Position numbers and translations under genes: made by a program. DNA of 64,000 nucleotides from Saccharothrix ecbatanensis (GTDB lineage Bacteria > Actinomycetota > Actinomycetes > Mycobacteriales > Pseudonocardiaceae): positions 3,968,001-4,032,000 of the forward strand of contig NZ_JACHMO010000001.1 in NCBI RefSeq assembly GCF_014205015.1, given 5' to 3'. The notes under the pieces were generated by a model that saw only the letters and a list, made by a program, of their open reading frames with translations, searched no databases and was not told the origin of the DNA. The number at the start of each line of letters is the position of its first letter. Positions within the stretch are counted from its first letter, which is position 1. This document shows, piece by piece, positions 1 to 64,000 of the stretch.

Positions 1-376
1 GTTTGGCGACCTGCTCGCTGACGTCGGCGATCTGCTTGCGCTCGATCAGGCCCCGGCCGTCGGTGAACGGCACGGTGAACACGTCGGGGATGGTGCCGCC
101 GGCGAGCTGGGCGGTGAACGACGCGGCGGTCCAGGTGTACTCCCGGGTGCGGACGTCGACGTCGGTGTTCGCGGCCTCGAACTGCTCGGCGCGCTTGGTG
201 AACGCGTCGATCGCGGCCTTCTCCAGGCCCGCGTCCATCGCGACGGTGATGACGACCTTGCCGTCGGCGCCCACCTGGTCGTCGGGATCGGAACCGCACG
301 CGGTCAGGACCAAGGGCAGCACGATCGCCGCGGTCGTCAGTCTGGTCAGCAGTGGCCTTGCGGCGGAGGACTTCAT
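1..376 (-). CDS. ABC carbohydrate-binding lipoprotein (partial, N-terminal part)
   Basis: The reverse strand reads as the first ~125 residues of a solute-binding protein and runs off the left edge. It starts M(M)KSSAARPLLTR, a basic leader, followed by a hydrophobic stretch ending in the lipobox LTAC, so the Cys should be lipidated and the protein held outside the membrane. The mature part begins with a weak beta-strand/helix pattern (VITVAMDAGLEKAAIDAFTK) typical of family-1 sugar-binding proteins. Two adjacent ATGs exist (376 and 379); 376 has better spacing from an AAGGAA ribosome site. It follows the alpha-glucosidase gene by about 30 bp on the same strand, so it is probably in the same operon and feeds oligosaccharides to it. 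The sugar specificity cannot be read. Confidence 0.85.
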   Translation of the reverse strand, partial: MKSSAARPLLTRLTTAAIVLPLVLTACGSDPDDQVGADGKVVITVAMDAGLEKAAIDAFTKRAEQFEAANTDVDVRTREYTWTAASFTAQLAGGTIPDVFTVPFTDGRGLIERKQIADVSEQVAK

Positions 377-408
377 CATCTTTCCTTCGGGTTGATCAGG
401 CGGGTTGA

Positions 409-2034
409 TCAGGCACGCAGCCAGGCGGCGGCGTCGGCGGGCAGGTGGTCACCGTCGAGGTCGACGCTGGTCAGCAGCACCTCGTGGTGGTCGGGCAGCG
501 GCACCGGCGCGGTGCCGAGGTTGACGACGCACACGACGTCGTCGCGGGTGAAGGCCAGCACGTCCTCGGTGCTGTCCAACCAGGAGAAGCGCTCCCCGCA
601 CAGCCCGGGTTCGGACCGACGCAGGGCCAGGGTTGCCCGGTAGAGGGCCAGCATGGAACGCGGGTCCCGGTCCTGCGCCTCCACCGAGCGCTCGCCCCAC
701 CCGGCGGCCGGCTGCGGCAGCCAGGCAGGGGCGCCCGACCCGTCCGGGCTGAACCCGAACGAGTGACCTGAGCGGGTCCACGGCAACGGCACGCGGCACC
801 CGTCGCGCCCGGGATCGGTGCGACCGGAGCGGAAGTGCATGGGATCCTGCAACGCCTCCAGCGGCAGGTCCTCCACCTCCGGCAGTCCCAGCTCGTCGCC
901 CTGGTAGACGTACAGCGCGCCGGGCAGCGCCGCGGTCAGCAGCGCCGCCGCGCGGGCCCGTCGCTCCCCGAGTGCCAGGTCGGTCGGCGTGCCGAACCGC
1001 TTGGTGGCGAAGGAGAACGAGCTGTCCTCACGGCCGTACCGGGTCACCGGGCGGGTGACGTCGTGGTTGGACAGCACCCACGTGGGCGGCGCGCCGACCG
1101 GGGCGTGAGCGTCCAAGGTGGACTGGATCGACTCGCGCAGCTCCTTGGCCTCCCACGGGCGGCCCATGAAGTCGAAGTTGAACGCCGAGTGCATCTCGTC
1201 CGCACGCAGGTAGCGGGCGAAACGCTGCTGGTCGTCCAGCCAGATCTCCCCCACCAGCACGCGCGGCTCGGAGTAGGAGTCGGCCACCCCGCGCCAGCCG
1301 CGGTAGATGTCGTGCAGCTCGTCGCGGTCGATGAACGGGTGCCCGCCCGCCTCGTAGGTCTGCGGCACCTCGGGCAGCGCCGGGTCCTTGACCGGCATCG
1401 ACGCCGAGTCGACCCGGATGCCCGCCACGCCCCGGTCGAACCAGAACCGCAGCACGTCCTCGTGCTCGCGCCGCACGTCCGGGTGGTTCCAGTTCAGGTC
1501 CGGCTGTTCGGGTGCGAACAGGTGCAGGTACCACTGGCCGTCCGGCACCCGCGTCCAGGTGCCGCCCGCGAAGCTCGACACCCAGTCCGTCGGCGGCAGC
1601 TCGCCGTGCTCGCCCCGGCCTTCGCGGAACCAGAAACGCTCCCGTTCCGGCGAACCGGGCCCGGCCGCCAGCGCCGCCTTGAACCACTCGTGCTCGCTGG
1701 AGACGTGGTTCGGAACGACGTCGACGATCGTGCGGATGCCCATCCGGGCGGCGTCCGCGATCAGCTCCTCGGCGTCGGCCAGCGTGCCGAACGCCGGGTC
1801 GATGGCCCGGTAGTCGGCCACGTCGTAGCCGCCGTCGGCCAGCGGCGAGGCGTACCACGGGGTGAACCAGATCGCGTCCACGCCCAGGTCGCGCAGGTGG
1901 GGCAGCCTGTCTCGGACGCCGTTGAGGTCGCCGGTGCCGTCGCCGTTCGAGTCGGCGAAGCTGCGCGGGTAGATCTGGTAGATCACCGCGCCGCGCCACC
2001 ACGGCCGGTCTGCCACTGGGCTGTCCATCGTCAT
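409..2034 (-). CDS. GH13 alpha-glucosidase / oligo-glucosidase
   Basis: 541-aa cytoplasmic glycoside hydrolase family 13 enzyme that should hydrolyse alpha-glucosidic oligosaccharides. The N-terminus (WWRGAVIYQIYPRSFADSNGDG) is the classic start of alpha-glucosidases and oligo-1,6-glucosidases. GH13 motifs appear in order: VDVVPNH (region I), GIRVDSAS with the nucleophile Asp (II), VGEIW with the acid/base Glu (III) and LSNHDV with the transition-state Asp (IV). Full length for the family. Start taken at 2034, just after a GGGGAGAGAG ribosome site; the longer frame to 2070 lacks one. It sits between a divergent LacI-type gene and a sugar-binding lipoprotein, which indicates a regulated sugar-utilisation operon. 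The exact linkage specificity is not determinable. Confidence 0.9.
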   Translation of the reverse strand: MTMDSPVADRPWWRGAVIYQIYPRSFADSNGDGTGDLNGVRDRLPHLRDLGVDAIWFTPWYASPLADGGYDVADYRAIDPAFGTLADAEELIADAARMGIRTIVDVVPNHVSSEHEWFKAALAAGPGSPERERFWFREGRGEHGELPPTDWVSSFAGGTWTRVPDGQWYLHLFAPEQPDLNWNHPDVRREHEDVLRFWFDRGVAGIRVDSASMPVKDPALPEVPQTYEAGGHPFIDRDELHDIYRGWRGVADSYSEPRVLVGEIWLDDQQRFARYLRADEMHSAFNFDFMGRPWEAKELRESIQSTLDAHAPVGAPPTWVLSNHDVTRPVTRYGREDSSFSFATKRFGTPTDLALGERRARAAALLTAALPGALYVYQGDELGLPEVEDLPLEALQDPMHFRSGRTDPGRDGCRVPLPWTRSGHSFGFSPDGSGAPAWLPQPAAGWGERSVEAQDRDPRSMLALYRATLALRRSEPGLCGERFSWLDSTEDVLAFTRDDVVCVVNLGTAPVPLPDHHEVLLTSVDLDGDHLPADAAAWLRA

Positions 2035-2082
2035 CTCTCTCCCCCTCATGCTGCGTGCAACGCACCACAAATGAACCGAACG

Positions 2083-2113
2083 TTGCCGGTCAGATGCGGT
2101 TTAGCGCTATACT
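2083..2113 (+). promoter_or_regulatory. Putative promoter of the LacI-family gene
   Basis: TTGCCG (2083-2088), a 19-bp spacer and TATACT (2108-2113) form a sigma-70-like promoter pointing into the repressor gene. The overlapping sequence around AACGTT (about 2079-2084) is an imperfect inverted repeat (TGAACCGAAC / GTTGCCGGTCA) of the kind LacI-family proteins bind, so autoregulation and control of the divergent glucosidase are plausible. Inference from pattern only. Confidence 0.45.
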
Positions 2114-2200
2114 AGGTGGTGTGGGACACTAACCTCGCCGCAGCACAGGTGTCAACGACGAGTCCGGTGTCCTGCGAAGGCGAGAGGAGAGATCGGGCCG

Positions 2201-3238
2201 GTGCGGGTGACCCTGAAGGACATCGCCAGGGCGGCGGGCGTGAGCATCATGACGGTGTCGAACGTGATCAACGGCAAGCACGATCGCGTGTCGGCCGAGA
2301 CGGTCGAGCGGGTGCGCCGGATCGTCGCCGAGCTCGGCTACGTGCCCAACGGTTCCGCACGCAGCCTGGCCGCCAACAGTTCCCGCCTCATCGGGCTGCT
2401 GGTGCCCGCCGAGAGCGAGGTCAGCCTCACCATCTCCCCGCACAACATCGCCATCGTCGGCCAGATCGAGCGCCGGCTCCGCCAGCGCGGCTACCACCTC
2501 CTGCTGCGCGGAGTCTCCGACACCGCCGAGATCGGCGAGGCGCTGCGGTCGTGGAGCCTGGACGGGGCCGTGCTGCTCGGCTTCCTCGACGAGGAGATCG
2601 ACCGCCTGCGCCGCCGCGTCACCGGAGCGACACCGGTGCTGGCCATCGACAGCTACTCCGACAACCCGTTGACCACCGGGGTGCGCACCGACGACTTCAC
2701 CGGCGCCCACCTGGCCACCTCACACCTGCTGTCCTCGGGGCATCGGCGGATCGTGTTCGCCGCGCCGTCGTTCACCGATGTCGGCGTCGTCCACGAACGC
2801 TTCCTCGGCTTCCACGCGGCACTGCGGGACGCCGGGGTGTCCCCGCAGGACTGTCCGACGGAGACCGCCAACACCACGCACGACGACGGTGTCGAACTGG
2901 GCAGGCGCCTGCTCGCCAGCCACCCCCGGGCGACCGCGGTGTTCGCCACCGCGGACATCCTCGCGATCGGCATCATCGAAGGCTTGCACGACATCGGCGT
3001 TCCCGTGCCGGAGCGGGTCTCGGTCGTCGGGTTCGACGACCTGGACATCAGCGCCTACATCACACCCAAGCTCACCACCGTCGCGCAGGACATCGTCGGC
3101 AAGGCGACCCACGCCGTCGACCGCCTCCTCGACCTCGCCGAAGGCGGGAACCACCACACCGAACCGCTGGTCCTCGACGTCCGACTCGTCGTGCGCAACT
3201 CCACCGCCGTCCCGCAACCGACAGCCACCGACAACTGA
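2201..3238 (+). CDS. LacI-family transcriptional regulator
   Basis: 345-aa repressor. Residues 1-50 (VTLKDIARAAGVSIMTVSNVINGK...) form the LacI helix-turn-helix and hinge, ending at the characteristic YVPNGSARSLA. The remainder is a periplasmic-binding-protein-like effector domain with GLLVP, DFTGAHLATSHLL and a late VPERVSVVGFDDLDISAYITPKLTTV. It uses a GTG start. It is divergent from the GH13 glucosidase and sugar-binding protein genes, so it most likely represses them and is released by the cognate sugar. It ends 24 bp from a convergent gene; the gap contains a perfect 12-bp palindrome (3241-3252). Confidence 0.92.
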   Translation: MRVTLKDIARAAGVSIMTVSNVINGKHDRVSAETVERVRRIVAELGYVPNGSARSLAANSSRLIGLLVPAESEVSLTISPHNIAIVGQIERRLRQRGYHLLLRGVSDTAEIGEALRSWSLDGAVLLGFLDEEIDRLRRRVTGATPVLAIDSYSDNPLTTGVRTDDFTGAHLATSHLLSSGHRRIVFAAPSFTDVGVVHERFLGFHAALRDAGVSPQDCPTETANTTHDDGVELGRRLLASHPRATAVFATADILAIGIIEGLHDIGVPVPERVSVVGFDDLDISAYITPKLTTVAQDIVGKATHAVDRLLDLAEGGNHHTEPLVLDVRLVVRNSTAVPQPTATDN

Positions 3239-3262
3239 GCGTGCAGCTGCACCCCGCGGGCG

Positions 3263-4102
3263 TCACCCCATCCCGGCACGGCCCTGATGGAGGGTGCGGT
3301 GCTCGAGTGCGGCGTCGAGTTCGGCGAACAGCGAGGTCGGGGCACTCCGCCCGTAGCGGGTGGCGATCGCGGACCACAGACGGCGGCCCAGTTCCAAGGC
3401 GGCACGCAGCGCGCCGGTCAACTCCTGCGGCGACGCAGCAGAAGTCGCCGCCCTCAGCCCGGCCACGGTGTCCGCGGACAACTCAAGCTCGGCACCTCGT
3501 GACGGCGTCAACCAATGCGCGGTGGACTCCTCGGCAAGGCGCGCCATCCACAGCAGATGGCGCTGGGCATGCCCGAGGGCGTCCCAAGCACGCAGGTCCT
3601 CACCTCGCGCCGCCAGGTGATGCGCCAACACCAGCCAGTTGGCGAAAGGGTCGCAGTACTTCGCGATGACCTCGGGACCGTCGGCCGGCGGCACGTACCG
3701 CTCGGGCAGGCCGCGCAGCACCGGAGCCAACGCACCACTGCGATCCACCACCAGCATCCGCTCGACAGCGGCCCCCCGCGCCGGCCACTCCGTGACGCCG
3801 GCGATGTCGTCCACGGTCGCGAAATGAAACTCGCCACGCACAAGACCGGGGAAGAACGCCACATAGGAGCCGAACTCGTTGAGCAAGCCGTAGCTGATCG
3901 GGGCGATGTCGGCGCACCACGACCGCGGATCGATCCCGGCGCGCCTCCGCGTGGTGAAGAACAGCCAGAACTCGATGTCACTGTGCTCATCCGCCTCACC
4001 CGCGGCGAACGAGCCGTACATCAACGCGGCGTCCAACCCGTCGTCGGCCAAGCACACATCGCGCACACGCCCGATCAGCTCTTCCTGGAACAGCACACGC
4101 AC
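3263..4102 (-). CDS. Lnu-like nucleotidyltransferase
   Basis: 279-aa protein of the nucleotidyltransferase superfamily. The N-terminal block reads ALMYGSFAAGEADEHSDIEFWLFF, which matches the GSFxxGxxDxxSDIEF motif of lincosamide nucleotidyltransferases of the LinB/LnuF kind: the GSF loop plus metal-binding acidic residues. The C-terminal half is helical (WLVLAHHLAARGEDLRAWDALGHAQRHLLWMARL), like the substrate-binding half of those enzymes. Family members O-nucleotidylate small hydroxylated antibiotics. The annotated GTG start lacks a clear ribosome site, and the next GTG (4096) is equally possible. It is convergent with the LacI gene. Whether it gives real drug resistance cannot be told from sequence. 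Confidence 0.75.
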   Translation of the reverse strand: MRVLFQEELIGRVRDVCLADDGLDAALMYGSFAAGEADEHSDIEFWLFFTTRRRAGIDPRSWCADIAPISYGLLNEFGSYVAFFPGLVRGEFHFATVDDIAGVTEWPARGAAVERMLVVDRSGALAPVLRGLPERYVPPADGPEVIAKYCDPFANWLVLAHHLAARGEDLRAWDALGHAQRHLLWMARLAEESTAHWLTPSRGAELELSADTVAGLRAATSAASPQELTGALRAALELGRRLWSAIATRYGRSAPTSLFAELDAALEHRTLHQGRAGMG

Positions 4103-4240
4103 ACCAAAGCACCGACGCCCGGGACAGGCAACGCGATAACCCCGTTGCCGCGCCCAGGGCGAGGGCGAAGAACATCAGGTGTCCCAGCGGCTGCAGCATG
4201 ATCTACCAGCCCGTGCAGCCCGCCGAGTGGTCGCTGGGGG

Positions 4241-4717
4241 TCACGATGCTGCGTGGGTGATCGCGTACGCGTCGCGCAGCAGGCCGGGCGCTTGACGCCG
4301 GTGTGTGCCGGACAGGGCGTCCCAGACCCGCTTGGCGACCGGCCGGTGGTAGCGGAGGGCGGTGGCGAGCGCGACGTGGCCGCCTTCGACGTGGACCAGC
4401 ATGTGCCCGGTGCACATCCAGCCCTGGGCTGTGAGCCTGATCCGGTTGTCGCCCCGGTCCGCGACCGCCCACCCGGCCACGCGCGTCGGTGAGGACTTCA
4501 GGCGCAGGCCGAGCAGCACCCGCCAGATGAACTGCCCGCCCAGGCCCGCCATGTCCTCGAACGCCGCGCGCGCCCACTGCTCGGGAGTGCCGGTCTCGCT
4601 GCCGGTGAGGGTGAAGACGTCGATGTAGTCGGTGTCGGTGGGCATGAGCGCCCGGATCGCTTCGGGCGCCTCGTGCTGCTGGACGACGACCGGTTGGGTG
4701 CTCGGTTGATTCACCAC
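4241..4717 (-). CDS. DUF2867-like protein
   Basis: 158-aa protein of unknown biochemical function. The segment DYIDVFTLTGSETGTPEQWARAAF, later FIWRVLLGLRL, VAGWAVADRG and HRRQAPGLLRDA fits a small actinobacterial DUF2867/SRPBCC-like family that I recognise from pattern. No catalytic motif is visible. GTG start (4717) preceded by GGGGGA. It is divergent from a TetR gene, and the shared 95-bp gap holds two palindromic operators, so this is almost certainly the target of that regulator. Confidence 0.7.
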   Translation of the reverse strand: MVNQPSTQPVVVQQHEAPEAIRALMPTDTDYIDVFTLTGSETGTPEQWARAAFEDMAGLGGQFIWRVLLGLRLKSSPTRVAGWAVADRGDNRIRLTAQGWMCTGHMLVHVEGGHVALATALRYHRPVAKRVWDALSGTHRRQAPGLLRDAYAITHAAS

Positions 4718-4729
4718 GGTGTGATCCCC

Positions 4730-4759
4730 CTGCTGCTATACGGTTGCGTATAACAGCAG
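4730..4759. promoter_or_regulatory. TetR operator 1 (imperfect palindrome)
   Basis: Arms of 13 bp (CTGCTGCTATACG and, inverted, CTGCTGTTATACG) match at 12 of 13 positions around a 4-bp spacer (GTTG). The core TATACG-N4-CGTATA is the same as in the second site about 30 bp away. It lies immediately upstream of the DUF2867-like gene start. Confidence 0.8.
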
Positions 4760-4766
4760 GCTACGC

Positions 4767-4790
4767 GTTCTATACGGTGGCGTATAGAAC
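4767..4790. promoter_or_regulatory. TetR operator 2 (perfect palindrome)
   Basis: GTTCTATACG and CGTATAGAAC form a perfect 10-bp inverted repeat around GTGG. It lies 23 bp before the TetR start codon and shares the TATACG-N4-CGTATA core with site 1. Two same-core palindromes in one divergent gap strongly suggest autoregulation plus control of the neighbour. Confidence 0.85.
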
Positions 4791-4812
4791 CGTGGGCCGT
4801 GACAGGAGGCAC

Positions 4813-5370
4813 ATGGGCACCGCGCGCACGCCGAAGGACAGGTGGATCGAGGAGGGGCTGAGGGCACTGGCCGAGGGCGGTCCGGACGCGGTGCGGATCG
4901 AGGCGCTCGCCAAAGCGCTGGGCGTGACCAAGGGCGGGTTCTACGGGTACTTCACCGACCGCAACGCCCTGCTGGAGGCCGTGCTGGACACCTGGGAACG
5001 CCGCAGCACCGACGACGTGCTGGACCGCGTCGAACACGACGGCGGGGACGCCCACGCGAAGATCCAGCGCGCCGGCGCCCTCACCCTGTCGCCCGACCTG
5101 CTGCCCGCCGACCTGGCGATCCGCGACTGGGCACGCCGGGACGAGGCCGTCGCCGAACGCCTGCGCCGCGTGGACAACCGGCGCATGGACCTGCTGCGCG
5201 AGATGATCGGCACGTTCTGCGCCGACCCGGACGAGGTCGAGGCCCGCAGCCTGCTGGCGTTCTGCCTGCGGATAGGCGAGCACTTCCTGGCAGCCGACCA
5301 CGGCAACCGCTCCCGCGCGGAAGTCCGGGCCCTCGCCGCCGACCTCGTCCTGAAGCGCCGACCGACCTGA
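4813..5370 (+). CDS. TetR-family transcriptional regulator
   Basis: 185-aa repressor. The N-terminal ~55 residues hold the TetR DNA-binding domain, ending in the signature LGVTKGGFYGYFTDRNALLEAVLDTW. The rest is a helical ligand-binding domain without a recognisable ligand type. ATG start with an ideal AGGAGG ribosome site 3 bp upstream; the longer reading frame from 4744 would run through the operators and is rejected. It is divergent from a DUF2867-like gene with two operator palindromes between them. Confidence 0.93.
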   Translation: MGTARTPKDRWIEEGLRALAEGGPDAVRIEALAKALGVTKGGFYGYFTDRNALLEAVLDTWERRSTDDVLDRVEHDGGDAHAKIQRAGALTLSPDLLPADLAIRDWARRDEAVAERLRRVDNRRMDLLREMIGTFCADPDEVEARSLLAFCLRIGEHFLAADHGNRSRAEVRALAADLVLKRRPT

Positions 5371-5647
5371 CCTTCTTCGCGGAACTGCTGAAGACTGCCC
5401 GCGAGAAGGCCTGACGCAGCAGGGCGGCGTCGGAGAACGGCTCCACGTCAGCCCGCGGGCGCAGAGCAGGGCCACCCGCACCCGCACGTGGTCACGGCGG
5501 TGTCGGTGAATGGGCGGGTGATGGGAACGGGCGCACGAGCCGTCGACGGAAACACCCGCCGCGGTCAGGTTGATCCGAACGGGCCGATGATCGCGACATC
5601 TTGCTTCACGTCTTCTTTCCGGACGTCTACCCCTTGGGCTTCCTCGT

Positions 5648-7039
5648 CTAGTCGAGAGGAGCCTGCCCGTCGCCCATCTTCCTCAGCCCCATGACCGCAC
5701 CGTTGGCGTCCATGAAGATCACCCCGCCCCATTCCGCCAGGATTTCTTCCCGGCGTTCCTGCCACTGGGCGCTGACGTCGGGCAGCATGTGGTGGCAGCC
5801 CTTGATGTCGGGCTCGCCGTTGAGGAGATCGTGGAGAACACGGGGAATTCCCGAGAAGACCTCCATGCGCTGCGACTGCAACCGAAACACGTGGTCGGTG
5901 CCGACCAAGCGCATGCCGGCCAGTTCGACCCCGGTGTCGAAGTCGACGTGGCTGGGCCCGGTCTCGTGTTCGCCCCCTAGCCTGGCCCGTTGGCGCGGGG
6001 TCAGCAGACGCCCGGCGGTGTCCCGGTCCCCGGCGAACGCCAACAACCCGGCGCTCGCCGTCCGGGCAAGCACCCGAGCGAACCACTCCGACCGTTCGGG
6101 AGCGATGTAGAACCCCGGGCGACGGTCGTGCTCCGCTTCCTCGTCACGTACGGGGATTCCGGGGAACTCGTGGTACTGGTCGACAGGCCCGTTGAGACCG
6201 GACTCGTGGTCATCTCCATCGTCCGACAGGGCGAGCGTGCCATCACCGGGCGGGTCGAGGATCCTCATCTGAATGCCGCCGCTGTCGTCCAGCGAGGTGG
6301 ACATCATCAGCCCGGGCGGCGTCACGTCACCCTGATGCGGGTCCCCGATCACCACGGCGTTCACTTGCGCGGCCGCCTTCGCGAGCTGTTTGTGCTGGGC
6401 GTCGGCTGCCCCGTGGGAGCCCTTGCACTCCACAGTGATGACCCGTGGTGCCGCGCCGTCCCGGAAGCCGAACAGGAAGTAGTCGGGCCGAAGCCTGGTG
6501 TTCGACTTCGTCTTCACCTCATTGCCGCGCAGCGCCCACCCCGCCTCCAGCGCGACGTCCGCGTCGACGATCTCGAACCGGTGGTCCGGGTGACGTCGCT
6601 GCGCGATCCTGAGCGCCGCGGCCAGCGCGAACGCAATGCCAAGATCCTCGGCCTGCACCGACCGCCGGTGGTACCGAGGGTCCTTGCCACTCTCCGAGAG
6701 CTCCATCCGACCGTGGGCGTTCCGCTGAAGCGACGTGATGTACTTCAGACAACCCCAGTGCTGCGCCAACGCTCGTGACGAACCGTGCCCGGACAACACC
6801 GTTGCCCGCCCAAGTAGATGCAGCAGCTCCCACGGCATGATCCTCATGTTCCTGCGGTGCTCGCGTTCAAGCACAGGAACCAGCTTGGGCTTGATCGGGT
6901 CGACTTCCTGGTCGTTGTCACGCCGCTCGGCGGCAAGCTTCGCAGCCTTGCGCTCGACCTTGCCCACCAGTTGATCGCTCGACTCGATGGCAACATCAGC
7001 CAACTCGAACAGCTTCTTGATCGCTTCATCGGCATCCAT
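5648..7039 (-). CDS. Uncharacterised protein with PD-(D/E)xK-like nuclease motif
   Basis: 463-aa protein that I do not recognise as a named family. A helical, charged N-terminus is followed at about residues 115-215 by EDLGIAFALAAALRIAQRR, RPDYFLFGF and VITVECKGSHG. The spacing D...ECK is the core of the PD-(D/E)xK nuclease fold (restriction enzymes, Holliday resolvases), with the preceding helix Glu as the usual extra acidic residue. The C-terminal half (WFARVLARTASAGLL... to WGGVIFMDANGAVMGLRKMG) has no motif I can assign. ATG start with GGGGAGG 8 bp upstream. It stands alone next to an IS5-type remnant, which hints at acquired DNA. A nuclease or defence role is inference. Confidence 0.6.
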   Translation of the reverse strand: MDADEAIKKLFELADVAIESSDQLVGKVERKAAKLAAERRDNDQEVDPIKPKLVPVLEREHRRNMRIMPWELLHLLGRATVLSGHGSSRALAQHWGCLKYITSLQRNAHGRMELSESGKDPRYHRRSVQAEDLGIAFALAAALRIAQRRHPDHRFEIVDADVALEAGWALRGNEVKTKSNTRLRPDYFLFGFRDGAAPRVITVECKGSHGAADAQHKQLAKAAAQVNAVVIGDPHQGDVTPPGLMMSTSLDDSGGIQMRILDPPGDGTLALSDDGDDHESGLNGPVDQYHEFPGIPVRDEEAEHDRRPGFYIAPERSEWFARVLARTASAGLLAFAGDRDTAGRLLTPRQRARLGGEHETGPSHVDFDTGVELAGMRLVGTDHVFRLQSQRMEVFSGIPRVLHDLLNGEPDIKGCHHMLPDVSAQWQERREEILAEWGGVIFMDANGAVMGLRKMGDGQAPLD

Positions 7040-7084
7040 CGACAGCGCACCTCCCCGCGACACCAACTCAACGCATGAGGGAAC

Positions 7085-7225
7085 GCGGTGTCAGCCATCT
7101 ATCGAGTGGATCAGCGTTGAAACCGCGACCTTCACCCGACAGGATGCGCATCGGCGGCCGCGTCCGTCGACCGCGATGTGGATCTTGGTGCTCGGTCCGC
7201 CTCGTGAGCGTCGTCAGTCCGCGAA
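7085..7225 (-). pseudogene. IS5-family transposase remnant
   Basis: The reverse strand encodes RSRGGPSTKIHIAVDGRGRR, the familiar GGxSTKIHxAxDGRGRP block of IS5-type DDE transposases. It then loses frame (the neighbouring frame continues with RILSGEGRGF). Only about 40 residues of the enzyme survive, with no start or end and no flanking repeats that I can see, so it is a dead fragment of an old insertion between the nuclease-like gene and the SCP2-like gene. Confidence 0.7.
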
Positions 7226-7227
7226 GG

Positions 7228-7656
7228 TCATTGGTGTCGCTGGTCGGGCAGCAGGTCGCGGCGGCCGTTGGCGACCAGGTACTCGCGGTACTCGGTGAAG
7301 GCGGGCTGGAAGACCGGGAGGAGGCCGATCAGTTTGAGCAGTGGTCCGGAGAACTTGACGCGGCGGGTGGCCAAGGCCTTGATCACGTTCAGTTCACCCA
7401 GCCAGAAACGGTGGCTGTCGTCGGCGGACATGGTCAGGTCGATGTCTGCTGTTGCCGCCGCCGCGGCGTCACCGACGCTGATCAGAGGGGAATCCTGGAC
7501 GCAGTCCACGAACAGGGTCGCGTCCGGATCGGTGTTGTTCACCTTGAAGGACGATCGGATCGACAGGAGCTTCTGCCGCAGTTCTCCCTGGCTCACCTTC
7601 TCCAAGAAGGGCACGAAGTGGGCGTACAACTCATCGGCGGACGCGAAGACGGCCAT
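7228..7656 (-). CDS. SCP2 sterol-binding-domain protein
   Basis: 142-aa single-domain protein. The pattern LRQKLLSIRSSFKVNNTDPDATLFVDC, ADIDLTMSADDSHRFWLGELNVIKALATRRVKFSGPLLKLIGLLP matches the SCP2 lipid-binding fold (beta strands, then a helix with a D..FW.GE..V..A pattern). Such proteins bind lipids or act as hydrophobic-substrate carriers. ATG at 7656 with AAGGAG just upstream; the longer frame is rejected because it overlaps the preceding gene. It begins 8 bp after the stop of the alpha/beta hydrolase gene, so the two are one operon and probably act on the same hydrophobic substrate. Confidence 0.75.
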   Translation of the reverse strand: MAVFASADELYAHFVPFLEKVSQGELRQKLLSIRSSFKVNNTDPDATLFVDCVQDSPLISVGDAAAAATADIDLTMSADDSHRFWLGELNVIKALATRRVKFSGPLLKLIGLLPVFQPAFTEYREYLVANGRRDLLPDQRHQ

Positions 7657-7664
7657 GCTTCTCC

Positions 7665-8483
7665 TTAGTTCCAGTGGTTCCGGAGCGCGGTGACGAGTTC
7701 GTCGGCGCGGTCGTCCGGGAAGAACAGCCTGCCGCCGGGGACGGTGACCACGTCGGTGGCGCCGGGGATGAGGTCTTTCAGCCAGGACGCCCAGCGCAGC
7801 TTGAACAGCCGGTCGCCGGTGCCCCAGATGAGTGCTGTCGGGATCGTGCACTGGTGCAACGCGATGGTGGCGGCGGCGAGTTGCTTGGAATCCATTGAGG
7901 ACAGAAGTCGGCGCATGAAGCGGGTGCCGTGGGCATTACCGAGGATTGGGTCTACGTATCGCTGGATGATCTCGGGTGGCGCCGGGTTCTGGTAGCCGAT
8001 CCGGTAGGCCTGCCGCACCAGTTTCGGCGCGTGCGTCAAGGGGCGGAGCAGGCTGAGCAGGCCCAACCTCGCCAGCCACGCGGCCGGGGCGAACAGCGGC
8101 GGCGGGAAGTTGCCCTCCGTGTCGCAGTTCGTCAGGGCGAGCGAGGCGATCCGACCGGGTTCGGCGGTGTAGACGAGCTGGCAGACGGCGCCGCCGGTGT
8201 CGTTGCCGACCAGGTGCACGTCGGTGAGGTCGAGGGACGTGAGCACGGTCCGGACCGCGTGCGCCAAGCCGTGGACCGTGGCGTCGGCGACCGGGGGCGT
8301 CCGGCCGTGGCCGGGCAGGTCGATGGCGATGCACCGGCGGTGCTCGGCCAACTTCGTCATGCAGTGGCGCCACAGCAGCGCGTTGGTGAACACCCCGTGC
8401 ACGAACACGGTGACCGGCCCCTCGCCGACATCGAGGTAACTGATCTCGCCCACTGAGCGCCGGTGCCGGTCCAGTTCCCTCAC
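7665..8483 (-). CDS. Alpha/beta hydrolase, haloalkane-dehalogenase-like, odd catalytic triad
   Basis: 272-aa alpha/beta hydrolase. HGVFTNALLWR is the oxyanion-hole strand and LVGNDTGGAVCQL the nucleophile elbow, with Asp instead of Ser as in haloalkane dehalogenases; GTGDRLF carries the acid. Where the catalytic His is expected the sequence reads VPGGRLFFPDD, with Arg in place of His, so a classical triad seems incomplete. GTG start with GGGGAG upstream, overlapping by GTGA the stop of a short upstream frame. It is followed at 8 bp by the SCP2-like gene. Substrate unknown. Confidence 0.8.
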   Translation of the reverse strand: MRELDRHRRSVGEISYLDVGEGPVTVFVHGVFTNALLWRHCMTKLAEHRRCIAIDLPGHGRTPPVADATVHGLAHAVRTVLTSLDLTDVHLVGNDTGGAVCQLVYTAEPGRIASLALTNCDTEGNFPPPLFAPAAWLARLGLLSLLRPLTHAPKLVRQAYRIGYQNPAPPEIIQRYVDPILGNAHGTRFMRRLLSSMDSKQLAAATIALHQCTIPTALIWGTGDRLFKLRWASWLKDLIPGATDVVTVPGGRLFFPDDRADELVTALRNHWN

Positions 8484-8704
8484 GCTAGTGCTCCCCTCAC
8501 AACTGCGGCCGTGGCGTCGGGCGCGGTGATCAGCTCGTCTGCCTCGGTGCCGAGTGCGGCGATGGCGGGCACCTGCATGGCGCGAGTCGCCCCCGCCTGC
8601 CGCAACGCCCCGCCGAGCGGAACGGTCACGCCTTCCGTGCCTTCCAGGACGCCGTGGGCGCCGGCGAGAACGGCCACTGCGGCGTCACAGGCGTCCAGCG
8701 CCAT
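8480..8704 (-). pseudogene. Short unrecognised ORF, possible 3' gene remnant
   Basis: 74 codons from an internal ATG; the frame stays open for about 15 more codons upstream before a stop. The sequence (MALDACDAAVAVLAGAHGVL..., VPLGGALRQAG, VPAIAALGTEADELITAPDATAAVV) is amphipathic and protein-like but matches nothing I can name. It overlaps the start of the alpha/beta hydrolase by GTGA, the arrangement of two translationally coupled genes. It may therefore be the surviving 3' end of a real gene truncated upstream. No ribosome site is evident. Confidence 0.35.
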
Positions 8705-8752
8705 GGCACCGAGGTCGCCGCCACCAAGGCCTTGGCCCGTCCCCAGGATCGG

Positions 8753-9142
8753 TCGTCACGCGATTGCAACGGACCATACACAGCGGGTAAGAAGCGATCA
8801 AAGACCAAATGACGTCGACGGCCGTGGACCGGTGCCTACGCGAGCGGTCTGACGAGCGGCATGGACCGGACAGTGGCCGTGGTCCGGTGGGTATGGCGGT
8901 GGGGCGGCGAGTTCAGGCCGCCGCCCCACCACACCCCCATCCCCCCAGAGCTCCCGACGGCAGGCGACTTGCTCCCCCTGCCCACCACCGGAAGGCACCG
9001 CTACCGGCCCGCTAGGCGTCCAGTAAACTCGACAGCGCGACCCGATCGTAGAGTCGCCTGACGAGGCCTGTCAACTATCCTCGTTGCCAGCGACGATGCT
9101 GTCCAACATACTTGACGTCAGTAACGGTGGGAGGGCGGACCC
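8753..9142. other. Intergenic region with hairpin and possible XRE operator
   Basis: No convincing gene. It holds a strong hairpin at 8897-8929 (11-bp perfect arms GGTGGGGCGGC, 11-nt loop, no T-run). Near the right end is a TGACGTCA palindrome (9113-9120), inside ACTTGACGTCAGT, about 25 bp before the XRE gene, which may be its operator. The short ORFs here have no protein-like composition. Confidence 0.5.
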
Positions 9143-9544
9143 TTGTCTGATACCGACAGTGCGGGCGGCGCGGCGTTCGCCGAGAAGTTAAAACTGCTGT
9201 TCGACAGCGTCCGCCGACCCGACGGCAAGGCGTACGGCAAGGCCGAGGTCGCCGACGCGATGGGTGTGTCCCGGTCGTACGTGTACATGCTCCTGGCTGG
9301 CCAGTGCGAGCCCGGCTACTCTCTGGTCGTCAAGCTGGCGAGATTTTTCGAGGTGGACCTGGAGTACTTCGCGGACTCCCCGCGCGCCTTGGAGCTGACT
9401 CGGCAGTACGAACTGCTGGCGAAACTCGGTGAGCAGCAGGTCCACCGCCTGGCGACCCGGGCGAGCGAGCTGTCCCCCGAGCGCCTGCGAAGCGTGCTGG
9501 AGTTCATGGACTTCCAGGCCAGGCAAGGAGAACACGACACATGA
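9143..9544 (+). CDS. XRE-family HTH regulator
   Basis: 133-aa DNA-binding protein. A helix-turn-helix spans about residues 30-70 (KAEVADAMGVSRSYVYMLLAGQCEPGYSLVVKLARFFEVDLEYF), with a helical C-terminal tail. The TTG start is supported by GGGAGG about 8 bp upstream. It is first in an apparent four-gene operon; its stop overlaps the next start by ATGA. XRE genes of this size preceding ImmA/IrrE-like peptidases are usually the repressors cleaved or controlled by those peptidases; that link is known from related systems and inferred here. Confidence 0.85.
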   Translation: MSDTDSAGGAAFAEKLKLLFDSVRRPDGKAYGKAEVADAMGVSRSYVYMLLAGQCEPGYSLVVKLARFFEVDLEYFADSPRALELTRQYELLAKLGEQQVHRLATRASELSPERLRSVLEFMDFQARQGEHDT

Positions 9545-10359
9545 CGCACTCCCAGTCCGGGACGGTGCCCATCGCGGGCGGCTCGCTGTACTACGAGGTC
9601 CGCGGAACCGGCTGGAACGTCCTGGTGGTCCAAGGCGGGATCGGCGACGCCAACGCCACCGGACAGCTGGTCGACCAGCTCGTCGACGACGGCGCGCGCG
9701 TGATCACCTACGACCGACGCGGACTGGGCCGCTCCACCGTGGATGACACGGCCGCCACCACGATCGGGGTCCACGCCGCCGACGCCGCCGCGCTGCTACA
9801 GAGCGTCACGGAGGAACCGGCCGTCGTAGCGGGCGCCAGCATCGGCGCGGTGATCGCTCTCCAACTGGCCGTCGACCACCCGGAGCTGGTGGCCTCGGTG
9901 ATCGCCCACGAACCGCCCTTGTCGGACGTAGTGCGCGAGCCCGACCGCGAACGCGAACTCGACCACGTCGCCGAACTCGCCAGCACCGACGCACGCGCGG
10001 CGATCCGCCACATGGTCTCCCTCGCGGGACAACAGCCCGAACTCGAACCGGGCGCCGCGCCTGCCCGCCCGACCGGTGACCTCAAAGCCGCGCTGACCCG
10101 GTTCTTCGCCCACGACTTCCCCGCGGTGCGCACCAGCGGCGTCAACGCCGACCGGCTCCGGCCCGTCGTCCCGAAGGTCCCCATCACCCTGACCGGCGGA
10201 ACCGGCGGCAGCGAACGCTGGGAGTACCGCTGCGCCCGTGAGCTCGCCCGGGACCTCGACGTGCCGTTCGTGGACATCGACGGCGGCCACGAAGCCGCCG
10301 CGACCCACCCGCGCGGCACCGCCGCGGCGATCAGCCGCCTCGCCGGGGTCCAGGGGTGA
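9541..10359 (+). CDS. Alpha/beta hydrolase
   Basis: 272-aa alpha/beta hydrolase. The nucleophile elbow is GASIGAVIALQLA (Ser), the preceding strand is VITYDRRGLGRS, and DIDGGHEAA near the C-terminus supplies the catalytic His; all are conserved in position, so it should be an active esterase or similar. Translationally coupled to the XRE gene (ATGA overlap), and the next gene starts 4 bp after its stop. The substrate cannot be inferred. Its insertion between the regulator and the peptidase is unusual compared with the simple XRE-ImmA pair. Confidence 0.88.
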   Translation: MTHSQSGTVPIAGGSLYYEVRGTGWNVLVVQGGIGDANATGQLVDQLVDDGARVITYDRRGLGRSTVDDTAATTIGVHAADAAALLQSVTEEPAVVAGASIGAVIALQLAVDHPELVASVIAHEPPLSDVVREPDRERELDHVAELASTDARAAIRHMVSLAGQQPELEPGAAPARPTGDLKAALTRFFAHDFPAVRTSGVNADRLRPVVPKVPITLTGGTGGSERWEYRCARELARDLDVPFVDIDGGHEAAATHPRGTAAAISRLAGVQG

Positions 10360-10363
10360 GCGG

Positions 10364-10909
10364 GTGAGAGCAGACAAGGCCGGCTCCCGGCACTGGCGTG
10401 GCGAGGCTCACCTGCGCCGAGGCGTGAAGCAGTTGCTGCGCCAACTCGACATCGGCGCACCGCTGGACGTGCGTCTTCTGTGCGAGCGGCTGTCCGCGCA
10501 CCGGAAAAGGCCGATCAAGCTCATCGCCTACCCGCTGCCGACCCCGGGCGCCTTCGGGCTGTGGATCGGCACGCACACCGAGGACTTCGTGCTCTACCAG
10601 CGCGACACGACCCCGGCGCACCAGGAGCACATCATCCTGCACGAACTCGGCCACATCATCAGCGGGCACGGCGGTGACGAGGACGACGACGACCTGTGGG
10701 CGCAGATCTTCCCCGACATCCCCACCGAGATCGTGCTGCGCGCGCTGCGTCGTGAGGGCTACAGTGCCGTCGCCGAACGGGAGGCGGAGATGGTGGCCAC
10801 CGTGATCAAGGAGTGGGCCGTCCTGCTCGACGGTCTCGGCGCCGGTCGCCGCTCCGGTGGGGGCCGACTGGTCAGCGGCGCGTTCGACGACCATCAGGGG
10901 TGGCTGTAG
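10364..10909 (+). CDS. ImmA/IrrE-like zinc metallopeptidase
   Basis: 181-aa protein with the zinc motif HELGH (in HIILHELGHIISGH) at about residue 88, preceded by LYQRDTTPAHQEH, and a later Glu-rich helix (REAEMVATVIKEWA) carrying the third ligand candidate. This layout is that of the ImmA/IrrE domain. In related systems such peptidases cleave or inactivate an XRE repressor. GTG start at 10364, 4 bp after the hydrolase stop. Its 3' end overlaps the start of the membrane protein gene. Part of the XRE-hydrolase-ImmA-MAB_1171c operon. Confidence 0.85.
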   Translation: MRADKAGSRHWRGEAHLRRGVKQLLRQLDIGAPLDVRLLCERLSAHRKRPIKLIAYPLPTPGAFGLWIGTHTEDFVLYQRDTTPAHQEHIILHELGHIISGHGGDEDDDDLWAQIFPDIPTEIVLRALRREGYSAVAEREAEMVATVIKEWAVLLDGLGAGRRSGGGRLVSGAFDDHQGWL

Positions 10910-12015
10910 CGGTGATCGTGCTCGGGATCATGTGGTGCGCGGCGGCGATCGCGGCGGTCTGGAAAGGGTCGCAGCTGGTCAGGCTGCCCCGGGATCGCGG
11001 CTTGCAGATCGTCACCACGTGCACGGTGCTGGTGCTCGTCGCGCTCACCGCCCAGCTGGTGGTCTCCATGGGGGGCACCCACTTCCCCCGGCAGGCGCCG
11101 GTGCTGGTCGAGTTCATCCTGCTCAACTTCTTCTTCGTGCTGCTGCTGGGTCTGCTGCGCACCACCGGGACTTGGTTCGACATCTCCCGCGGCCCTTTCT
11201 TCGTCGACCTCGGTCTTGCGGTCGCGGCCTCCACCGTGCTGGTCATCACCTTCGTGACCACCGAGCCGTCCAGCTCGGGCGCCAACTACGGGGACTACAC
11301 CGAGGCGTCCGGGCCGGCCGGGGTGCTCGTGTTCCACCTGGTCGGCAACCTGTTCATGGCCTACGCCACCGCGCGCGGCGCCCAACTCGCGTGGACGGCG
11401 GCGCGGCCCGCCCTCGCCCACACCCGCATGGGGCTCCGGGTCGCCGGCGTCGGGTTGGCCATCGCGTGCCTCGGCGACCACGTCCCCCGGGTGATCGCCA
11501 TGACCGGCCGCCTCACCATCGGCGACCCGGTCCTGCCCGCCACCGCGACCTGGACCTCTCCCCTGCTGGCGACCGGCGTGGCCCTGTTCTTCCTCGGCGT
11601 CGGCTACCCCGGTGTCCGCACCGCGATCGTCAAGGTCCGCCTGTGGGTGCAGGCCAAGCGCCGCTACCACGAACTCCGGCCGCTGTGGGCGCTCCTGTAC
11701 CGGGAGTTCCCCACCATCGCCCTGTTCCCCGACCGCAGCCCGGGTCGCGACTGGCTCACCGTCCGTCGCATGCGCATGCGCTACTACCGGCGGGTCATCG
11801 AGTGCCGCGACGGGCTGGTCTGCCTCAGCCCTTACATGTCCACCCCGGTGCTGCCCACGAACACCCCCGCCGAGCAGGCCGCGCTGGTCCGCGCGGCCAT
11901 CGAGCGCCGCGCCAGTGCCACCGACCCCGCCGTTCCCACCGTCATCGCCCCACCCCGGGAATCCGGCATGGAAAGCGACACCCAGGCGATCATCGCACTC
12001 GCCCGCGCGCTGTGA
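10900..12015 (+). CDS. MAB_1171c-like multi-pass membrane protein
   Basis: About 371 aa. The N-terminal 250 residues contain roughly seven hydrophobic segments (for example VIVLGIMWCAAAIAAVW, ILLNFFFVLLLGLL, LGLAVAASTVLVITFV, LLATGVALFFLGVGY). The C-terminal ~120 residues are soluble (RYHELRPLWALLYREFPTIALFP, RRMRMRYYRRVIECRDGLVCLSPY), the signature I associate with the actinobacterial MAB_1171c putative-transporter family. These genes regularly travel with XRE and ImmA/IrrE-like genes. GTG at 10900 or 10912; either overlaps or abuts the peptidase gene. Function is not established for the family. Confidence 0.75.
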   Translation: MAVAVIVLGIMWCAAAIAAVWKGSQLVRLPRDRGLQIVTTCTVLVLVALTAQLVVSMGGTHFPRQAPVLVEFILLNFFFVLLLGLLRTTGTWFDISRGPFFVDLGLAVAASTVLVITFVTTEPSSSGANYGDYTEASGPAGVLVFHLVGNLFMAYATARGAQLAWTAARPALAHTRMGLRVAGVGLAIACLGDHVPRVIAMTGRLTIGDPVLPATATWTSPLLATGVALFFLGVGYPGVRTAIVKVRLWVQAKRRYHELRPLWALLYREFPTIALFPDRSPGRDWLTVRRMRMRYYRRVIECRDGLVCLSPYMSTPVLPTNTPAEQAALVRAAIERRASATDPAVPTVIAPPRESGMESDTQAIIALARAL

Positions 12016-12042
12016 GCGGGTGACGCTCGCGCGTCGACCCGG

Positions 12043-15000
12043 TCACTGCAGTGTTTGCCACTCGGCCTCGAGGGAATCGATGTCCTCCTGGGACAGCGAC
12101 ACCAACGGCAGGTCTGACGGCGTGTACCCGCCCGCCTCGGGGTTCTCGGCGCGCCGGGCGATTCCCTCGAGTGCCCGCGACCACGCCTCGCCGAGGCGAC
12201 GGACTTCCTCGTCGGAGAACAGGGCGGCCGGCCAGGTCCAGGTGGCGGTCAGCTGAGGTCCGCCGGCGTCGTCCCGGACGAGCACGTCGAGTTCGAGCGC
12301 GTGCGACAGCGGCGTGCCGGGGTGAGCCGGTGCGCCGAGGGGCGGTGCGCCGGCGAGCGGCGTCCAGTGCGGCTCGGCGCCCGCCGGGGAGCCGAACCGG
12401 CCGAGGTAGTTGACCAGGATCTGCGGCCTGTCCACAGCAGACAGCTGTGGTCCGGCGACCGGGTCGAGGTAGCGCAGCAACCCGAAGCCGAGGCCGTTGC
12501 GCGGCACCGATCGCAGCTGTTCCTTGAGCAGGCGCAGCACACCGTCGACGATCGGTCCCCCGGCTGCGAACTCGTCGAAGTCCACCTGTCCCGGGGTGAG
12601 CCGGACCGGGTACATCGTGGTGAACCAGCCGACGGTCCGGCTCACGTCGACACCCTCGGCGATGTCCTCGCGGCCGTGCCCCTCCAGGTCCACCAGCAGG
12701 TCAGGACGGTCCCGCCAGGTCCGCACGGCCACGGCCAGCGCGGTCAGCAGGATGTCGTCGACTCGCACGTGGTACGCCTTGGCCACCGTCGTCAGCAACG
12801 GCTCGGTGCGACCCGCCGGCAGGACATGGGTGTGGCTGCGAGCAGTGGCGGCGACGTCACGCGTGCGGTCCAACGGCTTGCCCGCCAACGGCGTCTCGCC
12901 TGGTCGCAACACGTCGAGCCAGTACGGCAACTCGGTCCGGCCCGCCTCGGCGGCGGTGCCGAGCAAGCTTGCCCACCGCCGCAGCGAAGTGCCCACTTCG
13001 GGCAGTTTCGGTACGCGGCCCGCCTGCACCGCTGCCACGGCGGCCCGCAGGTCCGGCAGCAGGATGCGCCAGGACACGCCGTCCACCACCAGGTGATGGG
13101 CCATGATCAGCAGCCGGCCGGGGCGGTCCGGGCCCGTGTCGAACCAGACGACCTGGACCATCACGCCGTCCTGCGCCGACAGCCGCTCACGGGCGGCGTC
13201 CGCGTGTCGGCTGATCGCCTCGTCCGTGGCCCGCTCGTCCAGTCCGCTGAGATCCGCACGACGCACGACGGCGTCCGCCTCGACCTTGCCGGCCGGGTCG
13301 ACCGTGAGGGTGAACGGCAGGTCGAGCCGCGTCCGGAGCGCGTCGTGGTGGTCGAGCAGGGCCTGCACCGCGGCGGTGAGGTCGGCCAGGCGGACCGATG
13401 CGGGCACCGCGACGAGCACGGCCTGGTGAATGCCGTCGATCGGGCCACCGAGGTCGCGCCACCAACGCATGATCGGGGTCGGCTCGATCTCGCCGGTGGG
13501 CACGTCGCCGGCCGACTTGGCGGAGCTCGTGTTCTTGTTCCCCCGGCCGGCCGCGAGCCGTGCCAGCTGCTCGACGGTCTTGTGCACGAAGATGTCCTTG
13601 GGCATCAGGTCGAGACCGGCCTGCCTGGCCCTGGCGACGAGTTGGATGGACACGATGCTGTCGCCGCCCATCTCGAAGAAGCTGTCCGACAGGCCCACCT
13701 CGGCCACGCCGAGCAGGTCGCCGAACAGCTCGCGCAGCAAGGTCTCCTCCGGGCCGCCGGATGCCTCCGGCTCGGCTGCCCGCGCCTGCTCCGGTCGCGG
13801 CAACGCTTTGCGGTCGAGCTTTCCGCTGGGGGACAACGGAAGGGAGTCCAGCGACACGATCGCCGACGGCACCATGTAGTCCGGCAGGCGTTCGGCCACC
13901 CAGTCGTGAACCGCGGTCACGTCGTCCAGCGCGGGCACGACGTACCCCACGAGCCTGCGCACGCCCGGCTGGTCCTCACGCACGACCGCGATCGCCGAGA
14001 CCACGCCCGGGGCACTCGCCAGCACGGACTCGACCTCACCCGGTTCGATCCGGAATCCGCGGAGTTTGATCTGCTCGTCGATCCGACCGAGGTACTCCAG
14101 GTCACCCGCGCTGTTGTGCCGCGCGAGGTCGCCGGTGCGGTAGAGCCGGCCGCCGGGCCCGCCGAACGGGTCGGCGACGAACCGACTCGCGGTGAGTCCC
14201 GGCCGGCGCAGGTATCCCCGCGCCAGCTGAGCGCCGCCGATGTAGAGTTCACCGGCCACACCGGGCGGCACCGGGCGCAGCGCCGAGTCCAGCACGTACA
14301 GCTGGGTGTTGAACGTCGGCCGTCCGACCGGCACAGCTCCGGCGGGTGTCGTGTGCCGGGGGTCGAGCCGGTACACCGCGCAGCCAACCGTCGCCTCGGT
14401 CGGTCCGTACTCGTTGATCACCGCGGCGTCCGGGTGCCGTCGACGCCACTCGGTCAACGACTCGCCCAGCAGCTGCTCGCCGCCGACGACGAGCTCGCGG
14501 GACGGCGAGACCGAGCCCTGCCCCAGGGTCAGCAACGGCAGGTGGGACGGGGTGACCTTGGCGAAGTCCGGCTCCGGGCCCGGCTCGTCGATCTCGGCGA
14601 CGACGATCCGGCCGCCGCTGATCAGCGGGCCGTAAAGGGTGGTCACCGCCATGTCGAAGGACACCGGTCCATGCAGCAACGCGTGCCCGCCAAGGGATTC
14701 GTAGCTCTCCTTGGCGTAGTCGAGGTACTGGGCCAGCGAGCGGTGCTCGACGGCCACGCCCTTGGGGCGTCCGGTCGACCCGGACGTGTAGATCACGTAG
14801 GCGATGTCGGATTCGTGGCGGCGCGCGCCGGACGGGTTGTCCGCCGGGCATTGCGCGATCGCCTCGAGCACGTCCGGCTCGTCGACCACGAGCGCCCGCA
14901 CATCCGCCGTGGGCAGACTGTCCGCAAAGGACTGATTGGTGAGCACGAGCACCGGGCGCGCATCGGTGAGCATGAACGTCACCCGCTCGCCCGGGTACTC

Positions 15001-18000
15001 CGGATCCACCGGCAGGTATCCGCCACCGGCCTTGAGCACCGCGAGAACCGCCACGACCAGGTCGGCAGACCGGGGCAGCGCGAGCGCCACCAGCCGTTCC
15101 GGCCCGACGCCCTCGGCGATCAGCAGGTGCGCCAGGCGGTTCGCCCGTTCGTTGAGCTCGCCGTAGCCGATCTCGACGCCGTCCGCCTCCACCGCGGGCG
15201 CGTCGGGCGTACGTGCGGCCTGCGCTTCGAACGCCTCGGTGACCAGCATGGCCGGTCGGGGCCGGGCGGTGTCGTTGAAGTCCTGCACCCAGCGCTTGCG
15301 CTCGCCGGGCTCCAGCACGTCGATCCGGTCGATCGGCTGGTCCGGCTCGACCAGCACGGCCTCCAGCACGCGCAGCAACCTGCGGACCATCGCTTCGGCG
15401 GTCGCCGGTTCGAACAGGTCCAGGCTGTACTCGAGCCGGCAGCGAATCCCCTGTTCCGGGTCTTCCTCGAAGCCGAACAGCAGGTCCACCTTGGCGCTGC
15501 GCGGATCGATCTGGTATGGCTCGGCGGCGAGGCCGGGCAGCGACACGGTCTCCGTGTCCGCCTGCTGAACGTCGAGCATCACCTGGAACAGCGGGTTGCG
15601 GCCGAGCGAGCGCTCCGGGTTGAGGGCTTCCACCAGCCGGTGGAACGGCACGTCCCGGTTGGCGTAGGCGCCGAGATCGGACTCGCGGATCCGGTCGAGC
15701 AGCTCACCGAAGCCCGGCGACCCCCCGGTGTCGGTCCGGAAGACCACCGTGTTGATGAAGCAGCCGATGACGTCGTCGAGCGCCTCCTCGGTGCGGCCGG
15801 TGACCGCCATGCCGAGGGGGATGTCCGTGCCCGCGCCGAGCCGGGTCAGCAACGTCGCCACCGCGCCACGCAGCACCATGAACGTGCTCGCCCGGTGGTC
15901 CAGGGCCAGCTGCGCGAGCGCTCGATGCATGCCGGGGGCGATCTCGAAGCGGACGGTGCCGCCCGTGTAGTCACGGGTGGCCTGCCGGGGGAAGTCCGTC
16001 GGAAGTGTCAGTTCGTCGGGGATCCCGGCGAGCGCGTCACGCCAGTGCGCCAGCTGACGGGCCAGCGGGCTGTCCGCGTCGCTCTCGTCACCGAGGACTT
16101 CCCGCTGCCACAGCGCGTAGTCCGCGTACTGCAACTCCAACGGTGGGAACGCGGGCGACTGGCCTTCGGTCCGTGCGGCGTAGGCAGTCGCGAAGTCGCG
16201 CGCGAGCGGCGCCAGCGACCAGCCGTCACCGGCGATGTGGTGCAGGATCAGCAACAACACGTGGTCGGTCGGCGAGACGCACAACAAGTGGCCCCGGATC
16301 GGCAACTCGGCGCTCAGGTCGAAACCGGTCGACGCCGCAGCGGTGATGGCCGCGTCAAGGCCGGGCTCGGCGACATCCACAGTGGACAGATCGGCACTGA
16401 CATCGGCAGGCCGGCGGATCAGTTGGTACGGCGTGCCGTCGTCGTCGGGGAAGACGGTCCGCAGGCTCTCGTGGCGGCGGATCACGTCCGTCAGCGCCTC
16501 GGCCACCGCGTCCCGGTCCAGCCGACCGCGCAGCCGCAACGCGAGACCGGTGTTGTACATGCCGCTCGTGCCCTCGGTGCGGTTCATGAACCAGAGTCCG
16601 CCCTGCACCAGCGACAGCGGCATCCGGGCGGGCCGTTCCCTCGGGGCTAGACGCGGGAGGGCCGTGGTGGTCCGCGCGACCACCTCGGCCAGCGCGGCCA
16701 CCGTCCGCCGTTCGAACACCGTCCGCAGCGAGATGTCCGCGCCGAACTCGGTCTTCATCCGGCCGGCCAGCCGGATCGCGGTCAGCGACTGACCGCCGAG
16801 CTCGAAGAAGTCGTCGTCCGGGCCGACCTCGGCGAGCCCGAGCACCTCCGCCACCAGCGCGCACAGCCGCGCTTCCCGCTCGCTGCTGGGCGCCCGTGAC
16901 ACCGCCATGTCGCCGGCCGGCTTCTGGGGCGCGGCGCGGTCGACGTCACCGATCGGGGTCAGCGCGGTGGTTTCCGGTAGCTGTTCAGTGATGACCGTGA
17001 TCACGCCGTCCGGTCCGCACGTCGCCATGACGCCAGTCGCGTACATCCGCTGACCGGGCCGGCCATACGGGTCGGCGACCACAGTGAACGACGTGCGGAC
17101 GGTGTCACGCAGGCAGGCGTCCGGGGCAAGAGGTTCGGTCAGGTACAGCTGTCCTGGCACTGCCGGTGGCACCGGACGCATGGCGGCGTCGAGGACGCAG
17201 GCTCCCTCACCCACGGACTCGGCGGTCCACGGCGGTGCGGCCGGCGTTGCGTCGAGTCGATCGCGAAGGTCTTCCGGCAGCGGGTCGTCGCCGAGGACGA
17301 CCTGCCGGAGCACCCCGTCCTGCCCGGCCGCGAGCACTTGGGCCAGCAGAGGCGCGCCGATGTGTGCCACGGTGACGCGGTCGTCGGCGATCAACTCGGC
17401 CAGGTATGCCGGGTCCGACCGCAGGGCCGGTTCGGCGATCACCGAGGTGGCGCCGCAGGTCAGCGCCAGCATGGGTTCCCACGCCGAGGGCGCCCAGTCG
17501 CCGGGGACGTGGTACAGCACACGATCCCGTGCGTCGATCCGGTACCGCTGCGACAGCAGGTCCAGCCGTGCCAACGCGGTCGCGTGTGAGACGACCAGGG
17601 GCCGGCCCGCGTCATCCGGGCTGTGGTCGAGGTACGCCGGACTGGCGGGCGAAAGCGGGACGAGGCGGTCCGCGTCGGTGAGCGGCGACGGGTCGTAGTG
17701 GGCCCACGGCTCGGCCATGTCCACGATCCGGGTGGCAACCGGCAGGTCCGGCGCCGAGTCCGTTCCGGTGATGATCGCTATACCGGGCCCCGCGGCGGTC
17801 AGCAGGGCGGCGTTGCGTTCGGCGTCCCCGGCCGGATTCACCAGCAGGAAGGCCGCGCCGGCCCGCTGCACCGCCAGCAGGGCGCGCACCTGGTCGGGAG
17901 AGGCGGTTCCGACGACCGCCACGACGTCGCCCGGTCCGGCGCCTCGTTCGACAAGCAGCCTGGCGAGCCGATTCGCGTCGCTGTCGAGTTCGGCACGGCT

Positions 18001-19440
18001 GACCGTGGTCCCCCGCCACATGAGCGCGGGCACATCGGCGCTCGTGTCGATCACGACGTCCGCCAGGGTGCCCCGCCGGTGCTCACGGCGGACGGCGGCC
18101 CGTGCGGCGAGCTGTTCCCGCTCCCCCGGCGCGGCCACATCGAGCAGGGCGACGGGCCGGTCCGGGTCTGCCTGGCCGATGCCGCGCAGCAGCCCGATCA
18201 GCCGCGCGCGATGCCGCTCGAGGTCCGTGCCGGTGTAGAGATCCTGGTTGGCGTGCAGGTCCAGGCGGATGTCCGTGCCCGACCTGCCGTCCACGACCAG
18301 GGTCAGGTCCTCCTCGGCGCCCACGGAGAATCCGCGGACCTTGCCTGTCGCCTCGCCGAAGACCGGGTCCTCGCCGTACAGCAGCAGGTTGATCTCAGCG
18401 CCCCACAGCCGTTTGCGGTCACCGACCAGACGCAGCTCACGGTGCAGGTCCTCGGCCCGGTAGCGCTGGTGCCGCGACGCCCGCCGCACCTCGGTCGACA
18501 CCTGCTCGAACAGCTCGGCCAGCGACATGTCCGGGCGAACCGCGAGCACCAGCGGCACGGCGTTGGACACCATGCCCGGTGTGTTGCGGCCGACCTGACC
18601 GGTACGGCCGGTCACGGCGAAGCCGAGCACGATGTCCTCGTGGCCGGTCATCAGGTGCAGGTAGGCGGCGATACCGGCGATCGTCACGATCGGCCAGGCC
18701 ACACCGACTTCGCGGCCGGTGCACCGCAGCCCTTCGGTGTCCGTGGCGGACAGAGTGCCGTCATGGTGAATGTGGCCAGTGGGCACACGAGTGGGCGTGC
18801 CCCCGAGCCGCGCGGGCTCGGCCAGACCCGCGCAGTGCTCCAGCCAGTAGGACCGGTCCTGGGTGAAGTCGGTCGACTCGCGGTAGGCGACATCCGCGGC
18901 GACGAGCTCGGCCAGCGGGCGGAACGGGCTGGGCGGGCATGGCCGTTCCGCGACCAGCGCGCTGTAGATCTCGGCGACGCGTGCCGTGAACCGGGCAGAG
19001 CTGTAGCCGTCCGCGATGGCGTGGTGCAGCTTGATGAACCACCTGTGCTCGTCGTCGGCCAGCCGTAGCAGCGCGAACATGAACAGCGGCCCCGTGGTCA
19101 GATCCACCGGCTCACTCACCGCGTCGGCCATCCAGCGCTCAGCCGCGTCAGCCGGATCGGCCGCGCGACTGACGTCCATGTGGTGGATCGGGCACTTCAC
19201 CACCGGCTCGACGACTTGGCGGGCGGTGTCACCACCGGCCACGAACCGCACCCGCAACGCGTCCACCTCGTCGACCAGGCGCTGGAGTGCCTCGTCGAAC
19301 AAGGCGGGCGCGAACCGACCGCGGATCTCCACGCACTCCGCGATGCTGTACATCGGGTTGCTGGAGTCCAGCTGCTGTGCCAGCCACATGCCAACCTGGC
19401 CGGCCGTCAACGGAAGCGGAGATTCGTGCATGCCAGACAT
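12043..19440 (-). CDS. NRPS, starter subunit: C-A(degenerate)-T-C-A(Asn)-T-E
   Basis: 2465-aa bimodular NRPS. Module 1: an N-terminal condensation domain with an EntF-like start (LPLTAGQVGMWLAQQLD) and active HHAIADG, the form used to join an acyl or carrier-bound starter. Next come a degenerate A domain (~450-830) and a T domain with LGGQS (~882). Module 2: an LCL-type C domain (HHIAGDG), a complete A domain ([11 protein letters not shown] ~1555) whose specificity residues read D-M-T-K-V-G-E-V-G, close to the Asn code DLTKVGEVG, a T domain (~1923, GGDS) and an epimerase (HHLVVDG). Product of the pair: acyl-X-D-Asn. The T of module 1 must be charged in trans. No thioesterase, so the chain passes to another subunit. 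It stands alone, divergent from an SRPBCC-like gene, with TTGACT as a possible -35. Whether it acts first is inferred from the starter-type C domain. Confidence 0.93.
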   Translation of the reverse strand: MSGMHESPLPLTAGQVGMWLAQQLDSSNPMYSIAECVEIRGRFAPALFDEALQRLVDEVDALRVRFVAGGDTARQVVEPVVKCPIHHMDVSRAADPADAAERWMADAVSEPVDLTTGPLFMFALLRLADDEHRWFIKLHHAIADGYSSARFTARVAEIYSALVAERPCPPSPFRPLAELVAADVAYRESTDFTQDRSYWLEHCAGLAEPARLGGTPTRVPTGHIHHDGTLSATDTEGLRCTGREVGVAWPIVTIAGIAAYLHLMTGHEDIVLGFAVTGRTGQVGRNTPGMVSNAVPLVLAVRPDMSLAELFEQVSTEVRRASRHQRYRAEDLHRELRLVGDRKRLWGAEINLLLYGEDPVFGEATGKVRGFSVGAEEDLTLVVDGRSGTDIRLDLHANQDLYTGTDLERHRARLIGLLRGIGQADPDRPVALLDVAAPGEREQLAARAAVRREHRRGTLADVVIDTSADVPALMWRGTTVSRAELDSDANRLARLLVERGAGPGDVVAVVGTASPDQVRALLAVQRAGAAFLLVNPAGDAERNAALLTAAGPGIAIITGTDSAPDLPVATRIVDMAEPWAHYDPSPLTDADRLVPLSPASPAYLDHSPDDAGRPLVVSHATALARLDLLSQRYRIDARDRVLYHVPGDWAPSAWEPMLALTCGATSVIAEPALRSDPAYLAELIADDRVTVAHIGAPLLAQVLAAGQDGVLRQVVLGDDPLPEDLRDRLDATPAAPPWTAESVGEGACVLDAAMRPVPPAVPGQLYLTEPLAPDACLRDTVRTSFTVVADPYGRPGQRMYATGVMATCGPDGVITVITEQLPETTALTPIGDVDRAAPQKPAGDMAVSRAPSSEREARLCALVAEVLGLAEVGPDDDFFELGGQSLTAIRLAGRMKTEFGADISLRTVFERRTVAALAEVVARTTTALPRLAPRERPARMPLSLVQGGLWFMNRTEGTSGMYNTGLALRLRGRLDRDAVAEALTDVIRRHESLRTVFPDDDGTPYQLIRRPADVSADLSTVDVAEPGLDAAITAAASTGFDLSAELPIRGHLLCVSPTDHVLLLILHHIAGDGWSLAPLARDFATAYAARTEGQSPAFPPLELQYADYALWQREVLGDESDADSPLARQLAHWRDALAGIPDELTLPTDFPRQATRDYTGGTVRFEIAPGMHRALAQLALDHRASTFMVLRGAVATLLTRLGAGTDIPLGMAVTGRTEEALDDVIGCFINTVVFRTDTGGSPGFGELLDRIRESDLGAYANRDVPFHRLVEALNPERSLGRNPLFQVMLDVQQADTETVSLPGLAAEPYQIDPRSAKVDLLFGFEEDPEQGIRCRLEYSLDLFEPATAEAMVRRLLRVLEAVLVEPDQPIDRIDVLEPGERKRWVQDFNDTARPRPAMLVTEAFEAQAARTPDAPAVEADGVEIGYGELNERANRLAHLLIAEGVGPERLVALALPRSADLVVAVLAVLKAGGGYLPVDPEYPGERVTFMLTDARPVLVLTNQSFADSLPTADVRALVVDEPDVLEAIAQCPADNPSGARRHESDIAYVIYTSGSTGRPKGVAVEHRSLAQYLDYAKESYESLGGHALLHGPVSFDMAVTTLYGPLISGGRIVVAEIDEPGPEPDFAKVTPSHLPLLTLGQGSVSPSRELVVGGEQLLGESLTEWRRRHPDAAVINEYGPTEATVGCAVYRLDPRHTTPAGAVPVGRPTFNTQLYVLDSALRPVPPGVAGELYIGGAQLARGYLRRPGLTASRFVADPFGGPGGRLYRTGDLARHNSAGDLEYLGRIDEQIKLRGFRIEPGEVESVLASAPGVVSAIAVVREDQPGVRRLVGYVVPALDDVTAVHDWVAERLPDYMVPSAIVSLDSLPLSPSGKLDRKALPRPEQARAAEPEASGGPEETLLRELFGDLLGVAEVGLSDSFFEMGGDSIVSIQLVARARQAGLDLMPKDIFVHKTVEQLARLAAGRGNKNTSSAKSAGDVPTGEIEPTPIMRWWRDLGGPIDGIHQAVLVAVPASVRLADLTAAVQALLDHHDALRTRLDLPFTLTVDPAGKVEADAVVRRADLSGLDERATDEAISRHADAARERLSAQDGVMVQVVWFDTGPDRPGRLLIMAHHLVVDGVSWRILLPDLRAAVAAVQAGRVPKLPEVGTSLRRWASLLGTAAEAGRTELPYWLDVLRPGETPLAGKPLDRTRDVAATARSHTHVLPAGRTEPLLTTVAKAYHVRVDDILLTALAVAVRTWRDRPDLLVDLEGHGREDIAEGVDVSRTVGWFTTMYPVRLTPGQVDFDEFAAGGPIVDGVLRLLKEQLRSVPRNGLGFGLLRYLDPVAGPQLSAVDRPQILVNYLGRFGSPAGAEPHWTPLAGAPPLGAPAHPGTPLSHALELDVLVRDDAGGPQLTATWTWPAALFSDEEVRRLGEAWSRALEGIARRAENPEAGGYTPSDLPLVSLSQEDIDSLEAEWQTLQ
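16940..18130 (-). other. Degenerate adenylation domain in module 1 of the starter NRPS
   Basis: The region aligns in position with an A domain, but the ATP-binding loop [11 protein letters not shown] is replaced by YLDHSPDDAGRPL, the NxYGPTE motif by WTAESVGEG and YRTGD by YATGV. The GRxDxQVKIRG and NGKxDR motifs of the C-terminal lid, including the catalytic Lys, are missing. It is therefore almost certainly catalytically dead, though it keeps enough hydrophobic pattern to fold as a scaffold. Confidence 0.85.
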
Positions 19441-19580
19441 CGCACCATTCTCGGTAGGATTACGGTGGCGAAACTACGTCCCTGACCAGTCAAACAACGC
19501 GATGACAACGACGGCAATGGCACATCGAGAAGCTTGAAATCCCCCGGCGGACCGGCGTGCGGGCCTGGACACTGGGCGCC

Positions 19581-20102
19581 ATGCGGCCGGCGAGCAGACT
19601 TGACCTGTTCATCCCCAAGTGGGACATGCGTGAGGTCCACAGGTTGCGGGTCGACGCACCCCGCGACCGGGTGATGGCCGCTGTCTCGGAGGTCACCTGG
19701 GGCGAAGCCCGGGTGGCGAGGTTGCTACCGCTGCTGATCCGCAACCGGTTGCCGGGTGGTGAGCCGATCATCGACACGTTCGGCGGCCTGGCGGGCGCGC
19801 TCGACAAGCAGGCGGATGAGTTCGTGTTCGGCGCCATCGATCCGTTGACGGACGACGCTCCCACCGTCAAAGGGTTGACCGCCGTCGACTACCGGTCGTT
19901 CGCCGAGCCCGGACACGCGAAGATCGCCTTCAACTTCCGGTATGACCGTGGGGTGCTGTCCACCGAGACCCGGATCGCGGTCACCGATGGGCGGTCCCGG
20001 CTCAAGTTCCGGGTCTACTGGGCACTCATCCGGTTTGGCAGTGGGTTGACCCGGCTGTCCATGTTGTACGCGATCAGGCGGCGGGTTCTTCGCGGTGGGT
20101 GA
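19581..20102 (+). CDS. SRPBCC-like protein of unknown function
   Basis: 173 aa from the ATG at 19581 (181 aa if the GTG at 19557 is used; neither has a strong ribosome site). The pattern LRVDAPRDRVMAAVSEVT, DEFVFGAIDP, AKIAFNFRYDRGVLSTETRIAVTDGRSRLKFRVYWALIRFGSGLTR fits a small SRPBCC-fold family common in actinobacteria: a beta-grasp cavity with a final long helix. No catalytic residues are identifiable. Divergent from the starter NRPS gene and convergent with the sugar C-methyltransferase gene, so co-regulated membership of the cluster is possible but unproven. Confidence 0.6.
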   Translation: MRPASRLDLFIPKWDMREVHRLRVDAPRDRVMAAVSEVTWGEARVARLLPLLIRNRLPGGEPIIDTFGGLAGALDKQADEFVFGAIDPLTDDAPTVKGLTAVDYRSFAEPGHAKIAFNFRYDRGVLSTETRIAVTDGRSRLKFRVYWALIRFGSGLTRLSMLYAIRRRVLRGG

Positions 20103-20131
20103 GCTCTGACCGAGAAGCGATCGGGCCGGGC

Positions 20132-21328
20132 TCAGACTATGCGCACTTCCGGCACGTACAAGATCCACTTGCCTCCCGCGTCCCTGAACGCCTTCTCCTT
20201 CGCCATGATCTCGTCGGCGTGGTTCCAGGCGAACAGCAGGGCGTAGTCCGGGTAGGGGTCCGCGAACTCCGCCGGCGGGCGGACCGGGATGTGCATGCCC
20301 GGTGTCAGTGTGCCCTGCTTGGACGGCGTGGAATCGCAGACGAAGGGGACCAGGTCCGGGCCTATGCCGAAGTAGTTGGCTGTGGTCGCGCTTTTGGCTG
20401 TCGCTCCGTAGCCGACGATGCTGTGTCCCTTGTCGCCGAGGTCTGTCAGCAGGTTCAGCAACGCGTCCTTGGTCGCGTCGATCTGGGACACGAATTGCGC
20501 GAAGGTCGTGTCGTCGGCGAGTCCGGCGGCCTCTTCCTCGGCGAGTAGCTCCTTCACCGCCACGGAGGGGAGGCGGCTGCCGCGTCGGGCGATGGAGTAA
20601 CGGATCTGGCCGCCGTGCACCGGGAGGCGTTCCACGTCGACCAGTCGCATGCCGAAGCTGTCCGCCATCGCTTGGACGGACTGGGCGGTGAAGTAGTAGA
20701 AGTGTTCGTCGTAGATCTGGTCGAAGCCCGTCCGGGCGAGCATCTCGCCGAGGTAGGGGTCTTCGAACACGAACAGGCCGTCGGGCGCGAGCAGGACCTC
20801 CAGGCCCGCGAAGATCGAGGCGACGTCGGGTTGGGCGCAGATCGTGTTGGCCGCGTAGACGATGTCGGCCGGTCCGTGCTCGGCGCGGATCTCGGCCGCC
20901 GATTCCGAGTTGAAGAACGCCCTGTGCACAGGGACTCCGGTGACGCCGGAGGGATCCACGGCCAGGTGGCGCACGCCGGCTTCGCCCAGGGTTCGCAGTG
21001 TCACGCCGTCGTTGCAGCCGATTTCGATGGCGAAGGGATCCGGCCCGGTCAGCGTCGTCTCCAGCCACCGGGTCGCCGTGTCCTGGAAGTGCTTGCGCAT
21101 CACAGTCGAGTTCGCGGGGTGATACGGATAACCCTCGTGGACCATCTTGTCCGGTGGGATCTCCTGCATCAGCTGGACCATGGCGCAGTCGGCACATCTG
21201 CCGACCACCAGCTGGTAGAAGAACTCCGTCGCCAGGTCCTCCGGACGCACGAACGCCTGGGACAGCGGCTGGCGCCCGAAATCGGCCAGCTCCCGCAAGG
21301 GCCCCGTGCACACCCGGCACGTCGTCAT
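20132..21328 (-). CDS. dTDP-sugar C-3 methyltransferase (EvaC/TylCIII-like)
   Basis: 398-aa SAM-dependent C-methyltransferase that should add the branch methyl at C-3 of an NDP-3-amino-4-keto-2,3,6-trideoxyhexose. The N-terminus has the zinc-binding pairs CRVC and CADC and the family phrase LADFGRQPLSQAF. AIEIGCNDGVTL is the SAM-binding loop. EDPYLGEMLARTGFDQIYDEHFYYF and GYGATAKSATTANYFGI are the conserved C-methyltransferase blocks. ATG at 21328 overlaps the dehydratase stop by ATGA; the longer frame to 21778 runs back into that gene and is rejected. Last gene of the aminotransferase-dehydratase-methyltransferase operon. Confidence 0.92.
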   Translation of the reverse strand: MTTCRVCTGPLRELADFGRQPLSQAFVRPEDLATEFFYQLVVGRCADCAMVQLMQEIPPDKMVHEGYPYHPANSTVMRKHFQDTATRWLETTLTGPDPFAIEIGCNDGVTLRTLGEAGVRHLAVDPSGVTGVPVHRAFFNSESAAEIRAEHGPADIVYAANTICAQPDVASIFAGLEVLLAPDGLFVFEDPYLGEMLARTGFDQIYDEHFYYFTAQSVQAMADSFGMRLVDVERLPVHGGQIRYSIARRGSRLPSVAVKELLAEEEAAGLADDTTFAQFVSQIDATKDALLNLLTDLGDKGHSIVGYGATAKSATTANYFGIGPDLVPFVCDSTPSKQGTLTPGMHIPVRPPAEFADPYPDYALLFAWNHADEIMAKEKAFRDAGGKWILYVPEVRIV

Positions 21329-22785
21329 GATGCTCCTCCGCTCAGGCTTTGCAGGCAGGCCAGCAGGCTTCGCGCCTCGACGTTCACGTAATGGCTGTGC
21401 CGCAGCAGTTCCACCAGCTGGTGCACGGTCATCCAGCGGAAGTCGGGGTGTTCGTGCGCCGGACCGGCTTCCACTTCGGCGATCACGTAACGGTTGCGGG
21501 CGTGGTAGAACCGGCCGCCTTCCTCCGAGAGCGTGACGTCGTAGCGGATCCGTTCCGGTGGGGCGGCGAGGACGTCGTCGAGGAAGCGCGGCCGGGCCTC
21601 GGCGGGCAGTTCCGCGTAGTTCTCCGGTGCGCACTGCACGGTCGGCGCGAGCTCGGCGACGTCCAGGCACCCGGGCTGGACAAGCGCGTGCACGAGAACG
21701 TGCAGCACTCCGCCGATCCGGCTGACCAGGAACGCGACCACGCCCTCGCCGATCGGCTTGATCATCGGCTGGGTCCACTCCTGGACCTCGCGCCCCTCGG
21801 CCCGCACGCGGACGGCCATGACGTCGAAGAACCGGCCGCTGTCGTGCGCGATGACGTGCCCGGTCCTGTGCCAGTGCCGGACGTCCCTGAGCGGGATCAC
21901 GCTGGTGTGCACCTCGGCGCGGCTGCGCACGTCGGTGATCCAGCTCAGCACATCACCGGCGCCGAGCACGCTGCTCACCTCCGGCCCGCAGGAACGCACC
22001 AACGCTGCCTGGAAGCCGGTTCCGTTCGCTCCCAGGGTGTTCACCAGGCCGACACCGCTGAAGGGCAGGCAGGACAACACCGTCCGGGCGTCCATGTTGA
22101 CCAGGTCGTCGACCGCCAGCAACGCGTGGAGCTGACCGAGGGTCAGCCACACGAACCCGTCCACGACCTCGACGTCCTCGGTGACCTCGACGACCATGTT
22201 CCGGTTGCGCTTGTGGTAGAACCACGAGCCTTGCTCGGACTGCCGGACGTCCGTGATCACGCGGTGCCGTGAGGTGTCCCGGAAGTAGTCCAGGTACGGC
22301 ACCGCTTTGCCCTTGTGCACCTGGGTGTAGTTGCTGCGGGTGGCCTGCACGGTCGGGGACAGCTGCAGGCCGTTGGCGTTGCCGGGTTCCACTTTGGCCT
22401 GCATCAGGCAGTGCAGCACCCCGTCGAACTGCTTGACCAGGATGCCGAGGATGCCGATCTCCGGCTGGTTGATGATCGGCTGGCTCCAGCCGGTCACCGG
22501 CCCGCCCGGGACCTGGACGTCCAGGCCCTCGATGCTGAAGAACTTCCCGGTGTGGTGGCTGATGTTGCCGGTGTCGAAGTCCCCGGTCCAGCCGCTGAGC
22601 TCGGTCAGCGGAATGGGCTCGACCACGACGAAGGACCGCAGCCCCATGTCGGTGAACCAGGACCAGAAGTCACCCAGTCCGATGTGGCCGCCGGCCCGGT
22701 CGAGCGCCGAGCCGGCCAGCAGCTCGGGGACCCGGTGCTCGTCGGCGCGCACCAGGGTCGCTGCGGTCGTGGGAAGATCTGGCAC
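21325..22785 (-). CDS. NDP-hexose 2,3-dehydratase (EvaA/TylCVI-like)
   Basis: 486-aa enzyme that should remove water from C-2/C-3 of NDP-4-keto-6-deoxyglucose, the first step to 2-deoxysugars. It is built of two tandem ~220-residue repeats, each with a WSQP/WTQP motif (GWSQPIINQPEIGILGI and EWTQPMIKPIGEGVVAF), an LSPTVQ/LAPTVQ motif and a SEQGSWFYHKRN / SEEGGRFYHARN motif, as in the whole family. GTG start with GGGAG upstream. 33 bp after the aminotransferase stop, and overlapping the methyltransferase by ATGA. No missing blocks. Confidence 0.94.
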   Translation of the reverse strand: MPDLPTTAATLVRADEHRVPELLAGSALDRAGGHIGLGDFWSWFTDMGLRSFVVVEPIPLTELSGWTGDFDTGNISHHTGKFFSIEGLDVQVPGGPVTGWSQPIINQPEIGILGILVKQFDGVLHCLMQAKVEPGNANGLQLSPTVQATRSNYTQVHKGKAVPYLDYFRDTSRHRVITDVRQSEQGSWFYHKRNRNMVVEVTEDVEVVDGFVWLTLGQLHALLAVDDLVNMDARTVLSCLPFSGVGLVNTLGANGTGFQAALVRSCGPEVSSVLGAGDVLSWITDVRSRAEVHTSVIPLRDVRHWHRTGHVIAHDSGRFFDVMAVRVRAEGREVQEWTQPMIKPIGEGVVAFLVSRIGGVLHVLVHALVQPGCLDVAELAPTVQCAPENYAELPAEARPRFLDDVLAAPPERIRYDVTLSEEGGRFYHARNRYVIAEVEAGPAHEHPDFRWMTVHQLVELLRHSHYVNVEARSLLACLQSLSGGAS

Positions 22786-22818
22786 GGAGTTTCTCCCTTG
22801 GTGCGAGAACGGCTGGGG

Positions 22819-23928
22819 TCAGACGGTCCGCAGCACTTCGCGCAGCGCGTCGATCACCTTGTCCTGGACGTCGCGCGACAGTGACGGGTACATCGGAAGC
22901 GAGAAGATCTCGTCGGCGAGCTTCTCGGTGACCGGCAGCGACCCCTTCAGGTAACCGAGGTGCGCGAAGCCGGTCATGGTGTGCACCGGCCAGGGGTAGC
23001 TGATGTTCAGGCTGATGTCGTAGTCGCGCAGCGCCTCGATGATCTTGTCGCGCCGCGGGTGCCGGACGACGTAGACGTAGTACACGTGCTCGTTTCCCGG
23101 AACTGTCCGCGGCAGCACCAGATCCGTGTCAGCGAGGGCTTCCTGGTAACGATCGGCCACGGCACGCCTGCCCGCGATGTACGCGTCGAGCCTGCCGAGC
23201 TTGCGGCGGAGGATCTCCGCGTGCACCTCGTCGAGACGGCTGTTGTGTCCCGGGGTCTGCACCACGTAGTAGCGCTTTTCCATGCCGTAGTACCGCAGCC
23301 GGCGGAGGTTCTCGTCGACTTCGTCGTCCGTGGTGATCGTCGCGCCGCCGTCACCGTAGCCGCCGAGGACCTTGGTGGGGTAGAAGGAGAACGCGGCGGC
23401 CTTGCCCATGCTGCCGGCGATCCGGCCGTGGTGGCGGGCGCCGTGCGCCTGGGCGCAGTCTTCCAGGATCGGCAGATCGTGCCGGGCGGCCAGGGCTTCC
23501 AGCGGCGCCATGTCGACGCACTGGCCGTACAGGTGCACGGGCAGCAGGCAGCGGGTCATGGGCGTGATCGCCGCGGCGACCTGTTCGACGTCCATCAGGT
23601 AGTTGTCGGCGTGCACGTCGACGAAGACCGGCGTCGCGCCGACCGAGTCGATGGCGACCACCGTGGGCGCGGCCGTGTTGGAGACGGTGATCACCTCGTC
23701 GCCGGGCCCGACCCCGAGCGCCTGGAGGCCGAGCTTGATCGCGTTGGTGCCGTTGTCGACGCCGGTGCAGTGCTTGACACCGTGGTAGGCGGCGAACTCC
23801 TCCTCGAAGCCGCGCACGCTGTCGCCGAGCACGAGCCGGCCGGAGGAGAAGACCTTCTCGACCGCGCCGAGGATGTCCTCACGTTCCTTCTCGTATTCCG
23901 GCAAGTAGTCCCACACCAGGGTGGTCAT
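22819..23928 (-). CDS. dTDP-3-keto-sugar aminotransferase (EvaB-like, DegT family)
   Basis: 369-aa PLP-dependent sugar aminotransferase of the DegT/DnrJ/EryC1 fold. It begins [23 protein letters not shown], nearly the consensus start of the 3-aminotransferases of vancosamine-type pathways. PLP features are [11 protein letters not shown], with the ring-stacking region, and [15 protein letters not shown], with the Schiff-base Lys. It should transaminate C-3 of the 3,4-diketo intermediate. ATG at 23928 with GGAG 7 bp upstream; the in-frame extension to 24255 runs through the promoter region and is rejected. First gene of the three-gene sugar operon, divergent from the reductase gene. Confidence 0.93.
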
Positions 23929-24019
23929 TTGTCTCCGCTCGCCTCTTGTCGGGCTCTTTGGTCGCCGGCCACGGCTGAACAGCCACATTGCCAATACGCG
24001 GACCAGATGGATTACTTGA

Positions 24020-24049
24020 ATTCGACAGCCCCGGCTCACCACCGGGCAA
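24020..24049 (-). promoter_or_regulatory. Putative promoter of the deoxysugar operon, with AGGGG box
   Basis: On the minus strand TTGCCC (24049-24044), an 18-bp spacer and TCGAAT (24025-24020). The -35 overlaps an AGGGGTTG box (about 24054-24047). A related box lies inverted 55 bp away at the divergent reductase promoter; the two regions (24035-24057 and 24091-24116) form an imperfect inverted repeat. Confidence 0.45.
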
Positions 24050-24106
24050 CCCCTATCGCCCCCAGCCCGACCAAAGGGCTGTGACCAGCGGATAGTCCGC
24101 AGGGTT

Positions 24107-24141
24107 AGGGGGTGAGCGCGACTGCACCGCGTGCCTAGAAT
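24107..24141 (+). promoter_or_regulatory. Putative promoter of the 4-ketoreductase gene, with AGGGG box
   Basis: AGGGGGTGAGC (24107-24117) provides a weak -35 (GTGAGC), followed after 18 bp by a good -10, TAGAAT (24136-24141). The box resembles those at the divergent sugar operon and at the luxR promoter. Confidence 0.45.
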
Positions 24142-24196
24142 CGATCTGGGCGCAGCGATGCGCAAATTCAGTGGCAACTGTTCTGGAAGGAGTGCC

Positions 24197-25189
24197 GTGC
24201 CGTACGAAAAATGGGGAGGGAAAACGGTCGCAGTCACCGGGGGCACCGGCTTCATCGGCTCTCATTTCGTCGAGGAACTGCTCGGCCGGGGAGCCACGGT
24301 GCTCTGCCTGCACCGACAGGACCGGCACGGTGTGCTGCCTCAGCTCCCCCGGACCGGGAGGCTGCGACCCATCACCGTGGACGTCACCGACGAGTCCGCG
24401 GTCGGCGCGGTCTTCCGTTCAGGCGGGATCGACGCGGTGATCCACTGCGCGGCGACGACAGGCACGTTCGAGGTACGCCGCAACCAGCCCGCGCACATCC
24501 TCGAAGCCAACATGCGCGCGACGACGATCGTCCTGGACCAAGCCCGCCGGCACGACGTCCAGGACGTCGTGCTGCTCAGCTCCAGCGACATCTACCTGGC
24601 GCCGACCACCGACCCGATCAGCGAGAAGGACGACTACCGCACGTCGATGCACTACTCGCCGGACGGTTACTACCTCTCCAAGCTGTACACGGAGATGCTG
24701 GCCGAGGCCAACCGCCAGGAGTACGGGTCGAACATCTTCCTGCCGCGCGCCACCAGCGTCTACGGCCCGCGGGACAACTTCGGCTCCGACATCCCGCGGG
24801 TCGTGCCGCAGATGCTCGACCAGGTGCACAGCGGCGGCGAGATCGAGGTCTGGGGCGACGGCAGCCAGACCCGGACCTACATGTACGTCACCGACATGGT
24901 CCGTGCGGTGCTGACGATGGTCGAGAAGAACAAGCACCACGTGTTCAACATCGGGACGTCCGAGACCGTGTCGGTGCTCGACCTGGCCCGGCTGGTGTTT
25001 GCCGTGCTCGGGAAGCCCGAGCGCGTCAAGTTCGACCTGTCGCGGCCCACTGGCCGGCTCAGCAGGACATTGGACCTCAGCAGGATGCACGAGATCCTCG
25101 ACACGCCGCCACGGCCGCTGAGGGAGGGCATCCAGCAGACCGCCGAGTGGTACCTGCGTCACCGGGTCGGAACCATGACGGTCACGTGA
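24197..25189 (+). CDS. NAD-dependent sugar epimerase/4-ketoreductase (EvaE-like role)
   Basis: 330-aa extended short-chain dehydrogenase. [14 protein letters not shown] is the NAD(P)-binding GxxGxxG loop at the N-terminus, [10 protein letters not shown] carries the catalytic Ser, and YYLSK the YxxxK pair. [11 protein letters not shown] and [16 protein letters not shown] are typical of NDP-sugar members. Given the neighbouring dehydratase, aminotransferase and methyltransferase, the natural role is the final C-4 keto reduction; a C-4 epimerase is the alternative. GTG at 24197 after AAGGAG; earlier in-frame ATGs lie at or before the predicted -10. Its stop codon overlaps that of the convergent regulator by 8 bp. 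Confidence 0.85.
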
Positions 25190-27770
25190 CCTGGGCCAGT
25201 TCGGCGGGCAAGTCGTTGCGGTTGCGGACGTTGAGCTTGCGGTACACCCGCGTCAGGTGCTGTTCCACCGTGCTCACGGTGACGAAAAGCCGCTGGCCGA
25301 TGTCCCGGTTGGAGTGCCCGAGCGCGGCCAGCGTGGCGACCCGGCGTTCGGCAGCGCTCAGCGCTGTCACGCGACCGGACTCGTCCTCCGCCTGGTCCGC
25401 GTCGTCCACTGGGGACACGGGAGAATCCCCGATGCCACACGCCTTGGCTTCCCGTGCCGCGCGACGTGCGAGAGCGCGTGCTTCTCTCATCGCCCTGACC
25501 TCCCGGCACGCGATGCTGGCTTCGGACAGTGTCGCGGCCAGCTCCAGCCTGTCGCCGGACTGGTGCGACAGTTCGGCCGCCTGCCGGAGGATCGCCGGCC
25601 GGTTGCCGGCCGGGCTCACGGCCGCGAGCAGCCTCAGCGTGGCGCCGCGGACCCGGGTGCCGTCCACCGGACCGGGGTGCGCCAGCTGGTGTTCCAGCAA
25701 CGTCCTCGCGGCCGCCGGACGGCCGAGGCTCAACTGGACCGATGCCAAGCCGGTTCGCCACGGGATCAGTCCGGGAACGTCCCGGCCGAGTCCGGTGAGC
25801 ACGGCGCCGCACTGCTCGAAATCTCCGAGCGCGGCGATGTTCCGGCCACGAGCGTGGTTGTACAGGCCGCGGGCGTACAGGTAGCGCATCCCGAAGACAC
25901 TGCGGTACATGCTGTCGGGCACGACCCGGCCGAGCGCTTCCCGCGCCGCTTCGAGGTCGCCCTGCACAGTGGCGGCACGGACGAGGATGGACAACGGAAG
26001 TCCGAGGAGGACTCCCCAGCTCTGCTTCGGCAGCAGCCCGAGGGCGGCGTCGGCACGTTCTCGCGCACCGGTCACATCACCGCGGCGGAGTGCCATTTCG
26101 GCGCGCACACCGGTGAGCACAGCGAGCCAGGTGGTTCCGCCTCGGGTCGCAGCCTCGTGCAGCAAGACGTCGCACCACTTGACCGCTTGGTCCGAGCTGC
26201 CCGTGTACTCGAGCACCAGCAGGGCGTTCGCCACGGCCTGGATGTCGGTCTCCCCGAGACGGCGCTGGAGGATCAGCTCCGCGCCGGCCTCCATTCCTGC
26301 GTCAAGGCCGTACGTCCAGGCATGGTTCAGCGTCGCGGCTCGCGCCCACGCGTTGTCGGCGGTCGGCGGCCGACTGTCGAGCCGGCCGTAGGACCATTCG
26401 TAGGCCAGGTCGATCTCGGCGATCGCTTGGGCGTCGGCCGGGCCGGCACGCCTCCTGACCTGGTTGATCAGTTCGGCCGTCCGGTCGAGGTGTCCGTGCC
26501 ACAGCAGCTGGGTGATCACCGTTGCCGCGTCCCGGACCGGCAGTTCCCCGGCGCACAACGCTTCCCGCAAGCTGTTCAGGTGCCGTGCGGCCACGGCGGG
26601 GTTGTCACGCCATTCCACGCGCGCGAGCGCGGCCTGGTCCGGGGCGCGGTCCCGCTCATCCGCACCCGCGGCCAGCACCACTGCCAGGCTGCGTGCCGCC
26701 AGGTCGGTGTCGTCCTCGTGAAGCGCTTCATCGGCGGCGTGGCGCAACACGTCCACCGCCCACCGATCGGGCGCAGCGCCCGCGGCGACGAGCAACCGCG
26801 CGATGTCCACCCAGTCGGCGCCCTGCTCGTACAGCAGCTCCGCGGCACGTAGCCGGATTTCGGGCGCGGACTTCAGCCTGTCGGCCACGGTCGCCGCGAT
26901 GAGCGGATGACGCAACCGGCCGTCGCTGACGAGTCCGGCGACCGTCAGGATGTCGATGGCCTCCTCGGCGTCCTCCGCACCCAGCCCGGTCAGCCGGCCG
27001 ATCAGCTCCGGCGTGGCGTGCCTGCCCATGATCGCCAGTCCGTGCGCCACCTCCATCAGATGCGGTTCCCAGCGTTGCAGGCAGTCGAGCACCGCACGCC
27101 GATATGCCGCACCAGCGGCCGGGTCCTCGGTGAGAGCCGCTACCAGCAGCGGGTTCCCACCGCTGAGCCGGTAGTGCTCGGCCGACACCTGGGTTTCGGT
27201 CAACCGTTCGAGCACGATCCGCAGGTCGGGCCGCCGGGTGACCTCGGCGTGCACCAGTGCGGCGCACGGGCGCGACCGCGCCCACTGCACGAGGACCATC
27301 AGCACCCGTGCGGAGGAGATCCGGCGCCGCAGGTAGGACAACACCTGCAAGGACAGTGCGTCGGCGAACTGGATGTCGTCCACGTTGATCACGATCGGCT
27401 GCCGCCGGGACAGCTCGACCAGGGCCGCACCGAGTTCGTGCAGAGCCGCCGCGGCGGGCGTGCTCAGCTCGTCCGGTCCGTCCGAAGTGGACGTCAGCTC
27501 GACCGCCGCGAGCCTGGCGCGGCCGGGTAGCCGCGGGTCGCGCATGAGCTGCCCGAGCACACCGCCCCGCAAGGTGCGCTCGGCACGGGAACCGGTCGCG
27601 GTCAGCAGCAGCGCACCGCACTGAGCCGCCTGGCCCGCGAAGGCCCGCAGCAGTTCCGTCTTGCCGGTGGCCAACCCGCCGGTGACCAGTGCCAGGCGCC
27701 CGCTTCCGCCCGCGCAGCCGACGAGTGCCTGGCGCAGCCGGTCGAGCGCGTACTCGGTCTGTGTGAACAT
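25182..27770 (-). CDS. LAL-type LuxR-family cluster regulator
   Basis: 862-aa large ATP-binding LuxR regulator. Residues ~20-40 have the Walker A loop GGLATGKT, and IVINVDDIQFAD is Walker B. A long helical tetratricopeptide-like middle follows. The last ~65 residues form a LuxR helix-turn-helix (LSAAERRVATLAALGHSNRDIGQRLFV, TVEQHLTRVYRKLNVRNRNDL). Such MalT-like proteins usually activate the cluster they sit in. ATG at 27770 with GGGGAAG upstream; the longer frame lacks support. Divergent from the glycosyltransferase gene with a 178-bp shared promoter region; convergent and overlapping with the reductase gene. Confidence 0.93.
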   Translation of the reverse strand: MFTQTEYALDRLRQALVGCAGGSGRLALVTGGLATGKTELLRAFAGQAAQCGALLLTATGSRAERTLRGGVLGQLMRDPRLPGRARLAAVELTSTSDGPDELSTPAAAALHELGAALVELSRRQPIVINVDDIQFADALSLQVLSYLRRRISSARVLMVLVQWARSRPCAALVHAEVTRRPDLRIVLERLTETQVSAEHYRLSGGNPLLVAALTEDPAAGAAYRRAVLDCLQRWEPHLMEVAHGLAIMGRHATPELIGRLTGLGAEDAEEAIDILTVAGLVSDGRLRHPLIAATVADRLKSAPEIRLRAAELLYEQGADWVDIARLLVAAGAAPDRWAVDVLRHAADEALHEDDTDLAARSLAVVLAAGADERDRAPDQAALARVEWRDNPAVAARHLNSLREALCAGELPVRDAATVITQLLWHGHLDRTAELINQVRRRAGPADAQAIAEIDLAYEWSYGRLDSRPPTADNAWARAATLNHAWTYGLDAGMEAGAELILQRRLGETDIQAVANALLVLEYTGSSDQAVKWCDVLLHEAATRGGTTWLAVLTGVRAEMALRRGDVTGARERADAALGLLPKQSWGVLLGLPLSILVRAATVQGDLEAAREALGRVVPDSMYRSVFGMRYLYARGLYNHARGRNIAALGDFEQCGAVLTGLGRDVPGLIPWRTGLASVQLSLGRPAAARTLLEHQLAHPGPVDGTRVRGATLRLLAAVSPAGNRPAILRQAAELSHQSGDRLELAATLSEASIACREVRAMREARALARRAAREAKACGIGDSPVSPVDDADQAEDESGRVTALSAAERRVATLAALGHSNRDIGQRLFVTVSTVEQHLTRVYRKLNVRNRNDLPAELAQVT

Positions 27771-27850
27771 CAAATTGGCTTCCCCTTCCCCAGAAAGCAA
27801 AGCCGACCGACAGCCATTTGTACCGGGGCCGATTCCCCGGATGCCATGGC

Positions 27851-27884
27851 GTATCGAAGTTCTTTGGCCGCCCTGTCAACCCCT
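27851..27884 (-). promoter_or_regulatory. Putative luxR promoter with AGGGGTTG box
   Basis: On the minus strand a perfect TTGACA (27879-27874), a 17-bp spacer and CGATAC (27856-27851). The box AGGGGTTGACA (27884-27874) overlaps the -35, like the boxes at the two sugar promoters. This is compatible with self-activation by the LuxR protein. Pattern-based. Confidence 0.55.
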
Positions 27885-27948
27885 GCTTGCCACACCTAGC
27901 ATTCCAACCTGGCCGAGGTGTGTCCGCACGGTAGTCCGGGAGCGTGGA

Positions 27949-29286
27949 GTGAAGATCCTGATCTATACATGGGGAAGCCGCGGCGACGTACAGCCGTACC
28001 TGGCGCTGGCCCGAGCCCTCAACGAGGCGGGCCACGAGTCGACCCTCGCCGCTCCGGCGCCGTTCGAGTCCTTCGCGGCCGAGCACGGCGTGCGGTTCTT
28101 CGCGCGCGACGACACCCAGCTGCGCCTGCTCGAACGGCCGGACGTGCGCTCCTTGCTGTACCGCGAGGCCAGCCGGGTGCTGGGCACCCAGACCAAGGCC
28201 GAGAAGAAGGAGTTCAAGGCCGAGCTGAAGGAGCTCATGTCGGGTATCCGCCCGATCATGAAGCAGACCTTCGTCCCCATGCTCGACGAGCAGTTCAAGG
28301 CGGCCGAATACCGTCCGGACCTGATCGTGCAGACGCACGACGACATGGACTACGGGCATTTCGTCGCCGAGAAGCTCGGTGTGCCGCACGTGGTCGCCGA
28401 GCTGTACCCGTTCTACACGCCGTCCTGGCACTACCCCAGCATGGCGTTCCAAGAGAAGGAATGGCCGGGCGTGCTCACCCGGCTGAGCCACGTGCTGCCC
28501 AAGCTCATCATCCCGATGAAGCGCAAGGCCGACCGCTGGCGCACGGAGTCGCTCGGCCTGCCCGCGCGCCGTGGCAGGCACAACCGGATGCGCACCGCGG
28601 ACGGCCGGCCGGTGCAGCTGCTGAACCTGTTCAGCGAGCACCTCTTCCCGCGTGCGGCCGACTGGCCGGACAACGTGCACAGCATCGGCTCTCCCCTGCT
28701 GCCGGTGGACAAGCAGTACACCCCGCCCGATTCGCTGGTCCGGTTCCTGGCAGCGGGTGCGCCACCCATCGCCATCGGGTTCGGCAGCCTGAGCAACCCG
28801 GACCCGCACCGGAACGGGCAGATGGTCAGCGAAGCGGTCCGCGCGGCCGGTGTGCGGGCAGTGGTCATCAGGGGCAGCGGCCGGTGCATCGAGATCGAGG
28901 AACCGTCGGACGACGTCCTCATGGTGGACAGCGTGCCCTTCGACTGGCTGTGCCCCCGGATCCGCGCGATGGTCCACAGTGGCGGCCACGGCGTCGTGCA
29001 CGACGTGCTGACGGCGGGGATCCCGTCGGTTTCGTGCCCGCTGTTCAAGGAATCGGCGCTGTGGGGCAACCAGGTGCGCAAGGCGGGCGCCGGACTCGAA
29101 TCGATCTGGCAGCCGTTCATGACCACCGAGAACCTCACCGCTGCCCTGCGCAGACTGGCCACCGACGACATCATGGCCGCCGCCGCCCGCCGGATGAGCG
29201 AGAAGATGAAGTCCGAGCCTGGCCACGCCGCCGCCATCTCGGTCATCGAGCGGGTCGCCGCGGGCAAGGTCCCAGCCGCGGTCTGA
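27949..29286 (+). CDS. GT1-type glycosyltransferase
   Basis: 445-aa GT-B-fold glycosyltransferase. The N-terminus VKILIYTWGSRGDVQPYLALARALNEAGHE is the classic start of UGT-like antibiotic and glycopeptidolipid glycosyltransferases. The C-terminal donor domain has PPIAIGFGSLSN and MVHSGGHGVVHDVLTAGIPSVSCPLFKESALWGNQV, close to the HHGGxGT...P...DQ..N signature. It should transfer the aminodeoxysugar made by the adjacent genes to the peptide. GTG at 27949 with GGGAG upstream. It is the only glycosyltransferase in the window, so one attached sugar is the simplest reading. Followed at once by a very strong bidirectional terminator. Confidence 0.92.
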   Translation: MKILIYTWGSRGDVQPYLALARALNEAGHESTLAAPAPFESFAAEHGVRFFARDDTQLRLLERPDVRSLLYREASRVLGTQTKAEKKEFKAELKELMSGIRPIMKQTFVPMLDEQFKAAEYRPDLIVQTHDDMDYGHFVAEKLGVPHVVAELYPFYTPSWHYPSMAFQEKEWPGVLTRLSHVLPKLIIPMKRKADRWRTESLGLPARRGRHNRMRTADGRPVQLLNLFSEHLFPRAADWPDNVHSIGSPLLPVDKQYTPPDSLVRFLAAGAPPIAIGFGSLSNPDPHRNGQMVSEAVRAAGVRAVVIRGSGRCIEIEEPSDDVLMVDSVPFDWLCPRIRAMVHSGGHGVVHDVLTAGIPSVSCPLFKESALWGNQVRKAGAGLESIWQPFMTTENLTAALRRLATDDIMAAAARRMSEKMKSEPGHAAAISVIERVAAGKVPAAV

Positions 29287-29340
29287 AACGGCAGTAGGCC
29301 CTCACGCGATCTTCTGGCGTGAGGGCCTACTGCCGTTTCA
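29284..29340. terminator. Bidirectional terminator, 24-bp perfect hairpin
   Basis: 29284-29307 and 29317-29340 are exact inverted repeats of 24 bp with a 9-nt loop (GATCTTCTG). The left arm includes the stop codon of the glycosyltransferase gene, and the right arm abuts the stop codon of the convergent hydroxylase gene. The outer TGAAAC/GTTTCA ends give a short T-run in both directions. Confidence 0.92.
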
Positions 29341-30306
29341 TCACAGTGTGGTGCGGTCGACCGGGTCGCCCATCGCGACGATCACCTCGCGGTTGCCGGT
29401 GAAGGGCTTGCGGCTGTGGGCAGTGGAGATGTTGTCCACCAGGAGCAGGTCGCCCGGCTGCCACGGCACGGTCACGGCATGCCGTTCGTAGACGCTGTTC
29501 AGCGCGTCGACAACAGCCGCGGTGAGCGGCTTGCCGTCGGCGTGCGCGGTGTTGAACGGCAGGCCGTCCCGGCCGAACTCGTGCACCAGGTACTCCCTGA
29601 TGTCCTCGAGCATGGTCCACTCGTTGAGGAACGCGATCTGGTTGAACCAGCACCGCGCGCCGGTGATCGGGTGGGTCAGCACGGCGGGACTGGTCTGCCT
29701 GGTACGCAACAGCCCGCCGGGCCGCCATTCGAAAGCGATGCCGTTCGCCGTGCAGTACGCCTCCAGCTCGGCGCGCTCCTCGGTGCCGAACGCCTCCTGC
29801 CACGGAGTGCCCGTCTCCGGGTGGTAGTTGCGCACGAGCTGCCATCCGTCGCCGACGAACCCGGCGAAGCGCTCCTCGGGCAGCGCGGAAAGCACCGAGC
29901 GCGCGTCGGCGAGCTCGACCTCGCCACCGGAGTCGGCCAGGCTCAGGCAGGCGAACATCATCATGCCGGGGAAGGTCCTGGCGTAGCTCAGCTCGTGGTG
30001 CATGCACATCGGCATGTCGTCGGTCCACGCCGACGACGAGTAGACGCCAGGCGAGTACATGTGCCGTTTGGCGAAGCCCTCGCGTTCCACCATGAGCTCG
30101 GACGCGAGTCGTCGCGCCACCGCGGCCACGCCGCCCGCGTCGCGCAGCTCCAGGCCGCGCACAAGCACCGCGCCGAACTCGGTCACCGCGGCCCGCAGTT
30201 CGTCGCGCTGCTTCTCCGCCCACAGCTCGGCGTCCCCGACAGTCTCGATGTCCCGGGCCAAGACCACCCTGAGCGACGTCGCCGGTCTGGTGTGGATTGT
30301 CGTCAT
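29341..30306 (-). CDS. TauD/SyrP-like non-heme iron hydroxylase (copy 1)
   Basis: 321-aa Fe(II)/2-oxoglutarate-dependent oxygenase. The metal site is MHHELSYA (first His and acidic Glu, as in the SyrP branch, rather than HxD) and STAHSRKPFTG (distal His); NREVIVAM supplies the Arg for 2-oxoglutarate. The WFNQIAFLN block is shared with the second copy. SyrP-type enzymes beta-hydroxylate carrier-bound Asp, so the Asp or Asn residue of this peptide is the likely target. ATG at 30306, 11 bp after the stop of the second hydroxylase, on the same transcript. It differs clearly from copy 2 (HHE versus HNE), so the two probably have different targets. Confidence 0.88.
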   Translation of the reverse strand: MTTIHTRPATSLRVVLARDIETVGDAELWAEKQRDELRAAVTEFGAVLVRGLELRDAGGVAAVARRLASELMVEREGFAKRHMYSPGVYSSSAWTDDMPMCMHHELSYARTFPGMMMFACLSLADSGGEVELADARSVLSALPEERFAGFVGDGWQLVRNYHPETGTPWQEAFGTEERAELEAYCTANGIAFEWRPGGLLRTRQTSPAVLTHPITGARCWFNQIAFLNEWTMLEDIREYLVHEFGRDGLPFNTAHADGKPLTAAVVDALNSVYERHAVTVPWQPGDLLLVDNISTAHSRKPFTGNREVIVAMGDPVDRTTL

Positions 30307-30317
30307 CGGGCCCCGCC

Positions 30318-31313
30318 TCAGCTCGCCGGGCGCTTGGTCATCGCCACGAGGATGCGGCGGTCACCGGTGAACGGCCGCCGGCCGTGCGACACCAGGATGT
30401 TGTCGATCATCAGCAGATCGCCGGTCTCCCACGGCTCGGCCAGCAGCGGCGGGTCGAACGCCCGCGTGATCAGGTCGAACTCCTCGTCGGTGATGGGCGA
30501 GCCGTCGCCGCAGTACGCGTGCCGCGGCAAGTCCTCCTCGGAGAAGATGCTGAGCATGCTCTCCCGCACGTCCTCGGGCAGGTTGTTGACGTGGAACAGA
30601 TGCGCCTGGTTGAACCAGACCGTCTTGCCCGTCAACGGGTGTGTGACCAGAGCGGGGCGCAACTGGCGCGTCCGCAGCATGTCACCGGACCACTGCGTGG
30701 TGATCCCGTTGGCGGCGCAGTACTTCTCCACCTCCTCGCGGTCGTTGGTCTGGAAGACCTCCTGCCACGGCAGGCCGACCGCGTCGTGGTACGCCCGGGT
30801 GTAGATCACGCCGTGCGACGCGAACCGGTCGACCAGCTCCTCGGGCAGCTGGGCCAGCACCGCTGCGCTGTCCGCGACCGGCGTCTCGCCTCCCGTCTCA
30901 GCGGCCAGTGCGCAGTAGAAGAACAGGTTGTCGGGCCAGTTCGCCGAGTACGCGCTCTCGTTGTGCTGCGGGATGGACTGGTCGGCCGGGTAGTGCGTGG
31001 AGGTGTAGACCTTGCCGGTCACCTTGCTGCGCGGGGTGGACCGCTCGGTGTAGTCCAGCGTCCGACCGCCGATCTGCTCCGCGATCACGCCCAGTTGTGA
31101 GTCGTCCTCGGCCGGCACCTGTTTGATCATCACGGCGCCGCAGTCGAGCATCGCCGCACGCACCAGTTCGACGTTCTCGGTGATCCACGCCCGCGGGTTG
31201 TCCCCGTGCGGGCTCACCCGGCACAACCGCGTGCCATTGTGCTCAACCACTTCGACGTCGGCGGTCGCGCGCAGCGCGGCGAAGGGTGTTTCGGCCAAAG
31301 CAGAATCAGCCAT
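30318..31313 (-). CDS. SyrP-like non-heme iron hydroxylase (copy 2)
   Basis: 331-aa Fe(II)/2-oxoglutarate oxygenase of the SyrP group. QHNESAYSANWP carries His and Glu of the metal triad in the HNE form typical of carrier-bound aspartate hydroxylases. NILVSHGRRPFTG gives the distal His and DRRILVAM the cosubstrate Arg. ATG at 31313 with GAGGAA upstream; the frame continues upstream to 31823 but runs antisense through the P450 gene and is rejected. First gene of a two-gene operon. AT-rich sequence about 70-100 bp upstream (31400-31430, TATAT) is probably the promoter. Target presumably Asp or Asn on an NRPS carrier domain. Confidence 0.9.
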   Translation of the reverse strand: MADSALAETPFAALRATADVEVVEHNGTRLCRVSPHGDNPRAWITENVELVRAAMLDCGAVMIKQVPAEDDSQLGVIAEQIGGRTLDYTERSTPRSKVTGKVYTSTHYPADQSIPQHNESAYSANWPDNLFFYCALAAETGGETPVADSAAVLAQLPEELVDRFASHGVIYTRAYHDAVGLPWQEVFQTNDREEVEKYCAANGITTQWSGDMLRTRQLRPALVTHPLTGKTVWFNQAHLFHVNNLPEDVRESMLSIFSEEDLPRHAYCGDGSPITDEEFDLITRAFDPPLLAEPWETGDLLMIDNILVSHGRRPFTGDRRILVAMTKRPAS

Positions 31314-31507
31314 CGGTTCCTCGCAGATCATCCGGTTCCCGGCAGGTGCCGCCAGCCTAGGAAGCAACCGGCCGGCTGACAGGCCGAGGATGGAAGTGTC
31401 GATATAGAAAAATTCGAAGCACGGCAGGCGCGGCACATCGGCGATGCTTCGATTTCGGGCGAATGCCAAGGGGGCGTCGGACCGTCCCCAGAGGGAGGGA
31501 TGTCCTC

Positions 31508-32719
31508 GTGACCGAGCACCTGCTGACCGAGGCGATGCCGATGCCGACCGAGGGGGAGGAAGTGCTTCTGTCGTGGGCCAAGCGGATGCGTGACGGGAAT
31601 CCCGTGTGCTATGACCCGACGTTCGGCATGTGGCACGTGTTCCGCCACGCCGACGCGCAACGCCTCTTCTCCGACTACAAGACCTTCGCCGCGGACTTCG
31701 GCGGCAACGAGTCCGAGGGCAACGTCTTCGGCCGGGGCAACCTGACCCAGATGGACCCACCGGAGCTGACCGCGCGCCGCCAGCTGGTGAGCCAGGCGTT
31801 CTCCCGGAGCACGGTGACCGCACTCGCGCCGCGGGTCGCCCAGATCACCGAGGACCTCCTCGACGCGGTCGCCGGGGAGCGGCGGTTGGACCTGGTCGAG
31901 GCCGTCGCCTATCCGCTGCCGGTGATCGTGATCTCGGAGATGCTCGGCGTGCCGTCCAGTGACAAGGACCTGTTCCGCGAATGGGCCGACGGGATCTTCG
32001 ACCCGAACCTGGACGCCTCGGCCGATCCCGACTCGGGCGACACCATCAAGGACCGGGTCGCGCCCATGCAGGAGTACTTCTACCAGCACGTGGCCGACCG
32101 CCGCGCCAAGCCGCGCGGGGATCTGATCACCGGCCTGACCCAGGCCGAAGTGGGCGGGGACCGGCTGGACGACGAGGAGATCGTCACGTTCCTGACGATC
32201 CTGCTGATCGCGGGCCACATCACCACCACGCTGATGCTCGGCAATACCGTGCGCTGCCTGCACGAGCGCCCGGATGTCGCGGCCAAGCTGCGGGCCAACC
32301 CGGACCTGATCCCGCAGGCCGTCGAGGAGTCGCTGCGGATGCGGCCGCCGTTCACCTTCGCGGCCCGGATGGCCACCACGGACGTGGAGTTGTCCGGCGT
32401 TACCATTCCGGCCGGCAAGGCGGTGACCGCGTGGCTGATCTCGGCCAACCACGACCCGGCGGCGTTCCCCGAGCCCGGCACGTTCGACCTGGAACGCTTC
32501 GCTCCCGGCCAGAACCCCAGCCCGCACTACGCGTTCGGCCACGGCGCGCACTTCTGCATCGGCGCCCCGCTGGCCCGGCTGGAGGGCAAGATCGCCACCG
32601 GCCTGCTGTTGCGGCGCTACTCGGAGATCGCGCTGGACGAGGACGACCCGTTCGAGTTCTTCGCCAACCCGGGGACCAACGGCGCCAAGCGACTGCCTGT
32701 GGTGGTGCGCCCGGCCTGA
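31508..32719 (+). CDS. Cytochrome P450 monooxygenase
   Basis: 403-aa class I bacterial P450. The I-helix reads AGHITTTLML (~235), with Ile where most have Glu or Asp. EESLRMR is the ExxR motif (~273) and FGHGAHFCIGAPLAR the heme-Cys loop (~349). The GTG start at 31508 follows GGAGGG; the upstream frame from 31463 is rejected. No ferredoxin gene is nearby, so electrons come from shared partners. Substrate unknown: hydroxylation of a carrier-bound amino acid, of the peptide or of the acyl chain all fit. Divergent from the two SyrP-like hydroxylases, and followed by a strong terminator, so it is monocistronic. Confidence 0.93.
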   Translation: MTEHLLTEAMPMPTEGEEVLLSWAKRMRDGNPVCYDPTFGMWHVFRHADAQRLFSDYKTFAADFGGNESEGNVFGRGNLTQMDPPELTARRQLVSQAFSRSTVTALAPRVAQITEDLLDAVAGERRLDLVEAVAYPLPVIVISEMLGVPSSDKDLFREWADGIFDPNLDASADPDSGDTIKDRVAPMQEYFYQHVADRRAKPRGDLITGLTQAEVGGDRLDDEEIVTFLTILLIAGHITTTLMLGNTVRCLHERPDVAAKLRANPDLIPQAVEESLRMRPPFTFAARMATTDVELSGVTIPAGKAVTAWLISANHDPAAFPEPGTFDLERFAPGQNPSPHYAFGHGAHFCIGAPLARLEGKIATGLLLRRYSEIALDEDDPFEFFANPGTNGAKRLPVVVRPA

Positions 32720-32779
32720 CAGTCCGAACTGGACAGACACGACGTACGCGCGCGACCCCCGACGACCATGCGTGAATGA

Positions 32780-32817
32780 GCACCGTGGTGAGGACATTCA
32801 CCACGGTGCCCTGTTTT
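32780..32817 (+). terminator. Rho-independent terminator after P450
   Basis: A 12-bp perfect stem (GCACCGTGGTGA / TCACCACGGTGC), a 6-nt loop (GGACAT) and a downstream CCTGTTTTT run. It lies about 60 bp after the P450 stop and separates that gene from the acyltransferase gene on the same strand. Confidence 0.92.
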
Positions 32818-32902
32818 TCACTTGCTTGACAGGAGGAGCAGGCGGTTTCCGCCGCCCGCGGCTCCCGTCACCCAACACCCCTTAACAAAGGAAGAGTTCA
32901 GC

Positions 32903-34069
32903 ATGTCCAAAAGACCCTTATCCGGCTCGTCCCAGCCTTCGCCGTGGTTGCAGTCCTTGACGGGACTGCGCTGGTGGGCCGCTCTTCTCGTACTGGGTCA
33001 GCACATCGCGCTGGCCTCATCCGAATCCTGTCCGCCGGAGGGCGGGCCGGTCGGGTGCACTGTGCTCAGCCAGGGTTTCATGCACGGTTTCGTCGGCGTC
33101 ACGTGCTTCTTCGTGATCAGCGGTTTCGTGCTCGCATGGTCGGCGACCCCGGAAGCGTCCGCACCAGGGTTCTGGCGGCGCAGGTTCGCCAAGATCTATC
33201 CGTTGCTCTTGTTGAGCAATGTGGTGGATCTCCTGATCACCTGGTTCACCGGGAACCAACCGATGCCGTCGGCCGGCACCATGATCGCCAATCTCTTCGT
33301 GGTGCAGGCGTGGCTGCCCGGCAGCGACCTGCCACTGCAGATGAACCAGGTCACCTGGTCGCTGAGCTGTGAGGTGTTCTTCTACCTCTGCTTCCCGTTC
33401 ATCTTCGCGTGGTTGTCCCGGCTGACCACTCGTGCCCTCAAGATCCTGACCGTGGGGTTGGTCTTCTGGCCGGGCTTGATCTACTTCGGGGCGACGCTGG
33501 TGGCGCCGTCGGCGATGCAGGAGCCCGGCTTCGGGTCCCAGCTGCTGTACTTCTTCCCGCTGACCAGGATCTCCGAGTTCGCCATCGGGATCACCGCGGC
33601 ACTGCTGGTGAAACGCGCCGCGTGGCGCGGGATCCCAGTCGCGGCCGCCATTCCGGTCGTGGTGCTGGCGTACCTCGGCGGGATCCCGCTCCTGCCGGAG
33701 CTGTCGGAGAACGCGCCGATCCTGGGCGCCGCCATGGTGCCTGTGTTCGTGCTGCTGATCGTGTCGCTGGCGAACGCGGACCTGACCGGTTCGTTCTCGC
33801 CCATGCGGGACAAGGTCTCGGTGCTGCTGGGGAACAGCTCGTATGCGTTGTACCTGTTCCACCTGTTCGTCGCGCAAAGCCTGAGCTCGTCGCTCGGGTG
33901 GGGGAACTCCTGGCAGATTCTGAGCAACGTGGTGACCATCGTGGTCTTCTGCACACTGGTCGCCTGGCTGTTGTACCAGCTGGTCGAACGGCCCATGCAG
34001 CGGCTGCTCAGCCCGCCGCCACGGCAGCGTAGCCGGCCGGGCGAACCAGTTGCCGCCACCGTGGCGTAG
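32903..34069 (+). CDS. OafA-type membrane acyltransferase (Acyltransferase_3)
   Basis: 388-aa integral membrane protein with about ten hydrophobic segments. Near the N-terminus LTGLRWWAALLVLGQH contains the R-x10-H pair typical of acyltransferase-3 enzymes; FVGVTCFFVISGFVLAW and LWSLSCEVFFYLCFPF-like blocks (WSLSCEVFFYLCFP) follow in family order. Such proteins O-acylate sugars or natural products at the membrane. Here the acceptor could be the aminosugar, a beta-hydroxyl or the peptide; that is inference. ATG at 32903 with AAAGGAAG upstream. It ends 55 bp before a convergent membrane protein, with a terminator hairpin between. Confidence 0.9.
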   Translation: MSKRPLSGSSQPSPWLQSLTGLRWWAALLVLGQHIALASSESCPPEGGPVGCTVLSQGFMHGFVGVTCFFVISGFVLAWSATPEASAPGFWRRRFAKIYPLLLLSNVVDLLITWFTGNQPMPSAGTMIANLFVVQAWLPGSDLPLQMNQVTWSLSCEVFFYLCFPFIFAWLSRLTTRALKILTVGLVFWPGLIYFGATLVAPSAMQEPGFGSQLLYFFPLTRISEFAIGITAALLVKRAAWRGIPVAAAIPVVVLAYLGGIPLLPELSENAPILGAAMVPVFVLLIVSLANADLTGSFSPMRDKVSVLLGNSSYALYLFHLFVAQSLSSSLGWGNSWQILSNVVTIVVFCTLVAWLLYQLVERPMQRLLSPPPRQRSRPGEPVAATVA

Positions 34070-34086
34070 CACCCGAACCGGGATGA

Positions 34087-34121
34087 GGATCTGCCGGGCA
34101 CCTACCATGCCCGGCAGATCC
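34087..34121. terminator. Bidirectional terminator hairpin
   Basis: GGATCTGCCGGGCA and its exact inverted copy (34108-34121) form a 14-bp stem with a 7-nt loop between two convergent genes. There is no long T-run, so it could also act mainly as an mRNA-stabilising hairpin. Confidence 0.75.
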
Positions 34122-34124
34122 CAT

Positions 34125-35243
34125 TCAGCTACTGACGGTGTCGTCGACTTCGGCCTCCGCCACCGGCCCGGTGGGAGCACCGAGGCCGCAGTGCGGGCAC
34201 TCCCCGCGCCGGCGCAGGTAGTACGCGACGGTCGCGGCCCCGAGTGCGACACCCCACAACGGCCACAGCAGGCCGGGACCGAGCATCCCCCAGTCCTGGG
34301 GGTCGATGCCCCGGCTGAAGGCCATCCTGACCTCCATGATCCCGGCGGGGATGATGGACACCGTCACGAGTGCGGCCGGAACCATCGCCAGCGCGAGCGG
34401 CACGCGCTTGCCCTTCTTGAACCAGATCCAGCGGGGATAGACCTCGCCCCAGCGCTGGATCAGCCCGATGGTGAGCACCGCACCGCCGATGGCCATCAGC
34501 GCGATGGCCAAGCCGCCGATGAACATGCCGGAATCCACGTTCTCGTCGTAGAACGATTGCGGGATACCCAGCGGGATGCCCATCGCCCACGCGATCCGGG
34601 TCACCGCGTAGAGCAGCGGGACCGCCACGGCCACCGCCACCGCCCACCGGCCCCATCGCCGGGCCGCCTCCGGGCTGGTCCACTGCCCGCTATGAGTTCC
34701 GCGGCCACAGTGGAGGCACACCTGCTTGACTCGGCGTGAGTACGCCAGCGCGGCCAATGCCCACAACAGCCCGCCGAGAACGATGACGACCAGGTTGATC
34801 CGCGGCCAGGGCACCAGGTCGGCGACGGTGAAGCCGCCGGGCACTCCGGTGAACGCCCAGATCGGGATGAACGGCACCCGGGTCAGCAGCATCAGCACCC
34901 GGAAGTCCGGGATCACCAGGGCGAGCGTGACCGCGACCACACCGGCGAAGCCGAGCATCAGCTTGGCGAAGACGCCACGCCCGTGTCCCCGGGCCATCAA
35001 CACGCCGATGACCGCGCCTGCCAGGCCGAGACCGGCGATGATCGGCCCACCCACGCCCGGGTTCGTGCCGGCCAGCAAGGAGAACGCGTCGTCGGCTTCC
35101 GGATCGTAGCCGCGCCCGAAAGGGAAACCGCTGCCGCCGACCGCCCAGTACAGCCCTAGGCAGCCGTAGACCAACGACCACATCGCAGCCGCGTAGCCGG
35201 ACCACACCGGCCACCGTAACCACGCGGCCGAGGAGCGCTTCAT
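34125..35243 (-). CDS. Multi-pass membrane protein with two CxxC pairs
   Basis: 372-aa membrane protein of unknown function. Roughly eight hydrophobic segments are visible (SGYAAAMWSLVYGCLGLYWAV, GPIIAGLGLAGAVIGVLM, AGVVAVTLALVIP, LVVIVLGGLLWALAALAY and others). Two short soluble pieces each carry a CxxC: VCLHCGRG in the middle and ECPHCGLG at the very C-terminus, like the halves of a zinc ribbon or redox site. ATG at 35243 with AAGGAG. Located between the acyltransferase and the NRPS genes; a role in export or self-protection is possible but not shown by sequence. Confidence 0.7.
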   Translation of the reverse strand: MKRSSAAWLRWPVWSGYAAAMWSLVYGCLGLYWAVGGSGFPFGRGYDPEADDAFSLLAGTNPGVGGPIIAGLGLAGAVIGVLMARGHGRGVFAKLMLGFAGVVAVTLALVIPDFRVLMLLTRVPFIPIWAFTGVPGGFTVADLVPWPRINLVVIVLGGLLWALAALAYSRRVKQVCLHCGRGTHSGQWTSPEAARRWGRWAVAVAVAVPLLYAVTRIAWAMGIPLGIPQSFYDENVDSGMFIGGLAIALMAIGGAVLTIGLIQRWGEVYPRWIWFKKGKRVPLALAMVPAALVTVSIIPAGIMEVRMAFSRGIDPQDWGMLGPGLLWPLWGVALGAATVAYYLRRRGECPHCGLGAPTGPVAEAEVDDTVSS

Positions 35244-35545
35244 CCAGGATCTCCTTCGCTCTGCTGTCACCGGATCCACCTTGCCATAGGCTTCTTACAG
35301 GGAAGCATCCCCCCAAAGGGTATGAGCGCTTCCCCCGCATGGCCCCACGCATGCCGCAATTGCGGCGCGCACGGCTGAGATCCGGAGCCGCCACGTGAGC
35401 GGACTCCGGATCCCACCACCGTGACCGGCAGTTCGGCGAGGACACGCGCCAGACGGGCCTGTCGTGACCCGCGTGGGCGACCGGCAGGATGGATGTCCGG
35501 TGTTTCGTAAGTCTCAATCGTGAACACGGGCTTCCGAAGTGCCGC
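35244..35545. other. Intergenic region downstream of the terminal NRPS gene
   Basis: No supported gene; an 86-codon reverse frame (35267-35527) lacks a ribosome site and protein-like composition. It contains a perfect 14-bp palindrome GCCGCAATTGCGGC (35353-35366) and a 9-bp inverted repeat GATCCGGAG/CTCCGGATC (35379-35412), which may end the NRPS transcript. The promoter of the CxxC membrane protein should lie between 35250 and 35330. Confidence 0.5.
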
Positions 35546-38500
35546 CTAGAGCTCCGCCAGCCGCTCGGTCAGGATGCGGCCCACGTCTGCGACCGGTCCG
35601 GCCTGCAACAGCCGTCTGTGTTCACAGTGCACGGACTCCGTGATGATCTGGCCCGCCACGAACGGCCGGAGCTGATCGACCCTCGTCCGAACCTCCTGTC
35701 CGGCCTGATCGAGATCGGGGGTGGCGACGATGAGCAGCAGGTCGCCGTCGAAGACATCGGGCATGTGGCCGACGGCGAGCTTCCAGTTGTTGTCGGACAC
35801 CTGACCGATCCGCATGATCAGCTCTTCGTCGAAGGTCGCCAGCGGGCTTCCCTCGGCGCGCAGCGCCGCCATCACCTTGGCGTGCTCAAGCGGGCCTGGG
35901 CCGAACATGTCGAGTTCCAGGCCGACGAAGTCGAGCAACGCGGTCAGGATGTTCTGCTGGTCGGTCGCGGTTTTCTGGCCCTCGATCATCTCGGCCGTCA
36001 TCGGCGGTTGGTCGATGTTGACCAGCAGCGCGACCCGCTCACCCCGGCCGCGCAGGCGGGTGGCGATCTCGTGCGCCAGCAGCCCTCCCATCGACCAGCC
36101 GAGCAGGTGATAGGGGCCGTCCGGCTGCACCGTGCGGATGTGCGCGATGTAGTCGTCCGCCATCTCCCGCAGCGAGCGCGGCAGCTCCTCCTCGTGCGCC
36201 AGTCCCCTGGGCTGGATCGCGTAGACGGGACGGTCAGCCGGGACGTGCCGCAGGAGACCCGCGTACATCCAGCCGAGGCTGCCGACCGCGTGGAGGCAGA
36301 ACAGGGGCGGCCGGTCGCCCGCGGTGCGCAACGGCAGCAGGACGTCCAGGCCACCGGGCTTGTCACCGTCCGAGTCGCCGTCGCCGAGCAGGCCGAGCAG
36401 GCCGATCGGCGTCGGCGCCAGGAACAGGCTGCGGTTGGACACGCCCGTGCCGAACACCGAGCGGATTCGGCTGGTCAGCTGGATCCCCAGGATGCTGTCA
36501 CCGCCGAGTTCGAAGAAGCCGTCGTCCAGCCCGACCTTCGACACCCCGAGCACCTCGGCGAACAGCCGGCAGAGCAGTTCCTCCCGCGGCGTGCGCGGTC
36601 CACGTCCCCCGCTGTCCACGTCGAATTCGGGTGCCGGCAGCGCCTTGCGGTCGAGTTTTCCGTTCGGCGTCAAGGGGAAGCGATCGAGCGTGACGAATAC
36701 CGCGGGCACCATGTAGTCGGGCAGCGTGGCGCCGACGTGACCGCGCAAGGCGGCGGAGTCGACAGCCCCGCCCGAGGGCACGACATAGCCGACGAGCCGC
36801 TTGTCCCCTGGCCGGACCTCGTGCACGAGCACGGCGGCCTTGGCCACCGCCGGATGCGCGGCGAGGGCGGTCTCGATCTCACCGAGCTCGATCCGGAAAC
36901 CGCGGACCTTCACCTGGTGGTCCACCCGGCCGAGGTAGTCCAGCTTGCCGTCCCGTGCCCACCTGGCCAGGTCGCCGGTGCGGTACATGCGCGCGCCCGG
37001 AGCGCCGTACGGGTCGGCCACGAACCGTTCCGCGGTCAGCGCGGGCCGGTTGAGGTAGCCCCGGGTCACGCCGCCGCCCGCGATGTACAGCTCCCCCGGG
37101 ACGGTGGCGGGCACCAGCCTCAGGTTGGCGTCCAGGATGCGCACGGCGGTGTTCCAGATCGGCCGGCCGATCGTCGGCGCGCCGGGCCGGTCGTCGAGCG
37201 CGGCCGCGGTCGAATAGACCGTGGTTTCCGTCGGGGCGTAAGCGTTCGTGACCTCCCTGGCGACCTCGCGCATCGCCGCGGCTTGACCGACGGGCAGTGC
37301 CTCGCCCCCCACCAGCATCCGCAGCCCGCGCAGACGCTCGGCGTCGTGGTCGAGCATGACCTGCCACAGCGACGGCGTGGCCTGCATGAACGTCACCCCG
37401 GTGCGCCCCATCAAGTCCGTCAACGCCTGCGGATCCAGGACTGTGTCCTTGTCCGCGACCACCACACCGGCACCGGAGATCAGCGGCAGGTAGAGGTCGA
37501 CCGCGGCGATGTCGAACGCGATGGTCGTCACCGCGAGCAGCCGGTCGTCCTGGTCCATCGGGAAACGCGACGCCATGGACAGCAGCATGCTGGACAGCCC
37601 GGCGTGTGGCACCACGACGCCCTTGGGCCTGCCGGTCGACCCGGACGTGTAGATCACATGCGCCGGATGCGCTCCCGCCACGCGGACCGCGGGATCGGTA
37701 CCCGGGCCGGTCAGGCTGAGCTGATCCAGCCGCAGGGTGGGAACGTCGCAGGCCATGGAACGGTCGGTCACCAGCAGCACGGGATCGGCGTCGTCGAGCA
37801 TGTACCCGATCCGCTCCGCGGGGTAGTCCGGGTCGAGCGGCAGGTAGCCCGCACCGGTCTTGAGCACCGCGAGCAGGGTGACCACGAGCCCAGCCGACCG
37901 GGACACGGCCACCGCGACGAACCGCTCCGGCCTGGCGCCGCGCGAGATCAGCTCGTGGGCCAGCTGGTTCGCCTTGGTGTCAAGTTCCCGGTAGGTCAGC
38001 TCGGTTCCGCCCGCGATCAGCGCGGTCGCCGTGGGCGTCCGCTCGGTCTGGGCCCGGATCAGTTCCGCCACGGTCAGCGCGGGCACGGCCACCGACGTGT
38101 CGTTCCAGCCGGTCAGCAGCTGCTCGCGCTCGTCGGTGGCCAACAACTCGGCCGAACCGATGCGCTGGTCGGGATCCGCGGCCATCGCGGTGAGCAGCCG
38201 CACCAGCCGGTCGGCCATGGTCCGCACGGTGTCCCGGTCGAACAGGTCGAGGTTGAAGCCGATGCTGCCGAGAACTGCGCCGTGCTCACCGTCGGTGAAG
38301 TCGAACGACAGGTCGAACTGGGCTGTGTCCTCCGGCATCGGCTGCGGCGCGAGCGTGAGCCCCGGCAGGCTGAGGTCCTCCTGCGCGTTGGCCTGGTAGC
38401 TGACCATGATCTGGAATAGCGGGTTGCGCGCCAGCGAACGAACCGGGTTGAGCTCCTCGACCAGGCGATCGAACGGCACGTCCTGGTTGGCGTGGGCGGC

Positions 38501-41500
38501 CAGGTCGGTGGCCCGCACCCGGGCCAGCAGTTCCCGGAACGACGGGTCGCCGGAGGTGTCCGTACGCAGCACGATCGTGTTGACGAAGAATCCGATCAGG
38601 TCGTCGAGCGCCTCGTCGGTCCGTCCTGCGACCGTCGTGCCCAGCGGGATGTCCGTGCCCGCGCCGAGCCTGGTCAGCAACGCCGCGACGGCGGTGCGCA
38701 CCACCATGAAGGCACTCGTGCCCGTCACCTTCGCGAGCTTGGTCAGGCCCGGACCGACCTCCGCCGGAATCGGCACCGCCACCACGTCTCCCCTGGTCCC
38801 GGCCACGGCCGGACGGGGGCGGTCGGTGGGCAGCGCCAGCTCCTCCGGCAGCCCGGCGAGCGCCGAGCGCCAGTGGCCGAGCTGGCGGGAGATGGCACTG
38901 TCCCGATCGTCTTCGCTGCCCAGCACCTGACGCTGCCAAAGTGCGTAGTCGGCGTACTGCACCGGCAACGGTGCGAACTCCGGCACCGCACCACGTACGC
39001 GCGCCGCGTACGCGACGCCGATGTCGCGCGCGAGTGGCCCCATGGACGCGTGGTCGCCCGCGATGTGGTGCAGCACAAGGAGAAGCACGTGGTCCCGAGG
39101 CCCGAGTGCGAAGAGGAACGCCCGCAGCGGGATCTCGGTGGACAGGTCGAAACCACGACCTGCCTCGGCCACGAGCGACTCGGCCAGTCGGTCCGGGTCC
39201 GCCTCCCGGACGACCATGTCGATTCCGGCATCCGTGACGTGCTGCCGCGGGACGCCATCGGTGTGCGGGAACGTCGTGCGCAGGCTCTCGTGCCTGGCCA
39301 CCACGTCCCCGAGCGCCAAATTCATCGCGGTCGCGTCCAGCTCGCCGATCAGCCGGACCGCGAGCGGGATGTTGTACTGGCCGTCCGTGCCGTCCATGTT
39401 GTTGATGAACCACAACCGGCGCTGTGCGTACGACAGCGGCAACACCTCGGGCCGCTCGGCCGGTGCCAGTGGCGGGCGTGCGGCGGCCGCACCGGCCAGC
39501 GCTTCCGCCAGACTGGCGACCGTCGGCGCGTCGAACACGGCTCGCACCGGCAGCTCACTGCCCAACTCGGCACGGATCCGGTTGACCAGCCTGGTCGCGG
39601 TGAGCGAGTGCCCGCCCAGAGCGAAGAAGTCGTCGTCGATGCTCACCGACCCGACCGCGAGCACCTCGGCGAACAGTTCGCAGAGCGCGCGTTCCGCCGG
39701 TGTCCTCGGCGGGCGTCCGTCCCCGGCAGCCCCGAGTTCGGGCTTCGGCAGCGCGCGCCGGTCGACCTTGCCGTTCCGGTCGAGCGGCAGGCTGTCGAGG
39801 GCCACGAACACCGAAGGGACCATGTGCTCGGGCAGCCTGTCACGCAGCCAGTCCCGCAGCGCACCGATGTCCAGATCCGACCGGACCGCCAGGTAGCCGA
39901 CCAGCCTGTGCCCGCCGGAGCCGTCGTCCTGGGCCACCACCGCCGCCCGGCCGACCGCGTCGTGCGCGGCCAGCACCGACTCGATCTCCCCGGGCTCGAC
40001 CCGGAAGCCGCGCACCTTGACCTGGTCGTCGGCCCGCCCGGCGAACTCCAGCTGTCCGTCCGCCGTCCACGACACCAGGTCGCCGGTGCGGTACATCCGA
40101 GCGCCCGGCGGGCCGAAGGGATTCGCCACGAACCGCTCGGCGGTCGTCCCGCTCGCGTTCAGGTAGCCACGGGCCAGTCCGTCTCCGGCGATGTACAACT
40201 CCGCCCGGACGCCCGGCGCCACCGGACGCAGCCAACCGTCCAGGACGTAGACCTGGACGTTCCAGAGCGGACTTCCGATCGGCGGCCGCACCGCCCCCGA
40301 CAGTGGCAAGCTCATCGTCGCGGCCACCGTCGTCTCGGTCGGTCCGTACGTGTTGACCATCAGGCGGTCTGCCGACCACTGCGAGACGACGTCCGGCGGG
40401 CACGGCTCCGCGCCGACCGCGATGGACCGCAGCGAAGGCGAAGGCGGCAACGTGCCGAGCATGCCCGGGGTCAGCTGGACGTGGGTGACCCCGGTGCGCT
40501 CGATGATCTCCGCCAGCTCGGCGCCGACCGGGACCCCGCTGCCCGGCAGCACAAGCGTTCCACCTGCCGACAACGTCATCGCGATGTCCGCGACGGATGG
40601 GTCGAAGCTGGGTGACACCAACTGGAGCACACGGCTTCCCTCGGTGACGGCCAGGCGTTCCGCGTGCGCTCCCGCCATACCCGCGAGGCCGGCGTGCGTC
40701 ACGACAACGCCCTTGGGCCGTCCGGTCGAACCGGACGTGTAGATCACGTACGCCGCTTGCCCCGGCGACAACACCGTGGCCGGATCGTCGGTGGACCGGC
40801 CGGTCACGTCGAGCCGCTCGGTGATCACCGTTGCCACTCGCGCGTCGGTCAGCATGAGCTCGACCCGTTCGGCCGGATGTCCCGGATCCACGGGCAGGTA
40901 CGCGGCGCCTGCCTTCAGCACGCCGAGCACCGCCGCGAGCCACTCCGGCGACCGCGCCATCCGCACCGCGACAACCTCATCCGGCCGGACTCCCTGACCG
41001 GCGAGGAAATGCGCGTACTGATTGGCCCGCGCGCCGAGCTGCCCGTAGGTCCACTCCTCGCCGGAGGTCGCGTCGTGCACGGCGACCGAACCCGCACTAC
41101 GCCGGACTTGGGTCTCGAACAGGTCGAGCAGCGTCGCCGCGCCCACGTCGTGGGCGGTGTCGTTCCACGTGACGAGCACCTTCCGGCGTTCGTCGTCGGT
41201 CAACGGGTCGATACCGGCGACCGGGCACAGCGGGTCGGCGATGAACGCGTCCACCAGCCGCATGAGCTTCGCCGCCAGGGACTCGACGTCGAACAGACCC
41301 GGCCGGTGGTGCAGCGTCAGGACGGTCGATCCGGCGTCGCTCGACGTCGCCAGCGCGAGCGGGTAGTGGGTGCCGTCCTGGATGCGCACATCGGACACGC
41401 CCAGACCGTGCGCGGCCTCGTGCAGGCCGTCGGCGTCCAGCGGCTGGTTCTCGAAAACCGTCGCGGTGTCGAACAGTTCACCCGTGCCCGCCAGCCGCTG

Positions 41501-44500
41501 GATCTCAGCCAAGCCGAGGTACTGGTGGTCGAGCAGTTCGGCCTGCCTGCGCTGCAACCGGTTCAGCACATCGAGGACGGTGTCGCCGGGCTCGGTGCGG
41601 ACGCGGACCGGCAGGGTGTTGATGAACAGCCCCACCATCCGGCCCGCGCCGGGCATCTCGGCGGGCCTGCCGTTGACGGTCTCACCGAAGACGACGTCGG
41701 CCCGGCCGGTCAAGCCGCACAGCAACAGTCCCCACAGCCCTTGCACCACGAGGTTCTTCGTCAGGCCGTGCCGCCGGGCTTGCGCGGTGAACGCGATCGC
41801 CTTGTCCTCGGTGAGCCGCAACCGCGTCGACTCGGATCGCACCACGGGCCCGCCCGCGGCAGGCGCCGCGACAAGTGTCGGTTCCACCGGACCTTCGAGT
41901 GCGTCCCGCCACGCCCGCTCGGCCGCGTGCCGGTCTCGACCGGCGATCCACGCGAGGTAGTCGCGGTACGGCGGGACCGGGGGCAGCGCCGAGTCGTCAC
42001 CACGGCTGCCGTACAGCTCGAACAGCTCACCCAGCACGATCGGGCCCGACCAGCCGTCGAGCACGATGTGGTGGTTGGTGAACAGCAGCCGGTGTTCCCC
42101 GGCGCCCAGCTTGACCAGTGTGAACCGGACCAGCGGCGACTGCCGCGGATCGAACCGCCCGGCCAGGTCGGCGGCGAGCAACCGATCCAGCTCGGTGGCC
42201 CGCCGCGCCGGGTCCAACTCGCTGAGATCGGCCTCGTGCCACGGAACCTCGACCGCGCGCGGGATCACCTGCACCGCCTGGCCGGTCCCGTCCGAGTGGA
42301 ACGCCGCCCGCAGGTTGTCGTGCCTGCGCAGCAACGCCTCGGCCGCGTCCCGCAACACGCCCACGTCGAGCGAGCCGTGCAGGTCGATCACGGTCTGGAC
42401 GTTGTACATGTCGGCGCCGCGGTTGTCGTACAGCGCGTGGAAGAGCAAGCCTTCCTGCAAGGGAGACAGCGGCAGCACGTCGGCCATCCCCGGCCGCTCG
42501 CGCTCCAGGTCGTCGATCTCGTTCTGCGACAACGACACCAACGGCAGGTCGGACGGCGCGAAGCCGCCGCCGTCCGCGCTGACAAGGGCTTCCAGCGCAC
42601 CGAACCAGGCATCGGCCAGTTCCCGGGCCCGCACCTCGGTCAGCAGTTCGCCCGGCCAGCTCCAGTCCGCGACCAAGCGCGGCCCGTCGGGGTAGTTCAC
42701 TGTCATCGCGTTGACGTTGACAGCGTGCGGCAGCGCCATTCCCGCGTCGGCGGGCACGCCTGCCGGTCCCTGTTCGTCCTCGTTCTCGTCCGTGGCCGTG
42801 CCCATCCGACCGAGGTAGTTGAAACCGATCTGCGGACCGGCGTACCGGGCCAGCGCGGGCGAGGTCTGCGGGTTGAGGTACCGCAGCATGCCGTAGCCGA
42901 TGCCGTGGTCCGGAATGGCGCGCAGCTGCTCCTTCACCCGGTTCACCGCGGCCTCGACGCCGTCGGCGCCCGGATCGAGCCGGACCGGGTACGAGCTGGT
43001 GAACCAGCCGACCGTCCTGGACAGGTCGGTCCCCGGGAAGATCTCCTCCCGGCCGTGCCCTTCGAGCCCGATGAGGACAGCCGGTTCCGTGCTCTCCCGC
43101 CAGCCGTTCACCGCGAGAGCCAGCGCGGCCAGCAGGACGTCGTTGATCCCGGCGTGGAATGCAGCCGGCACCTTCCCCAGCAGGGGTTCGGTCACCGCGG
43201 CGGGCAGGACGAGCCGCAGGTGGCTCGCCGAGCCGAAGGTGTCCTTCGCCGGATCGAGCGGCCGCTCGGTGATCATCGGCTCCCGGGTGCCGAGAATCTC
43301 CCGCCAGGTCGCCAGTTCCCGCATCCGGGCCGGTGAACTCGCTTCCTCGGCCAGCTGCCTGGCCCAGGCCCGCAACGATGTGCCCACCGGCGCCAGCCGC
43401 ACCGGACGACCCGCGAGCAGGGCGTTGACGGCCTCTTCCAGGTCGGGCAGCAGGATCCGCCACGACACGCCGTCGACCACCAGGTGGTGCGCGACGATCG
43501 TCAGGTGCCCGGTCCTGCCCGGACCGGCGTCGAACCAGACGCATTGCAGCATCACGCCGTCGTCCGGATTCAGTCGCCGCTGTGCGGCGTCGACGTCGGC
43601 GGCATCGAGCCCGGAGGTGACCCGGTGGACCACATCCGCCGCGCGCACCGCCCCGGTCGGTGCGATCTCCAGCGACCACCCGAAGTCGTCGCCGAGCCGC
43701 GTCAACGTCGTCCGCAGCGCGTCGTGATGGTCAAGCAGTGCCTGCACCGCGGCATGCACGGTCTTCTCGTCCGCATCGGCGGGCACGTCGGCGGTCACCG
43801 TCTGGTTGAAGTGCTCGATCCGCCCGCCGCTCTCCCGCAGCCAGTGCATGATCGGTGTCAGCGGGACGTCGCCGACGCCGTCCGAAGTGTCCGGTACAGG
43901 CGTTTCCACCGCAGCGCTCGCCCGTGCGACCGCGGCGAGAGCCTCGGGCGTCTTGTGCATGAACACGTCCCGGGGGCTGAAGACCAGCCCGGCGGCGCGG
44001 GCCCGTGCGACCAGCTGCATCGAGACGATGCTGTCGCCGCCCAGTTCGAAGAAGTTGTCGTCCACCCCGGCCTTGGGCACGCCCAGCACTTCCGCGAACA
44101 GCCGGCAGAGCAGCTCCTCCTGCTCGTCACGGGGTTCCCGCGAACCGGTCCCGCCGGCGAACTCCGGCGCGGGCAGCGCCTTGGTGTCGAGCTTGCCGTT
44201 GACCGTCATCGGGAACGTGTCCATCGGCACGACCGCGGCCGGAACCATGTGCTCCGGCAACGCTGTGGCGACGTGCGCGCGCAGCACCCGGCTGTCGACG
44301 TCGCGGCCGGCGGCCGCAACGACGTACGCCACGAGCCGGCGACGGCCCGGCTGGTCCTCGCGGGGCACCACCGCGACCCGGTCCACGTCCGGGTGCGCCG
44401 CCAGCACGGACTCGATCTCACCCGGCTCCACGCGGAAACCGCGGATCTTCACCTGGTTGTCGGCCCGACCGACGTAGTCCAGCTGACCGTCGGACCGCCA

Positions 44501-47500
44501 GCGGGCCAGGTCTCCCGTCCGGTACAGCCTGCCGCCCGCCGGGCCGAACGGATCTGCGACGAACCGTTCGGCGGTCAGTCCCGGCCGGTTGAGGTAACCC
44601 CGGGCCAGCGCCGGGCCGCCGACGTACAGCTCACCCACCACACCGACCGCGACCGGCCGCAGGGCCTTGTCCAGCACATGGGCACGTGCGTTCCACAGTG
44701 GACGGCCGATCGGCGGCACGCCCTCGGTCAGCGGGTCGCTGATGGACGCGCACACGGTGGTCTCGGTGGGGCCGTAGGCGTTGACCATCAGGCGGCCCGG
44801 AGCGAACCTCGCCACGAGTTCGGGCGAGCACGCCTCACCGCACGGCATCAGCGCCATCCCGTCGGGCAGCGCGTCGGCGGACAGCACCGACAGCGCGACC
44901 GGCGGGAGCATCGCGTGCGTGACGTTCTGCTCCTTGAGCAGCCGGGACAGCTCCGGGCCGGGCAGGAGCCGGTCCGGCGAGGCCAGCACGAGCGCGCCAC
45001 CGACCAGGATGGTCGCCGACATCTCCGAGAACGCCGCGTCGAACGCGGGCGAGGCGAACTGGAGCATCCGGCTGCCCGGCCCGACCTGGAAGATGGTCGA
45101 CTCGCCGATGCCCAGGCCGGCGACCCCGGTGTGGGAGACCACCACGCCCTTGGGCCTGCCGGTCGAGCCCGAGGTGTAGATGACGTACGCCGCGCTCTCC
45201 AACGGAACCGCCACCGCGCCGGGCAACGGCTTGGCGTCGAACGGCTTGTCCAGCAGGATCACGTCGGCCCTCGTCGCGGGCAGATCGATGTCGCCTTGTG
45301 TGATCAACGCGGCCGGGCGTGCATCGTCGAGGATGTACGCCAGCCGTTCGGCCGGGTAGTTCGGGTCGAGCGGGACGTAGGCGGCGCCGGCCTTGAGCAC
45401 CGCGAGCAGCGCGACATGGAAGTCCACGGACCGCGGCAGGGCGATCGCGACGTAGTCCTCGACCCCGATCCCCCGCCCGGCCAGCACCCCGGCGAGGTGG
45501 TTCGCGCGGTCGTCCAGGTCGGCGTAGGTCACCACGGTGTCGCCGGACACCAGGACCGGCGCGTCCGGCGTGGCCGCTGCCTGGACCTCGAACAACTGCG
45601 GGAACGTCAACGCCGGCACGTCGTGTGCCGAGTCGTTCCACTCCGACAGCTGGGAGTGCTCCGCGTCGGACAGCAGATCCACCCGGCAGGCAGGCAGATC
45701 GGGGTGCGTGGCGAACGTCTCCAGGACGCGGAGGAACCGGGCCGCCATCGTCTCGATCGCGGCGTCGTCCAGCAGATCCGGCCGGTACGACAGGTACATC
45801 GCCAGGTCGTCGCCGCGCTGGGTCGCGGCCAGGCCGAGCGGGTAGTGGGCGGCGTCCTCCACTGCCGCGTCGAGAACTCCCAGCTGCCGGCTGGAGGTCT
45901 CCAGCGTCTCCATGTCGACCGGGTAGTTCTCGAACACGACGATCGTGTCGAACAGCTCGCCCGCCCCGGCCAGCCGGGCCACGTCGGTCAGGCTCAGGTA
46001 CTGGTGCGCCAGCAAGCCGGACTGTTGGCGTTGCAGCCCGGCGAACAGGTCGGCGAGCGGGGCGGCCGGGTCGATGCGCACCCGGACGGGCAGCGTGTTG
46101 ATGAACAGGCCCAGCATCTTCTCCACGCCGGGCAGCTCCGGCGGGCGTCCGGACACGGTCGCGCCGAACACCACGTCGTCGCGGCCGGTCAGGTGGCTGA
46201 GCATGAGCGCCCAGGCGCCCTGCACCAGGGTGTTCACTGTGAGACCGCTACGGCGTGCGGCTGCGGCGACGCCAGTGGACAACTCGCGGGGCAGATCCAG
46301 GTTCCACCGCTTCGGCGGGGCCTGGTCGCGAGCCGGGTCCGCGGGCACGACCAGCGTGGGGTCGCCCAGGCCGGCGAGCACTTCGCGCCACACCTGCTCG
46401 CTCGCGCGAACGTCCTGCTTGGCCATCCAGGCGAGGTAGTCGCGGTACGGCGTGACGGCAGGCAGGGTCGTGTCGTCGCCACGTTCGTTGTACAGCTCGA
46501 ACAACTCGCCGATCAGCAGCGGCATGGACCAGCCGTCGACGAGGATGTGGTGCACCGTGATCACGAACCGGTGCCGGTCCTCGGCGAGGCGGATCACCAT
46601 GCAGCGCACCATGGGCGGTCGAGCCAGGTCGAACCGGGTCGCGCGGTCCTCGGCGAGCAGCCTGCCGAGTTCGGCACTGCGGTCGGCGTCGGCCCACCCG
46701 GTCAGGTCGACCTCGGTCCACGGCATCTCCACCGCACCCGGGATCACCTGCCACGCCTGTCCCTCGTCACCCGTCACGAAGTACGCCCGGAGGTTGTCGT
46801 GCCTGCGCAAGACGGTCTCGACCGCGCCCCGCAGCACCGCCGAGTCGACCGCTCCGCTGAGTTCGAGCGCGGCCTGGATCGTGTAGACGTCCGAGGCCCG
46901 CTCGTCGTAGTGCGCGTGGAAGTGCAAGCCCTGTTGCAGCGGCGCCAACGGCAGGACGTCGGTGATATCCGGCCGGGCGGCCTCCAGCCGGTCGATCTGC
47001 TGCTGGGTGATGCTCACCAGCGGCAGATCGGACGGGGTCAGGCCGCCCTCGCCGGTCCGCTCGCCGAGCGACCGGAGTTCTTCGGCCCACAACGTGTTCA
47101 GCGCGAGCACTTGGGCGTCGTCGAGCAGCTCACCCGACCACGTCCAGGTCGCCACCAGCCGCCGGCCGTCGGGGAACCGCTGGGCCATGACGTTGAGTTC
47201 CAGCGCGTGCCCGAGCGGCATGTCCGCGTCCGCGGCCCCTGCCATGTCGTGGATGCCGCTGTCCGGCTCCTCCTCCGCCTCCCCATAGCGGCCGAGGTAG
47301 TTGAACGCGATCTGCGGGTCGGCGAACCGCGCGAGCGCCCCGGCGGTGTCCGGGTTGAGCCACCGGAGGAGGCCGAAACCCATGCCCTTGTCCGGGATCG
47401 CGCGGAGCTGTTCCTTCACCGTCTTCAGCGAGCCACCGGAATCGATCGCCACCGGGTAGGCACTGGTGAACCAGCCCACGGTCCGGGACACGTCGGCGCC

Positions 47501-49957
47501 CGGAACGATCTCCTCCCGGCCGTGCCCTTCCAGGTTCACGAGCACCGGACCGCTTGTGCCACGCCACTTCGCCACCGCGGCGGCGAACGCGGTCAGCAGC
47601 ACCTCGTCGACACCGGCGTTGAACGCCGTCGGGATCGCGCCGAGCAGCGGACCGGACACCTCCACGGGCAGCGCCACGGTGTGCCTGCGGCCGATTCCGA
47701 CCACATCCTTGGCGGCGTCCACGGGGCGGGCGCCGAGCAGTGGGTCTTCAACACCCAGCGCGGCCTGCCACAGGTCCAGTTCGGCCACGCGTTCCGGCTG
47801 TGCGGCGAGCGCGGCCAGCCGGTCCGCCCAGTTCCGCAGGGAGGTGCCCACCGGCTCCAGCTTCACCTGCCGGTCGGCGAGCAGCGCCTCGAACGCGGAC
47901 GCCAGGTCGGGCAACAGGATGCGCCACGACACGGCATCGACCGCCAGGTGGTGCGCGACCAGGGTCAGACCGTCGTCGAACCAGACCGCTTGCACCATCA
48001 GGCCGTCGGCGGGCGACAACCGGGCTGTCGCGGCCTCGATCGCGTCCGGGTTCTGGGCGCCCGCGACTCGTCGCACGCAGTCCTCGGCGCGCACCGAGCC
48101 CACCGGCAGCACTTCAAGCGACCACTCCGGGCCCAGCCGCAGGCGCAGCGCGTCGTGGTGGTCGATCAACGCCCGCAGCGCGGCGTGCATCATCGGCTCG
48201 TCGACACCGGCGGGAACCGGCACGGACACCGTCTGGTTGAAGCGGTTTACCGGCCCGCCCTGTGCCCGAAGCCAGTGCATGATCGGGGTCAACGCGACCG
48301 GGCCGACGCCGTCGTCCGTGGGGACGACCGTGTCGTCCAGTGACCGCGCGACAGTCGCGAGTTCGGCGACGGTCCTGTGCTCGAACACGTCGCGCAACGT
48401 GAACTTCAGCCCGGCCCTGCGCGCCCGGCTGGACAACTGGATCGACGTGATGCTGTCGCCGCCGAGCTGGAAGAAGCCGTCGTCGATGCCCACGCTGGAC
48501 ACGCCGAGGACCTCGGCGAACAGGCGGCACAACAACTCTTCGCGTTCGTTTCGCGGAGCCCGGTACTCGGCTTCACCTCGATCCACCGCCGCCTGGGCTC
48601 CGGCCAGGGCGCGCAACGCGGCCGACCGCCAGTCGCCGTCCAGGGAGTCGACCGTCCGGTGTGGATCGTCGGCGAACGCGGTCAGCACGTGGACGACCCG
48701 GCCGAGGATCTCCCGGGCGTCGGCATCGGCGATCAGGTCCGGCCGGTGGTCCAGGCGCAGCAGCAGGTCCCGGCCCTTGAGGGTGCCCTCGAGGTTCAGC
48801 ACGTAGTGGGTCGCGTCCGCGCCCGTCGCCGCCGTGGCGCCGATCCCCTGCGCGGCGGCCTCCAGGTTGTCCGCGTCGACCGGGTAGTTCTCGAACACGG
48901 CCATCGCGTCGAACAGGTCGCCGTGGCCGGCGAGCCGCTGCACGGTGTGCAGCCCGATGTACTGGTACCCCGCCAGTTCGGCCTGCTGGTCTTGCAGCCG
49001 ACGGGCCACCTCGCGCAACGACGAGCCGGAGTCCAGGCGCACCCGGACCGGCAGCGTGTTGATGAACAGACCGACCATGCGTTCCGCGCCGGCCAGCTCC
49101 GGCGGACGGCCGGAGACCGTGCCGCCGAACACGACATCATCCCGGCCGGTCAGGCTCCCCAGCACGAAACCCCACGCGGCCTGCACCACGCTGTTGAGCG
49201 TCAGGCCGAGCGACCGAGCCCGCGCCACCAGCGAGACCGCCAGCTCGGTGGGCACCTGCTCCAGGAGCATGCCCGGCAGCACCGGCGTGCGGGCCGTGCC
49301 GGGCGGGGCGACGAGCGTCGGTCCGGTCAGGCCCCGCAATGCGTCGGCCCACGCCTGTTCCGCCTCGCCCTGGTCCTGTTTGGCCAGCCAGTCCAGGTAC
49401 CGGCGATACGACACGACCGGCTCGAGCGCCGACTCGTCCCCGCCGTTGTTGTACAGCTCGAGCAGCTCACCCAGCACCAACGGCATGGACCAGCCGTCGA
49501 GCAGGATGTGGTGCGCGGTCAGCACAAAGCGGTATTCCCGGGCAGTCAGCTTGATCAGGGTGAACCGCAGCGGTGGCTGGGACAGGTCGAACCGGTTGGT
49601 CCGGTCGTCGGCGATCACCCGGGCCAGTTCGTCCGCCCGGCCTGTCTCCGGGACCCCGGTCAGGTCGACCTCGTGCCACTGCGGCTCGACCTCGCGCATG
49701 ATGACCTGCACCGGCTCGCCGGACTTGCGATCCCGAAAGCCCGCCCGCAGGTTGTCGTGCCTGCGCAGCACGGTCCGGACCGCGCGCCGCAAGGCCACCG
49801 CGTCCACCTCGCGGCGCAGGTCCAGGGTCATCTGGATGACGTAGACGTCCGTGCCCCGCTCCTCGTACCGGGCGTGGAACAGCATTCCCTGCTGGAGCGG
49901 GGACAGAGGCCACACGTCCACCAAGCCGGGCTTGATCATCTCGCCTTTCCCTTTCAT
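35546..49957 (-). CDS. NRPS, terminal subunit: C-T-E | C-A-T-E | C-A-T | C-A-T-TE
   Basis: About 4803-aa, four-module NRPS. Module a (1-~1000): C (HHILLDG), T (~498), E, with no A domain; the E motif is HHLAVDA instead of HHxxxDG. Module b (~1003-2495): C-A-T-E, A code D-A-S-M-M-C-A-V-C, unassigned. Module c (~2496-3500): C-A-T, code D-P-A-Q-A-G-T-V-A. Module d (~3503-4500): LCL-type C (HHIAGDH, unusual), A code D-I-V-Q-L-G-A-V-Y, NAYAPTE in place of NxYGPTE, then T (~4484). A C-terminal type I thioesterase (GWSMGG) from ~4540 releases or cyclises the chain. Carrier motifs agree with layout: GGDS before E, GGHS before the LCL C. The start at 49957 overlaps the upstream NRPS stop (TGATG); an internal ATG at 49939 has a better ribosome site (GGGAAAGG). 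Longer upstream starts are rejected. Confidence 0.95.
46960..49957 (-). other. A-less NRPS module (C-T-E), first module of the terminal subunit
   Basis: The C domain ends around [15 protein letters not shown] and is joined by a linker of about 40 residues (rich in Ala and Arg) straight to the carrier domain [13 protein letters not shown]...LGGDS. None of the ten A-domain motifs occurs. The carrier must be loaded by an A domain from elsewhere. Confidence 0.93.
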
Positions 49958-52900
49958 CAAGCCAAGTCGCTCTCGAACTCGTCGATCTCGTCCTGGGACA
50001 GCGTCAGCAGCGACAGGTCCGATGGGGTGACGCCGCCCGGACCCGCTTCGGTCACGATCGTCTCGAGGCGGCGGAACCACAGCTCCGCCACCGAGCGGAC
50101 GTCCTCTTCGTCGAACAAGGTGCCGGGCCACGACCACACGGTCATCAGCTGCGGGCTGCCCGCGCGGTCCTGGGCGAGCGCGTTCACGCTGAGCGCGTAC
50201 GTCATCGGCTTGCCCGGATCACTGCCGCCGCCCACGGTTTCCTTGGCCTCGGGTGGTGTGGCCCAGTCCTCGGTCCGCGCGACCTCCTCGGTGGCGTCGA
50301 ACCGGCCGAGGTAGTTGAAGCCGACCTGCGGCTGGGCGAAGCTCTGGAGCACCGGAGCGGTCTCCGGGTTGAGGTACCGCAGCAGCCCGTACCCGATGCC
50401 CTTGTCCGGGATGGCCCTCAACTGCTCTTTCACGCTCTTCAGCGCGACGCCGACGTCGCCGGTGCCCGGGTCGACCGCCACCGGGTAGGCACTGCTGAAC
50501 CAGCCGACCGTCCGGGCGACGTCGACACCCTCGACGACGTCCTGCCTGCCGTGTCCTTCGAGGCCGACGAGCAACGCCGTGCCGTCGCCGCGGCCACGGG
50601 CACGCCGCCAGTCGCCGATCGCCATGGCCAGCGCGGTCAGCAGCACGTCGTCCACGCCGGTGTTGAACGCCGCGGGCACCCGGCCGAGCAGCGGCTCGGT
50701 CACCTCCGCGGGCAACACCAGGCGGATCTGCCTGGCCGAGCCGACGACGTCCCGGGTGGGGTCGACCCGTCGGTCCGCCAGCACCGGATCGGGCGTGCCG
50801 AGCACGCTCCGCCACATGTCGAACTCCGCCACCCGGTCCTGTTTCGCGGCCAGCAGCGAAAGCTGCCGCGACCACCGGCGGAACGACGTCCCCACCGGTT
50901 CGAGCGCCACCTCGTCGCCCGCCGACACGGCCGCCCAGGCGCTGCGCAGGTCCTCCCCCAGCACCCGCAACGACATGCCGTCGACCACCAGGTGGTGCAG
51001 GACCAGCATCAACCGGCCGCGGCGGCGCGTTCCGCCGTCGAACCACACCGCGCGCACCATGCGGCCGTTCTCCGGGGACAGTTCGGCCTGCGCGATCCGC
51101 TGCTGCTCGACGACGACCGTCATCAGGTCGTCAGCGGACACATCGGAGATGTCGACCTTGGTGATCAGGCGGGCGGCGTCGATCGAGCCCTTCGGCGTGA
51201 TCTCCATGCGCCACACCGACAGGCCGGTGCCGTTGTCCGGGTCGTGCCGAAGCCTGGCCCTCAGCATGTCGTGGTGGTCCACGACCGCCTGTAGCGTGCG
51301 CGCCAGCGTGACCTCGTCGATGCCTGCCGGGACCTGCAACAGGTTGGCCAGGTTGTCCCGGGTGGCGGCGCCGTCCCGTTCGATCAGGTCGAGCATGATC
51401 GGGGTGAGCGGGAACTCGCCGACGGCGTCCTCCGGCCGCTCCTGGATGTTCGTGTCCTGCTCGTCGGCCGCCGTCCGGGCCAGCTCCCGCACGGTCCGGC
51501 TGACGAACACGTCCCGCAACGTGAAGACCAGGCCGACCTTGCGGGCCCGGCTGGAGAGCTGGATCGACACGATGCTGTCCCCGCCGAGCTCGAAGAAGTC
51601 GTCGTCCAGCCCGACCTCGTCCACGCCGAGCACCTCGGCGAACAGCCCGGTGAGGATCTCTTCACGGGCCTTGAGGTCCCCCGCCGGACCGCTCGGCTCC
51701 GGCTGCTGACGGGCGGCGCCGACCCGCTGTTCGAGCTCCGGGCGCAGGGTGGTCCACAGCGCCGCCAGCTCGTCGTCGGCCACCTGCCCCACCGGCCGCT
51801 CGGGCTCCGCGACGATGGCGGCCAGGATCCGCCGCAGCCCGGCGGCCACCCGCTCGATCTCGGACCCGGTGAACATGCCCGGCTGGTAGCCGATCCGGTA
51901 TCCCATCCCGGCCCCGGCCTGCCAGGCGTCCAAGGTCAGCGTGTAGTGCGTGGCGTCGCTCGTGTGCAGGTCGACCGCGCGGACACCCTCGTCCTCGGCC
52001 TTCGGCTCGTCGAACGTGTCAGAGGCCACCGGGAAGTTCTGGAACGCCAGCAACGTGTCGAACAGCTCGCCGAGCCCCGTCAACCGCTGGAGGTCGACCA
52101 GCCGCAGGTGCTGGTGGGCCATCAACGCCGCCTGCCGCTCACCGAGACCACGGATGGTCTCCGCGACCGAGCCGGCCGCGTCGAACGCGACGCGCACCGG
52201 GATGGTGTTGATGAACAGGCCCACCATCCGCTCGATGTCTTCCACCTCGGGTGGCCTGCCCGACACGCTCGCGCCGAAGACCACGTCCTCGCGCCCGGTC
52301 AGCCTGCTGAGCAGCAGCGCCCACGCCGTCTGCATGACCGTGTTCACCGTGACACCGCAGTCGGCCGCGAGTTCGGTGATCCCCGCCGCCAGGTCGGCCG
52401 GCAGGTCGGTGGTCAGTTTTTCCGGCAACCGCGGTTCGCGGTCCGGGTTGACCGGAGCGAGCAGGGTCGGCTCGGTCAGCCCCGCCAGCTCGCCACGCCA
52501 CACCTCCTCGGAGGCTTCCCGGTCCTGCTCGGTGAGCCAGGTCAGGTAACGCCGGTACGGCGGCGGCACGGGCAGCGCCGAGTCGTCACCACCGGACTCG
52601 TACAGCCGCATCAGGTCGTCCACCAACGCTGGCGTGGACCAACCGTCGAGCAGCACGTGGTGCAGGGTCAGCACAAGCCGGTACTCCGCCTCGCCCAGCT
52701 GGAGCACCAAGCACCGCAGCAGCGGCGGCTTCGCCAGGTCGAACCGCTCGGCCCGTGCCTCGGCGAGGACCCGCTCCAGCTCGCCGGGCGGCGCGTCGCG
52801 CAGATCCAGCTCCGACCACGGCACCCGCACGGCGGCCGGGAGGAACTGGACCGGATGGGTCAGGCCGTCGTGGGCGAACCCGGTCCGAAGGTTCTCGTAC

Positions 52901-53085
52901 CGCTGCGTCAGCGCCTGCACCGCGGCGCGCAGCGCGGTCAGGTCCACGTCACCGGCCAGGTCCAAGCCGAGCTGCAACGTGTAGACGTCGACGCCCTTGT
53001 CGTTGTAGAGGGCGTGGAAGACCAGGCCTTCCTGAAGCGGGGCCACCGGCAGCACATCCACCAGGCCGGGGTGGGCGGCGGCGAG
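49957..53085 (-). other. A-less NRPS module (C-T-E), last module of the internal subunit
   Basis: After a complete C domain (HHVLLDG) the sequence [17 protein letters not shown] passes through a ~45-residue linker ([18 protein letters not shown]...) directly into a carrier domain ([11 protein letters not shown]...[11 protein letters not shown]) and an epimerase (HHLVVDG). There is no A domain. Confidence 0.93.
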
Positions 53086-56000
53086 CGCGTCGACCTCCTG
53101 CTGGGACAGCCGGACGAGCGGGAAGTCCGAAGGGGACCATCCGCCGACGCCGTCCTGCTCGGCGTGGGCGATCAGCTCCTCGGTCACCTGCTCCCAGATC
53201 CGGGTCAGGCCCAGCATCTCGTCCTCGGTGAACAGCGCCTCCGGCCACGTCCAGTGCCCCTGCAACCGCAACCCGTCCACGTGGTCCAAGTTGGACAGCT
53301 TGAGGCCGATCGGGTGCGCGATCGGGGTGTCCGGGTGGTCGGCCTGGTGCACCAGCTCGGTGCCGATCACCGCCCAGTCACCGATCTCGGGCTCCTCGCT
53401 GGCCTCCAGCCTGCCGAGGTAGTTGAACAGGACCTGCGGACCGGCGAAGCGGGCCAGCACCGGCACGGTCTGCGGGTTGAGGTGCCGCAGCAGCCCGAAG
53501 CCGATGCCCTTGTCCGGGATGGCGGCGAGCTGTTCCTTGACCAGCTTGACCGCCGAGCCGAGGTCGCCGTCGGCGCCGGTGTCCAGCCGCACCGGGTAGG
53601 CCGCGGTGAACCAGCCGACCGTGTGGGACAGGTCCGCGCCGCCGATGGCCTGCCTGCCGTGCCCCTCGGCTTCGATCAGCACACTGGAACCGCCACCGAG
53701 TCCGCGGCTGTCCCGCCATCGCTGGACCGCGATCGCGAGCGTGGCCAGCAGTACCTCGTTCACGCCGGTGTTGAACAGCGCCGGGATCCGGGCCAGCAGC
53801 GGTTCGGTGGAGGCCACGGGCAGGGTCTGCTCGATCTGCCGCACCGTCCGGGTGAGGTCCCTGGCCGGGTTGAGCGGCTGCGCCGACAGCGGCGGGTCGC
53901 CCGCGCCGAGGATGTCGGTCCACACCGTCAGCTCGTCGATCCGCTCCGGGCGCGACGACTCGGCGACCAGGCCCTCGGCCCACTGCTTGAACGACGTGAC
54001 GACCGGCTGCAAGCTGGGCTCACGCCCGGCGGTCACCGCCTCGTACGCCTCGCGCAGGTCCGGGACCAGGATCCGGGTGGACACGCCGTCCACGGCCAGG
54101 TGGTGCATCACCAGCAGCAGCCGGTGTGCGGCGGCTCCGCCGTCGAAGTAGACAGCCTGGAGGACCGCGCCGTTCTCCGGCGACAGCCGCTCCTGCGCGG
54201 CCTTCTCGTGCTCGTGCAGCACCGTGATCAGCGCTTCTCCGGTGAGCCCGCGCACGTCCACAGTGGTCAGCAGGTCGGCTGCGCGGACGTCGGCCCTGGG
54301 CAGCGACTCAAGGCTCCACACGTGGTTGCCGATCCGCCGAGTCAGCTTGAGCCGCAACGTGTCGTGGTGGTCGAGCAGGATCTGCAGTGCCGCGGTCAGC
54401 CGCTGCTCGTCGCAGCCCGCGGGCAGCCGCAGCAACGTCTCCTGGCTGAAGTGGTCGATCGGACCGCCCCGCTCGCGCATCCAGTGCATGACCGGGGTGA
54501 GCGGGATCTCGCCGATGCCCGCGTCCGACACGGCAGGGGCGGCGGACCCCGCACCCGCCCAGGTCGCCGCCGCGGCGAGCGCCGCGACGGTCCGGTGCCG
54601 AAGCACGTCCTCGGCGGTGAACGCCAAGCCCGCCTTCCTCGCCCGGCTGACCAGCTGGATGGAGATGATGCTGTCGCCACCGAGCTCGAAGAAGCCGTCG
54701 TCGATGTTCACCGACGCGACACCCAGCAGCTCGCCGACCAACTGCGCGAGCAGCTTCTCCTTCTCGTCCCGGGGCGCCCGCCCACCGCGGGCGGCCTCGG
54801 CCACCGGGGCGGGCAGGGCCGCGCGGTCGACCTTCCCGTTGGCGTTCAACGGAAGTTCCCCGAGCACGGTGAACGTCGCCGGGACCAGGTAGTCCGGCAG
54901 GCGTTTCACCAGGTACTCGCGCAGCCCCGACGGCTTCGGCGGTCGCACGGCGCCGCTGACCACGTAGGCGGCGAGCTGCCGGTGCCCGTTCTGGTCCTCG
55001 TGGGTGCCCACCGCGACCTGGTCGACCTTGGGGTGCCCGGCCAGCACGGCCTCGATCTCCCCGAGTTCGATCCGGAAGCCGCGGACCTTGACCTGCTCGT
55101 CCGCCCGGCCGACGAACTCCAGTGCGCCCGTGGCGTTCCACCGCACCACGTCGCCGGTGCGGTACAGCCGCGATCCGGGCGGCCCGAACGGATTCGCCAC
55201 GAATCGTTCCGCGGTCAGCGCCGCCCGGTCGAGGTAGCCACGCGCGAGGCCCACACCGGCGACGTACAACTCGCCCTCGACGCCCGCGGCGACGGGACGC
55301 AAAGCCGCGTCGAGCACGTACACCCGGGTGTTCCAGGCGGGACGGCCGATCGGCGGGTGGACCTCGCCGGACAGCGGCTCGCTCATGGTCGCGCAGACGG
55401 TCGTCTCGCTCGGGCCGTACACGTTGATCATCCGCCGTCCGGCCGACCACTGGGCGACCTTCTCCGGCAGGCACGGCTCGCCACCGGCGACCAGCGTGCG
55501 CAGCGTCGGCAGCGGCTTGGCGGGCAACGTGGCCACGACGCCGGCGGTGAGCTGGACGTGGGTCACCTCGTTGCGTTCGATGATGGCGGCCAGTTCCTCT
55601 CCGACCGGCTGATGGTGGCCGCTGGGCAGCACCAGGGTCGCGCCGGTGAGCAGGGTCATCGCCAGGTCGGCGATGGACGGGTCGAAGCTCGGCGAGACCG
55701 CCTGAAGCACGCGGCTTTCCTCGTTCACGACCAGGTTCTCCGCGTGCGCACCGGCCATGCTCGCGATGCCGGCGTGCGTCACCACGACACCCTTGGGCCG
55801 GCCGGTCGAGCCGGACGTGTAGATGACGTATGCCGGGTGTGCGGGCGACAGCGGCTGGGCCCGTCGCGCGTCCAGGGGGTCGGTGACCGGCGCGGCCGCG
55901 GCTTCGGCGCGAACCTCGTCGGAGTCGATGACGAACGGCTCCGGGACACCCGCTTGCCGCACCTGGTCCGCCGCCGCGGCGGTGGTCAGCACCAAGGCGG

Positions 56001-59000
56001 GACGGCTGTCCGCGATCAGCAAGGCGATCCGCTCGGCCGGATGACCGGGATCCACCGGCAGGTAGGTCGCGCCCGCCTTGAGCACGCCGAGCGTCACGGC
56101 CAGCCAGTCGACCGAGCGGGCCACCGCGACGGCGACCAGTCGCTCGGGCCGCGCACCCCGCGCGATCAGCACGTGTGCCCATTGGTTCGCACGCTCGTTG
56201 AGCTGCTCGTAGGTCAAGCTCGCGGCGGGCAGACCGTCCGGAACGACCGCGGTACGCCCGGGGACCCGCCGCACCTGTTCCTCGAACAGCGCCGGGAAGG
56301 TGGAGGGCGCCACGGGCCGGGCCGTGTCGTTCCATTCCTGTGGTATCGCGCCGCTCCGGCCGTCGATCCGGCTGATCGGCGCGCTCGGGTCGGCGGTCAC
56401 GGAATCCAGCACGGAAACGAGCCTCCTCGTGATCATCTCTACGGTGCCGCGGTCGAACAGGTCTGTGCGGTAGCTGACGCGGCCGGTCAGCCCGGCCGGA
56501 TCGCCGTCCGGGCCCCGCTCGTCGGACAGCTCGACGCCGAGGTCGACCTTGGCGACGGGCAGGTCGACCGACGCCGGCCGCACCGTCAGTCCGGGCAGCC
56601 TCAGCTCCGGCGCCGTGTTGTTCTGGAACGCCAGGAAGACCTGGAACAGCGGGCTGAAGCCCCGGAAGGCCCGGAACATGTCGACCAGCCGGTCGAACGG
56701 CACGTCCTGGTTGGCGTACGCGGCCAGATCTGTTTCCCGGACGCGGGCGAGCAACTCGGTGAACGCCGGATCGCCGGACGTGTCGGTCCGCAGCACCAGC
56801 GTGTTGACGAAGAACCCGATCACCTCGTCGAGTGCCTGGTCGCCCCGGCCGGCGACCGCGGTGCCGATCGGGATGTCGGTGCCCGCGCCCAGCCCGGTCA
56901 GCGTGGTGGCCAGCGCCGCCTGCACGACCATGAACAGGCTGACCTGGTTGTCCCGCGCGAGCTGGACGAGCCTGGCGTGCAGGGAGGCGTCGATCTCGAT
57001 GTCGACGGAGTCACCGCGGTCGCCGACTCGCTGCGGCCTCGGTCGGCCGACCGGCAGCGCCGGCTCCTCGGGCAGGCCCGCCAGCGCCGCCTCCCAGAAG
57101 TCGAGCTGCCGGGAGGCCAGGCTGTCCGGGTCGTCCTCGGCGCCCAGCAGCTCACGCAGCCAGAGCGTGTAGTCGGCGTACTGCGCCGTGAGCGGCGTGA
57201 ACTCCGGTGCCCGGCCGGAAACCCTTGCGGTGTAAGCGACGGACAGGTCACGGGCCAGCGGCGCGTTCGACCACCCGTCGGTGGCGATGTGGTGCACGTT
57301 GAGCAGCAGCACGTGCTCGGTCGCGGTTGTGCCCGCAACCTCGAAGAGCGTGGCCCGCAGGGGAAGTTCGGCCGCGAGGTCGAAGCCGCGCGCGCCGGCC
57401 GCGGTGAGCGCCTCGTCCAGTCCGGCCACGTCCACCCGGACCACCTCGACGTCCACTCGGGACGGCCTGTGCACGTGCTGGCGCGGGCGGCCATCGGTGT
57501 CCGGGAAGGTGGTGCGCAGGCTCTCGTGCCGTGCGACGACATCGGCCAGGGCAGCGCGCAGCGCGGTGACGTCGAGTGTTCCCGACATCGCGATCCCGAT
57601 CGGGACGTTGTAGGTGCCGTTCGGCCCGGTCAGCGTGTTCAGGTACCACAGGCGCCGCTGCGCGAAGGACAACGGGATCTCCGCGGGCCGGTCCATCGCC
57701 CGCAGAGCGGGACGCCGTGCCCAGGCTCCACCGGCGGCGATCCGGCGCGCGAACGCCGCCGGGGTCGGGGCGTCGAACACCGCACGGACGTCGACCGACT
57801 GGGCGAACACCGTCCGGACCCGGCTGATCAGCCGGATGGCATTCAGCGAATGCCCGCCCAGGGTGAAGAAGTCGTCGTCGGGACCCACTTCCGACAGGCC
57901 GAGCACCTCGGCGAACAGCACGCACAGGATCTCCTCCTGCGGGGTGAGCGGCCGCGCCACCGAGTCGCCCACCGTCCGGTCCGGTGCGGGCAGCGCGGCC
58001 CGGTCCAGCTTTCCGTTGGTGGTCAGCGGCAAGCTCTCCAGAACGACGAACGCGTCCGGCACCATGTACTCGGGCAACGCGCTCGCGGCGTGCGCGCGGA
58101 TCACGGGCACGTCCACGCGTTGTCCATCGGCGGGCACGAGGTAGGCGACGAGCTGATCGTCACGAACGATCACGGCTTGCGTCGCCACCTGGTGGTGCCC
58201 GGCCAGCACCGCGCCGATCTCCCCGAGCTCGATCCGGTACCCGCGCAGCTTCACCTGGTCGTCGGCGCGGCCCGCGAACACCAGGTCGCCGTCGGCGGTC
58301 CAGCGGGCCAGGTCGCCGGTCCGGTACATCCGCTCGCCCGGGGGCCCGAACGGGTCGGCGACGAACCGCTCGGCCGTCAGCGCGTGCCTGCCGAAATAGC
58401 CACGGGCCAGGCACGGGCCCGCGATGTACAGCTCACCGGTCACGTCGAGAGCCACCGGACACAGGGCGGCGTCGAGCACGTAGGCCCGGACATTCCCTTG
58501 TGGACGGCCGATCGGCACCGGACCGGACGGCACCGGGGCGCCTGGTTCGATCCGGTACTCGGTGCAGTTGACCGTCGCCTCGGTCGGACCGTAGACGTTC
58601 CACACCGTGGCGTCCGGGTGCTTGTCCCGCCAAGGCGTGAGCGCCTCGCCGAGCAACGCCTCACCACCCAGCAGCAGTTCCGTGACCGGCGAGAACTCGT
58701 TCGGCAGCGCGTCCAGCAACGGCAGGTGGCTGGGCGTGGCCTTCATGAAGGCGCACGGCGTGCCGTTCAGTCGCGCGGAGACCCCTACGTTCTCCGCGAG
58801 TTCGGCGAGCAGCACCGTGCCGCCGACCACGAGCGGGGTGAACAGCGCCGTGACGGTGAGGTCGAACGACACCGGGGAGTGCACGAGCGCGGTCCCGGTG
58901 GCGCCGGGATACGCCCGGCTTGTCCAGGTGAGGTAGTCGACCACCGAACGGTGCGTGACCACCACGCCCTTGGGTCGCCCGGTCGACCCGGACGTGTAGA

Positions 59001-62000
59001 TGACGTAGGCCGGGTGGTCCCGCCTCAGCGGCCTGGTCCGGTCCTCATCGGCCGGGTCGGTGTCCGGCAAGCCCTTGGCCTGCTGGACCCGCAGCCGCGG
59101 AATGCCGGAGTCCGGCACCGTCGTCGTGCTCACGAGCAGCGCCGGGGCCGAGTCGGCGAGCATGAACGCGATCCGGTCGGCCGGGTAGGCCGGGTCGACC
59201 GGCACGTACGCCGCGCCTGCCTTGAGCACCGCGAGCAGCGTGACCACCAGGTCGACGGAGCGGTCCATCACGACCGCGACGAACTGCTCCGGACCCACAC
59301 CGCGGGCGATCATGGCGTGCGCCAGCCGGTTCGCCCGTGCGTTGAGTTCCGCGTAGGTCAGCTCGGTGTCGCCGGAGACCAGCGCGACCGCGGCCGGGGT
59401 GCGTGCGGCCTGTGCCTGGAACAGGTCGGCGACCGAAGCATCCTGTTCCGGCACAACAGGCCCCTGCCGGCCGGACGCGGGCTTCTGCACGGCGAGGCCC
59501 AGATCGCGGACGGTGGTGTCCGGGGTCTCCGTGAACGCGTCCAGGAGCGTGATCATCTGCTCGCCGATCCAGTTCACGGTGGCGTCGTCGACGAGGTCGG
59601 GCTGGTGGTACCAGTTCAGCGCCATCCGTTGCCCGTCGTGCATCACCACCACACCGAGCGGGTAGTGGTTGTCACCCCGGGTGTCGACATCTGACAGCGT
59701 GAGGGCGCCGGAGAGCTGTGCGGGCTCGGCGGTCGGGAAGTTCTCGAAGACCACGGCGGTGTCGAACAACGGGGTGTGCCCGGCGGCCCGCTGGATGTCC
59801 GACAGGCCGAGGTGGTGGTGTGCGATCAAGTCGGCACGCCCGCCTTGCGCCCTGCGGAAGATCTCCAGCAGGGTGTCGTCCAGGTCGAACCGGATGCGGA
59901 CCGGGACGGTGTTGGTGAACAGACCGACCATGGTCTCGACGCCCGGCAACTCCGGCGGCCGGCCGGAAACGGTCTCACCGAACACCACGTCCCTGCTGCC
60001 GGTGAAGTCACCGAGCAGCAGACCCCAAGCGCCTTGCACGACCGAGTTGACGGTCAGCCCGTGCTTGCGCGCCTGGGCATTGAGGTGCGTCGTCAGCTGG
60101 TCGGGCACCTCCAGCACGACGCGGCCCGGTGGCAACGCCTTGCGGTCCGCGGTGCCCGGCGCCACCAAGGCCGGTCCGGGCAGGCCGTCGAGCGCCTGAC
60201 GCCACGCCGAGACCGACGCGTCCCGGTCCTGGCGGGCCAGCCAGGTGAGGTAGTCGCGATAGGGTGTGACCTCGGCCAAAGCGGAGTCGTCGCCATGGGA
60301 GCGGTACAGCTCGAACAGCTCCGCCGCGAGAACCTGCAGCGACCAGCCGTCCAGCAGCAGGTGGTGCGCGCCGACCATGAGCCGGTGCGCGCGGTCACCG
60401 AGGCGCACCAGCGTGAACCGCAGCAACGGCGGGTTCGTCAGGGTGAACCGCGTCGTGCGTTCCGCCGCCAGGAGCCGGTCGAGCTCCTGCCGCCGATCGC
60501 GTGCGGTCCAGCCGCTCAGGTCGATCTCCCGCCACGGCAACTCGGCCTCGGCCGGAATCACCTGGACCGGCCGGCCGTCCTCGGTGTACCGGAACGCGGC
60601 GCGCAGGTTGTCGTGCCGGCGCAACAACGCTTCGGCCGCCGCTCGCAGAGCGCGCACGTCCAGGTCACCGTGCAGCTCCATCGCCGCCCTGGCGATGTAG
60701 ACGTCCTCTGTGGACTGCTCGTACTCGGCGTGGAACAGCAGGCCTTCCTGCAGCGGTGACAGCGGCAACAGGTCGACCAGCCGCGGCCCGCCGGTCGTCA
60801 GCCGGTCGATCTCGTTCTGGGACAGGGAGACCAAGGGCAGGTCGGACGGCGTGAGCGCGGTGCCGCCATCGGCCTCGGCCACCAGGGTTGTCAAGGCGTC
60901 GAACCAGGCCTGGGCCACCTGCCGCACGTCCTGCTCGGCCATCAGGCCCGCCGGCCAGGACCAGGTCGCGACCAGGCCCGTGCCGTCGGTGAAGGAGTTG
61001 ACGACGAGCGAGTGCGGCAGCGGTGTGTCCGGATGCGCACCGCCGCCGATGCCCTCCTCGGTCGCGTTGTCCAGGCGACCGAGGTAGTTGAACGCGATCT
61101 GCGGCTCGGCGAACTTGGCCAGCGCCAGGGCGGTGCGGGCGTTGAGGTAGCGCAGCATCCCGTAGCCGATCCCGTTGTCCGGGGTCGCCCGCAACTGCTC
61201 CTTGACCGCCTTCACCGCGTCGATCAGCGTGCCCTGACCGGGGTCGAGCCGCACCGGGTAGCGGCTGGTGAACCAGCCCACCGTGGTCGAGAGGTCCATG
61301 CCCGGCTCGATCTGTTCGCGGCCGTGCGCTTCCAGGGCCACCAGAACCGCCGGTGAGCTGTCCGGGCCACGACGGTGCCAGCCGCCGACGGCCACGGCCA
61401 GCGCCGCCAGGAGGACGTCGTTGACCCCGGCACGAAGCGCCGCGGGCACCTGGCCGAGCAGCGGTTCGGTGACGGCCGCGGGCAGCCTGAGGGTCAGCTC
61501 CGCGAGCGAGCCCACCTTGTCCTGGCCCGGATCCAGCGGACGATCGGTCAGCAGCGGGTCGTCGGTGCCGAGGATCTCCTTCCACACCGGCAGTTCCCGC
61601 ATCCGCTTCGGCTCACCGGCCGAGACGGTCAGTTGCTGGGACCAGCGCCGGAACGAGGTGCCCACCGGCTCGAGCTCGACCTGGCCCCCGGTGGCCGCCG
61701 CCGCGAGCGCGGCGGCGAACTGCGGGAGCAGGATCCGCCACGAGACACCGTCGACCGCGAGGTGGTGGATCACCAGCAGCAACCGCCCAGGCCGGTCGCC
61801 CGCGTCGAACCAGACCGCGCGGACCATCTTCCCGGCGTACGGGTCGAGGCCTGCCCTGGCCACTTCGAAATGCTCCGCGGCCACGGCTTCGACCTGCTCG
61901 TCGGAGTCTCCCGAAACGTCCACACGGGACAGACAGCTCGCCGCGGTGACAGCACCGCGGTGCGCCACCTCCAGTGTCCACTCCTCGATCTCGGGCAGCA

Positions 62001-64000
62001 CGCCCAGCCGCAGCCGGAGCGCGTCGTGGTGGTCGAGGAACTTTTGCAGCACCGCGGCGATCCGCTGCTCGTCCAGACCGGCCGGGACGTCCACCGGCAT
62101 CGCCTGGTTGAACTGCGCGACCGGGCCGCCGAGATCCTTGAGCCAGTGCGTGATCGGCGTCAGTGGCAGGCCGCCGACACCGTCGTCCGACGGCGGGGCG
62201 GCGGGGGCGTTCTCCGTCGAAGTGGCGACCGCGGCCAGCGCCTCGACCGTCGGGTGGGTGAAGACGTCACGCGGGCTGAACCTGAGGCCCGCCTTGCGTG
62301 CCCGGCTGACCAGCTGGATCGTGATGATGCTGTCGCCGCCGAGCTCGAAGAACCCGTCGTCGATGCTCACCGCGCCGATTCCCCGGGAGGACAGGCCGAG
62401 GACGTCGGCGAAGATCTCGCACAGCAGCCGTTCGCGTTCGTCGCGCGGGGCACGACCGCTCGACGCCTCGAACCGCGGCTCGGGCAGCGCCTTGCGGTCG
62501 AGCTTGCCGTGCCGGGTCAACGGCAGCTCGTCGAGCTTCACGAACAGCGCGGGCACCATGTAGTCGGGCAGCAGTCCGGCCAGGTACGGCTTCAGTTCGG
62601 CGGGATCGGCCGGACCGGCCAGGTAGGCCACCAGCCGCTTGACGCCCAAGCCGTCCTCGTGGACGAGCACAGCCGCCTGGGTCACGTCGGCCCGCCGGGC
62701 CAACACGGCCTCGATCTCGCCGGGCTCGATCCGGAAACCCCGGATCTTGACCTGGTCGTCGGTCCGGCCGACGTACTCGAGGGTCCCGTCAGCGCGCCAC
62801 CGCACGACGTCACCCGTGCGGTACATCCGCTCGCCCTTGGCCCCGAAGGGGTTGGCGACGAACCGCTCGGCGGTCAGGCCGGCCCGCTGGTGATACCCGC
62901 GGGCAAGGCCGGCACCGGCCACGTAGAGCTCACCGGGCACGCCCTGGACGACCGGGCGCAGCGCCTTGTCCAGCACGTAGGTGCGGGTGTCACGCACCGG
63001 TCGGCCGATCGGCACGCCCGTGCCCGGCACGAGCGGATCGCTCATCGTGGCCGCGACCGTGGATTCGGTGGGGCCGTACGCGTTCACCATGCGACGGCCC
63101 GGCGCCCAGCGTTCGACCAGTTCCGCCGTGCACGCCTCGCCACCGACCACCAGCGATGTGAAGTCCGGCAGGGACGTGGTCGGAACGCTCGCCAGCGCGG
63201 CCGGCGGGATCAGGGCGTGGCTCACCCGCCGGTCCGCGAGCACCTCCGCGAGGACCTCGCCGGCCAGGATCTCCGGACCGGGCACGATGATCGCCGCGCC
63301 GGACAGCAGCGCCATGCACAGCTCCAGCACCGACGCGTCGAAACTGGGCGAGGAGAACTGGAGCACGCGGCTGCCGGGCGTGACCGCGAACCGGTCGATC
63401 TCGGTGGCGGCGAAGCTCGCGATCCCGTGGTGCGTCACGACGACGCCCTTGGGCACACCGGTCGAGCCGGAGGTGTAGATCAGGTAAGCGGGGCTGTGCG
63501 GCGAGATCGCCGGGGTCGCGGACGCCGCCGGAGACTCCCGGCCGACCAGGTCGGACACATCGTGCACTGCCATGCCGTGGACGTGCGGGACCGAGCCGGA
63601 CCGCTCCGGAGTGGTCAGCACGACCCTGGGACGCGCGTCGGACAGCATGAAGGCGATCCGGTCGGCGGGGTAGTCCGGGTCGATCGGCAGGTACGCGGCG
63701 CCTGTCTTCATCACACCGACCGACGCCACCACCGACTCCACCGACCGGCCGAGCATCTGCGCGACCACGTCCTCACGCCCGACGCCCATGGCCGTCAGGT
63801 GCCGCGCCAGCCGGTCGGTCCGTTCGTCCAGCTCGGCATAGGTGAGGGACACCTCGTCCGACTCGACGGCCACGGCGTCCGGCGTCGCGGCCACCTGCCG
63901 CGCGAACAGCTCCGGGAAGGTGGCGGGGGCGGAGTGCGGGGTTTCGTTCCAGACCGTCAGCACCTGGTGGCGCTCCGCCGGGGAGAGCACCTCGACCCGG
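49957..64000 (-). CDS. NRPS, internal subunit (partial): [C]-A-T-E | C-A(Asp)-T | C-A-T-E | C-T-E
   Basis: At least 4680 residues, open through the right edge; the first visible residues ([12 protein letters not shown]) are the end of a C domain. Residues counted from position 63990. Module 1: A (code D-A-L-L-V-G-A-V-A, possibly aromatic/hydrophobic), T (~553), E (HHLAVDG). Module 2 (~1074-2100): DCL-type C, A with D-L-T-K-L-G-V-V-N, an Asp-type code, T with GGHS (~2045). Module 3 (~2107-3640): LCL C, A with D-P-A-Q-V-G-V-V-C (unassigned, the same kind as module c of the next subunit), T (~3104), E. Module 4 (~3647-4677): C-T-E with no A domain. No thioesterase. The stop TGA shares its A with the ATG of the next NRPS, so both are made together and act in this order. 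Confidence 0.95.

Follow-up and report, generated by a model that had tools for sequence, protein, structure and literature searches.

The locus described here, from Saccharothrix ecbatanensis, encodes two consecutive nonribosomal peptide synthetase (NRPS) modules, 6 and 7, which both have the layout C-T-E, with no adenylation (A) domain between the C domain and the carrier (T) domain. The layout of these modules and their motifs, the presence of a stand-alone A-T gene with a characteristic set of neighbors, the conservation of the arrangement, and its co-occurrence in other clusters are seen directly in the sequences. Together, these observations make it likely that modules 6 and 7 are functional and are charged in trans with L-2,3-diaminopropionate (Dap) by a single A-T protein that probably serves module 1 as well. 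The window, i.e., the whole stretch of 64,000 nucleotides that was analysed, corresponds to genome positions 3968001-4032000 within a 9.69-Mb single-contig genome; coordinates refer to the window unless the genome is specified. The three NRPS genes, all located on the minus strand, and the two A-less modules are as follows:

12043..19440, minus strand: NRPS with module 1 (starter-like C, degenerate A, T) and module 2 (C-A-T-E), from HMM domain calls
49957..64000, minus strand, frame continuing to 65394 beyond the window: NRPS with modules 3-6 (C-A-T-E, C-A-T, C-A-T-E, C-T-E)
35546..49957, minus strand: NRPS with modules 7-10 and TE (C-T-E, C-A-T-E, C-A-T, C-A-T-TE)
50200..53073, minus strand: module 6, C-T-E without A (C 53073-51862, linker 51861-51685, T 51684-51475, E 51432-50200)
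47177..49933, minus strand: module 7, C-T-E without A (C 49933-48725, linker 48724-48563, T 48562-48353, E 48316-47177)

The frame of the NRPS with modules 3-6 (65394-49957 in window coordinates, minus strand, 5145 aa) starts outside the window, and its junction with the gene for modules 7-10 has the sequence TGATG, in which the upstream stop and the downstream ATG (49957) overlap by one base. Judging by the C-domain type and the terminal TE, the likely order of the NRPSs is 12043-19440, 49957-65394 and 35546-49957. A Pfam search identifies four carrier domains vs three A domains in each of the two large proteins (for the modules 3-6 protein, in the part inside the window). HMMs built for this analysis yield the domain strings C-A-T-E-C-A-T-C-A-T-E-C-T-E for the modules 3-6 protein and C-T-E-C-A-T-E-C-A-T-C-A-T for the modules 7-10 protein, to which the TE is added from Pfam. 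The preliminary description of this DNA had placed a pair of A-less C-T-E modules at 46960..53085, straddling a gene junction. The HMM spans (approximately 53073-50200 and 49933-47177) fit this assignment, and module 6 indeed ends one NRPS, with module 7 opening the next. The absence of an A domain is confirmed for both modules: by HMM borders, the C-to-T linker consists of 59 aa in module 6 and 54 aa in module 7. The HHxxxDG motif is intact in C6, C7 and E6, the respective motif of E7 is HHLAVDA, and the carrier motif LGGDS, including the serine, is kept in both T6 and T7. Recent duplication between the two modules is unsupported, given that C6 and C7 are 45% identical and E6 and E7 are 51% identical, no more than other modules. 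If a shared loader had left its mark on the carriers, T6 and T7 might be unusually similar, but a comparison shows that they are not (59% identity for T6-T7 and 62% for T7-T3). Among the matches listed from a scan of 298 related genomes, two A-less modules in a row are present only here and in one other Saccharothrix genome (G008), and no report of two consecutive A-less modules was found in the open-licence PMC literature searched.

The candidate loader is encoded to the right of the window, in a run of genes on one strand:

genome 4049276-4051867 (17 kb right of the window edge), same strand as the run: A-T protein, 863 aa, with a truncated C-like N-terminus, A and T
genome 4048240-4049295 (longest frame), same strand as A-T: TauD dioxygenase, next after A-T
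genome 4047117-4048181, same strand as A-T: SbnB (TIGR03944/TIGR03945 search)
genome 4046100-4047110, same strand as A-T: SbnA (TIGR03944/TIGR03945 search)
genome 4045888-4046043, same strand as A-T: MbtH-like gene, last of the run

SbnA and SbnB score above the curated NCBIfam cut-offs for Dap synthesis (TIGR03945, 380.2 vs 349.95 bits, and TIGR03944, 424.8 vs 326.9 bits, respectively). Modules that are charged in trans need a separate A domain in or near the cluster, and the preliminary description had suggested looking for a free-standing A or A-T gene to the right of the window, where the present one is located. In the genome segment 3.76-4.11 Mb, this protein contains the sole A domain found outside the three NRPSs; it is the only A-PCP protein in the region, so that there is no pair of trans A-PCPs of the WS9326A type. 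The closest relative in the searches comes from Saccharothrix sp. NRRL B-16314, with an A-T protein that is 89% identical. The A-T protein carries its own carrier domain, and no transferase was recognised. Known aminoacyl transferases employ a Cys nucleophile, and this residue was not seen in a by-eye check of three alpha/beta hydrolases (7665-8483 and 9541-10359 in the window and genome 4056727-4057650; first 260 residues). The Pls terminal domain (TIGR02353) is detected neither in the A-T protein nor beside it, the only match above the cut-off in this genome being at genome 2667729-2669732, 1.4 Mb away. In G008, the TauD frame next to the A-T gene is split over two reading frames (G008:C6 near 187575-188536). 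A further TauD gene, for which a link to Dap is only suggested, lies within the window:

29341..30306, minus strand: second TauD dioxygenase; shares 53-60% identity with the TauD proteins that accompany A-T at most other loci

The code of the A-T protein was extracted from an alignment anchored on the core motifs, with code positions following GrsA numbering. The code DIWQSTADDK is present in 67 of the 73 A-T relatives, the six others differing at one position, and the pattern DIWQST[AV]DDK is found in 11 of the 12 A-T genes that are linked to A-less modules (see below). A search of the open-licence PMC literature found DIWQSTADDK in no paper. In the poly-Dap family of the Pls type, the code is another one, with Glu retained at position 3 (PMC10522769). 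Given that the code is unmatched in papers and unlike that of the Pls-type family, the Dap assignment rests on the neighboring SbnA and SbnB genes.

From these features, we infer a route in which SbnA and SbnB would make L-Dap, and the A-T protein, likely partnered by the MbtH-like protein, would activate Dap and put it on T6 and T7, either directly or via its own carrier. The E domain of each module would convert the residue to the D form, yielding two adjacent D-Dap residues, or hydroxylated Dap residues instead, if TauD acts on the bound residue. Module 1 would probably be loaded by the same A-T protein, and the peptide is predicted to contain about ten residues and to bear an acyl group of the polyene or cinnamoyl type.

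The association between A-T genes and A-less modules extends to other genomes. The end of C7 together with the linker and T7 was used as the query against the 298 related genomes, with seven candidates scored per genome; a locus was classified as A-less when the match started at query position 20 or less and ended at position 290 or more, and the rows for this genome and G008 were left out. Among the matches listed, there are 30 such C-T bridging rows in 27 genomes, and 12 of these 30 A-less modules have an A-T relative (at least 50% identity) within 40 kb, vs a chance expectation of less than one by a rough hand estimate; no relative is near the other 18. All 12 linked modules, when read in translation, lack the A domain; SbnA and TauD genes are adjacent in all 12 loci and SbnB in 11, and there is no match to Pls in the stretches fetched around them. 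These loci comprise only about two architectures, one with an NRPS of 7.3-7.6 thousand aa and the other with a smaller protein, C-T-C-A-T, and hence do not represent 12 independent events. The first of the two options in the preliminary description, one external A domain serving both carriers, gains support from the A-T protein being the only outside A domain and from its relatives repeatedly being found beside A-less carriers, with loading itself predicted from this association. NRPSs of another kind, C-A-T-C-A-T-E-C-T-E, with a single A-less C-T-E at the subunit end, are encoded in three loci (L107, L108 and L110, in G194:C49, G050:C1 and G088:C1, respectively), none of which has an A-T relative within 40 kb.

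The association was also examined starting from the A-T genes. Among 36 A-T genes with at least 50% identity, 11 have a Pls match above the cut-off within 5 kb, 14 are linked to A-less modules (this genome and G008 included), and 11 belong to neither class. Nine of the latter, i.e., all except G094 and G114, formed a test set that was not chosen for A-less modules, with about 80 kb examined for each. Six of the nine loci contain a module without a working A domain within about 40 kb: three have clean linkers (41 aa in G236:1078360, 79 aa in G160 and 52 aa in G045), and three have an A remnant (116 aa in G088:C2, 130 aa in G085 and 161 aa in G236:731434). No A-less module was found in the other three (G190:C1, G206:C14 and G050; about 80 kb each). 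A hits shorter than 120 aa were removed from the domain strings; in G075 and G208, this filter creates an additional C-T gap (about 240 aa), which was not counted. At the Pls-side control locus (G076), there is no NRPS in the stretch. A convincing SbnA-SbnB pair is present in only two of the six positive loci (G088:C2 and G236:1078360), so that the other four may use a different amino acid and Dap is not a constant companion of this loader family. In three of these four (G160:C13, G045 and G085:C18), the A-T relatives beside the A-less modules have 52-55% identity, and the arrangement is possibly the same as here but for another amino acid.

The preliminary description was accurate for the A-less pair but did not list a third affected module, the first one of the 12043..19440 NRPS:

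16897..18123, minus strand: degenerate A domain of module 1, about 400 aa, with A3, A5 and the A8-A10 region lost, likewise in G008

Thus, the loader may serve three carriers. A related cluster, G088:C2, encodes homologs of all ten acyl genes that were sought (45-77% identity), the A-T set, and transporter and P450 genes. Its module 1 has a related starter-like C domain (49% identity) followed by a remnant of about 116 aa before T and is the only A-less module in the stretch read. Given that the A domain of module 1 is dead in this genome and in G008 and is a remnant in G088:C2, loading from outside is seemingly needed, and the A-T protein is the only candidate seen. The remnants in G088:C2, G085 and G236:731434 keep stretches resembling the end of the A core, which seems to be the part that is kept last during A-domain decay. 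Specifically, the remnants in loci L131 (G088:C2), L162 (G085:C18) and L139 (G236:C1) contain GELY or GELH, then TG, then W and DG or EG, like module 1 here.

The same module bears on an alternative in which T6 and T7 would be charged across the module boundary by an adjoining A domain, that of module 5 or 8, with the A-T protein confined to module 1 or to the production of some separate building block derived from Dap. In capreomycin, an A domain inside the assembly line has been shown to charge the carrier of a different module (PMC12400406); module 1 is dead here and needs a loader, and in G088:C2 it is the sole A-less module in the stretch read. However, 12 other clusters with a single A-less module have an A-T gene of the same family nearby, and neither module 5 nor module 8 lacks any part: each has a carrier of its own and a code other than that of the A-T protein, so that this alternative appears unlikely.

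Slightly less probable still is skipping of one or both of the A-less modules, such that the carrier hands the peptide on and no residue is added. A-less modules with no A-T partner are common (18 of the 30 among the matches listed), which is compatible with skipping; however, modules 6 and 7 retain the motifs of all three of their domains, and between this genome and G008, dN/dS of these domains is similar to that of the other modules or lower. The dN/dS values for the C and E domains of modules 6 and 7 are 0.23-0.33, within the range of the other modules, and T6 and T7 have the lowest dN among the ten T domains of the three NRPSs (0.007 and 0.026, respectively, vs 0.027-0.061). This ranking is only suggestive because it reflects one and four amino acid changes, respectively, in 70 positions, and T9 has four changes as well. 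The C domains of modules 3, 4, 6, 7, 8 and 9, each of which follows an E domain, cluster together, with 41-52% identity; those of modules 2, 5 and 10 form a separate group (51-56% identity), and the C domain of module 1 stands alone. By this grouping, modules 7 and 8 have C domains of the type that accepts D-residues. This grouping argues against skipping and fits the delivery of D-residues by modules 6 and 7, in agreement with the pair of consecutive D-residues proposed in the preliminary description.

Finally, although repetitive NRPS genes are hard to assemble, a collapse of two A domains out of the sequence is extremely improbable: the modules 6-7 layout is repeated in G008, where the two large NRPSs align over 4863 aa at 89.6% identity and over 5147 aa at 91.4% identity, with no A domain at either site in the full-length alignment, so that the A-less layout was kept in two species. 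Moreover, the linker of module 6 is unlike that of module 7, and each has diverged between this genome and G008 to an ordinary extent (86.4% and 88.9% identity).

The preferred reading, namely, charging of modules 6 and 7 by one A-T protein, can be placed in a wider context by the other settings of the A-T family. A contig scan for A-T relatives yielded at least 80 loci. Among the matches listed, a homologous protein of about 876 aa is encoded upstream of the A-T gene in 76 of 80 loci, and TauD, SbnB and SbnA are neighbors in 75, 76 and 75 loci, respectively, with all three present in 73; SbnA is upstream of A-T in nine of the loci listed. In the three members scanned, the 876-aa protein combines a carrier domain with hexapeptide repeats and lacks an A domain, and the one of these three that was tested shows a full match to the Pls terminal domain. 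Thus, in its commonest setting, beside a Pls-type protein, the A-T protein faces a carrier located on a separate A-less protein. The widespread set (most loci, L009-L087), which consists of the carrier-plus-Pls-terminal protein, A-T with or without TE, TauD, SbnB and SbnA, looks like a split synthetase for a Dap polymer. In a tree of the A domains, 16 NRPS-side rows are separated from 69 Pls-side rows by one branch with SH-aLRT support of 98%; the tree was built with a quick method, is unrooted and has some long branches. The 16 rows are this genome and G008, the 12 linked loci, and two loci without Pls (L035 and L050); L035 is identical to the G223 row, and L047, a 3.4-kb contig, was omitted. 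Loss of TE does not mark the NRPS-side A-T proteins: among 73 relatives, 23 have no detected TE, and six of the 11 linked ones read retain it. A broader and tentative reading, with slightly less than an even chance, is that one Dap-loading A-T protein, of a family shared with the Pls-type sets, charges modules 1, 6 and 7, and that A-T/TauD/SbnB/SbnA is a portable unit that has joined different A-less carriers in a number of assembly lines, replacing A domains that then decay.

Other genes of the cluster provide some clues to the product. Just beyond the A-T gene run, there are genes for KS, KR, DH (FabA-like), a 91-aa carrier protein, and a DsbA-like protein that may be the isomerase of a cinnamoyl set. 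By analogy with the clusters described in PMC6510318, the acyl genes suggest a polyene or cinnamoyl acyl group. Genes for NDP-hexose 2,3-dehydratase, a sugar aminotransferase, an epimerase and a glycosyltransferase are located at 21325-29286, so the product may contain a deoxy(amino)sugar. To the right of the window, at genome 4034304-4036682 (window-equivalent 66304-68682), an anthranilate/ADC-synthase-like gene (GATase, chorismate binding) is adjacent to a chorismate mutase-like gene, a pair that presumably provides a supply of the 4-aminophenylalanine type. Two P450 genes of the cluster flank a gene for a 1447-aa protein with matches to PA14, GLEYA and RHS repeats (genome 4038065-4042408; L004:14065-18408).

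If the predicted loading is correct, one portable gene set would explain the entry of Dap into several assembly lines, A-less modules would be predictable from the A-T gene and vice versa, and this locus would be a natural example of a single A domain supplying several carriers. Loss of the A domain would be captured at several stages: modules 6 and 7 have none left, module 1 has a degenerate one, and three other clusters retain remnants. A prediction of the product from the succession of A domains would overlook these residues. There are precedents for the charging of A-less modules in trans, also with Dap, and a stand-alone A domain has been proposed to act iteratively; in the open-licence PMC literature, no report was found of a stand-alone A-T for two adjacent C-T-E modules or of a link that connects such A-T genes with both A-less NRPS modules and gene sets of the Pls type.

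Among known systems, ramoplanin and enduracidin each involve a single A-less module charged by a free A-T protein with another amino acid; the likeness to the present locus, a free A-T charging an A-less module, is by description, not by sequence. The remaining comparisons refer to portions of the cited papers. The poly-L-Dap synthetase of the Pls/PosA type is a single protein with A, T and a membrane part (PMC4668381). The A-T relatives resemble it in adjoining a carrier-plus-Pls-terminal protein together with SbnA and SbnB, whereas the proven synthetase is a single-protein enzyme of a family with another code; a split version was not found in these portions of PMC4668381 and PMC10522769. The cinnamoyl NRP cluster of the kitacinnamycin paper comprises KS, KR, DH, ACP and isomerase genes beside the NRPS genes (PMC6510318), and coprisamides contain diaminopropanoic acid (PMC4778507). 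With these and with epoxinnamide (PMC9321520), the present cluster has in common KS, KR, DH, carrier-protein and DsbA-like genes beside the NRPS genes and a glycosyltransferase in the cluster. The WS9326A (cal) cluster is likewise a cinnamoyl-type peptide cluster with stand-alone A-PCP genes outside the main NRPS, MbtH, and an A-less module, for which the trans A-PCPs Cal22 and Cal23 are both required (PMC7539972). There, two A-PCPs (Thr and Asn) are combined with one C-PCP module, whereas here, one A-T is combined with two C-T-E modules, so that the ratio is reversed. In the pachycephalamide pathway, the stand-alone A protein PchP7 is proposed to act twice in trans on PchP8 (C-PCP-C), yielding Val-Val (PMC11446937). 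The stand-alone A domain and the proposed repeated trans action giving two identical residues are shared, but in that case, the authors propose one carrier with two C domains, compared to two C-T-E modules in two proteins and another amino acid here. For capreomycin, CmnA-A1 loads L-Dap in trans onto the A-less CmnI (PMC12400406); the A-less module, L-Dap, one A domain for more than one carrier, the MbtH partner, and a Saccharothrix producer are all in common with the present system. The difference is that in capreomycin, the A domain resides inside a module of the assembly line and serves one A-less module, whereas here, a stand-alone A-T protein would supply two adjacent C-T-E modules and perhaps three carriers altogether.
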